A DNA stretch of 64,000 nt from Branchiostoma floridae (Eukaryota; Chordata; Leptocardii; Amphioxiformes; Branchiostomatidae): contig NC_049992.1 in the NCBI RefSeq assembly GCF_000003815.2, forward strand, positions 12,158,826 through 12,222,825, written 5' to 3'. The notes under the pieces are model-generated. The model searched no databases and had not been told where the DNA came from. It saw only the letters and a list, made by a program, of their open reading frames with translations. Shown in pieces: positions 1 through 64,000 of the stretch. Both the position numbers and the translations under genes were made by a program. Each line of letters begins with the position of its first letter. Position 1 is the stretch's first letter.

Positions 1-2190
1 ATACAAGAGGAGAGTATCACTGCTTCAACTGAACTCACACATGATATGAGGGCTTCTAAAGCAAGGCTCAACACACAAATGGATGCCAATGGCGCTGGAT
101 CATGGGCGAGTGGACAAACAGACGGAAATCAATGGCTACAGGTAGGGTACATGAGACGATCCTAATGGTATACATTTAGTGTACATAGTATATAGTGTAT
201 ACTCCAAATAGTGTAAAAATTTGCAACTGTCTGATTATATTGGGAATCAGATAAGAGATTGTCAAGGATGATATAGGACATGGTAATGCACCCTCATTTC
301 AGGAGGTGTAGAAGAAGGAAGATTATTTTCTGAACTTCATGGAATCGGCACAGGATACTAGTAGTTGGGAGATAAGACCATTAAACAACAACTTGTGCAG
401 ACTTTTCTGAACTTAGAATGTAACGTTACACTTGATGCTATGAAGATTGCAATTAGCAAATGCAACATGGACCTCAAATAATGCACACAAAAATGTAGTT
501 CTTTCTATCATCTCTAGTGAGTGCTTACAAGGGTATATTTACTGGGTGGTGTTCCATGATATGAACAACATTTAGTACTAATTACAACTTTCCTGTCATG
601 ATTTCTGAGGCCCTAAGCTTTCAACTTATCTCACCTCACATATTATGTCATACATAATATCATCCTTCATCAAACTCTACCTAGATGTAAACTCAATGTA
701 ACTGGCACATGGTAAGCCAAGAAGGACCATCTCCGATGCCAAGTGAATATGTCATACATGATATCATCCTTTATCAAACTCTACCTAGATGTAAACTCAA
801 TGTATAATCAATGTTATGAAAGACTATGTAATACTTGTAGGATTGGACTACATATTACATACTTGCTTAGTTGATAGATCATTAGATTAGAAATTTCAAG
901 CAAATCTTGACTTACTAAAAGCTTGCATGCTGATGCTCCGACTATGTAATACTTGTAGGATTGGACTACATATTACATACTTNNNNNNNNNNNNNNNNNN
1001 NNNNNNNNNNNNNNNNNNNNNNNNNNNNNNNNNNNNNNNNNNNNNNNNNNNNNNNNNNNNNNNNNNNNNNNNNNNNNNNNNNNNNNNNNNNNNNNNNNNN
1101 NNNNNNNNNNNNNNNNNNNNNNNNNNNNNNNNNNNNNNNNNNNNNNNNNNNNNNNNNNNNNNNNNNNNNNNNNNNNNNNNNNNNNNNNNNNNNNNNNNNN
1201 NNNNNNNNNNNNNNNNNNNNNNNNNNNNNNNNNNNAATGATGGCACGGGCAGTATTTTTGTCAGTCACACTTTTCCTCACTTCACTCACTTCAAAATTTG
1301 AGCATCTAGCTTTGGTTAGGGCTGTCTCTCGGATAGGAATCGTGAAATGGAGGTCCCGTGTTTGAGGAGAGCCACACTTTGAGCATGTTAAAGAACCCAC
1401 CACACTTATCGAAAAAAAGCAGGTTTCAGTGGTTAAATCCTACAATCCTATGGTTGCTCCTGGGGCAGTTACTGAGGTCACCTGAGTGCGGCCGAATGTC
1501 AGCTTGCTTCAGACACTTGTGACAGTCATATTGAGGTCACCTGAGTTGTGCAAAATGGCAGCTCCCCTCATACACTTGCAATATAACCCCACCTATTGTA
1601 AGCTCCTTGCAACTCAGCCCCTGGCTGCTAAAAGAGAGTAGTCGGCCCACTCAATAACATAATAACAACAGCATAACAGTCATATCACTTGTTGACAGGT
1701 TGACTTGGGCAGGATGCGCACCATCGCAGGTGTCATCACGCAGGGGCGGAATGGTGTTGCACAATGGGTCACCTCATACAAGCTGCAACATGGTGTCTAT
1801 GAGAATCATCTCACTACAATTGTAGATCTGTCTAATGGCTTAGACAAGGTAATTCGAGTTTAATGAATTCTACAATAAAAATCATCAAGTAAGGATTAAT
1901 GCAAGTAGAATTTTTATTGTAGCCTGACAAGCAACACTCATACTCACTAGATAGAAGCAATACAAGTCATGAGCCATATTAAGGTCTCAGATTTGCTGAC
2001 TGTATTTTATGTAATATTTTAGGTAAATTCTTTTCAATGTTCAATTTGTAGATTTTTCCGGCAAACGATGACAGTGGTACCAAGGTAACAAACGTCCTGG
2101 ATGAAATGATTACAACCCGGTATGTGCGCTTCCGACCGCTTACATGGCATGGCTGGATAGCTATGAGGGTGGAAATCCTTGGCTGTCGGG
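1..2190 (+). CDS. Receptor exons: F5/8 type C (discoidin) domain 1
   Basis: Exons 1-141, 1699-1848 and 2052-2190 encode a discoidin domain. The family landmarks are visible: ITAS near the start, [15 protein letters not shown] at the end of the first exon, then a beta-core exon beginning [17 protein letters not shown], and a closing exon with [24 protein letters not shown]. Such domains bind membrane lipids, collagens or glycans, but no ligand can be named here. The first exon is cut by the window edge, so a few N-terminal residues are missing. The exon layout is the same as in the second F5/8C domain (7365-8494), suggesting an internal duplication. Confidence 0.85.
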
Positions 2191-5100
2191 GTGAGTACAA
2201 ATGTCTGTGTATGATCACTAGCTGTAGTGTATTTACATATTCAGCAGAGCAAAAAATACAACCATGATGTTGAGAATGGGCTAGCATTGTGGGGGTACAA
2301 AATTATGAAGAAATACAGTGGATGAGATATGAATGACTGATAATTTGCAGGATAAAATATCAGTAACACAACACAACACAAAATAGATAAATAGAACACA
2401 ACACAATGTACCACAAATTATGTTGCTTTAGATTGGAAATGAAAAAATGAAGATTAGAATTCTTACCACTTTCTACATTTCACAGTTTATTCTTTGTATG
2501 ATTGTTGTAATATCCTCGCAATTCAGGCTGCCTGGAGGAATATTATGTCTATTGATGAATAAACCAGTCTACAATTTCAGATGAAACACCAGACCCCCGA
2601 TGCCCACCGGAGTACAAGCGATTCCGCTCAGTTTGCTACCAGGCTGTTGATACCCAGCTGAGCTTTGATGAGGCAGAGAGACATTGTGTGGACAATGGAG
2701 CTGTCCTTGCCATGCCACATGACACTGAGACTGTTCAATTCTTGATTAGGTAAACTGAACTCCATGTTTTGTGATTTAGAAACTTGCAGTCAAAATCCTG
2801 CCTCTGGTTTATTTGTCCATTTGAACTTTGTTATTTACTGAAAACAGATTTAACAGATACATGTGCATGACTGATCATTTATGTGATACCTGTAGTTTAG
2901 TCATGAAAGAAACTACATGTACATGATTACTCCAAGTAGGCAATTGTAACAGAATTACATTAGAGGACCTTAATAAGTAATGGTCTAATATTGAACATAT
3001 TTCTAACTTTTACAATTTTCGTCATTTCCACAGCCTGAAAAATTCCGTGAATCCTAACTCATTGTTCTGGATTGGGCTGAGTGACCGTTTAGAACCGGGA
3101 GTTTTTAAGTGGAATGATGGTAATAGGTTACAACCCAGTGAAACTAACTGGCATCCAGGAGAACCTTCCATCACTTGGAGTGGTGAAAACTGTGTACTTT
3201 ACTTGTCGAATACTTCTTCCAATCTATGGGTTGACCAACATTGTACAACACAGCTTGCCAGTTACATCTGTGAAGTACCTGGTACGTACATCTAAATGTC
3301 CTTATACCCCCCTCACATTAGGCGCGATTCGATCAGACGACGAGTCTGCGAGCTCTAAATTACGAGGAGGCATGACCCTGACGGGGGAGCTCTGCCATTT
3401 CTTTGTCGGCATCAGGGTCATGCCTCCTTGTAAATTAGAGCTCGCAGACTCGTTGTCCGATCGAATCGCGCCTAATGTGAGGGGGGTATAAACAGTGATT
3501 TTAGTTTGATAATCATCTTCTAAATTAAACAATATCTTCCCCTGCTCTACATGAAATATTTGACATTGCCCTTAATGTCAGAGATAAAGTTACAGGTAAA
3601 TTTTTCACTTTGCTGTCAGCCACTGATTTTCATCAGACAAATGTTATGCAAAAGAATATAAGACAACTGTCTAACATTGCATTACTTTAAAAAAAAATTT
3701 CATCCATGAACTTAAAGCACTAAAACACCTCCTTTCCCCTTCAAGTACAAATTAAGTCCTAGTTGTACAAAGTTAACTTAATTTCTAGTTAGTAATACCC
3801 ATTTCTTCACAAAATCCTCCTTTTGTCCACAGCACACTGTCCGTTTATAACTGTAAGTGGTCTGGCTGGTGACAGTGCCAGCAGAATGGGGACTTACATG
3901 CTTACCAACATGGTCGCAGCCGATCGCCCAGTCTACAAACACTTGACACATGATCAGTACATTTATGCCACTTATGACTCTAACCGCCCCCGTCCCGCGT
4001 CATGGTACATTGGACAAGACGTTGGTGCTTTTCGTGGTAAGACACAACATACATTTTTTTGTAATCCTACCATTTTGCTAGCCTGTGTGGGTGCCATCTG
4101 ATTTCTACCAGGGCTCATTGTACTTGCTGCCCTAAAAAAGGGCAGAGAGTGCAAGGAGTCCGGTAGAAATCGGATATTTATTAATTAGCTACATTATGTA
4201 TATATTTAGCTTGAATAATGTTTAACAGGACATTGTCTTACTTACTATAGAATTGTCGTAAACCAAATAAGATAGAATATTCCTTGATTTTTTGTGAGAT
4301 ATTAAAGGAGCTAAGTAACATTGCAATATTTCTATAAAACAAAATGGTCATGGTAATTACATTTCACATGTAGATATTAATAATTGGTGTTATACTTGTG
4401 TTCTCTGAATGATGGACTCTAGCATTTAGTAAAAATCTTAAGATGGTGGCTTATAGTGCTTGCTTCTCTTACCTGCACACACATAATAAAGGGAAATTTC
4501 TTCCAAGACGCAACTCATCCTATTATCATTTGCACAAAACGGTGCCTAGATGCATTACCACCCAATGCTCTGTAAACTCATGAAATAAGTGCTTAAGTTC
4601 ATACTTAAACAGTTTGAAGTGAAAGTATTAGCATTGTATCACAGATTACCTTTCTGTTGTGCAATTCTATTATTCACTTCAAACTGTTTCAGTATGACAC
4701 TTATGAAGTTACATGGCATGATCTGACATTCTAGGAGCTGGACTTCCTTCAGCAGCTGCAGTCAAATTTGAAATCTAGACAATCATTAGGAAGTATATTG
4801 AATTATACTTTTCAGGCTGTCCGTTAGATTACACCCACACCCAAGGAAGATGTTGGCAGATCCACAGGGAGGCAGTGACCTACTCCACAGCATTAGCAAC
4901 CTGTGCTGCCGAGGGTGGTGTCCTCATGATGCCAACAAATTCTGAGCTGAATGGAGCACTAGAAACTCTAGTTAGGGATGAACGTGAAAGCTATTGGATT
5001 GGGTTGACGGATCCAGGGGATGGTGGGCGGTGGACTTGGACGGATGGTTCTGTGTTGGGAGATAGGGATTGTAATAAGTGGAGGTACAGTTGGTAACATC

Positions 5101-8100
5101 TATTATCATAATACCGGTACGTTTACGACGATTTCTCTAGCCATACTGATTTGACAAATTGTCAACGCATCATTTTCTCCAGTTACATGTTGTTGTTATA
5201 GGTTACCCTTGCCACTTCTTCTGTGTAACTTTTCTGCCACTCTTGTCCTGCTAAAAGCGTAATATTGTAATTGTAACACGCCGCGGAATTACACGGCGAA
5301 CGGGCGCGTGGTTGGGAGGGGGTACAAAATACCGGTAGGAAGAAACACGGCACAATTAACTGCCGCTATGTACATTTATACATCCTCTGATGTTCCTTCC
5401 TTTTCTGTCAGTAAATGCATAAAACATAAACCTGCATGAGCATACAAAATGTCATGAGAAAATGGACGTATACTGTCAAGAATTTTCATTTAACTTCTGT
5501 CCGTCACAACCGCTATGACGTAACACTTCACTGCTAGCGTAGATATAAAAATGGCGGGAAAATGGCTGCGTACGTTCAATTTTGCCCATTCAGTCGTAGA
5601 TCCGGGCTATTATGCAACGGTTCTTCACACTTTTACATGAGTTGTAGGTCACCAACAGAAATTCAAGATTGTTGTTGAATCATGTTCGTCTTGTGCCGTG
5701 AGCATGTGTAATTATGATCTATATAAATTTGGCAATGAATGTGACAGTGTGTTCGTCCCACGACGAGCTGCCTACCCCGAAATTAAAAAAAAAGTATACT
5801 GAAAACTTTTGGCCTTGTTGTCTTCGAATGCATTGTTATCGATGCTTTGTAAATGGTGTATTGGACACCTAGATGTCTGAAGTGTGCACAGCTCAGAAAT
5901 AACTATTGTTGCATGTGTAGATCTCTTTAAGTTCCAGTATTTTTAATCTACCGGTATAAGTCTTACTACCGGTATTATGCCAATGCATGTTACAGAGATA
6001 CGAGCCTGCAGTCTGGAAAGGGGGAGAACTACTGTGCTGCCATGATGTACGATTCGAGGCATTTAAACTGGCATGTCACAAGCTGTGAGAACACATTCAG
6101 GTTCATCTGTCAAATCAGTAAGTCACTCAATTTAAATGCAATTTTTTTTAACTGCTCATCATCAAGAGATATTGCCATTTTCTAAGTGTTGTGTGAAACA
6201 AGCTGAGCATGGATCATTCTACAGAAGAAAACAATTCATGAGAGTTCTCTTGCATTACATTGTAAATGAGCACCCAAAAATCTGAGTACTGTCACAGTGA
6301 CCATACATAGACATGTATTATTTGAGTTTATCTTAAATGAGTTACTTTTATCGAAGAAGGTTTGTAAGGTTTTATTATCAAATATTTCAATCAAACATAA
6401 AATTTTAGAAGTACAAACATCAGTTAGATTACTCAAATCACTAATCTTAGCTAATAAATTTTCCACAATACATTAACACAGTGAACACTACTTGTTGCAC
6501 ATGTACATTCTGCCAATGATATACATTGTATTGATCTTATAATTATTGTGCCATGTTTTGATCATGCTTGGATTTTGTGCAGGTACCCTTTATACAGGTG
6601 GAACAAGTGCCCACCCTGCCAAGAAAGTGTTTTGGTTCAGAAAAGTTGACTCTACCTGGACAATAATGCCTCAGCTTCAAGTTGACTGCCTTGGTATGGT
6701 TATTAGAATTTCACCTCACTATTTGACCAAGTGTTAAAGTAAACATGGTTTGATAGACATGCAATGTGATCTCTCATTATTCTGTTGGGTACCACATTTA
6801 GTGGAAATCGTGGCCTTTTCAAGAACGTCTGACTCTACGATACCTGACATATGCACTCCTCAAGGATCTTGCTGCATTGGTATATCTCTTTAGATAGACC
6901 ACAGTTTAAAATGCGACAGTCTGGTAACGACAGTCCTATGGGCCTGGCAGAATTATGGGAGTTGACATAATATAGGTAGATTTTTTTCCAAGTGATATTT
7001 CCAAAACTATTTGATATGTATTTTATGCCATTTTGAACTTGCATTTGTATCAAAGTTAGTGGTCATGTTTCAAAAGGTGCTTCATTACAACTTAAGCGTT
7101 AGCTGCACAATACCTCTGGGATCTTAACAATATTTGTGGCCTTTTCAATGCTTTTCATCAAGGGTTTCTTCTATGACATTTGATTTTATTTCTATCATTA
7201 CACTTTGATAGCAAACAAAATACAAGAACTTCAGTTTTGATGTGTCCCTAGCAAAGTAGATTTTAAATCACTTCATTCGTAAAATGTACAATTTTTGCTA
7301 AATATGTTTTGTATTAGCATATGATATAAGACTGACAGTTGTTTCATTTTTGCTCAATGTTCAGATGAAAACCCACTAGGCTTGGTGGCAGAGGTGGCAC
7401 CAAACATCACTGTCTCCTCTGTGTGGTCTGATGCAGAGTTCTGTCAACCTCATGAGAGTCAGCTAAACTCTCCCAGTGGCTGNNNNNNNNNNNNNNNNNN
7501 NNNNNNNNNNNNNNNNNNNNNNNNNNNNNNNNNNNNNNNNNNNNNNNNNNNNNNNNNNNNNNNNNNNNNNNNNNNNNNNNNNTCTTCTTATATTTTGGAA
7601 AAGTCTGCACAATAACAGAAAGGATATTAAGCAAATGAGCATGTGTTGTGTGCATGTGAGCATGTGTCAAGTATCAAGTCATGTTGAAGTATAAATGTAT
7701 TACAGGAACCTCCTTGAAATGTCAAATTTCTTAAATGTACAGTACTGAATATAGCAAATGAGTTTGGTGTTTCTCCATGGTTTGGATGGCTCTTTCCCTA
7801 GATACCAAATGAATCTGGCTTGTATGAACACATCTAAGATCAAAGTATATCTACATGTAGCCAGTAACTGAAGTTGGTTATCCATATGCAGAGTAGAGAC
7901 ATCAAAAAAGGTTTGTTCACAAGTGGCTTCATGTGTTTGTACAGGTGAATCTTTGGTCAGAAACAGCCATCAGTGGAGTCATCACCAAAGGCAGAGCGAA
8001 TGGTGCTCCCTATGAACGTGTAACAGCATACAAACTGCAGTATAGCTCTGATGGGACCACCTGGACTACTTGTACTGATGAATATGGTGAAGAAAAGGTA

Positions 8101-11100
8101 AAGAATTTTACATTGTCAGAAGTCTTGTGATTGCATTTACTGAGTATCTTTTGAATATCTGTTAAGTTTTTTTGTATGGCTGAGATGAATATCATGGCCA
8201 AAGTTGCTACCTCTGCCCAATATATCACATGGGTTGAGCCCCTAGGCCTTCTTTAGATAACTTTGTCTAGGTCCTCCTGACCTTTGTTGTAGGACAACAC
8301 ACGGTCTTGGGACTCTTGGCACTAACGTTTTCTATCATTTTAGATTTTCACAGATGACACTTCAGTGGAAGCAAATATTGGGGTAACCCAGTATCTTGAG
8401 GTGCCTGTTTTTGCGAGGTACGTCCGCATTTTACCACAGATGTGGAACACCCATATCAGCATGAGAGTGGATGTGCTGGGACTACTTCCTCAAGGTAAGC
8501 TGGATGGAATTTCATGCAGTTTTCTTTAAAAACATGGAAGCTGGGGTAGTAAAGACAATAATCTTTCAGCTATGGGGGGGTATCAGGTAGAATACTGATA
8601 GCAGCATATTGATGTTTCCATTGCAAATCTGAGCCAATATGATGGCTCCCCAGGTCTTCTTGTTTTCCTAATATGAAGGAAACAGGTGCTCAGATCTCAA
8701 GTAACCTCAAAACAAACAATCTGCCTTTTAATCACTTTTTGATCACTCTTTTGATAACAGTAGATTGTTTTTCTCCTTGGTGCTGAAAAGTTTGAGGTGG
8801 GAGCTGTCTGTGATTTTAGTGACATCCTGAGTCTTTCTTTGCATTTGCTTCAGAGACAACCATTCGGAGGTGTGGCAATCAAGCAACAGAGCTTTCCTGC
8901 CCTGAAAATATGGCCTTATCCATTGTGGATGCTAAATATGGTCGTCAAGCTGCAGTCCCAACATGTGGAGGATCAACCAGCAGCACAGATTGTCATGCTG
9001 CAGACAGCCTGCCTATTCTAAGGGGGATGTGTGAGGGTGAACAGCACTGCACAGTGGCGGCTAATGGTTACACCAACATCTTTGGCGATCCTTGTCCGGG
9101 GACACACAAATATCTCCAAACCACATACCAATGTGTCGAAAGTATGAATTTTTGTATCTTAAAGAGAGGCTCAAGCCAATAATCTTCCAGTAGATGTAAG
9201 ATGATTAATTCATGTTGCACTAAGAATTAATGTCTTACCGGGTAGTGCTAACTTTTTATAGTTTGCCACTAATGAAAGCCATAGAGTGACAGACAAGAAG
9301 TAACAAAGCCTATTCTTTCTTTTTATCATATTTTCTCATGTAGAGTATATGAAATGAAATTATCAGTATTTTTCAAAACCAAAATGTAATTAACTACTTT
9401 TAGGCTTCTGGTTTCCCAGCATGCTGTACTTACCATTTTGCAACATTATGATTCATTGTGACTGCAAATAAACAATAAACAAGATTCCACCTGGGAGTGT
9501 TGATATGTATGCATGAACTTCACTGAATGAGCCTATAGCATGATTTTGCAAAGGAGATTAGACTGCTTATTAAACACATTGATTTTCAAGGTCCTTTTGC
9601 ATTACCAATGGCAGGTTGGAGTGAATGGTCAGTCTGGTCGGACTGTACCGTCTACTGCGGCAGCGTCGGGGAGCAGTCTCGTGTGCGTACATGTGAGAGT
9701 GTGCTGTCGTGTAAGGGGCTGGACTTACAGACACGGGATTGTGGAGACATTCCATGTGCTGGTTTGTGTTGGCATAAGCCACTCCTGTCTATCTTGTTCC
9801 TTACTTAGTCCAAGTCATTGTTATCAATATGTTGATAAAGTTTAGACATCTAGGTAATAAGATATGCCAAATAGTAATTACTCAAGCAATTGGATATGAT
9901 TTTGGATATGGTCAGACATTTCAGATAACATCCATTATCTTTCGTTGTGACACTGACAGTGTCAGTGACAGTGATAGATAATGAATGATATCTAAAATGT
10001 CTGACGGTGTCCAAAATCATATCCAGTTCAGGGCTCAAAATCCATTTTTGGGAGTGCACCCAGCACCCAAAAATTTTTTGGTGCACCACTTAAGTTTAAG
10101 TAATAACCTAATAATAAAACTTAGTTACAAGCTATCAAATTCTTAAATGACAGACATTTTATTATCTTTCCAACACTTAGATGTCAAGAATATGACGTAT
10201 ATTAGTATACTTTGATATCTTTACATACATAAACCTAAGAAAATATTTGGGTGCGCCCTGTGCACCCACAGAAAACAATTGGGTGCACAGCTCTAATTTT
10301 GGGTGCACCTGGGTGCACATGCACCCAGTATTTTGAGCCCTATAGTTGCTTGTAATGAGTAATTACTATTTGCTGTATTTTTATCAGTAGTCTCAGAATG
10401 ACCAAAATGTTAAGTGCTTTCCAAGTTCACACTCTAAAGATGGGTGCAAGACAATTGACTCAGGTCACAAAAACAGGTCAGGTCTTCAAAGACTTATTTC
10501 TGGGTGACTGCCTAATTGTTGGAATGTCTTATTACATGTACTAGATGCTTACATTGACACTGGTCAGCATTGGTGCAAGGAAAATTGACTGCAAGACATT
10601 GCATGGATGCCATTAACCCTCTCTGACTGATCTATGGATATTCCTTACAACAGCAGGTGCCAGTAATTGGAATATGAAGGGTGCATACAGTCATCTTCTA
10701 TTCATAAAGCAGATAATAGATCACAGTTTTCATCATATTAAGCAGACAATATCTGAATCAGTAAGCGTATCATATAATCTGTGGCCAGTCAATTTGCAAG
10801 GAAGGGGTCCCTCCTCTAATTATGAACACCCTGAGATGATGTTGCCTTCAATGTACACTAACTGCTTTTTCTCCAATCTTTGTGATCTTTTTTTTTTCTG
10901 ACAGCATGGAGAGAGTGGAATCCATGGAGTCCGTGTTCCATCACTTGTGGTGATGTTGGCAGGAGGAGCAGAAGCCGATCTTGTCATGGCAAGGGAGGCT
11001 GTGTTGGCAGCTCCAGGGAACATGAGATGTGTAACATGGGGCGTTGTGCAGGTATAAGTCTTTTAAACAATGAAAAATCAACATAGTTTACTGACAAAAT

Positions 11101-14100
11101 AAAACTAACAGCTTATCACCACTGGCTTTACTGACTGGGTCTGTACCATTTAAAGGTCATAGAAATTGGCTTAGTAATCTGATTTCTTGTTCCAGTGTGT
11201 GTCATAGTTATTGGGTGACTATTTAGGGCTGGCATTGAGGGCATGTTTTGTACCAGTAGAATACAGTCAAGACATTTTTAATAATAACCTGTATAAACTA
11301 CATGACTGGTAGCAAACAAAGCATCATTTGAAGACAGCATATGCACAGGAAAAAATCATTTTAACTGATAACATATACTAGTCTGTACATTCTATGGTTG
11401 GTAGGGCAGAAAACATATTAAAATAATGTTGTTTGCCATTCATGTGTATTACAGATGCTGTAATGGGTGACTGTGGCTTTGACAAGGAGAACTTGTGTGG
11501 ATACACCCAAGAACGCGGGGATGATGCAGACCTGGTCCGAGAGTACTATAATTCTAACCCATATATCCAAGGCAAGATCTGGAACATTGTTATCTATCTA
11601 TAAGGACAATGTCTAGATACCTATTTCTTACTTTGTTGTTAAACCATCTGGGTGCGTTATGTATTTAACAACTGTTTTTGCCACCTTACAGGATATGTTG
11701 TATACCCCCCTGCACCTGATGTCATGGTCCGACTCACGTCACCTTTAGTGTCGTACCACACATCAAGGTGTCTTAAGTTTGAGTATCGCAGAAGGCATGG
11801 TTACCACCAATTTGCAGATACTTGTAGTGTGACAGTTTACATAAGGTGAGATGATAAGGTCTTTATTGGAGATTGTTTTACCTATATTTAGGCTAGGTTT
11901 TCTTCCAGCTTCTTTATGTGAAGTCATACTTCAATTTCTTATCTGTTGTCTTGAGATTTCAAACGTCTTGAATAGTAACTTGTACTTGATAAACTTTCTC
12001 AGCCAGGTCAATGCTGGGGTAAACTGCATGGAGCATTCTGTAGTCCATTAACTTTACGTTATCTGGATTAATATGCTGTTACTGTAGAATAAAGCCTTTA
12101 TGCCATTCAATAACACAATAAAATTTTTCGAAGAGCGGTTTAATAAATCCTTTTTTGTGGCAGATTTGATGGAAGTATAGATCACCAGTATGCTCTGTGG
12201 AAGTCATCTCCTGTCATACCAGCAGACAAGTGGTCCACGGCATCTGTTGATATCTGTGCATTGAAACACTTTGTGGTAAGCAAGACTAGTTTTGTGAAGG
12301 AAAAATGTGAAAGGATAATAGATATAGCGCTAGTTCACCTTTATCCGCGGGTTGACCTTTATCCGTTGTCTTTAAAAACAGCACATTTATGAGTATTAGG
12401 TCTACAAACTGTGGTTTCAAATTTGCAATATTTTCAAAATGTTCAAATTTGAAACCACCATCTGTCGACTTCATATCCTTAAAAACGCTTTTTTTACAAA
12501 CAACAGATATAGATCACTCTTGGATAAAGGTGAACTAGCGTTACATTCGAGTGTTGAAATTGAGGATTTAAAAGCACATTATACATCTTATGTTTTGCTA
12601 AGCCTTTGTCAGAACCCTGATAAGTCAAGGAATGATAAAAATGCTATGAACTGTGTTGACTATGTACACATGTACTTGTACAATGTAGTTGTACTTGTCT
12701 AAACTATGTAAGTAGCTGTTGTACAATGTAGTTGTAATTGTCTAAGCTATGTAAGTAGCTGTATACTGTATTCAAATTGTTTTATGTAGCATCACAGCAT
12801 GTGCTTATAATAGTTCGTTATTTTTTTTGTTATTTCCCATGTCTAGGTTATGTTTGAAATATTTGGAAATGTCATGTTGGACAATATCAAGTTCTCCAGC
12901 AGCAAATGCAGTGGTGAGTAATAATAACAACTATGCTCATATCATGATAGATGTTACTTGTATCCTGTCCTCTTGATAACATTGTAATGTGTATGCATTT
13001 CTCATGGATACCATTGCATCTATTGGATATGCATGCTGTTGTGAGCAAGATATACAAATCTTACTCTGAAGTTCATGATTAACCTTGTGGGAAGGTATAT
13101 CAGACATTAAGATAGCTTTAAAGTTGAGTCAAGTGTGGGGAATTTTCAGTAAATGGAATAGTTATGTGATATTGATGGACAAATAGACTATGATACAGTT
13201 CAAGGGCATTAGATCTTTGTCAAACAGTACAGTTCTTACTAATGGCATGTGAATTCATCTACCCTTATTTGTATGTCTAAATTTGTATGGAACAGAATTT
13301 GCTTACTGCCTTGAATGTTTAAGCAACAGATAGAGTGTCATTATTTGTAGAAGGCACATGAAATTTATGACAATATCATAAAAATTTTCACAATCTTTAC
13401 TTTTCCATCATTCTCAGGATGTACCACACGAGACTACTCCTTTCCATGTCCAGTTGCTTCTGGCTGGTTTTTGGCCCGAGATGAGATGTGTGCGCCACCT
13501 AGCAGTTATACAGGGGGCTGCAGCACCTCTAACTTACATGCACTCTCAGCTCTGGAGAAGAAGAATTTGGAGGATGTGTGTGGAGTAAGATGGCCATGTG
13601 CAGGTGTGTCTCAGAAAAATGATCCAAAATGTTGAAACATGAAAGACTGCACTGTCAAAATGGTGTGAAAGCTTGCTTTTTGATGTCCAAAGTGCCACTT
13701 GACAAAAGTGTGACAGTAACATTCATTCACATAATTTCACCAGGTGCCATTATACCGCCACTTCAAAAAACGTGGTATTCCAGGCCTTCTCACGATTGTC
13801 TTATAAGATGTTGAGCACCTAAATATCTGAATTGTATTACATTTAGGATATTAACATTCAGTGTTCAAGACGATCTTGGGAAGACCTCTATTTTTTAGGT
13901 GGCGGTATTATAGCACCTGGTAGAATTATGATAGTCGATGTTATATCATCCAAATGAATTTTGTTCCTCCAGTACATTCTAAAATCAGTATTAAAATTGT
14001 GTTAGCATTTTCAGTTTCATCAACTGTTTACCTGAGTTTCTTTTTATAAAAACAACAACACTGAAATTGCATTCTCCATAATAAAGGTCTTCAATACTAA

Positions 14101-17100
14101 CTTCTTTTGAGCCTTTTTACAAAAATACATATAGAATTTAATTGTTACCAACTACATTCAAATGATATATGTTTATTTCCCCAATGGCTACTTTGCTGTA
14201 CACTTAACAGCTAATTACTGTAAATGCAGAAATGTTCGCGGTTTTCGCGTCGACCACTTTACCGCGAAATTAAATCCACCGCGAAAATTTTTCTATTAAG
14301 GTATTAGATTGCAGTAGATGGTGTTACCGCGAAATTAAATCCACCGCGAAAAATCATTTTTCCCGCTACCGCGAAATTAAATCCCCGCGAATTTAAATGC
14401 ATTTACAGTATATGTTTTCTGTTCAGTCTAGATTTGAATGATTTTATAAAGCTAATGATCATATAATTTCCAGATCATTGCCATGCATGTGACGGCACAC
14501 AGGACATCACAGAGCCATCTGGGTGTTTGCTGAGCCCAAACTATCCTTACAACTATTTCCAGGTAAATGTACAGAAATTCATTGTGGTACTGAAAGTCAT
14601 ATCAATTGGTAACAAATTTTTGCTATGTATGTTGTGTATATGTGTCCTATAAATTATCACCACATGGGAAAAGCAAATGATCAGGATATACATGTATCAG
14701 GAGTTAAGGGAACCATTAGGCAACAATTTTGTGTTTGGACTTAGAATGTTTTAGAAAATTAGGTAAATCCTCTCTTTTTGGTAGATCTGGAGCAGATCAG
14801 TAACATATTTACTCCTTGAGCTAAATTTGTAGGTTTGTGATATTAAGGGTAAGAATCTGGTTTATATTTTGGTGGCATCCCATTTGTGGTACTGCATATA
14901 CCATTAATGCCTAGCAAAATGCTTCTATAATTGTTTACTTCTAACATGTTGACACCAAACCATATTTTTGTCTCAGAAAAGTCTACAGAACCTTCCACAG
15001 AAATTGCTTCAAATATGTAATTCTAAACTGTCATTGCAAACAGGAAACACTGTGTGCTTGGAAGATCATTGTTGAGAAGAACAAGATTGTGAGTCTTTCA
15101 GTCACATCCATAACACTGGAGGAACATCCTGACTGCATCAAAGACTCCCTGACCTTTTACGACGGAGAAGGAGATGATGCCCCCGTCTTACGTCGACTGT
15201 GTGGCAGTGCTACTCCCAGGACCTTCTACTCCACAGGAAATACTGTGTTTGTGAAGTTTCAGTCCAACTTCAATCAAGAGTTTGAAGGCTTTGTGGTTAC
15301 TTACTCTACTGGTCAGCCTCATCGTAAGTGAAGCACTACTGCCAGTCATTTTACATATCCATGATATAAATTTTAGTTTCAAGGGGCATCTTGACCCAAT
15401 CCTATCATCACCCTTTGATTGAGATAGACAACAGCAACTTGAGTACCTCTCCTTGGTGCTGAAATGAGAGGTGTTACTTTAAAACTTCCCACAACTACTA
15501 CATGCAGATTGCAGAAAATAATACATCACTGATAAACATACCTTTCTCAATAATAGTAGTTGTATGGTAGTGTAGAATACAGTACATTAGGTTCAGTTGG
15601 GTAGAAGTGTTGATTCCAGTTTGGGCCACTCTTCAATTTAATTTACTGACATCATTGGTCCCTTTGGTTAGACCAATGCTCTCTTTAGATATATTCATGT
15701 GTAAAAATGTAACCAATGGTGTTAACCACCACTTTGCATCCCATACGGAAGCAACAATGGCTTTCTGATTTTTAGATCAACAGGTTAATTTTGTGAATTT
15801 GAAAACATCATTTGTGGGATACATGCCTCACAACATTTTCACAGTTTTGCCAGTCCTATTTACAGCATTCCTTTTTTCTTACAGGATGCTGGGGTAGACT
15901 GGTTGGTGTAAGTTGGATGAATTTAAGAGACCCAATAATCACTGCATCAGACAAATCTAGCCTGCACTTTGGGGAGCACCAATCAGAGGAAAGTTGCCAG
16001 GAAGCCTGTATGCAGGTCAAAAGCTGCTGGGGTTATTCCTTAGAACTGACCAGCAACAACTGCTATGGACTGCTGAATACAGATGACGAAAGGCATTACC
16101 GTTTTGATGCTGAGCAAGACCATGTCATCAGTGGATTCAGACAACCCTGTGATGGTATGGAGACATCCTTGAGCACATGCTCATTGATTTCTATAAATGG
16201 CTCTTCAAGAGCATTTCGTTGTAACGTGCAACACATTTTAGTATGAGAGAACCTTAATGGTCTTTTTTGTCACAAACTTGTTTAATCTTATGTAATGACA
16301 AAAGAATTTCATGTAACATAGCCACTTGTTAAAGAAGGAAGAAAAGGACTATGAAATAAATGATTAGACTGACTGATTACTGCTGCATAGTTCTAAGACA
16401 CCTCTTGAAACAGACAATCCTGTGAGTTTTGCTTGGTATCCAAGATCAATTTTAATTCAGAAAGCAAAGAGAGATCATGCCAAAGTGTCACATTCGAAAA
16501 ATGTCTTTGTTGCGGCTGTTGTCAACTGTCAATATACATGTAGTCAATTTTAATTCAGCCTATTCTGACCTTTTCAGTGCAATATGATAGGCGCATAGAC
16601 AAGAGTGTTGTTTTTGGCCTGGTGCCTGTCGGAGGAAGTGACATCAGGCCAGACACTATCTTCTTGGGAGAATTCCAAAGTGAAGCAGCCTGCGCATATG
16701 CATGTTCATTAGAGGCCTCTTGTTTGGTAAGTTGGTGGTTTTGACTTGGATGTACCAATTATCAACTGAGATGCAAAAACAACATTCAAAGTTTCAAAAT
16801 CAATCCATTCATTGTACATTCATGAATGAATTCAAAAGAAAATATTACAGCTTTTTTTTTTATATCAAGTTTGACCAAAAGTAAATAAAAAAAGGCCCGT
16901 TGTGAAAAAAATGCTAATAGTGATATAGATTGATTTAGGATTATCTAGCTCAAGTTGAATTTTATCAACAATGATTGTTTTATCCCTCTAGCTATAACCA
17001 TTGTATTTGCTTGTTCATCTCATCAGGCATATACATGGATTACTAAAAGCAACATGGAACACATGTTGCAAAAGTGCTATGGGAGGAATGTAGCCAATCC

Positions 17101-20100
17101 TGTTTTAGAGCAGACAAGAGGCAAATACTCTGGTATAAAGGTGCAGCAATCAGGTAAGTTTGACTACCTTGACCCACCTACAATTTTGCTCATTTGCCTT
17201 TCATTGATTGCTATCAAAAATGAAAGTTTCTTCTTCTTTACCTTCATCTTTTTCTGGGGACAGAACACCTAGCAGGAGAGCATGTCTTTTTATCAAGGCT
17301 TCTGGGAAATAAGATGGCTTTGATCATGATAATAGTTTGGTCAGATGGCCATAAAGACCAGACATCCTTTTCTATTTAACAACATCTTATGTCATCCTGA
17401 CCCAGCCATAGGACAGATTGGGACTGAAATTCAGATCCATTAATTAGTTTAAGATTTTTTGTTTACACTTTCTCATCTACATGTAACAGCAGTATGAGAT
17501 ATAGCTTCAGTCAATGTGTTTGATTTGTTTTGTTCAACAGTTTTAACAAAGCCCACAGACCTTGCTGTCCAGACAGTCACACCCAACAAAATCAGCATCT
17601 TATTGGTGACAACTCACGAAGTGCGCATCTCCTGCATCCCTAAGTGCAACAACGTAACAGTGGGTGAGATCAATGGAGTGACTATTGCAACTTTCAATGA
17701 GCTGCAGCAGGCAACAAATTCCACCATATATGTGCGAGCTTTTGAGAGGTTCGTTGAGAGTGAAGCATCGGTAGTGACAGCCACCACCAGTAAGTATTTA
17801 CCGTATTTATACTTTTGATCTTTAGCTAGAAGAAGTGACTATCAATATCTCCTTTTGTTTTATACACATCATACCACAATATACAATTTTCTTTGCTTTC
17901 TAGTGTCTCGTGTAAACAATAATCTTACAAATGTAAGATTTTACATGCATCAGAGAAAATCATTTTCATGATCTATAGGAGACTTAGAATATCATTACCT
18001 CAAATCTTCAACATTTAACAATACAGATGTTTATATATACTAGAGCCCCTTTAATTCCTTGTAAACTTTAGAGGACATCTCTGATAATTTTTTGTTTGCT
18101 TTATCTTACAGCGTTTGCTGCTCCAAACATTACACTCACAAGGAGTGCTCAAGACACCCTTAACATCAAATGGCAAAGGGAGACTTTTTCATGGGAAGAG
18201 ACTGCCATTTCCATGGAAATTACCTGTCAGCAAAAGAGACATGGACATTTTGAGGTTACTATTGAGATAGATTTACTTATAACTTCCTTTCATCATAAGA
18301 TTTTCTGCAAGTCTAATAATACACCCAATTTTGTGCCGCATCGTCTTTCTACGTCCAAGAAATAATGATCTTCGCAAATTTTGTTATAAAGTCATTGTCG
18401 GTACTTTTCTGGTGTTGCAAAGCCAACTCAACATTAGTGCTGTGAAAAATGAAGTGAATAACAACAGAAAGTACCAATATTTGAGTGGTAAAAGAAAGTA
18501 ATTTAGTGGAATTAATCAACCAAGAATTTGGTGTATGTAATGATGTTTGTGTTACAATATATTAAGATATTTTAAGTGTACCTTGAAATAACACGATCTA
18601 GATAAATGTAGATAATGGAAGACAAAAATCATTGTCATGATTATCTATGGCTTGAATAGGATTGGAAGCAATGTGGAGTACTGCTGGTAAATGATGCTGA
18701 TGGTGAAGTGGCAATGGCCGGGCTGTTTCAAGGAATGGACTACACATTCAGTGTGGAGAGGAGAATTGGAGATACATTAAGAGGAGAGACTGCAGAAGTA
18801 TCATCTTATGTTGGTAAGATCTTTGAGAAAAAATCAATAGAGGAGCTTTTTAGTCCACCATCAATGTAGAAATCAGTTCACTGTCCATAATATTATCTAT
18901 TGTTTAGTATGAGAACTTCACCAACTCCAACTATGGAAATTAAAAAATGTGTATGGTCGAAGTGTATATGTATATGTATATTTGTGCTTTCTTCCTTACA
19001 GGTCTCATTTCACCTACAAGTCTATCAGCACTCACAATTGAACCCCAGACTATCACCATACGTTGGAGTCTGGACAGGGATGAAGGACCTGTCATTCCAA
19101 CAGTGGCAGTTAACTGTGCACCAACTTGTGTGGTAAGTGAATTTATCCTTCAATAAACACATGCTGATATTAGTTTGAAAGCTTGACTCTGTTGGTTGAA
19201 GTCATTTACTGAAATCTCTAACACAAAAGAAATTGGCAATAATTTTACCAAACAGCACCACCAATTGGATATGGATTGAACCAATTTGATCATAGGAACA
19301 CATGTTTCCTTCAAGCTGACAGTCGCTGCTGTTTAACGGTCAAAACGTCTAATTTCTTTGTCTTTAGATTACACATAGAAATATGTCTTCATGAATATAA
19401 CTATACCAGTGTTTTGAATTACTGCGTGCTTCAGGATGTGGAATTGCAATTGAAGGTATGTGTGATTTTGTCCTTTTCTACAACAACAAGGAAGTCATCC
19501 TATTTTGGAAATTCTGTTTCAGGTTCAGCTACTTGATGGGCTATCTGCAGAACTGAGTGGTCTGCAGGCTGGTACCGATTATTTCATCCTTGTCTGGACA
19601 GAGTTCAACGGCCTACAGAGTGATTTAGTAACCCTGACAGTAACAACCTGTAAGTACATATCATTTGGTTCTTTGTACTTATCCTGTCCTTGGTACTGAA
19701 CACCTTCCATGTTGTTCTGCTCTCGGTGCTGAATACCTTAAGCATCATTACATGTCTGTATGCCCTCAGAACTGGATACCTTCCATATTGTTCTGTCCTG
19801 GGTGCTGAACACCTTCCATATTGTTCTGTCCTTGGTGCTTAATACCTTCTATTTTGCTATATCCTCTATGTCGAACACCTTCCATATTGCCCTCTGTGTT
19901 GAATACGTTTCATATTGCCCTGTCCTTGATACTGAATATCTTTCACATTGTGCTGTCCTTAGCGTTAGATATCTTCCATTTTGTCATGAGCTGATTACTT
20001 CCACACTGTTATTCTTGGTGTTGAGTTCCTTCCATATAATCCTGTCCTTGGTGCTGAATATCGTTATGCCCTTCATGTTGGATAACTTCCATATTGGGGC

Positions 20101-23100
20101 TGAATACCTCTACACTTTGGGAAAATATAAGAAATGAATAATGAGGGATGGAGGGAGTGTACATGATATTCCTATTGGTGGTGGTAAATACCTTTCATGG
20201 TGGAAGGTCATTGATACTTCATGCCTTCAGAACAACCTTGATCCTGATACAAATTTCCACTGACAGTGATCTGCTGTAAGTGCTGATAATTTTCAATTCA
20301 CATCTTACATCTCACTAGGTACTTTTCATTTTCGACACATGTGATACCTCATTGTACACATCCATAAACAGTTACAATATGAATAATTAATTATTATACT
20401 GGCCAATATTGTATTTATGTAGAATGATTCTTATGGTAAAGATAATATATGAACTTTGCACTTCCAGTGATCCCACCGCTATCAGGTCTGCAGGCACCAG
20501 AACTGTCATCATCCAGTGTAAAACTCACTTGGGACAGCCCAGCTGTACAGCCAGATTTCTACCAGATAACCTATAAGTAAGGCACTATCTAATATCATCC
20601 ACCTGTCTTTGTTTGTGTATGAGATTAGTATAAAGTCATGCTTTCAGGTAAATCCCACAAAACTAGTCAAACTATATGTACGCCCTCAGAGCTTGACACC
20701 TTCTATATTGTTCTATCCTTGGTGCTGAATACAAAAATTACTTACTGTTTATGAAATAGTTCTTGTCATATTCACTTTCTTACACGTCTACACAGCATGC
20801 AAAATCTCATCAGACTGAAGAAAGTAAAGTAATGAAAAGCTGTTTTCCACAGGCAGACCTATGGAGGAGTTGCTAAGAACGAGACTATAGGTGCCAGTGA
20901 AACACAATATGAGCTGAATGGATTTACCAACAAAAATCAACGATACAAATTTGAATTAGCTCCTGTTATCCATGGAAAAAAGGGTGATGTCTTCACACTT
21001 ACAGTCTGCTTGGGTATGCAAACTTATTTGTCCTTTCAGGTTCAGGTTGTTCATATATGGAAATAGTGTGGTTGAAGATTCTTGCAAATTTAAGGAATAT
21101 AGTATAACATATTTTAATCTACTTTCATAATGCAATGCACCTGATCTTTTTGATAATGGTGGACATGTGTTGTCAGTTTGTGTTAGTTTCATCAAGTCTT
21201 GGTTTTCATAAAGGTATCAATTTTGATCTTATTGGGTTCGAGTTTCTAATTAACATGATTTTTAAGATCAGATACAAACAAGTTGGTTTTGATTGACAGC
21301 TGAAACTGCAAAGCTGAAGGACTTTCAAGTTGGTCATGCCACTGCAACTGAGATTTCTGTCACGTGGACATCACCCGCTTGTATCGACGTCCGCAGCTAT
21401 GACCTTTGTGCCATCCCCTTGGATGAAACAGATGAGGGTACGGTTTGCCGACAGGTTTGTACTATCGACAATACTAACCTGCATCAATCATTTTGAGGAA
21501 TTTCATACTTTAGGACTATAAGTTTTGCATTTATATTAATGTGTAAGAGTAACGGTAATTACTGTGATGATTGATTTGTGCTCCATTTTGTTGGAAGGTT
21601 GATCCAAAAAGCCCCTCTGCAGTCATAGAAGATCTGGTGCCAGGAACCCTGTACTATGTCAACCTTACGGCACAGATTAGCTTTGTGGTTGGTGGAACTC
21701 CAACTGATACTATCAGTGATGCTATATCACAGGCTACAGGTTGGTTTTGTTACATTTCAAAAGAGAGTTATCAACTTATCACTTGTTGGGTCAATACTGA
21801 CTGTCAATATTTCTTTGTATGCTGATCGATAATGAATGATTTGTAATTGAACCTGTCGCAATGATCATTCAAAAATGAGTTGCCTTTTCAAAGGTAACAA
21901 TGATCAATTGTCTTCGATACCTTGGACTGTTACTAAATGCACAAAAAATGTATAATGTAAAGACACACATGTCAAATATTTTACATTCTTCAGTTCCAGA
22001 ACCACCAACAGAATTCCAGGTCACCAACTTCACTAGCAGAACTGTCTCCCTATCCTGGCATCGCCATGGGAACAAGACAAACAGCTTGGACAACCATGGA
22101 AAGAAGACAAACAACTCTTCTGCTGTGTACACTGTCAGCTACTACAAGATTGTTGGGCTGAACGGGACTGAGCCACACAGATTGTCAGTAGGATGGCTTA
22201 GCACAGTTAACACATCAGCAGTGGTGGAAGGTCTTACTGATAATACAGAGTACCTCATAACAGTGATGACATCAGTCAGTGGGATGCACAGTGGAGAAGT
22301 GTCTCTGATAATTCAAACAGGTATAACGTTAATTAGTAACTTATTCCTTTGTGTGCAATTCTTTACATATAGATTATGACATGAAGTTATTTGGTGTTAC
22401 TACCCTAGTAGTATTATCCAGTATTTGATTTATCTGCTTCGTTGGTCCCTAACATGCATGGGTGGGCAGCAGTCGACTAGTCTTCACACCATGCTTCCAG
22501 GCAGCCCTGTCATCTGAGTTCACACTGGCATGGCCGCACACATTGATGTCTTTCTTAACACACTCCTTTCAAGATTTCCTTGGACTATATTACCTCTTTT
22601 GCCAGGTAACTGCAATTTGAGAAAGGACTCACCCTGTTGGCATTGCCAAATAAAAGTTTATTTTATTTGTTTATTCATTTTATCTACATTTATCAATTGA
22701 GCATTATACAAAAAGCACATTAATTTTGCTTACTATATATACGTTAGGTCTTCTGCTCAAGGTAACATAAAACAACAAATAATAGTCAAAATCGGCAAAA
22801 AGAACTTGCTTATTTATACAACACTAACATACATGTATAACAGAGATTGACAATAAAATAAATGTTTGAAAAAAAATGTTTGAAATTTTTCTGTAGCTCC
22901 TGAGGCAGAGTGGAGTGAGTGGCAGTTTGTCGGCAGCTGTTCTAAGTCCTGTGGTGAGGGAAGACAGGTGAAGAGGAGGTTGTGTCTCCTGCAAGATGGA
23001 CAGCATGTACAGAAGTGTGAGGGGAGGAACCAGACTCTGATGGATGTAGAAGAGGATATATCGTCCTGCAATAATATATCTTGTCCAGGTAAGTATACAA

Positions 23101-26100
23101 ATCCTTGTCTTCTTGAGGTCATTTTACATGTAGATCAGTCCTACCCAGGGAAAACTTGTCTTCATGTGCATCACTGTAGCATACATATTTTGATGTACTA
23201 GAGTACCAGACTTACAAGTTCTCCAAGGCTCTCAAAGACTTCACAACTGTATGTTACCTGTAGGAAAAATTTCTTTCTATATGGCATGTAAAGGAAAGGA
23301 ACAAGCTTTCAACTTTTAATACACTGTACTTTTAATGACTTCAAGAGCTGCTCCATTTTCAAGATCTTGCAGCCCATCAGGAGGGGAGTTAATTTATTTT
23401 AGATTTCTGTGCCCCTGTGTAACTATGATGATTATATCATGGCCTCACCTCTCCCATCTCAGAGTAGTTAACCCTACTGAATGTTTATGTTCATAGTACA
23501 TGGAGGGTGGTCATCCTGGTCAAACTTCACAAGCTGCTCAGCAACCTGTAATGGAGGCAGCCAGACACGGAGCCGTAACTGTTCCAACCCTATCCCCCGA
23601 CATGGTGGTCGAACCTGTGCAGGGCAACAGTTACAGACTGCTCAGTGCAACCTACAGAGTTGTCCAGGTTTACTCATTTACTAGTATCATTTAGCAAATG
23701 CTACTCATTGTCCACATTCAAAAGAATCATAATTGTCTAATTTATGATTTGAAATGATATCAACCAATAATCTCCAAGCAGATCCTACGGTGCCCTAAGA
23801 TAGTATCAAAGCTGGCCAAGGAGTGTAGCCGACCAAGGGAGTCAAACGGGCACCTACGGAAAGTTTGATACTATACATTACGCACCGTGGATCTGGTTCG
23901 AGATTAATCAACCAAGTGCAGATCAGAACGCAGTGGTCAGTGATTTGATTTAGTTTTCATTTTCTGTTAATCCATCGAACAAAACTTTATTGACAAGCTG
24001 ATGGCAAAGCACAAAAAGTTTAATTGTATCTTAAGTCAGTGTGTGGCCTTTTCAATCCAGACTAAGATTGTTAGCGTTGACTTATCACAGAAGTTAACAA
24101 TCTTTTTTGCTCTCCCTGAAGTGCCGGTGATATCAGCGTGGATGTCCTGGTCTGCCTTTGACGACTGTTCTGAGACCTGTGGTGGTGGACTACAGATCAG
24201 GAGAAGACAGTGCAATGGTTCATCATGTGTTGGAGAGGCTGAGGAAATAAGAGAGTGTCATGAGGAGCCTTGTCCAGGTTCAGATGTTTGAAAATTTGTT
24301 TTTAGTTGTTAAGGTTGTGTGATATTTGTAACATCAAAGCTCTTTAGTAACATTATGTAATGATAGATATTCTGACTGTGGCGAAAGAGAGAGAAGACTT
24401 AATGAAAAAGAATAATTGACAAGACATTTTTGTGTCTCATATCTAAAACGGTAACATAGGAAATTTTGTGACATCATGCAACAACAGCTTGCAATGTCAT
24501 ACTTTCACAAGTCAGCATAAGTTCCTCTGTTGCTTTGAATTCTCCTTTCGACTGTGGTCAAAATCTTCTTTACAGAACTATGCAGATAAAAAAAAATTAC
24601 TAAATTAATATCACAATGTATGAAACTTTTGAAAACAGTTGACATATTTCTTCCACTCTGCAGCTAATGGTACATGTATTAAGACCAATAAAATTTCTAT
24701 TTTTAAAAGTCCATGGAGGATGGTCCATCTGGAGTCTATTCACTGCCTGCACGGTGACCTGTGGTCCTGGTAACCAGACCAGAACACGCAACTGTACCAA
24801 CCCTGAACCTGCACTGGGAGGCAATAGCTGTCCTGGAGATGATGATGGACATGGACATGAAACACAGATCAGGGATTGCTTTTTGAAAGAGTGCCCTGGT
24901 ATGTTCTTAAAAAATCTTCCCTTATGCAATGTAGATTAAGATAAAGGCTGTGTATTATATACAATGTAGTCTGTCTGGAACTTTGCAGGAATAAGATTTC
25001 ACAAATGATGTGCAAGAATCTATGATCTGTAAGACTGGCTTCGATGTAATGATAATTATAATGCATTGAGTAAAATTGCATGTGAAGATGGTCCAATCTT
25101 ACTTTTCTTATTAGCTTTTGAATTTTGGCAACATATTTCACTAAAAGATGTGGTAGATTTATACCTGTCCAGTACAATGAAAATAGTTTATTTTGACCTT
25201 AATGTATAATACCCAACCTTGTTCTACAGCCTTGCCTCCACCACCTACATGGTCTGAATGGTCTCCATTTGGCCCCTGTTCTGTGAGCTGTGATAATGGC
25301 ACTCGGCAGAGGCATCGAAATTGTTCATCGGAAAACTGTGAGGGACCTGACATAGATGTCCAACAGTGTTTCCCATACCCCTGCTATGCAAGTAGGTTTC
25401 ACAACCCTCTTATTGATTGTCTTGTTGTAACGTCTGTTGTAACAGTACTGTACTTTGCATAATTTCCCCATCACAAATTATATATTATGCATGCATCTTA
25501 ATGTTATTTTGCAATGTGCATTCTCTATAGCCCCTCCCGTAGATGGCATGTGGTCAGCTTGGTCGGAGTACAGTCAGTGTACGGTAACTTGTGGAGGAGG
25601 AGTGATGCAACGTACACGGGAATGTGCGGACCCTTCACCGACACACGGTGGCAGGCCATGTGAGGGAGACAGAGAGGGTCTCGGGATGGAGGTCCAGTAT
25701 CTTGCCTGCAATCTAGCAGCCTGCAACGCATCAAGGCCTCCTCCTGACAATGTTGGAAGTTGGTGTCCTTTTCTTTTACCATAATTACTACTGGAAGGGA
25801 TAATATGTGCATGTAGCTTTAGATATTGGAATACACAGCCTCGGCAGTTGCTAACATGATCTTGGAAATACAACATTATCTTGGAAACAGAATAGCCACA
25901 CTGAACGCTTAGAAAACCTAACAATATTAAGAATACATAAAGTTTTGCTTAGCAGGAAACTTTGAATAGGATTATACTTATAGCCTTCAATTTCATGGGT
26001 AATCTAACTAAAATCCTGTTGTTACGTTGACAGTGTGCCCAACAGTGATAGGAACAAACAATCAGGCCTGGCCAGAAGCTGCTGCTGGGGCCGTACAAAC

Positions 26101-29100
26101 AGTCATCTGCTATAGAGGTGGGTTAACTTCATAACTTGATCAACATCCGACTTTCTTTAAATCTACTAAATAACTCCTCTCTTTTTCCTACCCTTCCACA
26201 TGGTCTCAAGCACCCATAGCTCACAGACTCATCCTAGTTCTCAAGGTACAGTAGGGCTAACGGTGAAGAAAACTGTCTTTCAACGTCTTTATTCATGCTC
26301 TATTATATGTATCAATATATAGATAATGTACTTTGTTTATCATCCATGTTTGATAGACTTGTCACACAACTATACACAAGGAAACAGCTAATTAATGACA
26401 TGTTGTGTAGTGGCCATAAGTCATTATAATAAGAGAGCTTAATAATGATGATTGACCACTTCCAGGTGTGGCCAGACGGAAGTGCAGTGAATACTCTCAG
26501 TGGGAGGCAGAGGACTTCCAAGACTGTGTGTCTGAGATCATGGCAGAGTTTGTGGATAAGGTAATACATGTACCAACATATTAGAAAAAGATTTTTAGTG
26601 TGTCCTGTGTGTCCAAATCTTATCCAAGTGTGTCCAAGTGTTATGGAGCCTTGATTTAGTATTCCAAGATAATAATAAGCAACATGACATTAAATGAGAA
26701 ACAAGAGAGAGAAACCTAGTGCAAGAGCATCAGTAAGACAGTATTGGGTTCAAGGGTTCTGTAGAATACATAGCGTACATTGTGTCTTTTTCTGTTTCAG
26801 CTAAATGGACCTCTCCAAGATAATCTAATCCCAGTACAAACAGTCCAAAATTTGGAGGCAAGCCTGGTAGCTGGGGAAGCCTCAGGGTTTGGGGATGTCA
26901 GCGCTGCAGCAAAGGTTATAAAAACACTGTCACAGGGAGACCTTCTCAATGTGGCAGATGGGACGCTTTCAAATAAAGACACGTTCATAAGGGTATGTGA
27001 CACTGACATTTTAAGAGCAGATAAGGCCACACCAATTTAATTTCTTGGTTCACGGATTCGCTCGCTCCTATTTTTTGGGAAAAAAAATAAAAATAAAAAT
27101 TACCACTCAGCAAATTTTCACCATTAATGAAACCATTCACCAAGTTTCTGGTGTAGCAAACATAAAAACTGACACTACTTTTGTAATTTTCAATGAACAG
27201 GTGCTGTTACTGTACAGTAATAGTGTTTTTGTACTTTTTTCAAGCTGAAAACTTTTTATTCTTTATGTTTTGGATTAGCCCTTACCTTTACCCCAACCAT
27301 TTTACAATTTTTATTTTTATTTCGCCCTCTCGCTCCATATTTTTTATGAAAAAATCCGTGAACCAAGAAATTAAATTGGTGTGGCCTAACGATAAAAAAT
27401 AAGCTTCTATCAGATATATCAACTCTGCCATATCCTTTTCAGCTTGAATGAGGCATGAAAATTTTAGGAACAGAATGTTTCAAGCGAAATATGGTCCCTA
27501 CAGTTTGTTACAATTCCGTAAGCTTTTTGTACACTTACTGAGTTTTATCATGTACATTATTTTATAGGGGCTTGTTGGAAGTGTTGATTATCTACTACCA
27601 GATGAAAATGGAGACTTTTGGCCCACCAGCAAGCAGGTAAGGCTAATGCTGCTGTAGATACTTTCCCCCACAATGTAAGTTTTATGCAGCAATTATACTT
27701 CATCTGTCAGCAAATACAACATGCAATCTCTTATTTCACATATCTATTAATAAGTGTACATGAATCAATGTATAATTTCTGCAAGACTCTGCAATTTGTC
27801 TTGCTATTTGAGGACCTGCAATGTAGTGATTGTAAGAAATACCTGACAACCAAGGAGCTAGGAGTTGGCACTGTCCATGGTGCTGAATATTGGGTTAACA
27901 TCCTCTGCTGGTTAGCTGATACATGTTGCACCTTATATCTTATAATTCTTAATGTATCTTGAAGATGCCTTTTTAATATGCTTTTTAAAAAGCAGCAGGA
28001 TTCACAGTGTTACCATGTAAGAAGTTCATTTTATTATTTATTCTGATAATACATTCACTGTAAGGAAACAATAGATGACATTATCTGTGAACTATTCCTA
28101 TACTACAGAAAGATGCAAAGGATCATGTGACGTCACTTATCAACTCAATGGATGATTTTGGTTCCTCGATTGTGAACTACTTGTCTAATGTCGGAGAGGA
28201 CTACGTCACAGTGCATAAGAAAAATATAGGTAAGTGTTCCTTTTTCTGCAAGACAGATAAGCACACACTTAAGATAATGAATTTCAAATAGTTAAATTTG
28301 AAGTTGTATATCAATTCTATATTGTTATCTCACTGTTTGAGTTTACTTTCTTTCCTATCTTGCTGACGAGTTCACATACAAGTAGGGTTACACTTCATCA
28401 TCATCATTACACTTTTTACATTACACTTAATTCTATCTAATAGTGGCAAATAGAGAAAAAAAAGCCCCTTAAGTGAGATTTTACATTTGCCATTATATGT
28501 TTTGAACTTAAGACTGCAGGGAAAGAGGGAATGCAAACAACTTGTTTATTTTTTGTTGTTGTTAGAACTGGATGCAGCTGTAGTCCCAGCAAGACAGCTT
28601 CTGGAGTCCGTAACACAGCCGAGACCCCCCACATGGGGTCCAGCACCACCGGACAAGAGCAAGATCACAATTCCAGCAGAGGCCTTTGCTGAAATCTTGA
28701 CGAGTTATCCAGGTAAGCAAGGACAACAGTTACAAATGTTGCTATTCTTGCATGTGGCCTAGACAGTGCAAAGGGCTTGACAAGCTAGTATTTTTTTCAA
28801 TGACATATTTGTTTGTTTAACTCCAGAGGAAGAGGTGAGCAGCATTGGAGTGGTCACTTACAAGATGATGCACTTTGACAAGATTTTGGAGAGTAACAAC
28901 ATACAAAGGTGAAGAGCTCTATAGTGCCAGGAAATCTAATGTTATTTCTGTTGTCAGTTGTGCATAGTTGTATTGTTATGCCTCTAACAAAATGAAGCAT
29001 TTTATGAATGATGCATAGATTTAATATTTTTGTTAATAACAAGTTAAGATTGAGTTAAGCTGCTGAAGCTACTATTACCTTTGAGTGTAACATTCTCCAG

Positions 29101-32100
29101 GCATATCTATGGGAATCGGACATTGAACGGCCCTGTCTTGAGTACCGTCATCTATCCTCCACCAAAAGAGGCACTGCTCAATCCTGTTACCATCAAGATA
29201 CACCACACAAAAGTGAGGCTTTTTGGCATACAGTGTATATGATCATGTTGATTTACATAGAGGCACTTATTTTTCCTTTGCATTTATGCAGAATTTTCTA
29301 CATATTAATTTGAGCCTCCTTGCAAACTGGTCATCTCAGAAAGATTACATTTTTTGTCAGTTTTTTACCTCCTTCTTTGTTGTATTCAGAGCTTGATTAC
29401 ATTTGCACTCATGTCATAATTTTTTAAGATTTATTTTTCTCCACTTGTTGTAGATGGCGAAGAACCCGCTATGTGTGTACTTGGACTATGAAGACCAAAA
29501 TCGGTATGTACAATATTCCATGTAGTTGAACATCATTTCCCCTTGTGTGCTATTAAAGCTATCGTTTGAGGCAGTGACAACAGTCCCATTTTGAGGTTAT
29601 TGAAGCTGTTATGGACAGGTGTACTTTCTCTGTGGTTATGAAGAAATCATGGCCAACCAATTTTCAAAGTCTGCACAAGTTACTATTCACATCAGAGGCA
29701 TATTTCACAAAAGCTACCTACTACATTTATAGGAATCATGAAATGTTTTGTTTCTATTCAAGATGCATACTCAATGCATGTGTCATTATTACACAGTTTA
29801 TTCAACCCATCTGGGTGTGAGGTGAGGGAGAGGAAGAAGTCCTACACCATCTGCCAGTGTTTCCACCTCACAGCGTTTGCTGTCTTAACAGAACTGGTCA
29901 CACCAGTAAGGGCTTTCCTGCATTTACAACACTCACGTAGTCCAAGATATTATTTTGCAGTCTTCTCGTTTTCTTGTGATCGTCAATGTTAGTTTTACAA
30001 CATTTTTACATATTTAATCGCCGATATTTTTTTCTTACAGGAACCAAAAGTCATGTTACCGACTACTAACCTTCCATGGATTGGCCAGGTTGTTGCCATG
30101 GCAACACTGAGCATTACACTGCTGATCTTCCTATGGCTCAGGTATATTGTTGCCTACACAGTTCCTGACAGTTTGACAGTTGTCTTTACTTCATTTTAAA
30201 ATGTAACAGGGCAAAATCAAACAATAGCTAGGAGCGAAACCTAACATGGAGAAATCTTTTGTTAATAATATTTTTTTTCAATTTCAGAACTCACCTGGAT
30301 ACATCTGGTTACCTATTCCTACTCCTCACAGTCTGTCTGTTGGCCATTGAGGTCACCATCTTTGTAGGGATGGAAAAAACAGACAAATGGGTAAGTCAAA
30401 CTGTTTTGGAATGATGCTTACAAAAAATTATAACAATGGTATCATTGCATGCATGCAACAAAGCATAGTGTTGTTCAATAGGGTTTTACATTCAATCTGC
30501 ATTAACATCAATTTGACATTGATTAGATTAAATTACATGTAATTGATGGAATAGACAAGATAGGGCCATGATGGGTAAAATATGGCTTAAAAAATTAAAT
30601 GTCATGTAAGAAGTTAGTCATAATATGAAAAACCTTGATATTAAATGATACTAAAACATATCGAAAGTTTAAAAAAAGGTTTGTCAGGAGAGTAGTCTGA
30701 ATTGAGTTACAGCACAGTATGCTGCCTCGCAAATTGAACTCAAAGTTGCTGGCTATGGGACTTTTCCAACTATGACACGAGTGCAGGCATCAGCCCTCCC
30801 CAAATGGTCGAGGGCCTCTTGTGCCATCTTTGCACACTGCCAAGCCTTTCTCTGGTGTCCCACCTGTGCCATTAGGCCAGGGCCCTGCTAGAGCCTTAAT
30901 CAGCCTTGTCTCAGACCTTCCCAGGGGCAAGGAGGTAAATAAGTACCTGTAGGTAACCCCTAAAGCGAGCATTCCCGGCAAACCATGTCCGTTAGATGAC
31001 ATCTTTTCTCATATATATAGCACACTTTTTGTGTCAGTTTTGTTTGTGGTTTCTGTTATGTCATTAAAGAAAATTTTGAAATAAGTCATGAGAAACTGAT
31101 CTTTTTGCTTTCATTATTGGTGTTTCCTTTGTTAATATTTTAACCATGGCCAGAACTAGTTTACGTTTCTTAAGTAATGAGAAAAATGCAAAATTACTGG
31201 TATTGTTAGCTCTGCATAGCTAATGAGGTAGCAAAGCATGCTGGGAATGGTTTCAGATTGCACCTTGAATTAAAGGTGGCACTCATCAATAATACTTAAC
31301 CCTCCCAGAATGACTCTTGCCATGTCTGTGCATTGATACAGGCCTTAGAAGATTAAGCGAACTTCAGGTATACAGTAGTGATAGAATGTAAACTGACACC
31401 ATTCCTCCACAGTATGGCCGGTACATCTGCCTGGCTGTGTCTGGCCTCCTGCACTTCCTCCTGCTGGCTGTGTTCATGTGGATGTTGGCGAGGGTGCTGC
31501 AGCTCTACCGAGACGCTAGTCTGGCCGAGGGCCCGGCACCCTGGGAGAAGTACTGCATTCTGGGTATCCTCCTGCCACTTGCTGCTGCTGCTGCACCTGT
31601 CATCTTAAATTATGATGATTACAAGGACATGTCCATGTGAGTAACCTTAAACCACTGAAAACGACTTACATGGTTCTCAAGCAACAACGACCAGCAGCCA
31701 AACATACTTACATTGCTTTGACTTAATAGATTTACAGTAGTGTTTTAATGCTCCATTTTTATGATGTATTGGTAATATCACTGTGACAATGTATGCCTCT
31801 CTTCACTGTTAATTGTTAGAGTTTTTTCTTTGAATAGCTGCTGGCTGCCAAAGACTCACTATATGGAGTATGCCTTTATCGCACCCGCAAGTTTTATCCT
31901 GATGGTAAGTTTGAAAGTATGAACCAGTTGTCAGTATTTACTTTCATCCTAAACTTTAAGTAAAACATATTTCTATGCAATGTCAATGGCAGCTCTGATA
32001 AGATGATTTAATCATTAAGGATGTCAAGGTGTGGACAAGTGGTTCAAAAATCTTTTTCACTTTGATGCCTACAATTTTCGTCACAGTTGTGAAGAAGATT

Positions 32101-33118
32101 TGCGATCTATGTTTAAACAATATTCCTATGATTATTGTAATACTGTATATTCAATTTGTTTTTGTGAATATCTCACACCTTTACTCAGGTGTCTGCAATC
32201 ATCCTGTGTGTAGTCATCCGACAGAGCAACCTGACCGTATCCAGGGCCAAAACCACAATCCCTGGTTTTGACATCACTGAGTATGTATCATATCAAACCA
32301 ATAGATGCATCTTAAAAGATTTAAAGCAGTTGGAACATTACAAACTAGACAGGATCATACAGCTGTGTTTTACCTATGTACAAGGTTAACAAACAGTGGT
32401 GTCTACAAATTTTTCGTCTTCACATTGATACAACTCTACTATAACTAGTTGTGTTGAAACGATTCATTATTTCATCCTATACAGCATGACATCTTGAAAT
32501 AGACAAACTGAAGTGGCAGCTTTAATCCAGCAAAAAGATAGCTATTATAGTTATGAACATATTTCCACAGGGATGAAATTGAGAAGACTGTGTTGCTGCT
32601 CCCCTTGGTTGCTGGCACCTGGCTAGTGTGGAGTTTTGGTTTGCACATGAACTCCATACAGATGGACTTTGCATACGGTGCTCTCAACATACTTCAGGTA
32701 CTAATCTCTAGTTGTTTGGGGGCAGTCTTTTGATGTCTAGGTTATAGTGACAGCATCTGGTTCTTACTTTATATTTGTTAACAGTCTTCAGCTGCTAGAC
32801 TAAGTTATCTATCATTTTCTCAGATTATAACCTTTCTTTTAATGTGCAATATTTTTTGTTTACAGGGATGCTACATTTTCATCTTTTGCTGCTTGAAGAG
32901 TAGGGAGGTAAGAAGTATAAGTTATTTCTTTCCAAGATTTGATTCTTGCTTTGTCATGAAGCTACATTTGCGATGTGTACATTTGGATGTGTTCTTGTCT
33001 CTTGTAGGTGAGGGTCTCCTACTACAGAAAACTGGGCATACCAGTGGAGAGGTCCACTTGGGCCACACTGCAGGCCAGTAAGCAGCAGCAGGCTAAAAAG
33101 CCAGTCTACATCCCATGA
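1..33118 (+). CDS. Giant mosaic adhesion GPCR (5'-partial gene, about 58 exons)
   Basis: This is a cell-surface receptor with a very long lectin/TSP1/FN3 ectodomain, a GAIN/GPS autoproteolysis region and seven membrane segments. I joined exons by splice sites and reading phase. Every junction from position 1 to the TGA at 33116-33118 agrees in phase, with no internal stop or new start, which argues for one gene. About 8,850 coding bases are visible, plus a few lost in the 7483-7582 gap. The signal peptide and first exons lie before the window. The TSP1-HRM-GAIN-7TM end resembles BAI (ADGRB) receptors, but F5/8C, C-type lectin, SUEL, MAM, PAN and FN3 modules are not part of vertebrate BAIs, and the short tail lacks the BAI PDZ motif. 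I therefore give no symbol. Ligand and signalling are unknown. Details follow block by block. Confidence 0.85.
642..982. repeat. Two sets of direct repeats beside the gap
   Basis: A roughly 55-bp sequence beginning TGTCATACATRATATCATCC occurs near 646-704 and again near 749-803 with only a few differences. A separate 43-bp sequence beginning GACTATGTAATACTTGTAGG is present exactly at 822-864 and 940-982, the second copy touching the N run. Both lie in receptor intron 1. They may be real local duplications or an allelic or assembly artefact. Confidence 0.8.
983..1235. other. Assembly gap (N run) in receptor intron 1
   Basis: This is 253 unresolved bases. The left edge ends in an exact second copy of a 43-bp sequence also found at 822-864, so the gap probably hides a local repeat. 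It lies wholly within an intron of the receptor gene. Confidence 0.95.
1236..1672 (+). repeat. Probable SINE-like dispersed repeat
   Basis: The segment from the gap edge contains AAAGAACCCACCACACTTAT and a GGTCCCGTGTTTGAGGAG stretch of the kind seen in invertebrate tRNA-related SINEs. It then has two tandem half-units, each starting TGAGGTCACCTGAGT (about 1471 and 1531), and an AT-rich tail built on AATAAC (about 1650-1672). The left end is lost in the gap. The assignment rests on recognition of these motifs and the dimeric structure, not on a database search. Confidence 0.45.
2581..3281 (+). CDS. Receptor exons: C-type lectin domain 1
   Basis: Exons 2581-2749 and 3034-3281 encode a full C-type lectin fold. 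It opens with [13 protein letters not shown], has the WIGL core motif at the start of the second exon, and ends with CVLYL...LWVDQHC...YICEVP. The long-loop motif usually written EPN or QPD reads EPS here, and the WND motif reads WVD. Calcium-dependent sugar binding may therefore be weakened or altered; that is an inference from family knowledge. The exon ends in phase 1 at 3281, a few bases before an inverted-repeat transposon in the following intron. Confidence 0.88.
3307..3486. mobile_element. Foldback MITE with 75-bp arms flanked by TATA
   Basis: Two arms of about 75 bp (3307-3381 and 3412-3486) are inverted copies with about four mismatches. The ends read CCCCCCTCACATTAGGCGCG on each strand. 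TATA flanks both sides (3303-3306 and 3487-3490). Because TATA is self-complementary, it cannot be decided whether the target duplication is TA or TATA. There is no coding capacity, so this is a non-autonomous DNA transposon in a receptor intron, 25 bp after an exon. Confidence 0.9.
3833..4036 (+). CDS. Receptor exon: unnamed module between the two lectin domains
   Basis: A single phase 1-1 exon of 68 codons follows the first C-type lectin domain. It begins [15 protein letters not shown] and carries the pattern [17 protein letters not shown]...[13 protein letters not shown]. The arrangement V-Y-K, Y-I-Y, W-x-I-G recalls a short module I associate with multidomain extracellular proteins of lancelets and other marine invertebrates, but I cannot assign a Pfam name. 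The symmetrical phase means it could have been inserted as a unit. Function unknown. Confidence 0.7.
4096..4175. repeat. 80-nt hairpin-forming inverted repeat
   Basis: ATCTGATTTCTACC (4096-4109) pairs with GGTAGAAATCGGAT (4162-4175), and pairing continues inwards to TGCCC/GGGCA around an A-rich loop. This gives a stem of about 36 bp with a few mismatches and one bulge. It lies in a receptor intron, 60 bp after an exon. It may be a tiny MITE or a pre-miRNA-like hairpin. Confidence 0.75.
4816..6117 (+). CDS. Receptor exons: C-type lectin domain 2
   Basis: Exons 4816-5083 and 5996-6117 encode a second C-type lectin fold. It starts [14 protein letters not shown], has [20 protein letters not shown] as its core, and ends ENYCAAMMY...[18 protein letters not shown]. 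No EPN/QPD or WND motif is visible, so calcium-dependent sugar binding is unlikely and the domain is probably structural or protein-binding. The intron between the halves (5084-5995) contains no feature I recognise. Confidence 0.85.
6583..6693 (+). CDS. Receptor exon: short linker exon
   Basis: A 111-base phase 1-1 exon with a clean acceptor (GTGCAG) and donor (GTATGG) encodes [19 protein letters not shown] and a further 18 residues ending VDCL. It matches no domain I recognise and probably acts as a linker between the second lectin and the second F5/8C domain. Phase agreement and splice sites support it, but conservation evidence is lacking. Confidence 0.6.
7365..8494 (+). CDS. Receptor exons: F5/8 type C (discoidin) domain 2, interrupted by gap
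   Basis: The first exon starts at 7365 and runs into the N gap at 7483; it reads [20 protein letters not shown] and on to SQLNSPSG. The other exons are 7945-8097 ([20 protein letters not shown]) and 8344-8494 ([20 protein letters not shown]). The three-exon layout copies that of the first F5/8C domain. By comparison with that copy, roughly 40-45 coding bases and a donor site are hidden in the gap. Confidence 0.85.
7483..7582. other. Assembly gap (100 N) inside a coding exon
   Basis: Exactly 100 N, a conventional gap size of unknown true length. It removes the 3' end of a receptor exon and the following splice donor. Confidence 0.95.
8854..9141 (+). CDS. Receptor exon: SUEL-type (galactose/rhamnose-binding) lectin domain
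   Basis: One 96-codon phase 1-1 exon holds a complete SUEL lectin domain, the type found in latrophilins and sea-urchin egg lectin. It has the opening [19 protein letters not shown] and the closing [16 protein letters not shown], with the expected cysteines between. The family binds L-rhamnose or D-galactose, or, in latrophilins, protein partners. Its presence together with two C-type lectins gives the receptor three lectin-fold modules. Confidence 0.9.
9615..11051 (+). CDS. Receptor exons: two TSP1 repeats (N-terminal pair)
   Basis: Two phase 1-1 exons of 147 bases each (9615-9761 and 10905-11051) encode thrombospondin type 1 repeats. The first has [16 protein letters not shown] and the second [16 protein letters not shown], each with six cysteines. 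The W-x-x-W motifs are typical C-mannosylation sites. Together with the later group of six, the receptor has eight TSP1 repeats. The intron between them contains nested inverted-repeat elements. Confidence 0.88.
9867..10373. mobile_element. Inverted-repeat element split by a second MITE
   Basis: An outer inverted repeat has ends AATAGTAATTACTC (from 9869) and GAGTAATTACTATT (to 10370). Its arms continue through TGGATATGATTTTGG and GTCAGACATTT and meet near 9960. The right arm is interrupted at about 10029-10341 by a separate element that is absent from the left arm, so insertion order is clear: outer element first. No coding sequence is present. Confidence 0.8.
10029..10341. mobile_element. 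hAT-like MITE nested in an older element
   Basis: The 12-bp ends AGGGCTCAAAAT and ATTTTGAGCCCT are exact inverted copies. Subterminal GGGTGCACC / GTGCACCC motifs recur on both sides. AGTT occurs on both sides of the insertion point, consistent with a short or decayed target duplication; a clean 8-bp hAT duplication is not seen. A relative with similar ends lies at 34449-34790. Confidence 0.7.
11455..12913 (+). CDS. Receptor exons: MAM domain (with one GC-AG intron)
   Basis: Four exons (11455-11571, 11692-11845, 12164-12275, 12847-12913) encode a MAM domain. It starts [15 protein letters not shown], has [20 protein letters not shown] in the centre, and closes [16 protein letters not shown] domains mediate adhesion and dimerisation in receptor phosphatases, meprins and neuropilins. 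The intron after 11571 uses a GC donor (GCAAGA); no in-phase GT donor nearby preserves the domain. Confidence 0.85.
12328..12540. mobile_element. MITE with CGCTAGTTCACCTTTATCC ends
   Basis: The left end CGCTAGTTCACCTTTATCC (12328-12346) is repeated inverted at the right end (12522-12540). An inner inverted repeat, GTGGTTTCAAATTTG with CAAATTTGAAACCAC, lies around 12410-12458. There is no open frame of note, and the target duplication is not clear. It lies in a MAM intron. Confidence 0.8.
13418..13603 (+). CDS. Receptor exon: CPW-WPC-like domain
   Basis: One phase 1-1 exon of 62 codons carries six cysteines and aromatic residues in the order C, Y-x-F-P-C-P, G-W, C-A-P-P, Y-T-G-G-C, then C and W-P-C. 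This pattern matches the CPW-WPC domain, described as about 61 residues with six cysteines and six aromatic sites and known mainly from surface proteins of apicomplexan parasites. Length, cysteine count and both naming motifs agree. It sits between MAM and CUB in the receptor. The identification is from pattern recognition only; function is unknown in any lineage at molecular detail. Confidence 0.75.
13731..13929. mobile_element. MITE with ACCAGGTGC...ACCGCCAC inverted ends
   Basis: The left end ATAATTTCACCAGGTGCCAT continues TATACCGCCAC. Its inverted counterpart at 13898-13929 differs by only a few bases. Inner sequences (CCTTCTCACGATTGTCTT and its partner near 13870) also pair imperfectly. 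It is a noncoding element about 200 bp long, in the intron after the CPW-WPC-like exon. Confidence 0.75.
14216..14410. mobile_element. Tc/mariner-type MITE, ends TACTGTAAATGCA, TA target
   Basis: Exact inverted ends TACTGTAAATGCA (14216-14228) and TGCATTTACAGTA (14398-14410) surround three copies of ACCGCGAAATTAAATCC. The terminal TA dinucleotide fits a TA target duplication. The ends and the CGCGAAAT-rich body look like a MITE family widespread in marine invertebrates. Confidence 0.85.
14474..15323 (+). CDS. Receptor exons: CUB domain
   Basis: Exons 14474-14562 and 15044-15323 encode a CUB domain. It opens [14 protein letters not shown] with CAWKIIVEK after the intron, has the [20 protein letters not shown] segment that includes the calcium-site Y-D-G, and ends VFVKFQSN...[11 protein letters not shown] domains also occur near the N-terminus of vertebrate BAI receptors, here separated from the membrane-proximal part by PAN and FN3 modules. 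Confidence 0.9.
15885..17153 (+). CDS. Receptor exons: PAN/apple-like repeats
   Basis: Exon 15885-16154 (90 codons) encodes a cysteine-rich segment, [16 protein letters not shown] to [11 protein letters not shown], with [20 protein letters not shown], typical of PAN/apple-like modules. Exons 16578-16726 and 17027-17153 repeat the pattern ([35 protein letters not shown]). PAN modules bind proteins or carbohydrates. Recognition is by cysteine spacing and the E-x-x-C-x-x-x-C core, so the family call is less secure than for the neighbouring domains. Confidence 0.65.
17541..22320 (+). CDS. Receptor exons: six fibronectin type III-like repeats
   Basis: The exons are 17541-17789; 18112-18254 and 18660-18813; 19002-19132, 19435-19455 and 19523-19649; 20468-20576 and 20853-21013; 21300-21454 and 21598-21739; 21994-22320. 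Each repeat starts in phase 1 and shows the FN3 pattern P-x-x-L...I-x-W...L-x-x-G-x-x-Y. Clear examples are [20 protein letters not shown] in the fourth and [10 protein letters not shown]...[13 protein letters not shown] in the sixth. The donor after 18254 (GTTACT) is weak. The 21-base exon 19435-19455 (DVELQLK) is supported only by phase and splice sites. These modules probably act as an extended stalk. Confidence 0.75.
19676..20125. repeat. Degenerate minisatellite, about 33-bp unit
   Basis: About a dozen diverged copies of a unit resembling CTTCCATATTGTTCTGTCC followed by TTGGTGCTGAACAC fill the intron after the third FN3 repeat. One more partial block is at 20681-20735. Because the unit is near a multiple of three, an open frame of 125 codons survives (19760-20137), but it is repeat-derived and not a gene. 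Confidence 0.8.
22430..22660. repeat. Possible dispersed repeat, unclassified
   Basis: This intronic stretch is unusually GC-balanced beside its AT-rich surroundings and reads like a fragment of an interspersed element (for example GGGTGGGCAGCAGTCGACTA). I see no terminal repeats or coding frame and cannot name it. Confidence 0.25.
22897..25758 (+). CDS. Receptor exons: six TSP1 repeats (membrane-proximal group)
   Basis: Six phase 1-1 exons each hold one TSP1 repeat: 22897-23088, 23497-23667, 24122-24277, 24710-24898, 25230-25391 and 25531-25758. Typical starts are [87 protein letters not shown] and [19 protein letters not shown]. The second, fourth and sixth contain the N-P-x-P / D-P-S-P and G-G-x-x-C features of classic thrombospondin repeats. 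A TSP1 block followed by a hormone-receptor motif is the arrangement seen in BAI receptors. The donor of the last exon at 25758 was chosen by phase and is the least certain. Confidence 0.88.
23765..23911. mobile_element. MITE with AATCTC...CAGATCC inverted ends
   Basis: The left arm (AATAATCTCCAAGCAGATCC, then ACGGTGC and ATAGTATCAAA) is repeated inverted at 23864-23911 with scattered mismatches. The element is about 147 bp and noncoding, in the intron between two TSP1 exons. The target duplication is not resolved. Confidence 0.75.
26034..26560 (+). CDS. Receptor exons: hormone-receptor motif (HRM)
   Basis: Exons 26034-26117 and 26466-26560 encode the HormR/HRM module. They read [18 protein letters not shown], then VICYRG...[18 protein letters not shown]. 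The pattern W-P, G, C, R-x-C, W, C is the family signature in class B and several adhesion GPCRs. It lies directly before the GAIN domain, as in BAI, latrophilin and CELSR receptors. Confidence 0.85.
26801..29905 (+). CDS. Receptor exons: GAIN domain and GPS cleavage site
   Basis: The exons are 26801-26992, 27568-27636, 28109-28229, 28566-28712, 28827-28908, 29101-29212, 29454-29503 and 29797-29905. The last two form the [31 protein letters not shown], then HLTAFAVL. The HL/T cleavage tripeptide is intact, so autoproteolysis between L and T is expected, and TAFAVL would be the start of the tethered agonist. I placed the last acceptor at 29796 because an upstream candidate at 29761 puts a stop in frame. 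Confidence 0.88.
27025..27386. mobile_element. PIF/Harbinger-like MITE flanked by TAA
   Basis: Perfect 34-bp inverted ends begin GGCCACACCAATTTAATTTC and include CTTGGTTCACGGATT. A direct TAA flanks both sides (27022-27024 and 27387-27389), matching the 3-bp TWA target of PIF/Harbinger elements. The inside is AT-rich and noncoding. It lies in the first GAIN intron. The near-identity of the ends suggests a fairly recent insertion. Confidence 0.88.
30041..33118 (+). CDS. Receptor exons: seven-transmembrane region and C-terminal tail
   Basis: The exons are 30041-30141 (TM1), 30288-30390 (TM2), 31413-31636 (TM3-TM4), 31838-31904 and 32189-32280 (TM5), 32571-32697 (TM6), and 32866-32907 with 33008-33118 (TM7 and tail). 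TM3 ends [12 protein letters not shown], the adhesion-GPCR counterpart of F-W-M-L-x-E-x-x-x-L-Y. TM6 contains [16 protein letters not shown]. The tail is only about 40 residues and ends KKPVYIP, without a PDZ-binding motif. The stop is TGA at 33116-33118. Confidence 0.88.
30786..31003 (-). repeat. Possible GC-rich interspersed repeat
   Basis: A GC-rich island inside a 1-kb AT-rich receptor intron, open on the minus strand for 70 codons but with no protein similarity I recognise. Its abrupt composition change and defined borders suggest an interspersed repeat. No terminal repeats were found. Confidence 0.3.
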
Positions 33119-33520
33119 AGATGCTGTCATCATGCATCCTATTTATTTGTCGATGTTTACCCATATTATGCATGCTTGTGTTAGAGACAGAAATGTCCAA
33201 GGACTGGAAGAGGGACTAAAAGGAATTTGTATTGGATAAAGTACTGTAGTTCACTTTGTCTTTTCGGTACCAAACTTTCACAGTCTGAGAAAATTTAACT
33301 TGTTCTCGGAACTAAATGTTCACGGTGAATGAATTATTTATCATTGTCAACTATAGTTTGTTCTCAGTAATGATATGTTCACGTTACAGTCGTCACCGTG
33401 AAAACCATGAACATAAAAGTATATTGAAAAAAATCAGGAATTACAGTAACTCTCACTGCATTTATTGTTGTGCACACATCCTTAATTTGTATTATACACA
33501 ATAAATCCACTTGTCTTGAA
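33119..33520 (+). terminator. Receptor 3' UTR and poly(A) signal
   Basis: AATAAA lies at 33500-33505, 382 bases after the receptor stop. A minus-strand AATAAA for the convergent NDUFB5 gene lies at 33466-33461, so the two 3' UTRs are predicted to overlap by several tens of bases. Confidence 0.7.
33461..33466 (-). terminator. Candidate NDUFB5 poly(A) signal
   Basis: AATAAA on the minus strand, 240 bases after the NDUFB5 stop codon. It lies upstream, on the other strand, of the receptor's own poly(A) signal. Confidence 0.5.
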
Positions 33521-33705
33521 CTGCAGTATCCAGTATGTGATGTATTTTTTCTTCCAAACTAGTCTCCAACAGTCTACATAACTTGAATATGTGAAATCTA
33601 GACCTGATTAAGTGACAAGCAAAGCAATTTGTACCAAAAAGAAGATACTTCAGTGCCCTATCACAGAAACAAAAGCATGGTTGTTTGACAAAGTACAGGG
33701 ACATA

Positions 33706-36700
33706 TTATTGGTCAGGGTCACTCTTGGGGGAGTAATCGATGACCTCAGTTGGGGTCATGGGGATGTAATGGTACAAGCCATCCCCTCGCTCCTTCATCA
33801 GGTAGTCCACCATCTTATGTTTTTGCCTATGAGGGAAGGGAAATCAGCATATTACTATGGTTGCTTACTTAACAGATTTAAAAAGACTTGTTATGGAATG
33901 CTACAATAAATAATGCTGCTGTGTAACTAAAAGATATAGAATTATCACTGTGATGAAGAAACATTTTAATAATTTTCTTTCTTGGACAAAATGGGTCCTA
34001 ATCTTTTGATGACCTCTATTAAAGCACAACATACAAGTACAATGTAGGTCATTGCAAGATGTCATCTGTACAACAAGTGTTGTTCTCTACTGAATCTTTC
34101 CACATGTAAATATATCTTCCAAGTTTATAAATCATTCAGTCTACTGTAACTAATATATTTATAAGTAGCTCATATATCATATGAGTTGCATCCCACCTCT
34201 GTTTTCTACTTTTCATTGGTCATATAAAGCATCACAACAAAAAGGTGCAACACAAACCTCCACTGCCTCTTCTCATTCTCAAAGTCAATCTTTGCACACA
34301 TCTTCTCATAGACCTCTTGGTAGGGCGGCATGAAGTTGCGCACGATGAACCGTGTGATGGGGTGCTGGAGTGCAGAACAATAGGCAATCAAGTCAGAGCA
34401 GTATGGCAAGCACTTAACATTCCACACTAATCCACAGGGTTGTGTGTGCGGAGCTCGAAATAATTTTTTTCTGTCTGCCTGCCGGTAACTTTTGAAATTA
34501 CCTGCACCAGAGAAATGTTACCTGCCCCCAAAGTGGACCAAACAACCTTATGAACATACTTTAACTTATACACCTGTTTACTAACATAGTTGGTAAGGGA
34601 ATACTGCCTTGAATAGAAACTAAAAAAAGTTTACATTTTGATGTACTCACAATAATAATAAACTATAAGTGATCATCATTACACAATAATACACAGTGTA
34701 TAGCCTGGTGCAGGTAGACATCAGAAATACCTGCACGCCCCAAGTTTTACCTGCATTGACCAGCATGTGCAGGTTTTATTTTGAGCGCTGGTACGTATAT
34801 ATGGTTAACATTTTGTGTTGTTGTCTGCAAGGACAATAATGTCCAAATCAGTAACACTAACAGCTACGACAATAACAACTACATGCCCCAAAAGCAGCAA
34901 CCTCAGTGACAGTCTGTCTGGGTTTATCCTGTGATACCTTCAAAACTTAACACAGTGGAACAAAAACAATACATGGACTGGATATTTCAACAAAGAGGAG
35001 TACTAATTACTATGCATTACAAATTTGTTACTGGATTACACACTGAAACTTTGAGTGAAACCTGTGTACTTACATCATGGTACTCATAGTCTTCAGGTTC
35101 GTAATCTTCAGGTATCTCTGACAGCTCTGCTGGTCCTGATGGTGATATACATGTATGCATTATTGAAGTGCAATGCTGTTAGCTTGACTGTTTTTTATCT
35201 CGCAATGGGATTCCTTGCACAGATGTCAATAAAAGCAAAACTTTGCATTACTAGCATGCACTCACATGTTGAATGACACAGTCTCCAAGATATAAATTCA
35301 TATATTCTAGATGTCAACATGTACATGTACACTGTACTCACCAATAAAGACATTGATGAATGTGATGATGATCAAAGCTGGGACACCAGTCAGAGCATAG
35401 TATTTAGCCTGCATAGGAAACAACAGTAACAACAGTCTCAACAGTTTCACAGAGTGCAAACTGCAATGCAATGCTCTACTCAGTAGTCTAGAAGTCTACC
35501 TTTAGAAGGGCCCAAATGCTAGTAGAGAGGCTTTTTATTGTAATAATCATAATTTGAATCCCTCATTGACCATATTGGTGGGTAACTGGCATCAGCAGTA
35601 GCATGTTGGTGTATTTAACATGTGTACACTGTACTTCAACATGGTGCAAGTGATGTCAAATAAAGAGCTGGTATTGTACAAGTGGGTGTAGATTATTTGA
35701 CTTCCTTCATGTAACATGAAACCCCAAAAAGTATTCGAATGTCGGACGACTCGGACCATTACCAACTCGGCCCAGTCAACTCGGCCCATCTGCCGGGACA
35801 ACTCGCACCATCCCCCCTGGACAGCTATTTAATTGATTTTTTTTTTCGAAAATGTAACCCCAACACTAGTTTTATATGTATATACTCTGAAATGAGAAAA
35901 CTGTAGGTTGGATTGATTGGGTAATTCATCGAAGTTTTCGGCATTCCAGGCGGCGCACATTAGGTCGTTGACCCCGAAATACGCAGCGTGTGTGGACACG
36001 TGGATAGGTGTGAGGCGCTTCTAATAGAGGACAGTAGTAAACTTTATCATTACTTGCTCTTCGGAATAGTTTTAGACAAATAAGATGTGGGTATTGATCA
36101 GAGTAGGAGTCATTCTTGTTGAAGATTAATTGCTAATTAAGAATTTTTTCAAGCCGACCGTGTCCACTTTGTTTTAATATCGCGGTTTTAATATCACCGG
36201 CGCCCGCGGTACATATGATACTAGATCAAAGGACCGCCACTCTGTATGACCATAACTTCTGACATTCTAGTAGTAGCAGCTGTGGACAATCTTTATAATA
36301 CTAGTACAAATGTACCAAGAAATGTCAAATTAACTTTTTTTCAAAAGATAAGTAATTTGGTCCGACTGGTACCCGACTGGTCCGAGTTGACCAGGGGGGT
36401 GGTCCGAGTTGACCAGATTTTCAATGGGCCGAGTTAGTAATGGTCCGAGTCGTCCTGATTCCAAAGTATTCTAACATGTCGATTTGGAAAAACGGTTTAA
36501 CCCTTCGAGCCCGATCAGCCACCCCTGGTGACTTGCTGTGTTGAGCCCGATCAGCCACCCCTACTGACTCCCCCACTAACTCATTTGCAAGGCTATCGGC
36601 ATTCCTCGGTATTCCCCGGGTGGAATCGGGAAACAGCCTCGTTTTCATGTGCAGGGGATTCCCCTTTGATGGGGGAGGGTTGAAGCTGTAGTTTCGGAGT

Positions 36701-39700
36701 TTTTGCCTTGTTTTTTTTGCTCAAAATCACAATTTATTGATTGCCAATTATGCTGAAGAACGTAGAAGGGGCTGTGGCACCACTGAGGAAGAGATTGACG
36801 ATGTTTCTAGCACTGGAAGTTGATAAAAACTTCGGCATTTTGACGGTCATTTGCCGGTCCTGTACCATGTGGTAGTATTTACAAGCCTTTGTTTGGTTTC
36901 TTTGCCGTGAAAAAGGAGTAGGTGGGTGTTTTTGGTGTTTATTATAAAGGAGTGAGGGCCATGAGTTTCTGAAATTGTTTTCAAATTATTGATCCAGCCA
37001 AATTTCTGCTTTGTATTTGTTTTTATTCACTTATGGGGGAGGGCAGCATGTTCAGACATGTATTTACACTTTGAGATAGCAATGTCTGTTTTGGTTTTCC
37101 TCCAACTCATAATTTTGGTGAAATTTTCCTGGTCAAATATTAGGGGAACACTGATAAGGCCCATCTTTTTACAACTGGTCAAGGCTTTCGGTACTATCTT
37201 TGCTAGCAAGAATAAAACAGTTACAGTAACTTACATACATTGTTTGATGTTTTTATTGATTCAGGAATAATAACAAGGCAGTCTAGGATAGTTTTCAGTG
37301 ACTTGTTGAAATATTATGAGACTTTGTGGGTGATGTTATATACATTTCAAATATTTTTCGAGACTTCAACAAGAATTTTTTCTGCCCTTTTTGCAGTATT
37401 ATTCCTTACAAACTAGATACAGTCTTTATCTTGATATATTCATATTCTACAGGTTCTTAGCTTTTCAAAAATGTATAGTTTTACCTACCTAGCATTAATA
37501 TAAGTAGCAAGTATACCGAAGTCACGGGTTCCGCACTGGGCGCCCAGTGCGGAATTCGTGGAGAAAATGTCGTCGGCACTCGGGGCCCAGTGCGGAAGAA
37601 ACTTCAGCACAAGAATTCCAGTGCGGAACGGCTTTGTTCGAGTGCTAAAGACCCGTCAGCACTGGAATTCCAGACCTAAACTTGTCTCGGCACTCGTTTT
37701 CCAGTGCCGAACTCCACCCATCACTCGGTTTCTAGTGCTGATCTCCGCTCAGCACTCGGTTTCTAGTGCGGAAGGGTGGTTCAAAGGTCGTTCAGTACTG
37801 GTTACCCAGTGCGGAGGTCATTGAGCACTGGATAACCGAGTGCCGACCTACCTAAGTCACGGGTTCCGCACTGGGATTTCTAGTGCTCGGTGACTTTTCG
37901 GCACTAGAGGCCGAGTGCTAAGACCACTTCGGCACTAGAAGCCGAGTGCTACTATCATTTAAAGACCGTCAGCACTGGGTTTCCAGTGCTCGCGTCCAAA
38001 TCGCTACTCAAAAACATAGTTGACATGCAGCAGCGCGTACTCACCTTACGTTATGACGGTCACTTTAGTATTTTAAATCAATTTTGCCCTAGTCTTGTCT
38101 CTGTCGGAACTCAAAACAGCATGTGTGTATCACACGCTACATCCTACATGTATAATGTTATGTATATGATGACCTCATGTCAACAGTGTGTCAACTTCGT
38201 TCCCTTTTTCTAAATTTCACGAAGAAAAAAGGGCAATAAATTACAGCTCCCTTTTGTCGTGTTTGAGATGCATCATTTGTTGATGCGTGGCGGCTACAGA
38301 CAGTTTAGACAGTTCTACTTTGGTACTGTACTGTTCTTTGAAAACCCGACTCGGATATTTCCACCCATACGCAGCTTTCTCGGGCTCAAGGTGAACGTTT
38401 TGTTACACTTCTTTTATGTATTATAGAGATAACTTTATTGCACAACAATTGTACGAGGTACAAAGTATGGCATTATATGTGTACCACCTTCAATACGTAA
38501 TGTTATCAGCAAACTATCGTCCTGAGAATAAGAACCTGCCGTTGCGTATTATTCGTTGTTACAGAAATACCGTTCCAGCTTTTAAATCCATTAAAAATAA
38601 ACCACACTGACAACTTTTTTTAATGTTTATTTCTTCAAGATTTGTGATAGATATAGCCCTTTTTGGAGTAGTTGTGTACCACGGTTTTAATGCGTAATGT
38701 AATACAATGGTATCGACCAATGACATTTAGTTACCCTTTGGCCCGGAATTGTAAATAACGTAACGAAGGCTGGCCGTCAGCACTCAGTTTCAAGTGCGGA
38801 ATATTTGTCGTCACTGGTTTTCCTGTGCGGAATATTTGTCGCCACTCGTTTCCTAGTGCGGAATATTTGTCGTCACTCGTTTTCTAGTGCGGAAGGTAGT
38901 CTCAGCACTCGGTTTCTAGTGGTGAATAGGGGGTTTTCAGTGCTGAAGTCGACTCACCACTGGACACCTAGTGCGGACGTAACTTCGGCACTAGACTTCT
39001 AGTGCGGAAGGCCCCTTCCGCACTAGACACCGAGTGCTGAGAGAGGAACCCGTGACTTCGGTAGTTTTGCATATAAGTATCTTAACATGCCACAAACAGT
39101 TCGTAGGTTGGCGCGCTGAGGACCGACAATTTTAGCAACGATTCCTGTATGCGCCGAAAATTTTACCCCGTCCTCTAAGGGTTAAGTCTTACAGTTGCCA
39201 GAACAAGGTTTGGAAACAGATTTCTTTTGTAATCTTTGACATAACAAAATTTTAGCCTGTGTCTCACAAACATGTAAGCTGTGTGACTTACCACATCTCT
39301 TAGGAAGAGTCTCTCGTGGTACTTGGGTGGTGTGGCCCAGAAAAATTTCTTTGTTTTAGGGTAGTTGAAGTCTGCCCCTGGGTACCGTTCTGGGTTACCT
39401 GTGATGTTCCGCTTCTGACCTAAAATAGCGTAACGTTAGGTCAAGTTAGAAGTAAGCATAGAAAAATGACGGAAAAGCCACTAATCAATCCTCGTTCCGG
39501 GTACTACAGAGCATATTCTAAACTTGTCACCATACTACCTAAACGAAACTAAACCACAAAAGTTGATAACGTCGACGTAAGATGGAATACGATACCCTAA
39601 ACGACCTTGTTCCTAAAAATGGCGGACACACGCGCAACATACAACATAAAGACTGCAGCCGTAGGCGTAAAATAACGGTGTTATGACATCAGATGTAACT

Positions 39701-39826
39701 TAAATATCTACCTTTGCAGTTCTTCGGACTGACTCTTAGCTGCAGGCTGTTCTGGATCCCACCTTTTGGTGAGAAATGAGACTGAAAACCGCCTCTTTGC
39801 AAAAGTCGCAGAAAATTCGCCGCCAT
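33706..39826 (-). CDS. NDUFB5: NADH dehydrogenase 1 beta subcomplex subunit 5 (complex I SGDH subunit)
   Basis: This is an accessory subunit of mitochondrial respiratory complex I, in the inner-membrane arm. Six exons in transcript order: 39826-39712, 39419-39292, 35408-35342, 35129-35074, 34364-34258, 33826-33706. They give 197 residues, close to the roughly 190 of vertebrate NDUFB5. The N-terminus MAANFLRLLQRGGF is arginine-rich with no acidic residue, fitting a mitochondrial presequence. A single membrane segment (GVPALIIITFINVFI) is followed by the family signature HPITRFIVRNF and ends ERGDGLYHYIPM...VIDYSPK, closely matching the vertebrate C-terminus. The start ATG sits in CCAACATGGCGGC. 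Intron 2 (35409-39291) is almost entirely transposon-derived. All junctions are GT-AG and in phase. Confidence 0.95.
34449..34790. mobile_element. hAT-like MITE with ACCTGCA subterminal repeats
   Basis: The left end CGGAGCTCGAAATAA and the inverted right end CAGCGCTCAAAATAA are related to each other and to the ends of the element at 10029-10341. ACCTGCA or its complement recurs at least five times near both termini. It is noncoding, in NDUFB5 intron 4 (34365-35073). No clear 8-bp target duplication is seen. Confidence 0.65.
35737..36462. mobile_element. DNA transposon with 9-bp target duplication (MULE-like)
   Basis: The ends GAATGTCGGACGACTCGGAC and, inverted, GGAATCAGGACGACTCGGAC pair and continue through CCATTACCAACTCGGCCCA with few mismatches. 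Perfect direct repeats AAAGTATTC flank the element (35728-35736 and 36463-36471), a 9-bp target duplication as in Mutator-like elements. CAACTCGGACCA-type motifs recur inside each end. The 726-bp interior has no transposase frame, so it is non-autonomous. It lies in NDUFB5 intron 2. Confidence 0.85.
36501..39181. mobile_element. piggyBac-like non-autonomous element (TTAA flanks), carrying a nested insertion
   Basis: TTAA|CCCTTCGAG at 36497 and CTCTAAGGG|TTAA at 39182-39185 are inverted counterparts, with TTAA at both outer borders as in piggyBac insertions. The ends continue with GCCCGATCAG on the left and GGACGGGGTAAAA (complement) on the right, so end similarity is short. A separate 1.55-kb element occupies 37516-39061. 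The remaining inside (36600-37500) shows no transposase. It lies in NDUFB5 intron 2. Confidence 0.6.
37516..39061. mobile_element. TA-flanked transposon with terminal arrays of 18-bp palindromes at 31-bp spacing
   Basis: Perfect inverted ends CCGAAGTCACGGGTTCC (37516 and 39061 inwards) are flanked by TA (37514-37515, 39062-39063). Both terminal regions contain imperfect palindromes of the form GCACTNGNNNNCNAGTGC: about 13 at 37533-37990 and about 8 at 38780-39037. Starts at 37576/37607, 37690/37721/37752, 37901/37932, 38780/38811/38842/38873 and 38957/38988 are exactly 31 bp apart; a few gaps are 40-43 bp. The terminus is repeated internally at about 37853. The centre (38000-38770) has no recognisable transposase, so it is non-autonomous. 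Confidence 0.85.
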
Positions 39827-39848
39827 GTTGGAACCAGGCGACTACTAC

Positions 39849-39860
39849 TGCGCATGCGAA
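39849..39860. promoter_or_regulatory. NRF-1-like site upstream of NDUFB5
   Basis: TGCGCATGCGAA matches the NRF-1 consensus YGCGCAYGCGCR with one mismatch, 23 bases upstream of the NDUFB5 start codon. NRF-1 is an established regulator of nuclear genes for respiratory-chain subunits, so the context is appropriate. Binding is inferred. Confidence 0.5.
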
Positions 39861-39964
39861 TTCACTTCTCATGAATAGCGACATCTAACAGCTGAGAACT
39901 GAAGCGCAACAGAGGGACAATTTAACGACATATGCCTGGTTGTGTATCCTTATTCTACTATCAT

Positions 39965-40017
39965 CAAACACGCATACATATACTGTATTAATAATACAGT
40001 ATATGTATGCGTGTTTG
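39965..40017. repeat. Perfect 53-bp palindrome
   Basis: The 26-bp arm CAAACACGCATACATATACT plus GTATTA (39965-39990) is exactly inverted at 39992-40017, with a single A between. It lies about 140 bp upstream of the NDUFB5 start. No target duplication was identified. Confidence 0.9.
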
Positions 40018-40885
40018 GGGTCAAGGAATTAACACCTGAACAATTGATGGACGTTAACGTCTAGTGAAACAATGGACATTAAACAAAGACAACAACATGT
40101 TCTGAATTAGTTGATTTGTTTCTTCCTATGGTTTCCCACGAGGACGGTCTTCTCTTCTTCTTGGTATGATCTAAGGGGAAAGTTGCGTGGTTTCTGTTAT
40201 GATAGATTCCATGGCCAAGCAAGCAGATTAATATTTCCTTACATCGGAAGGTTAACCTTTCTTCCAAAGAAGCTTAGCTTAAAGGCTGACTGGAACGTTT
40301 TTTTTTCACATTGCACCGCATTCACTATGATACGTGATACACCGGAAGACTTTTCATCGAGATATCAATCATATTGCTTAGAATACCACTCCCTTCCTGT
40401 GCATGTATGTACTACTGGTTCAATAAACAGTACAGCTGCAGGACAGTAGCTAAGTGACAGGTGTATATTTATATTGCTATGCCACATCAAAACTATCAGC
40501 AAAAGTCCACGATCTCCAACCCAAATCCGGTTCATTCCAAAATAAAGCTGCTAATAATCTTCAGTCCTTCAACACAATCATGTGCAAGTTTAAAAAAAAA
40601 CACCTCATCACCCGTTTCCGCAAACTACATAGCAGACGTAGGGGGATCAGAAGATCAAGACCCCTAAGCCGGCCTATACTTTGGCTACTCAGATTTAAAT
40701 GATCAGGCTTTGGGTAACTGTATAATACTTGTATAATAGTCTCGAAATGATGATATAGCACGTTCAGATCGCTCGACACTATTTCTATACTTCTTGCAGC
40801 GAGGAAAACGGAACCCAAACTAGAGTCAGCTAACATGCATGCGAAATTACTAGCCATTCTGGCAATATAATCAATGGGGCGGTAG

Positions 40886-43800
40886 CTACTGAGACTTGAG
40901 CTTGTGTCCACTTTTAAGGCAAGATTTACTACAGATAAACGAACAGCTGCGCCACACGGCCCACAGTATGCCTGAACAGGAGACCAGCAGGAAAGCAGCC
41001 ACATCAAGTAGGTAGTACTGGTACCACGGCAGCTCCATGGCGCGTGCGCGGAGATGAGGCAGTCCCCCGTATTTGATGACGTGTTCTATCCACCAGACGG
41101 CCCGCTCCATGGGTGACTGGGGCTGGTCACGGTGTAGGCGGGATAGGCGGGCTGCTGTCTCTTTGTACCTATTAGAAAAATGTGGAACAAATATATCAGC
41201 ATGTGTGGAATATTTGTCCGCCATTTCATAATTTATCAACTATATTGTCTACGTATATGAATATATTCTCCAAGCAGAGGTATAGAGGTTTATAGCCCAG
41301 GGCCTTTGCTTTGGTGGTCTTTGGTCTCACCTAACCTCTTCCGTAACCTGCACAATAGCCTGGTACAACTGCTCTGTGGTGATGGTGTCGAAATCCAGCT
41401 TAATGCCGACGCCATGTGCCTCTATCCGGGCGGCATTTCCCGGCTGGTCTCCCCATGTTGGAAGGCAAACCATCGGCACCCCGTGATACAGGGCCTCGTA
41501 CACACCATGTGCTCCGGTGTGAGTGACAAACGCTCGGGTCCTTGGATGACCTGTGTGATGAAGACATGCATGCAGTGCATCGCATTTGGTTGAATGATGA
41601 CGATGCGGTGAAGTTTATTATATGGATAACGTCCGCACACAAAATCGCTCAATGTGCCCCAGTAACAAGTTGCCACAATCTAAAAAGTATAGAGTTAATA
41701 GGAAGAAGATAGAAGCCTGAAGGTATATATCAACTTCGCATTTTTAAAAGTTTTGTACAGGGACATACACCACGTTTTGTCTATCCCAATTTTTGTTTCA
41801 ACATTTGTCATCTCTTCATAATCAAAATCAATGCATAATCATCTCCCGACACTCATGCTGCTGATCGTGCACGTGGTGAAGAAGCTATTTATCGTTATAG
41901 TGGATCTCCAAGCAGATGTAGAAAGACAAAGTTGGCTCTTGGTTCCGCGGTGCGTGTAGAAAGGCTGGCTGCTCAGCGGAACCAGATGCATGAGAACCAT
42001 TACGACTTTACCTTTATACATCTGCTTGTTAAATGCAGTATGTATGAAATCGATCCTGAATGTAGTATGTATTAGATTCATGTTATTAGCAAATAGTCTG
42101 TAGCAACATTCTGGATTTGTTTCACATCGATGCATCATACACTTTGTTCCTTCGAACATTGCATAACCTTCATCTATTGTTACTTCCACTACTAGTATAT
42201 TGCTAGTTGCCTTATACATTATAACGTTACCTAAGTTTACCATACATTGTATCCGTTTTACAATTGTTGTGCAATAAACTTTGACTTGACTTGACTTGAC
42301 TTGTTATCAAAATCGACGTACCTAAGAGGTCGTTCTGGGGCAGCCAGTCCATCAGTCTGGTGTTGTCCCCGAGGCCGGGTGGCCGTTTCCCTCCGTATCG
42401 CCACACCACCTTCTGCCGGAGCCGGGAGAAGGCAGATGCCAAGATCTCGGCTTTCTCCATAGGCATCGTCTTCACTATTGACCCAAAACTGACGACAATG
42501 ACTCCCTCATTGCCAGAACTCTCCATAAAATCCTCCATTTCCTGCCAAACCCAAAAGTACACATTACATTGACTTGGATAAAATTTATTCAAATACATAC
42601 ATGTGGTGTACATTGATGTTATTTGTAATAATTCCCACAATAAAGAAATATTGCAGGCATGAATGTACCTGAAACATACTCTAAATTTTATAATAGATTT
42701 GATTCGGCATGACAGTCTATCAGCTCACCATGGAAAGAGGCTTGCTTTCCCGAACATGTAGTCCACCCACGTGCACGATGTTGGGCATGGTTGGACGGGG
42801 GAAGTCTAACGGGGGCCGCCCCAAGACGGTCCCCGTCGTAAGACGGTACGGATTTTTTGCTGATCTTATTATCCATAAGTACACCATGTTTGTTGCCACT
42901 GACTATGCTGATTACAAAGGTAAATAAACCAAGTCCATGCACACAACTTTAATTTGCATTCCAAGTATACTTTAACATATTTACTTCATGTTTTTTTAAG
43001 AGCAGAATTCTAACAGTAATGTTGACAGTGCTGAATCACTGCGGTCGCCGGCCTCTGCGTATTGGCGGCTCGTGTCGCTAACTATACGAACTCATCCAAG
43101 CAGTCAACTCACAACTGCCATGATACACATAAATAAAGCTCCATAAAACACTATGAATATGGGTCTTCAAATGTTTGTTGAGTAGAAAAGCAACCAAAAG
43201 GAAGCGACATAAACATTGCCACCATTGTACTCCCAAGGGAGTGTGGCCGTGAAGGTGGCAGACTAGAGAACGCTCCAAAGATTTATTTGACTGTAACAAA
43301 TGATTCGTGCTGTCTATGAAAATAAGACTTGACAGAGAGATGTAGATGATATTTTCATATAATCAGACAGAGTTTTGTTGATGTTGGCTGTGTCGTTTGT
43401 TCGTAATAGTTTTTTAGTCGGGCATTCACAATCAGTGCATTCAGCCCATTGCCCGTAAAACATCAGCTTGATTGTTCTAGGTACAGCCTTCCTCATGTGA
43501 GACAAGAAGTACATACAGTCACGATTTTACTGTCAAAAGAAAGCTAAAATATCATACTATTAATTTTTTTCTGTGTACTTAGATTTACCACTTACATCTA
43601 AAGAGAGCAAAATATAAAAAAAGCGTACCGAGTTAGGCACACTGTCCAGCGTAGCACAAAATTGGAAGGTTACATACACGAAATTGTCTCTCAGTGTTTG
43701 CCGCTTGTAACACGCAGCGCGAAAGGTTCATGAACCACATGAATGCATTTCTTATTCAAGTATGTTGTTCAAATCTATGAGTAAAAAATTCAGTCATCAA

Positions 43801-44662
43801 AATTTGACCACTCTCAGGCAACTAGCGATGGAGCGCCATGAGTTTGAGCGCAAGAAAAAGCGTACCGTGTTGGGGCACCTCCCGTTAGTAGGGAGTCTGT
43901 AGTGTACAGCCAGACGTCTGTGCGCGACACGACGCTCTGAGTGGACTCGTTCTGACTGACATACTTCTGAGCTAAGTCGTCAAAACCACTCAAAACTGTC
44001 CACTGGAATGCTGAGTTTGTTAAAACATCTATAAGGGCATTTGACATTCGCTCTAGAAATGTCATTTTGTCAGTAAAACTTGAGTATGTTGATGGAACAT
44101 AGGACCGAGGAAGGATAGCACCCGTTGCCTTTGCGTCAAGATTAAAACGGTCGAAGCGCAGGATGGCGATGTGGGGAATTTTCAGTCGCGCCGCGATGAA
44201 AGCCCCACAGGGGAACATGGGATCACTCACTAGAACATTATACTGTGATCTTGGTAGAAGACTACTCTTACTAAGCATCAGGTCACAATGTTTGACAGCA
44301 TGTTCAGACTCCAGCATGGATAGCCGAATGACGTGAAAGACGGAGAGTTTTCCAACAGTGGATATGTATTTCCGTCGGACCTCAGTCAGCCTTGCCTGCG
44401 AGTGAAGATCCGGGAATGTCGAGTACCGAAAGTCAGGTCTCTCCGCTTGTCTTGTAGCGACCATGTCCTCCGGTACAATTACCGTGACATGATGCCCTTT
44501 GTTCACTAGCGCTTGCCCTACGGTCGCCATAGCGAACCACCGACTGGCTGAAAACGGCGGTACCACGAAAAGAATCTCCTTCCCGTCGACATGTGAGGCA
44601 TTCAGGAGACCCAACAAAGTTGGTACCGTGACCGCAACACGTACAAACATAGAAAACTCCAT
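40886..44662 (-). CDS. UDP-glucuronosyltransferase-like enzyme
   Basis: Microsomal transferase of UDP-sugars to small lipophilic acceptors (GT1/UGT family). Five exons in transcript order: 44662-43879, 42805-42729, 42541-42322, 41550-41331, 41168-40886, giving 527 residues, the usual UGT length. It has an N-terminal signal-like segment, the DFPRPTMPNIVHVGG linker, and the donor-binding signature HPRTRAFVTHTGAHGVYEAL through GDQPGNAARIEAHGVG. A C-terminal membrane anchor (LLDVAAFLLVSCSGILWAVW) with a short cytosolic tail follows. The acceptor-side SDPMFPCG keeps the catalytic-dyad aspartate, but the histidine of the usual S-H-W motif is arginine here (ASRW). The exon 1-2 junction was fixed by alignment logic; its acceptor (CGTTAG) has a poor pyrimidine tract. 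The subfamily is not determined. Confidence 0.93.
42282..42303 (+). repeat. (TTGAC)n microsatellite tail
   Basis: Four to five TTGAC units follow GCAATAAACTTTGAC in a UGT intron. Such a tail often ends a dispersed retroelement, but the upstream body could not be delimited. Confidence 0.6.
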
Positions 44663-45644
44663 GGCGAGTAAGTTACTCCTGATACCTCACCGATCAAATA
44701 GACTTCATGATCATGTGATTTGGGGATCAGTAGCCTCGTTTTTCATTAACAGACAAGTCGGTATAGGTTATCTTACGGTCAATAAGAACGCTGACGTCAT
44801 GAATACAAATATTAATTTTTCAGAAACTAAAATTGTTGAATCGTTTTGTTGGTCTACTCGGATGGGTGTTGTTGGTCGCCTCTGTCTAACCTTAAGAAAC
44901 TCATACTAATCTAATAATTATAAAGTCGCTTTTTATGCCGGAGGTGTTTTTATGCCGGAGGTCAAGGAGTCAAACAATACGGAACAAGTACATGAAAGTC
45001 GTGGCGCCACAATATTTAATGATTATATCGTGTAACCATGGTCCCCGTCAATGTGTACGTGTGGAAGAGATATCGTACGTGTACCTAGCCTGCAAGGTAA
45101 GGGTATACGAATCACTAACTGATCATTAAATCTTGAATGTTGATTTCGATCAACCCCATACTTATTTTACGTTTATGGACTATAAAATGGGACAAAGTCA
45201 CGAGCATTTTAAATGTTTATTCATTTAAATTGCAACCAAGGAGGACTCTCAAACCATGTTGATTTTCAGGCAATTCCAAACAGCCCGTACAAAAGTGGGA
45301 TAGAGTCGAACAGAACCCCGGAAAATCAGATGTAGAAACTTATAAGTGCAGAATAAATGCACCTGATTATAGTATATTCCTTGTATAAATTCAAATTTGT
45401 TTAGAGTAAGTTTTGTGAACATAGTATAATTAATCCCCTAACAATTTTTTATAAGGATAATTTCTTTACAATAAAAGAATAGTACGGCGTAGTTGTTTAT
45501 TTTCATAACGTCCAAATCGATCGGACAAAATACCAGTGAGGAAACTATGTTCTTTGGCAGAAGCTAGCAATCTTATTGTGACTTTTTGTTGTTCTCATTT
45601 AAACCAATGTCAGAATATGCCATGGTGGAGTAGGTTGAATAAAT
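44663..45644. other. Intergenic region between UGT and methyltransferase genes
   Basis: This holds the UGT promoter side and the methyltransferase 3' end. A 17-bp tandem duplication (TTTTTATGCCGGAGGTG) occurs at about 44931-44962. AATAAA on the minus strand at 45501-45496, 144 bases after the methyltransferase stop, is a good poly(A) candidate. Nothing else was recognised. Confidence 0.6.
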
Positions 45645-47405
45645 TCAGTTTTTCACACACAAAAAATGAACCTCCGCTTCACTGTCAGGAACCTCCAGGA
45701 CTTGTGGGTCAAAGCCCACTTCCTGCAGCATCTGCACAGCCGATTCCTGGCCCCACATAGCGCCAAGACCTTTCCCACCTAAGCACAGTGACACCGTCAT
45801 GCAGTAGAGGAGGCTGAAGCCATACAGCGCGGGGCCGGCGGGGTTGTCCATGTTGTCTGCTAACTCGGCGTGCCCCTTGACGTCGACCATAGAGAAGCGC
45901 CCTCCAGGCTTCACCATGCGGCGGGCTTCCCGCAGAGCCAGGTCGGGGAATTCGAGGTCGTGGATGACATCCCAGACTATGACGTAGTCGAAGGAATCTG
46001 ACCACTCCACGGGCATCTTGGCCAGATCCTGGACTTGGAAGGTGACGTTAGCCAGATCCCGCTTTTTGCTTTCCTCCTCTGCCCATTGGATGGACTCCTC
46101 GCAGATGTCGGTCCCAATGAAGGTACTGTTAGGAAAGTGTTGGGCCAGTATCAGAGTCATGATGCCTCTGCCGCATGCCGCTTCATGGACCCTGATACCC
46201 AACTCTGGTTGGAGTAAGAATATGGATAGAAATCATAAGACTTTATTGATACAAAGCAAAGATGAAGTGTTCTCTTGCAAATCGCACAGAAAGAATAGGA
46301 AGATCTAGGAAGCATACCAAGTGGACGAACACTTACAGAGTCCTTTGCATATTTTCATACCAAACCCGTTTCTCAGCTAGATCTTCCAATAGTCCCGGGA
46401 TTGTCGGTAGAAACTTGCCAACTAGGTCAGTCTCGTGTTCATACTGCCTCATTCTCCCAAGCCACCCCTGGAAATCGGGGTAGGCTGAATATGGCACACC
46501 TATGTAGGACAAAAACGTTCGGAATATGTATGATCTGATTCGTAAGGTAAATCATTCATTCAGGACATTGGCTTGATATAATCTCATACTAACCCTTTGG
46601 CCCATCCGCCTTGAAGCACTCAGCCACGTCACCGGTAACCATAGCCAGCTGCCTCATGAACTCAGACATGTTCCCCAAACTTCCTCTTCCTGCGTCCGGT
46701 AACAGGACATTATGCCTGTGTGGGGGGAGAAAGCAGGTCTTCTCCTCCTTGTCGTAATCCACAATCCGGGCAGTCACCATGATGGCAAGCCACTCACGGA
46801 CGTATCTAACGATAAACAATGGGAGATGTGGGATCATGCGCCTTTTGTCCATACCAAAATATGAACGTTTGTGACTTTCTGAGGTACACATGGGTACACA
46901 TCCCGGATAAAACTTTGGTTGGTAAACTTACACCATATTTTTTCTGACAGCAGCTTAATCTGCTATAAAAAAAATCAAGACCATAGCATGCATATCCAAG
47001 TTTTAAAAAAAACTAGCTGTACCAAGAAAGCCGCCAGGGGGTCCAAGATCAAGCTTGAGCTTCGTCTTCCCAAGACCTACCCACCTAAAAAGTTTGTTTA
47101 TAATAAATACAGACTGACAGACACAAAGACAGAGACATCAAAGATCATTAAAAACAATACCTCTACACATAGGCATGAATACCCCCTCCCACTGAACAAA
47201 AGCCACTTTCTCACCTTTCCTTCAAGTTTGTCGCCTCCGCTATCTGCACGGCTGTCCTCGGACCGTCCAGTCCTGAGAGGTGAATGAAGAGACCCGTGCG
47301 AACTCCGATCGACATTGCTAAGGTCACGTATCCAGACGAGACAGTTGTTGACATCCTCAGAGCGAACTCCTCTGCCGTTTCCGTTGTAGTTTGCCCATCC
47401 GCCAT
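45645..47405 (-). CDS. SAM-dependent class I methyltransferase (Rv2258c-like)
   Basis: Predicted small-molecule or protein methyltransferase with an N-terminal winged-helix-like region and a C-terminal Rossmann fold. Four exons in transcript order: 47405-47215, 46805-46594, 46499-46366, 46202-45645, giving 364 residues. The SAM-binding motif I reads VHEAACGRGIMTLILAQHFP, followed by STFIGTDICEESIQWA and the post-motif FDYVIVWDVIHDLEFPDLAL, and VKPGGRFSMVD. This two-part layout is that of invertebrate proteins usually annotated as Rv2258c-like methyltransferases; the substrate is unknown. Motif I has E-A-A-C-G in place of the common D-V-G-C-G. I chose the ATG at 47405 (CAACATGGCGG) because the frame upstream of it offers no earlier ATG. 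Confidence 0.88.
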
Positions 47406-48111
47406 GTTGCCGTCTCTGATCTTTGAACCGAGATTGGCGAGAAAAGGCTCCACGCCTAGGATGCAAACTGTACTTTAATGTGTATACTTGGACTTATCAT
47501 TCAGTTTACTAGGCCAATTTCTGCTATTTTTCCCAGCAGCAACCGGGGAATAAACTTGGGAGGTGAAATATGGAGAAGTACCGTTGCAGACCAAAAAAGA
47601 TCTAGATTTTAAGACCTACGCAAATATATCATAAAGAATAACAACAAATCATAAAAGTGATCATAAAAGTGATCTAACCCATTAAATGACGTGGAAATTT
47701 GATTAATCTCCGATGTACCACAAAACATTTTACACCCATTTTGATATCTCCCAACAGTTTGCCAGGGCTTTTCTTGAACAACGAGAGGTTTAATATTTAA
47801 CCTCCTTGTTTTGAACGAATCTTATTTCAAGTTTTTTTTTGGTTTGTTTGTTTTTGGTCACAAACAGGAAAGGAGAACAAATCACTCCAGTAGGAAAACG
47901 TATGGAACCCAGCAAATCACTCCAGTAGGAAAACGTATGAAACCCAGCAAAAGACTCTCTAAAACATGCTGTAGCCTTTTTGGAGACCCAGTACGTTGTG
48001 ACATGGTACATGTTGTACAGCGCACCGTCGCTGCCAACCACCTACAGTTCTGGCTAGTATTGACGGGTGGCGCTTTTATGGATCAATCTGCTGCGTAACC
48101 TTTGACCCAAC
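47406..48111. promoter_or_regulatory. Divergent promoter region (methyltransferase / RPP25L)
   Basis: About 700 bp separates the start of the minus-strand methyltransferase from the 5' leader of the plus-strand RPP25L gene, so the two may share control sequence. It contains a near-perfect 35-bp tandem duplication at 47879-47948. ATGGCGG-containing motifs lie at both borders. No TATA box was evident. Confidence 0.5.
47879..47948. repeat. 35-bp tandem duplication
   Basis: Two adjacent copies of a unit beginning AAATCACTCCAGTAGGAAAA (47879-47913 and 47914-47948) differ at one base, inside the divergent promoter region. Confidence 0.9.
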
Positions 48112-48233
48112 AAGATGGCGGTCCGATCGAGCAAGTTCACCAAAAAAGCAACAAAATATTCATTTTTCTGACATATAACGTGTTTTATCTCAGTCATAAG
48201 ATCAGCAGAGGATCGATAGTGAGACGCCGACAA
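48112..48233 (+). promoter_or_regulatory. RPP25L 5' leader with YY1-like motif and uORF
   Basis: AAGATGGCGG at 48112-48121 matches the YY1 core often found at transcription starts. The ATG inside it (48115) opens an 18-codon upstream frame ending TGA at 48169-48171. The leader exon ends at 48233 with the A of the split start codon, followed by the donor GTACGT. The true transcription start is not known. Confidence 0.55.
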
Positions 48234-51200
48234 GTACGTAACTAATCTACTTTTTCAGGTTACATTCTAAACATTGTTAATGAGATAAGAGGTCCCAGAA
48301 GAACTGGGTGGGTGGTGATTTTTTATCTTCAATTTTTTAAGAGTTATTGTAACGTTAGAACGGTTTATTACTTCATGAGTAACTAGTCAGCACAGCTAAA
48401 AACAAAAGCCGTATCAAGATGAAGATGTTTAGCAGCACATGCTCACGAGGCAGTGACGATTATACACACGTGTACGGTGAGAAAGGTGTAACGTTAGAGG
48501 GGTGAAGAGGCCGGATTTTATATGAACCAGCACCAAGAGGCCACGTCTAGCGAAATGAAAGACGTAAAACGAGACCAACAACAGCAATATTTTATCCCAT
48601 GCATCCGTCCCTTTTGGATTTTATCTTAGTGCCCCGACCCCCTTCTAATTCCACCCAAGTGCCCCGACCCCCTTATGATGTCATCCAAATGCCTTGAGCC
48701 CCTTTTGATTTCATCTGAGTTCCGTTGCATCTACCTCCTAATTTTTCATACGAGTACCTTAATCCCCTCTGAATTTTTAATCCTTTTTGCCATGACCTTT
48801 GATACAATAAAGCAGCATAGAAAGATCCAAATCCAGATTTCCTTGACCAGGTGACATTATAGAAAACTCTTTCTTGACCCCCTATTGTAGAAAATATCCA
48901 AATCCAGAATTTACATAACCTCCCTATTGTAAAATTCAACCTCTTTAAGCCCCCTCCACATTCATTTTTTTGAGTGGCCCAATAGAAGTCCATATTCAAT
49001 TATACACCAAGGCAGGGAGTCTACTAGTACCCGACTCACAGCTCCTGTAGGGTGAATTCTCGTAATCAGTGAGTCAAAAAATATTTTATATGACTGTTTT
49101 CAGTGGAGAATTATGAGAAGGGGGAGGTGGTAGCAGTCCCTGATGACACCCCCACACCCTGGGGAGACGATGTTCTAGAGATGAAGGTCCAGCACGGCAG
49201 CAAAGTACGGAACCTCATGGGGTTTGCTGTCAGGAAGTTCAAGGTAAGAGTCTGAAGAACTTTACAGACAATTTTCCTTGTGTGATTGTCTTGCCCTGCA
49301 GACTATGATACATTGGTAAAAGAAACATGAACTTTACCTCCAAGTATTACGCTTTTTAAAAAGATACTAAAGAAATCTTTATCTGCAACTGTCAGTTTCA
49401 CATGTAATGGTACGCGGAGTGGACTACTGCAAATGCCATGTTTGTTTTACTGTTCATTTACAAACAAACTTTAAGAAACTGGCTTGTGGCTTTGATAATA
49501 TTGCTTGTGATATCTACATCTAATTGTAAGCCACTGCTGCTGCAGAAACTATTTTCTATAGACACAGATCAAACAACTAATCTATCACATAGCAGTCTCT
49601 TTTAAGACTGATTAACATGTAAAAACGTGTTGTAATCAGAGGGTGTTTGGCAGGCCAAGCAAGGTCTACAACTAGCATGATGTTTGTGCTAGTGAACAGT
49701 TCCTTCAACTATGTATTTGTGTCTTTATTGCCTCAGGATGAGACAGTTAGACAAATTGTGTGGTCAGGTTCAGACAAGGCTGTCTCCAAGACTGTCACTT
49801 GTGCAGAGATACTCAAGAGGAAGTTCAAGGTCAGCACAGACAACTCTCTCTCCATCCTTTTTATTCACAGTGTCTCACTATCCAATGCTTCAAATATCGT
49901 ACAATCTATAATCATCAAAAATGAAGCTTAAAAAACTTACTGAGAATGGAATCTATTTGGGACGGACAAAAGAACAGTGGATAACAAATGATGAGTAGGA
50001 GACTCACCCCTTTTGTATACATGTTGTTGGGGCAGGTGGCCTGATGATCTTTATCTGTCAGTAAAGAGTAGTTGAGTGGAGTATTTTCTATGTAGATATC
50101 CCATGTATATGGATCTTGGTCCTAAGCTATCATACCATTTGAGAAATCACAGTATGTAAATGGACAAACTGAGTGTAGTAGCTTACCAGGCGAATGTTAG
50201 GAATCTTTTATGAATTGCTGTTTCACCCCAAGTTTTGTTGTTGTTTCAGAACATACATCAAATAACCAAGATTAAATACAAAATGTGAGTACTGCATAGT
50301 GGTTGGAATCAACTGATTTGAAGTAATTGTGTATTTTCGTCTATTAAAATGATTAGCTTTTCTGCAAGTATTTGTATCTAACAGCAACTTTTCCAATATG
50401 TTCAAATTCAAATGGTATTTATTCTTAAAACTTCAGAGTTGAAGAGATCTGGGAGCCTAAGATGGAAGGTCTTGACAGGTAGGTATATAATTATTCCTGT
50501 TATTATACTTGTCACTTCAACAAACTGGAAACTGCTTTGAGACAAGCACATAATTGCATACATTACATCATATTTTGATCTGAGCCATCTGAGACAACTT
50601 TAGATAGGACTTTACTCCTAAGGTGTTTCTTTTAACAGAATGTAAGTTTCTTCCTTGTTTGTCCTTAGGTTGAAGGTGAAGAGACAAATTCCTGCCATCT
50701 CCATTCTTCTGTCAAAAGATGCCGTGGACAAAGATGATCAAGGGTAGGTCAGGTCTGGGTTTATTGGTCAAAGGCTGTAATGTTACTATAACATTATTAA
50801 TGTGTGTCAGTGAAGAGAGTTTAAGGAATGATTCCATTTTTGTCCAAGGAACTAGACAGACTAAGGCCTAGGTATGGCCAGATAGCTTTTGGAAACAAAA
50901 AATATGAAGATCGCATCAAGACACACAGAACGTTTAAAAAATTAGTCAGGAGCATGTTGTGTGTATTCCTTGGTAAACGCTTTTATTTTTTGCTTTCGCA
51001 AGCGTCCCCGCCAGGCCCCATTTCAGAAATTGGACCTAAAGCCTAATAGATGAAATCAAAGACCCCCCCCCCCCCAAGGAATCATTGAAAACCAACAGTA
51101 TATGATGGCGAAAAGTCTGTCTTTCAATCATGTGTCTTGTTTCTCCAGTTACCAGGCTCCTGGAACCTACGACTCTCTGTGGAACCCTGCATCTCAACAA

Positions 51201-51371
51201 CCCAGGGCCAAACCTGGTAAAAAGAGGGGACCACCCAGTAATGCTAGAGGAGGGGGGCAGAAGTCTAAATCCCCCAAACCAGATGGAACTCCAAGTAACA
51301 AGAAACAAGGGGGGAGGGGGCAGAGGAAAGGGGGAGACAGACAGCAGGGAAAGGTACAAGACAGAGGGTAG
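48233..51371 (+). CDS. RPP25L: Ribonuclease P/MRP protein subunit p25-like (Alba family)
   Basis: RNA-binding Alba-fold subunit of the RNase P and MRP complexes, acting in the nucleus on tRNA and rRNA precursors. Exons: 48233 (the A of ATG), 49104-49243, 49737-49829, 50250-50284, 50437-50478, 50669-50743 and 51149-51371, giving 202 residues. MENYEKGEVVAVP aligns with the start of vertebrate RPP25/RPP25L (M-E-x-Y-x-K). The Alba core is visible as LEMKVQHGSKVRNLMGFAV, IVWSGSDKAVSKTVTCAEIL and IPAISILLSK. The C-terminus is a glycine/lysine-rich basic tail. A start codon split by an intron explains why no ATG lies in frame at the head of exon 2. Poly(A) signal AATAAA is at 51608-51613. Confidence 0.92.
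48600..48990. repeat. Degenerate tandem repeat in RPP25L intron 1
   Basis: At 48628-48720, three to four units of about 34 bp begin TGCCCCGACCCCCTT or a close variant. Weaker echoes (CTTGACCCCCTATTGTAGAA, CATAACCTCCCTATTGTAAA) follow to about 48990. The minus-strand frame through it is repeat-derived and not a gene. Confidence 0.6.
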
Positions 51372-52878
51372 TACGAGACTTAGTCATGTATAAATTGATA
51401 TTGCAACATAAATGTATAAATGGTACATCTGCATCTGTACATAGACATCATGGTTACCAAAACATGTCGCAAACTACAAAGTAAGTAGATGCTATGCAGA
51501 TGTTCAATGCATTTTTGTTTGTTATCCAGGAGTTATTCTGTTGTAATCTAGAGTGATGCATTATGGTTTCCATTCTACTTTATGTCTCATCTCTCCATTG
51601 AAATAACAATAAAACAATTTATAAGAATTATTGGTATAATAGTATGCTTATTTCATACCAGTGACAAATTCACATTTAGTACCATCATCCCATCAAAAGC
51701 CTTGATTTTGAGTATGAAAACATTACTGATATATATGTGTCCATATTATGAGGTTATAGTGGTATTTAATGGTCTATGCCCTTCATAGAAAGGCCACTAC
51801 AAGTATTAGTTTATTGCTAGTGAGAACACCTTTGTATCAAGTGTCTATTAAAATACTACAGAGGTACATGCATAATGCTCTAGTCTATACAATGTCCAGT
51901 TATTGAGTAGTAAGATGAGGAAAAGGAAAGAGTTTGAAAACATTCTTTTTATATATTTTAGAACAAACATAGCAATGAATCACTTATGTGTTGTCACATG
52001 CACTTATCCACTGCACGTGACAACACATCGCTCCTTGTACCCTTACATAAACATAGGCTTGAACTTTGTAGCCTGTAATTTAAGGCGTGACATTGACCTC
52101 CAAGCCAGCTAACTCTACTTAATTTAGTCTTTAATCCTCCCATGAAGTCCATGACTGCCCCTTGAACACCGTCACAAGCCTTGATAGCAGTCTTTGTAAA
52201 TGTTTTACAACATTTGTCTTGTTCTTGAATACGTTTGCCCACAATATACTGGACCCATTGTCGACATCATGCCAGAGTCTCGTAGCAACACTAGGATTTA
52301 TGTCTGCCCTAGCGCGAGGAAGTTGGACTTTGAAACCTGAATCTGCAGTTTTCAACACTTAAACCTTCGACTATCAAATTCTTACATTTCAACTATCAAA
52401 GTATCGCTATTTTAGATTTTAAACTTTAGAATTGGTGAAAATGACTGTTTACTATGATTGATGACTGATAATGACTTTCACAGATTAGGTTTATTGTTCC
52501 GGACTAGTCTATGCAAAATGCAAATGTTACTGCCTGTTGACTTGATATTGGGACAGTAACATTTGCAACAAGTGTAAACTTTTGCAGCGCTCTCTCTTTG
52601 ACATTTCCTCAAACATTTCCTCAAACTTTTGCCAGTACAAGTTGCCTCTATTGTCATGAAAGCTTGAAGTTCTGTAGACAAAGGGTGAGTGACCTTTCAT
52701 AAAGGCTAAACACGCCACACCTTTCATTTGTGACATATCACGTGATCCGTAGTCGTAGTATCATTGGTTGAAATGTTAAAACGCCCCTTTATGCAAACTG
52801 TACGTGTTTCGCGCGACGTGCCATTTTTACTTCGGACTGCCCTCAACCTACGACGCTTAAGAGCCATTTTCCTCCAAG
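51372..52878. other. RPP25L 3' UTR and intergenic region before the SLC2A gene
   Basis: The poly(A) signal AATAAA is at 51608-51613. Beyond it the region is AT-rich and without recognisable genes. It holds a 13-bp inverted repeat (GCAAATGTTACTG at 52520-52532 and its complement at 52554-52566) overlapping a perfect octamer ATGCAAAT at 52518-52525. It also holds a tandem ATTTCCTCAAAC pair near 52605. The octamer is about 355 bp upstream of the transporter start, so it could be regulatory. Confidence 0.5.
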
Positions 52879-55800
52879 ATGTCGAAAACTACAAATGGGA
52901 AAATGCAGAATGGCGGTCCTAAAGCGGACTTACAAAGTACTGACGGGGTAAGTACAATAGTTTCTACATAGACACGAATTTTAACTTAATAGCCGTTCTG
53001 CAAAGTGGTAAAATAATGCTGGGTAATTATCACCAAAGTGGGTGTGAATTCTAACATTGACGTCGTCTTAAATTTACCCTTCTGTGTGTAGCTCGCGCCT
53101 TACAATGACAGTAAATCATCTATTAACGTCTACAGATACCCGATATATTGTACTATTCCATCAATTTCACAACCAACAAAATGCACGCACTTAAACTATC
53201 CGACCGAATCCATTTTGCTAGACATGCTCGGATCTCGACAAAATCATTTCATGGTTGAATTTGTCGGAAACGTTGCAATACTTTCTTTTCTGGCCACATA
53301 CGGCAAGTTATCGATTAGGTTTCAGTGAAAAAAGACAAACATGAGAAGTCTGGAAGCACGGACTTGTCCCCGCAACTGTAGATCACATTCCGCCCTGACG
53401 AAGCGTGATAAAGCTGAATTCATGGAGCCAGTTCCTAGATCAAACCAGAAACAAATGTCTACCCACGTTAAAATCATGTTACCCAGTTCAAGTGAACTTC
53501 AAAGTCCATAGCATGTTCAGAAAACATTACCCATCTTTTCCCTCTCAGTGACGACCGACCCCGACTCAACTGTCCTTCCGTACGGACAACTAAGTTGACA
53601 TGCAGATGTTAATCCTATTGTCACATTTATGCGACTTAAGTAATGTCGTGTTTTTGCATAAATTGCACAGATAGTTGCCCCCATCTCGTGTTAAACACTC
53701 AGGTTCAGCTAAAAAATCACAAGTTGTGACCCTTGGGTGGCTGCTGAAAGGTCGCGGCAGTAGCGTCGGGGGCAAATGTTACTCATCAACCAAGAACAAA
53801 CGAACCAGTGTGCGGTTTGTACTGCTTCAACATTTACGCCCTGATAAGCAGAACTACTGCTGCCTACTCCGATATCTACCAAACATTCTAAAGAGCCAAT
53901 TAGGGCTTTTAACACTGCGCAGACAGAACTGGCGTTCATCATGCCAGTAGTTTTTCAGCATGAAGGAAGATGCTATGGCAATCAAAGAATGTAGTATTGT
54001 TAGGGGGCCACACCCGGATGCCTGTCCTGTGTTGATATCACGGGACCCAATATATTTGATGACCTGTCAGACCATACTGTCCCATCCGGTGGGTCGACTT
54101 GTTGCTACTCGACTGGACTTCAGACAAGACAAAGAAAGAAACGATGATGTGTTCAATGATTCTTACTGAGATGTTCAATACAAGTCAAGTCTGGATACAG
54201 TTTCGTTGATTGATAATGCATCAAAGGTTCCATGGACAGACCCATCATGACACACTAAACAGAAGCAGTAGTCATCTACGGCCTAAGTGTATGATGCCGT
54301 TTCTCTACCCTAAGACTATATATGTAATAAATACAAACTTTGGTGCTCCCCAAGTTACACATTCATATGGGACCCTTACAAGGCTCTTACATAACATTTC
54401 TGGGATGACACAGAACACAGGGCATGACCCAGCCGCTATCTTGTCCTGCTGGCACATCTATTGTATGATTCCAGCCCTGGACATATAACGTTACATTAAG
54501 GGAGTAAGTGACATTTGATATTTTGTAAATCCGACTCATCGCTTTGACAAGAGTTGTTCTAAATACTGTACACCGCTTTTGCCACCACGCGACATCACAC
54601 AAACATGCATTTATGACTCCATAGTCAAATAGGAATCGCCCGAGTCGCGCCCATCGCACGCTTATTATCTAAATATACCTAATAAAACTATCAAAATTGA
54701 TACTTAGCATCATTTTGACACCCAATGAATGTATTTACTATTTGAATTCTGTACACTAGTGCATCAGTACATATGTCCATTGTACATTTAAGGTCTCATT
54801 GCAAAATATATACATGACAAAAATCGACTTTCTACTCCACTACTTTGCTATCGAAAGAGAATCTTCAGTCCGGGTTGTGACCATTTTGTTTTGTTTTCCC
54901 AGCGCATGACGTTCCTGTTGTTCCTGTCTGTGTTCATCTCTGTGTTCGGATCGCCGTTCCAGTATGGCTACAGCACCAGCGTGGTCAACGCGCCTGCAGA
55001 GGTAAGAATTATCAAGTCTAGTTAAACTGACTTAAGACACACTTTTTCTTGGTCTCTGAGGTGTTTTCTTCAATATTGTGATAGCGATATGGTAATGATG
55101 GGCCACACGGGAAAATATCGAAGATTTATCATTATTATGAAAATACGTATACAGTTTTAGGACTATTGGATATTGCGACAAGTCTGTGAGATGCAAAATG
55201 TCCTGTGGAACCTGCGTGCTAACGATGACTCTACAAATATTTCGAACTGTTTAAACACACAGCGGAAAGCACCTTACGTTCACGATAGCAACCTTCGAAG
55301 GCTAATATTATCATGACGTTTTTACGTCATCGGACACACACCAGACTTCCCGCTGCGCAAACCAAAATGATACGCCACGCCTACGTGACATATCCGGCTG
55401 ATAATACGCTATGTATATATCACATATGTATGATTTGGTGGAGACACTATGAGATGTTGCATATGTGAAAGTTAGACGAACAGTTGACAATGTTCACAAA
55501 CACAAGTTGATTTGTTAATGTTCAAATCACCCTAATCGCTTCGGTTGATAATGAAGGCCTGTCTTTTCAAAACAACAAGGTTTTACTTGGGAAGTGGTTT
55601 GCAGTTGTTGAGTACACGCACCACAACACGCCCACTGTACACCCGTTTGCCATTTAACTCATTAACGGTGTAATAGGTCCTGACAAGGATGTTTGCCCTT
55701 CTCTCAATGGCAGTGGACACAGGCTTTGTGTTTTTAGAAAGAGAGAGAAAGGCCCAGTCCACAGAATATTTATCACGAAGGTCACCTGTAAGGATAAAGA

Positions 55801-58800
55801 GTTTACCCCGAGTACTTTGTCTCTTTCATGGACTTCACCAATACAAATATTGTGTCCAGTACTTGCTTGAGTGAAGTTTCAATGTGTTTTATAGCAAAGG
55901 GTTATGACTGACTGACGACATAAAGGTTATGACTGATTGAGTACGTTTGTGCAGATTACTTATCCAGGAATTCAATAATAGAAGTGGAATCAATGTTTCT
56001 ACTGGACACTACAATGTTTATTCAAACGATTCAGACAGCATCTACTTTCTTTCATCTTTCACTGATGAAAGGCAGTGCATGAATAAACATTGTAGTGTCC
56101 AGTAGATTTATTCAACTTCTATGAATGACTGAGAACACGTGGTTTGAAGGGACGAGTCTTCAATTCAGAATCTTCAAGCTGTAGATGATCAGAACATTCT
56201 CAAATATCTTCCAACTTAAACCACATGTGTACCCTCCTATCAACTGTCAATAAGTCGAAGAACTTAAACAATGACTAATACGGGTCCCATGACTCATTCC
56301 ATTGAGCTGTTGACCCAGCCCCCGGTAACCAGGAAGGTGTGATGGGGGTGTGTTTTGCAGCACGTCTTCTCATTGGCTCGCTCCAGATAAGAGTATTGAT
56401 CTGTGCAAAGGGCATGTTGTGTGCGTAGGCCTTGCATCCTAGTGCCTATGGCATCTTGCTTTGAACGCGAAACAGGCCATTGAGTTTTTTTTCTTTTCTT
56501 TTCTTTCGTTGCTCTTCTTGGGGTTTGAATAATCCAGTTGCCATGAAAGATTTTGGTGTTACTCTGAGCGTCATATCTTTGTGATGAATCGCACACCCAT
56601 GCCACACCCTTTCCAAAATAATCACCACAAACATCATGTTTGTTTGTAGTATACCTGTCTGTCTACTTCGTTATCTGGATGAGAAATGGCTTACATCCTA
56701 TTATGTTGTTTTTAATGGTTTTAACTAGTTCAAGGGACATATTTTGGCACGGTCACGAGAGAAACAGTGTATCAGGAAAAATGGTACGAAGAAAAGTATC
56801 TGACGTATTTTCTAGTTATTTTTTTCCTACAAGTGATTGTTACTCCTACAGGGTCTAGTGTGAGTTTTCTCTAGGTAGCTGTTGACGGTACTGTTATCAC
56901 GGAGATGCAATCTTTAGAAACATAGACATGTGGACAAACTAAACAGTCTAGCGGTCGCTAAAGGCGTACGCGCGTTTCTGACAAACAAGCAATCATTGCT
57001 GACGTATGACACATCTGTCCTACATATGTTTACGACAGCAAATTGAGGGCACTTCTGTGACAGTCGTGTCTGATTGTGTACAACAATAGGCTGTTTGCAA
57101 TTGATAAACTATGATGGTTACCTAGCAACATCGCATGATTTCACGACATTTGATTTTGTTGTTTTATTTGGCCTTGCATATGTGATAAAGAAAGACCAAA
57201 GACCATGTTTGTGGGACTGTGACCTTATTTTCTGCGCGCGTGTTTGCCTCACCGTGGCAGTTTTCAGTCGCATCTGTTATACCATGGCTTCTTCGGCTTG
57301 CACATTTGACTAGGTATTGAAAATACTGATTCTGGGACAGTCACTGACTTACAATACATACAAACTGTTAGAAAAGATAGACCACGAACAACGGAATTAC
57401 TGATCAGAAAAGTTTTGTTTCCACAATGAAATGTCACTCTTATTATGTATGGGTGACACCTTACCCACTTAAAAGAATCAAGAAAGATATCTTCAGCTAT
57501 AAAACGACATTGTTTTATGGTTTGGTTTTTTGTTGCCTCTTTAATGGCATTAAGTTACTGATTTACCGATGCGTGGTTGTAGCACACCTTGTACAACTCT
57601 CCAACTGGTACAGGAGACACGTGTACAAATACAGCTTGTTCGCACGTTTCAAATGAATATATCTGCATCGGAAGTCACGGGCTGCTTAGCGGCCTCATTG
57701 CTGATTTGCACAAGCGCACGCACCTAAATATTGATATCAACATATCACCAGCCCTCAAAGGACAAAATGTAGTAGAAATTACAGTACACCATGAGTGGTT
57801 TTACCAGGGGTCAAGTTAAGAAAATAACCATGATATAATGTAACTAGAAAGGCCGGTATTTGCTTAGGAGCAAATTCAGCTATTTTCACTCCGCTCTCCC
57901 CTTTATGCAAAAATGGACTTTTCCAAAATTGAACTTGAAAAATCCAATGTGAGTACTGTACGGTAATCAAACTTTTATTTCTTTATTACAACACGCACAC
58001 AGCATGCTAATGTTTCACACATTAACAAAGCAAGCACCGTTTTACTTCAAGAAAAAAAAAATTATGTCACAAACGGAAATTTTCTACAGTTGCAACACGT
58101 TATGCGACCCTAAACGTTGGTATCACGTACCCACAGCAGACAATAGCGTGGTTATGATTAAAGTTTTCCTGCATATTTACACAAGGCAAGGGCAATTACT
58201 GCACTTATTCAAGGTTGTCACAAGCATAACTAATCTTCATACAAGCAGACCTCTCCAAACAAACTTCACTACACTTTTAACTCTTTACCAAGATATGCTT
58301 ATTAGCCGTTTTTAGCGAAGTGCAATTTAAAAAAAAATCCAATTGGATATCATGGCTGCACGACAATTACATTATCATTACAAATATATAGAAATTTATG
58401 CACATTGTATTCAGACAAAAAGGATCGCATTCTCTTTTTATACTTAGAGTTAATCAGCTAATACATTATATTGATGAACAAAGCTAATTAGCGACTGTAT
58501 GTTTGCACGGAGTCTGTTTTGCATATATAAATGTTTTGCATGCTTTTTGTCTGAAAAAAGGATGCAGCAATTGCAGTTATTATACGTCTGTTATAAACTT
58601 AACGTCCCATTTCTTTTCCACATAAACTAATCAGTTTATCTAATTATCTAATTATTCTAATTAACTGTTTGTAGTACAGTGCATTACTAAATTACACAGC
58701 ATATACCATGACGTGGTGTCTGAAAAGTCATAAAAACTTATTCATGTCTGTCATGAAATACAATGTTTGAACTCATGGTTGGTATAATAATATCTCTAAT

Positions 58801-61800
58801 TGTCACTTAGTTTAATAGTTACAATATTGTCCAAAATAGCCTAATCATACATAAAGCTGGTGTTTCTGTCACAGTAACACTTCTTGTACGTGACTTTGCT
58901 ACCCTCTCCTTGGTGTCTGTTGATGCCACCTTTGTAGCCAGTTGACTATTGTGTTCTCTGACAGGCCAGACTTTGTGGAATTAGTTGAGTTCGAGCACCC
59001 GACCAATAATGAATTTAGCACTGTCAAATTGACACTTTCTATCAAGGCACAACCCCACCTGTCTGCACAACAGTCCTGGTGGTGTTTCATCTTCCTCCAG
59101 TAGAAAATAGAATAGAATACAATAATTAGTATTTCCTTTGTGTAATTTCGTGTACTGCCACCCAGAGTAAAAGGAAGATCCTTTTTTGTTTGTTGATTAG
59201 AAAAAAAAGCCACACCTGATTACATATATTCTTGTACAACCAACCTGAATGGACAATTCACAACATAGTGTAACGTTTGTACTAGTGGATTTGCCCTTGA
59301 AAATCTGTACTATCATATAACGTTACTATGGAAGAGAACTACTGTACACTTTTCACCGATAATTAGTAGAATCATATCATAATGTTTAATTAGTAGAATT
59401 GTAAGATATACTCTGTATTCTTTCTTTTTTCGTTGCAGTTTAAAGTTGGCCATACAAAATTGACTGTACTTTTTGTCGTGTCAATAAAGCTTGATGATAC
59501 AATACTATTACGGTCTCATCAGTCACTGCAAAGCGCAACAATATTCCATGCATGCGCTCCCACTTACCGCGGCATTCTGACGCTACGGTATCCAGACACT
59601 CTAAACGTGGGTAAATCAAACAAAAACTACACAATAACGACGACAAGTTACCCAAATTTGTTACTGCGTTTGTGTATTGTTGCCAATTTTAAGATAAACT
59701 GTACAATTTTTCACTTACTTTTAACGGACTTCTTCCCGGCGACATATATGTACTCCCAGCCGCTAAGTTGAAAAACCCTTCCTCATTGGCTGTACCCGAG
59801 CTGACCAATCAGGTCATCGCTTCCGCTAAGTGTCGGGCGCATATTGGTTCCCTTCTAAATTCAATTAGCCACAATGCACAGCTGCAGGTAAACAGCTTAC
59901 GTCACGCGCGGAAACGTCCATAACCATATATGGTGCAACGGACGCACGTGCAAACGTGACCATATATGGTTACACGCGCGAAACGCGAGCTCGGTGAAAA
60001 TATGCGTAGATACCCCGCCAAATTGGCTTTTAAATGATTTTGAAGTGACGTTTGGCCAAAAATAATACCGGGGTCCTTTTAATAAGTATCTCACGCAGTA
60101 TCATACCAACTTTCAAGTCATCTGGACGTAATACCTGGGCACGGGAGACATGAATATACAGCCGGGCCAGAAAATGACCTTAAAACATCCCTAAAATCAT
60201 TGTAAAGGTATCTATCAGAAAAATGAGAAAAACGGGTCTGGGTATTGGCCCACTGTACCCTTGTGCCAAATTTCAGGCCATTTGGTCCAGGAACGACGGA
60301 GAGGAATCACTTTAAAGGTCGCGACAGGAGAAAGAAAGAAAGAAGAAACAGTGAGAAAACAATATTTTCACTCGAAGCGTACCTGCGGTACGCGGAGTGA
60401 AAATAATAAACCTGACTACTAGTCAGTCTAGAAGTAGTGAAATGTAGCTTTAGACCAGAAAAATACATAGGTCTGTCCATTGAAATGCTGGCATGTGGGG
60501 TAAAGAAGAATGAGTATAGTGAAGAAAATGACCTATGTCGTTTTTATGTGTTCCTTTTGATAATAGCTCATGCAGGGTTTCTACAAAAAGTCCTTCTACA
60601 ACTATACTGTAGGTGAACTCACTGACGACAGCCCATGTATGTTGAGAGCAAAAATACACAGGCCTAGGTCTGTCTTTTGAAATGCTAGCAAATGGATTGT
60701 AAAGAAAATGACTTATGCCGTTTGTTCATGTGTTCCTTTAGCTCATGCAGGATTTCTACAAAAAGTCCTTCTACAACTTCACGGGAGGAGAACTCGCTGA
60801 CGACGGCCTGACCGTGCTGTGGTCCACCACAGTCTCCATCTACTGTCTGGGTGGGCTCATAGGGTCACTACTGGTGGGACCACTCGCCTCGAAAATAGGG
60901 AGGTCAGTTCAAATTTCATATCCTCTTTCCTGCCATGTTGCAAATCGATATTGCGGACTGTTGAATGTTGATATCTGAATGGAAGACAGCAACATTGCTT
61001 AAAAAGCCTGAGATAGAATGTATATATATAGAGAGACCTTCTTCTGAACTACCTCGTGTGGTACGTAGATATCCATGCGGGTTTTCACTTTTCATTTTCT
61101 CCATGAAATGGAGTTACTGTTTTTGGTCTGAATGGTGTTTTGAAGTATATCTCGAGATCCGCTAAATGGAGTGGGATGCTATTTAGCAAGTGGGTAGGCG
61201 GGGGGATTTGGACGATGAAGATTGGTTTTGAGCACCTGTTGATTGACCTTGATACAGCTGCAATAGGAGAAAGTTTAAATATCCTTGTTTGTTACTGAAT
61301 CTACAAGTAGGTAATGTCATGCCAATAAGAACAATGGGAACGTTTTTTTTTTTCAGGAAAGGCACGATTCTCTTCAACAACATCTTCTCTCTGTCGGCTG
61401 CTGCCTTGATGTTTGGTGCTAGATTCGCCAACTCCTACCACATGATCATTTTGGGCAGGACCATTGTAGGGATTCACAACGGTAAGACCATCGTTCATTC
61501 TCACATCCATGTGCACATAAGTAACGCGTTTGATTATCATTAAACTGTTACCTGTGAAACGTACATTCGTGTGCTTCTGTAGAAACTTGTTGTGTTGAAA
61601 GGTGATATCACACAATTAAGCCTTTGTTTAAGTGTCTCTAACGTTTCTTTCCTGTGTTGTTTTTGTTCCATGTTTATTGAAATTGCAACACGGCAATACA
61701 GGGGTACCCCAGGCAGCAATGATGATGTTGGGTGCCATTGAACATAGTACATTATGTACAGTGGAATATTTACATAGAACGTGTGACAAATTTTGTGTCC

Positions 61801-63892
61801 TGTAGGATTGTCCATTGGAGTAGTTCCCATGTACCTATCGGAGATTTCCCCGCCAAATCTGAGAGGTGGGATAGGGGTGACGTCCCAGCTGCTCACCACT
61901 ATCGGCATCCTCGTCGCACAGATCCTCGGGCTGGATTTCATACTCGGTACGTCAGACGTCTCTATCAACAAAATCTAAAACATGGAAATTCTCGCACAAT
62001 CCCTCGATATCATCCTCGCAGCTTGAGGCTTGTTTACGGCGCTTCAAACGAATGATCAGATTCAAGGTCCTCGCAAACACGCCGAAAATACAACTTCATC
62101 GTCAACTTCTGCAAAACAGGATTGTTTGGCTTAGTTCATCTGAACCCTCGTAGAGCATAATTCAATAGAGCATAATTCAATTTTCATCAGTTTGAAGAAG
62201 GCAAACATGAAGTATAAATCAATTTACTCCAGTTTGAAACATACTCTTGTGATTGTCATTTTTTATAGGAAATGAACAACTGTGGCATTACCTTCTGCTG
62301 GTTGGTTACATCGTTCCATCCGGGATACAGCTGCTCATCCTCCCGTTCCTTCCCGAGAGCCCCCGGTACCTGCTCATCGACAAGGACTCCAAAGAGAAGG
62401 CTACAGAGGGTATGTACATGTGTTAGCATAACGTACCGGTACAGATGGAGATTGAGACACAATACAGGACGTATCTTAGTATATTGTACATGTATTTCTG
62501 TTGTCTAAATTTTCTGTGGAGTGAAACAACAGCTGTTTACCAAAAGGTCAAAGTGGCTAGTTGCAAGTAACGTAAGAATCAGAAAGAGGCCAAATTAGTA
62601 TTCAATTAAAAACAAAAAAGCAAGAACTCAGAACAAAGATGAATGCAATGAAAACAGCAATTCATCGAATTAGTAAGATTCAAAGATGGAGTGTCGCAAT
62701 TGCGCATGGATATGTTATGGCGGCCTTGAAAATGTGTCTTCTAACAAGAAACACCTGTTCCGCCATACCTTTTACTGTATTGTAGAGTCTTAACAACTAA
62801 ATAGATAGATACATAACCATTTGAAATCGACGTTTCCAATTTTATTTTTACTCCAGTTCTTCAGAAACTTCGCGGAGAGGAAAACGTTGAAGCCGTGTTG
62901 GAGGACATGAAGGTTGAGTACGAGAATCAGAGGAAGGAACCGACGATGAACATCTTCTCCCTGCTGAGGTCCCGCACCCTGCGGTCCCAGCTCATCTGCT
63001 GTGTGCTGGTCATGGCGGGCCAGCAGTTTTCTGGCATCAACGCTGTAAGTAGCTATAGATAAGTGCAAACTATAAGAATAACATGAAATGCAATCCAGAT
63101 GTAATCTTCGCCCTGGCTGGAGTATCAGTTACACTAGGCTACTTGGGAATTCCCTTCGGGGAACGGAAGAATGCAGCTTGCAGACAATCAAAATCCAACT
63201 ACGCATGCGTGGAACAATTCCACAGATGCCTACGAAATTGGGGAATTCTTGTCAAACGGACGCAAACTGTATTGTTAGGCTCGCCCCTGAGGCGTCGCCA
63301 ATACACAACAAGGTTTCAAATAAGCTATATATCTGCCTTATGTACCTCTGACAGCCAGTAAGATACAACTTCAGTTTTATTTTAATGCCTACCTACATTC
63401 CATAATGAGTGGAAACATGAATACATATTTTTGCTACAGATCTTCTTCTATTCGACGTCCATCTATGAGAAGGCTGGCGTGCCCAAGGAGTACAGTCCAT
63501 ACGCAACGATAGGAACCGGTGCCATCAATGTGTTCATGACCATAGTCTCGGTAAGTAAATCTATGAAAAGACATTCCCTGGCCAGTTTGGCTCGTCCAAG
63601 GGCAGAACGTTGAATGTCGTATATACACTGTTTCTACCGCACTGACACATTCTCCCTGGGTATGATACACAGTACTCACTTTAGGAGTCCAAAGATTTCT
63701 TAGTTGGTGTTTCTTATCTGAGTTCTATAGCGATTCTCGGGGAAACAGATTCAGTATCTCAAGTTAATATCATGTTTTGTTATCCAGGTTCTCGTGATTG
63801 ACATCACAGGCAGAAAAGTTCTGCTGACGTGGCCACTCGTGTTCATGACATTAGCCTTCGCCATCTTGACTGTAACACAAGGCCTGTCTGAG
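52879..63892 (+). CDS. Facilitative sugar transporter, class II GLUT-like (3'-partial)
   Basis: SLC2A-family plasma-membrane hexose transporter; the window covers 380 of an expected 500 or so residues. Exons: 52879-52947, 54903-55001, 60742-60902, 61357-61481, 61806-61946, 62269-62409, 62857-63044, 63440-63550, 63788-63892; the gene continues beyond the edge. Family marks: [12 protein letters not shown] in TM1, LASKIGRKGT between TM2 and TM3, [20 protein letters not shown], the PESPRYLL signature, [19 protein letters not shown] in TM7 and DITGRK after TM8. TM7 lacks the QLS motif of glucose-selective class I GLUTs and reads VMAGQQ, like fructose-type GLUT5 (VLMGGQQ). Fructose transport is thus a reasonable inference. 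Several paralogues exist, so no symbol is given. Intron 2 is 5.7 kb. Confidence 0.92.
52948..54902 (+). other. SLC2A intron 1, no feature recognised
   Basis: About 1.95 kb between coding exons 1 and 2. I checked both strands for coding frames, inverted repeats and tRNA-like folds by eye and found nothing convincing; the open frames here are short and without recognisable motifs. Confidence 0.4.
55976..56122. mobile_element. Foldback element with 25-bp perfect core arms
   Basis: The core arm CTACTGGACACTACAATGTT (55999-56023 in full) is exactly inverted at 56081-56105. Weaker pairing extends outwards to ATAGAAG / CTTCTAT. It is noncoding, about 147 bp, in SLC2A intron 2. Confidence 0.8.
59890..60410 (+). 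repeat. Probable dispersed repeat with twin CCATATATGG and a 3' hairpin
   Basis: The segment opens with inverted CGCGCG...TAACCATATATGGT motifs. It continues with GCCAAATTTCAGGCCATTTG, a GAAAGAAAGAAAGAAG tract and ends in a strong hairpin (60364-60404: ATTTTCACTCGAAGCGTACC against GGTACGCGGAGTGAAAAT). This composition looks like a dispersed repeat common in marine invertebrate genomes. Class and exact borders are uncertain. Confidence 0.5.
60567..60640 (+). pseudogene. Truncated tandem copy of SLC2A exon 3
   Basis: Starting after an AG acceptor (AATAG), the sequence reads [20 protein letters not shown] and one further D-S before similarity ends. The real exon at 60742 reads [20 protein letters not shown]. 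The copy lacks the rest of the exon and has no donor at the right place. Upstream flanks are duplicated too (about 60450 and 60645), so a unit of roughly 175-190 bp was tandemly duplicated. Confidence 0.85.
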
Positions 63893-64000
63893 GTATGTCT
63901 GAACCTTAAGTACCAGGGAGTCAGAATGTGACAATCTCAATTTTAGAATTGAATACGTCAGAACTTAGATCGGTATATTTCACAGATGACATTAATTTTT

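Follow-up and report, generated by a model that had tools for sequence, protein, structure and literature searches.

The exon at 13418..13603 in a stretch of lancelet (Branchiostoma floridae) DNA raises the question of whether an animal cell-surface receptor carries a CPW-WPC domain and, if so, how the domain came to be there. In the literature, this module is treated as characteristic of parasites of the malaria type and of the algae related to them. The stretch analysed, called the window here, is 64,000 nucleotides long. A preliminary description, made from the letters of the DNA, had proposed a symmetrical (phase 1-1) exon of 62 codons, lying between MAM and CUB domains of an adhesion GPCR, and had likened its peptide to CPW-WPC.

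The exon and its neighbours

The exon lies on the plus strand at 13418..13603, and its borders are exactly those that had been proposed. It is 186 bp long and bounded by AG and GT (acceptor ctcag/GATGTA, donor TGCAG/gtgtgt; splicing is read from the sequence only), with phase-1 introns flanking it on both sides. It is open in the phase-1 frame, as set by the preceding exon, and codes for a domain of approximately 62 residues. Frame 1, counted from the first base of the exon, contains a stop and was discarded as the wrong frame. The peptide is 63 residues long when the junction codon is included; its last residue is a G if the frame is read into the intron and a D after joining to the next exon. 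It has six cysteines, at positions 2, 11, 25, 35, 55, and 61. The four motifs listed in the preliminary description (C-P-x-x-x-G-W, C-A-P-P, Y-x-G-G-C, and W-P-C) were all found in this peptide. The assignment of the interval as a CPW-WPC domain exon draws on the splice sites and the open frame together with the Pfam PF09717 and NCBIfam TIGR01492 models. The exon has a GC content of 0.51 and a GC3 of 0.44. For nine further coding exons in the receptor gene, the ranges are 0.45–0.54 for GC and 0.40–0.54 for GC3, and both values lie within them.

Eight exons from 10905 to 15323, joined by hand at splice sites chosen from the DNA alone, make one open frame that reads TSP1-MAM-CPW_WPC-CUB. All four domains score above their Pfam cut-offs in the joined peptide: TSP1 with 37.3 bits, MAM with 39.5 bits, CPW_WPC with 53.0 bits, and CUB with 89.3 bits. 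The TSP1 domain exon (10905..11051, plus strand) lies upstream of MAM. The MAM domain (11455..12913, plus strand) is spread over four exons at 11455-11571, 11692-11845, 12164-12275, and 12847-12913; it covers profile positions 1–158 of 158 and ends in phase 1. The CUB domain (14474..15323, plus strand) starts in phase 1 and is made of two exons at 14474-14562 and 15044-15323. The CPW-WPC exon thus sits where it had been placed, and it joins MAM and CUB in frame. The first MAM intron (11571-11692), as joined, has a GC-AG splice pair, with the GC donor CCAAG/gcaaga at the end of the first MAM exon.

Family membership of the exon peptide

The exon peptide matches the Pfam CPW_WPC model (PF09717) at a score of 58.1 bits (E 1.8e-15), where the cut-off is 23, and the match spans profile positions 2–58 of 59. 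The comparison with this model that the preliminary description had called for is therefore significant, and TIGR01492 concurs with 46 bits against a cut-off of 35.6 (profile positions 3–61 of 62). Adding flanking residues to the exon peptide gave 45.5 bits with TIGR01492. The preliminary description had also raised the prospect of a clear match to another cysteine-rich family; no Pfam-A family besides PF09717 was returned for the exon peptide, even with the limit set at E 10. The peptide was also shuffled with the cysteines held fixed, and nine of the ten shuffles were scanned. None of these nine matched CPW_WPC, which shows that the match of the exon rests on more than the spacing of its cysteines; one shuffle gave a sub-threshold match to Prokineticin. 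Given the E value and the shuffles, a chance origin of the match is very unlikely. The predicted identity of the exon peptide as CPW-WPC is firm. A search of PDB sequences with the exon peptide gave no match up to E 10. An AlphaFold2 single-sequence model of the peptide was poor (mean pLDDT 43.3), and a helix at residues 45–55 was its sole listed element.

Residues were swapped singly, and the Pfam score was followed for 18 of the 20 variants prepared. Among the cysteines, the loss was 8.2 bits for C11, 8.3 for C25, 5.0 for C35, 7.0 for C55, and 4.0 for C61. Losses of similar size were seen on changing the aromatic residues W59 (8.9 bits), Y7 (6.7), W17 (6.0), and Y31 (5.5), and the prolines P12 and P60 cost 4.5 and 3.1 bits, respectively. 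Changes at T4, R21, S38, and G34 shifted the score by between 0 and +0.4 bits. Changes at F9 and F18 raised it by 0.9 and 1.0 bits; neither of these residues is on a conserved aromatic position. By substitution, four of the six aromatic residues tested (Y7, W17, Y31, and W59) occupy conserved positions of the profile. TIGR01492 concurs with Pfam for the six cysteines, W17, and Y31, and its score of 46 bits fell by 5.6–7.2 bits with each cysteine-to-serine change at positions 11, 25, 35, 55, and 61.

The first cysteine behaves differently from the other five. The C2S change caused no loss in the Pfam score and a loss of 0.5 bit with TIGR01492. A cysteine put at position 3, by comparison, raised the Pfam score by 3.3 bits to 61.4 bits, with the match now reaching profile position 1. 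This gain indicates that the first cysteine of the family has a counterpart in the exon, one residue earlier. It was the sole probe to raise the score among ten cysteine insertions, which sampled some of the positions and seven of which altered several residues together, so that a gain could be masked. The alignment of all six cysteines to the profile, put forward as support for family membership, therefore holds strictly for five (11, 25, 35, 55, and 61), and C2 is displaced by one residue. The spacing from CP to W in the exon peptide is CPx4W, and that in the name motif of the CPW-WPC family is CPxxW. The domain has been described with six conserved aromatic positions (PMC11285972).

Copies, known relatives, and origin of the module

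We searched the genome (513.4 Mb in 431 contigs) with both the profile and the peptide. Of the seven candidates scored with the PF09717 profile, one matched with an E value of 0.001 or lower. The exon peptide returned itself and one weak match on contig C3, with an E value of 1.43, 33% identity, and one internal stop, which we counted as noise. By eye, the matched stretch on that contig keeps the cysteines corresponding to 25 and 35 but not those at 11 and 55, and it is without WPC. In the 513-Mb genome, no significant copy was found besides the CPW-WPC exon. Scans whose reach is limited to close relatives gave none in bacterial and archaeal contigs (from 195 pattern matches) and none in viral contigs (from 9 pattern matches).

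In Plasmodium, eight CPW-WPC proteins have been described, with five repeats each and four to six cysteines per repeat, and two of the proteins are at the ookinete surface (PMC3637178). Another account counts nine members and locates several of them at the crystalloid, remarking on the disagreement; it gives the function of the module as unknown (PMC7487766). Chromerids also possess CPW-WPC proteins (PMC4501334). In the dinoflagellate Effrenium voratum, the protein CAJ1387072 has two CPW-WPC domains together with F5/8C and SRCR domains (PMC11285972).

The lancelet exon shares with the family (PF09717/TIGR01492/IPR006387) its length, five in-register cysteines, the conserved Y, W, Y, W, and P, and the C-terminal WPC. 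It differs in the one-residue shift of the first cysteine and in its CPx4W spacing, and it belongs to an animal seven-transmembrane (7TM) receptor rather than to a parasite protein. The receptor has a single CPW-WPC domain, whereas the Plasmodium proteins have five each (PMC3637178). The combination of CPW-WPC with F5/8C-type domains is common to the lancelet gene and CAJ1387072 (PMC11285972); when the two are compared by domain description, the lancelet gene adds TSP1, MAM, CUB, lectins, GPS, and 7TM. The adhesion GPCRs of amphioxus described by Nordstrom et al. in 2008 likewise carry many shuffled modules in their extracellular parts, C-type lectin, CUB, and discoidin among them, and the term 'CPW' is absent from the main text of that paper (PMC2246102). 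Within the part of the literature covered, no work joining CPW-WPC with amphioxus or Nematostella was found. Animal members of the family may already be recorded by automatic annotation at InterPro or NCBI.

The presence of CPW-WPC on its own exon in an animal receptor gene means that the module seems not to be restricted to malaria-type parasites and their algal relatives. This extension of its range into an animal adhesion GPCR is the main interest of the locus. The copy in the animal receptor provides an outgroup for tracing the origin of CPW-WPC, and the lancelet receptor is a non-parasite protein in which the fold and the ligand of the module can be studied. The repertoire of modules in adhesion GPCRs is also enlarged.

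Cysteine spacing can converge among small disulphide-rich domains, and the lancelet peptide deviates from the profile in its first cysteine and in its CP-to-W spacing. Both points fit an unrelated animal cysteine-rich module that resembles the CPW-WPC profile by accident. We consider such convergence highly improbable, as two models match (58 and 46 bits), the non-cysteine residues Y7, P12, W17, Y31, W59, and P60 add 3–9 bits each, the cysteines alone did not suffice for a match in any of the nine shuffles, and no other Pfam family appears at E 10. Contamination or mis-assembly, by which parasite or symbiont DNA would have been built into the animal contig, is so improbable as to be negligible. 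Marine animals are commonly parasitised by alveolates, but the exon is on a 21.8-Mb contig inside an animal-type gene, and the open frame runs from MAM through CPW-WPC to CUB across introns. The GC and GC3 of the exon are within the range of the other exons of the gene, and hence nothing indicates that it is a parasite contaminant or was recently inserted from a foreign source; the sequence evidence is strongly opposed to this explanation.

The reading that we prefer is that the exon very probably codes for one genuine CPW-WPC domain, a disulphide-stabilised extracellular module that was inserted by phase-1 exon shuffling between MAM and CUB of a very large adhesion GPCR. Lateral passage of CPW-WPC from an alveolate lineage to an animal one or the reverse, as opposed to deep inheritance or an animal module that had escaped notice, is compatible with this reading, and we regard it as possible rather than probable. 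It is favoured by the single significant copy in the genome and by two points from the literature. A lateral origin has been proposed for LCCL, a module of apicomplexan proteins that is also reported from metazoans (PMC10892792), and the dinoflagellate protein combines CPW-WPC with F5/8C and SRCR (PMC11285972), F5/8C being present in the animal gene too. The composition of the exon, which is without sign of recent entry, argues against it. As a tentative suggestion, CPW-WPC could be an extracellular module common to animals and alveolates rather than an alveolate invention. It might have passed between them, perhaps with F5/8C-like modules that build parasite transmission proteins, and in animals it would then survive in giant adhesion receptors as a shuffled exon that is seldom met.

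The host receptor and its predicted mode of action

The plus strand of the window from 1 to 38700 was scanned exon by exon with Pfam, and all domains given here are on that strand. At the 5' end, two parts of C-type lectin domains were identified at 3032..3274 (Lectin_C, 41.7 bits) and 4872..5081 (43.3 bits). A partial F5/8 type C (discoidin) domain at 7936..8091 is the better of two stretches in an 80.2-bit F5_F8_type_C match. A SUEL-type galactose/rhamnose lectin domain follows at 8892..9134 (SUEL_Lectin, 63.7 bits), and a TSP1 domain at 9620..9757 (TSP_1, 24.4 bits; cut-off 21.6). Downstream of CUB, a further TSP1 array at 22897..25676 was matched by TSP_1 in three frames and six stretches; its outer limits were set partly by eye. 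Matches to FN3 in the receptor gene were below the Pfam cut-off. The GPS motif, with the cleavage signature C-x-C-F-H-L-T, is at 29804..29887 (30.1 bits; cut-off 22.5). The 7TM region and the cytoplasmic tail exons, assigned from 7tm_2 and the DNA, have approximate limits of 30042..33116. Exon pieces picked by hand downstream of the GPS and linked by X match 7tm_2 with 53.3 bits (cut-off 20.6) over profile positions 7–182 of 250. The order of a GPS before a 7tm_2 match agrees with the adhesion GPCR proposed at the outset, and on this predicted architecture the host is a very large adhesion GPCR gene of Branchiostoma floridae.

F5/8C coding near the left edge of the window suggests that the receptor gene begins outside it. 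In the 10 kb upstream of the window, the same strand holds exons of F5/8C and IgGFc_binding, which probably form the 5' portion of the receptor gene. Runs of N at 983-1235 (253 bases) and 7483-7582 (100 bases) are near F5/8C exons, and exons may thus be missing there.

Receptors of the adhesion GPCR class are generally considered to act through cleavage at the GPS and exposure of a tethered agonist. In the lancelet receptor, phase-1 exon shuffling would have placed CPW-WPC between MAM and CUB. The six cysteines of the module would pair into three disulphides, around which it would fold. CPW-WPC would then be one among the numerous units of a long N-terminal fragment that serve in adhesion or ligand contact, together with the lectin, discoidin, TSP1, MAM, and CUB domains. 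The visible HLT signature suggests that the receptor is cleaved at HL/T within the GPS. Binding of a ligand, or a pull on the N-terminal fragment, could expose the tethered agonist (TAFAVL...), and the 7TM part would be activated.

A cysteine-rich exon at 15885-16154 appears PAN/WSC-like by eye; Pfam gave no match for it at E 0.01. Searched against the genome, this exon returned itself alone, with no second copy. A TM exon gave three matches from 19 candidates, which were itself and two remote sequences with 30% and 38% identity. With these two exons as queries, no near paralog of the receptor gene was found in the genome.

Repeats were also observed in the window. The non-coding sequence at 3302-3491 is a near-perfect inverted repeat with 80-nt arms that are 95% complementary and a 30-nt loop, and it looks like a small MITE-type element. 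Degenerate tandem repeat arrays with units of 28–33 bp are found at 19684-19959 and 37690-39037.
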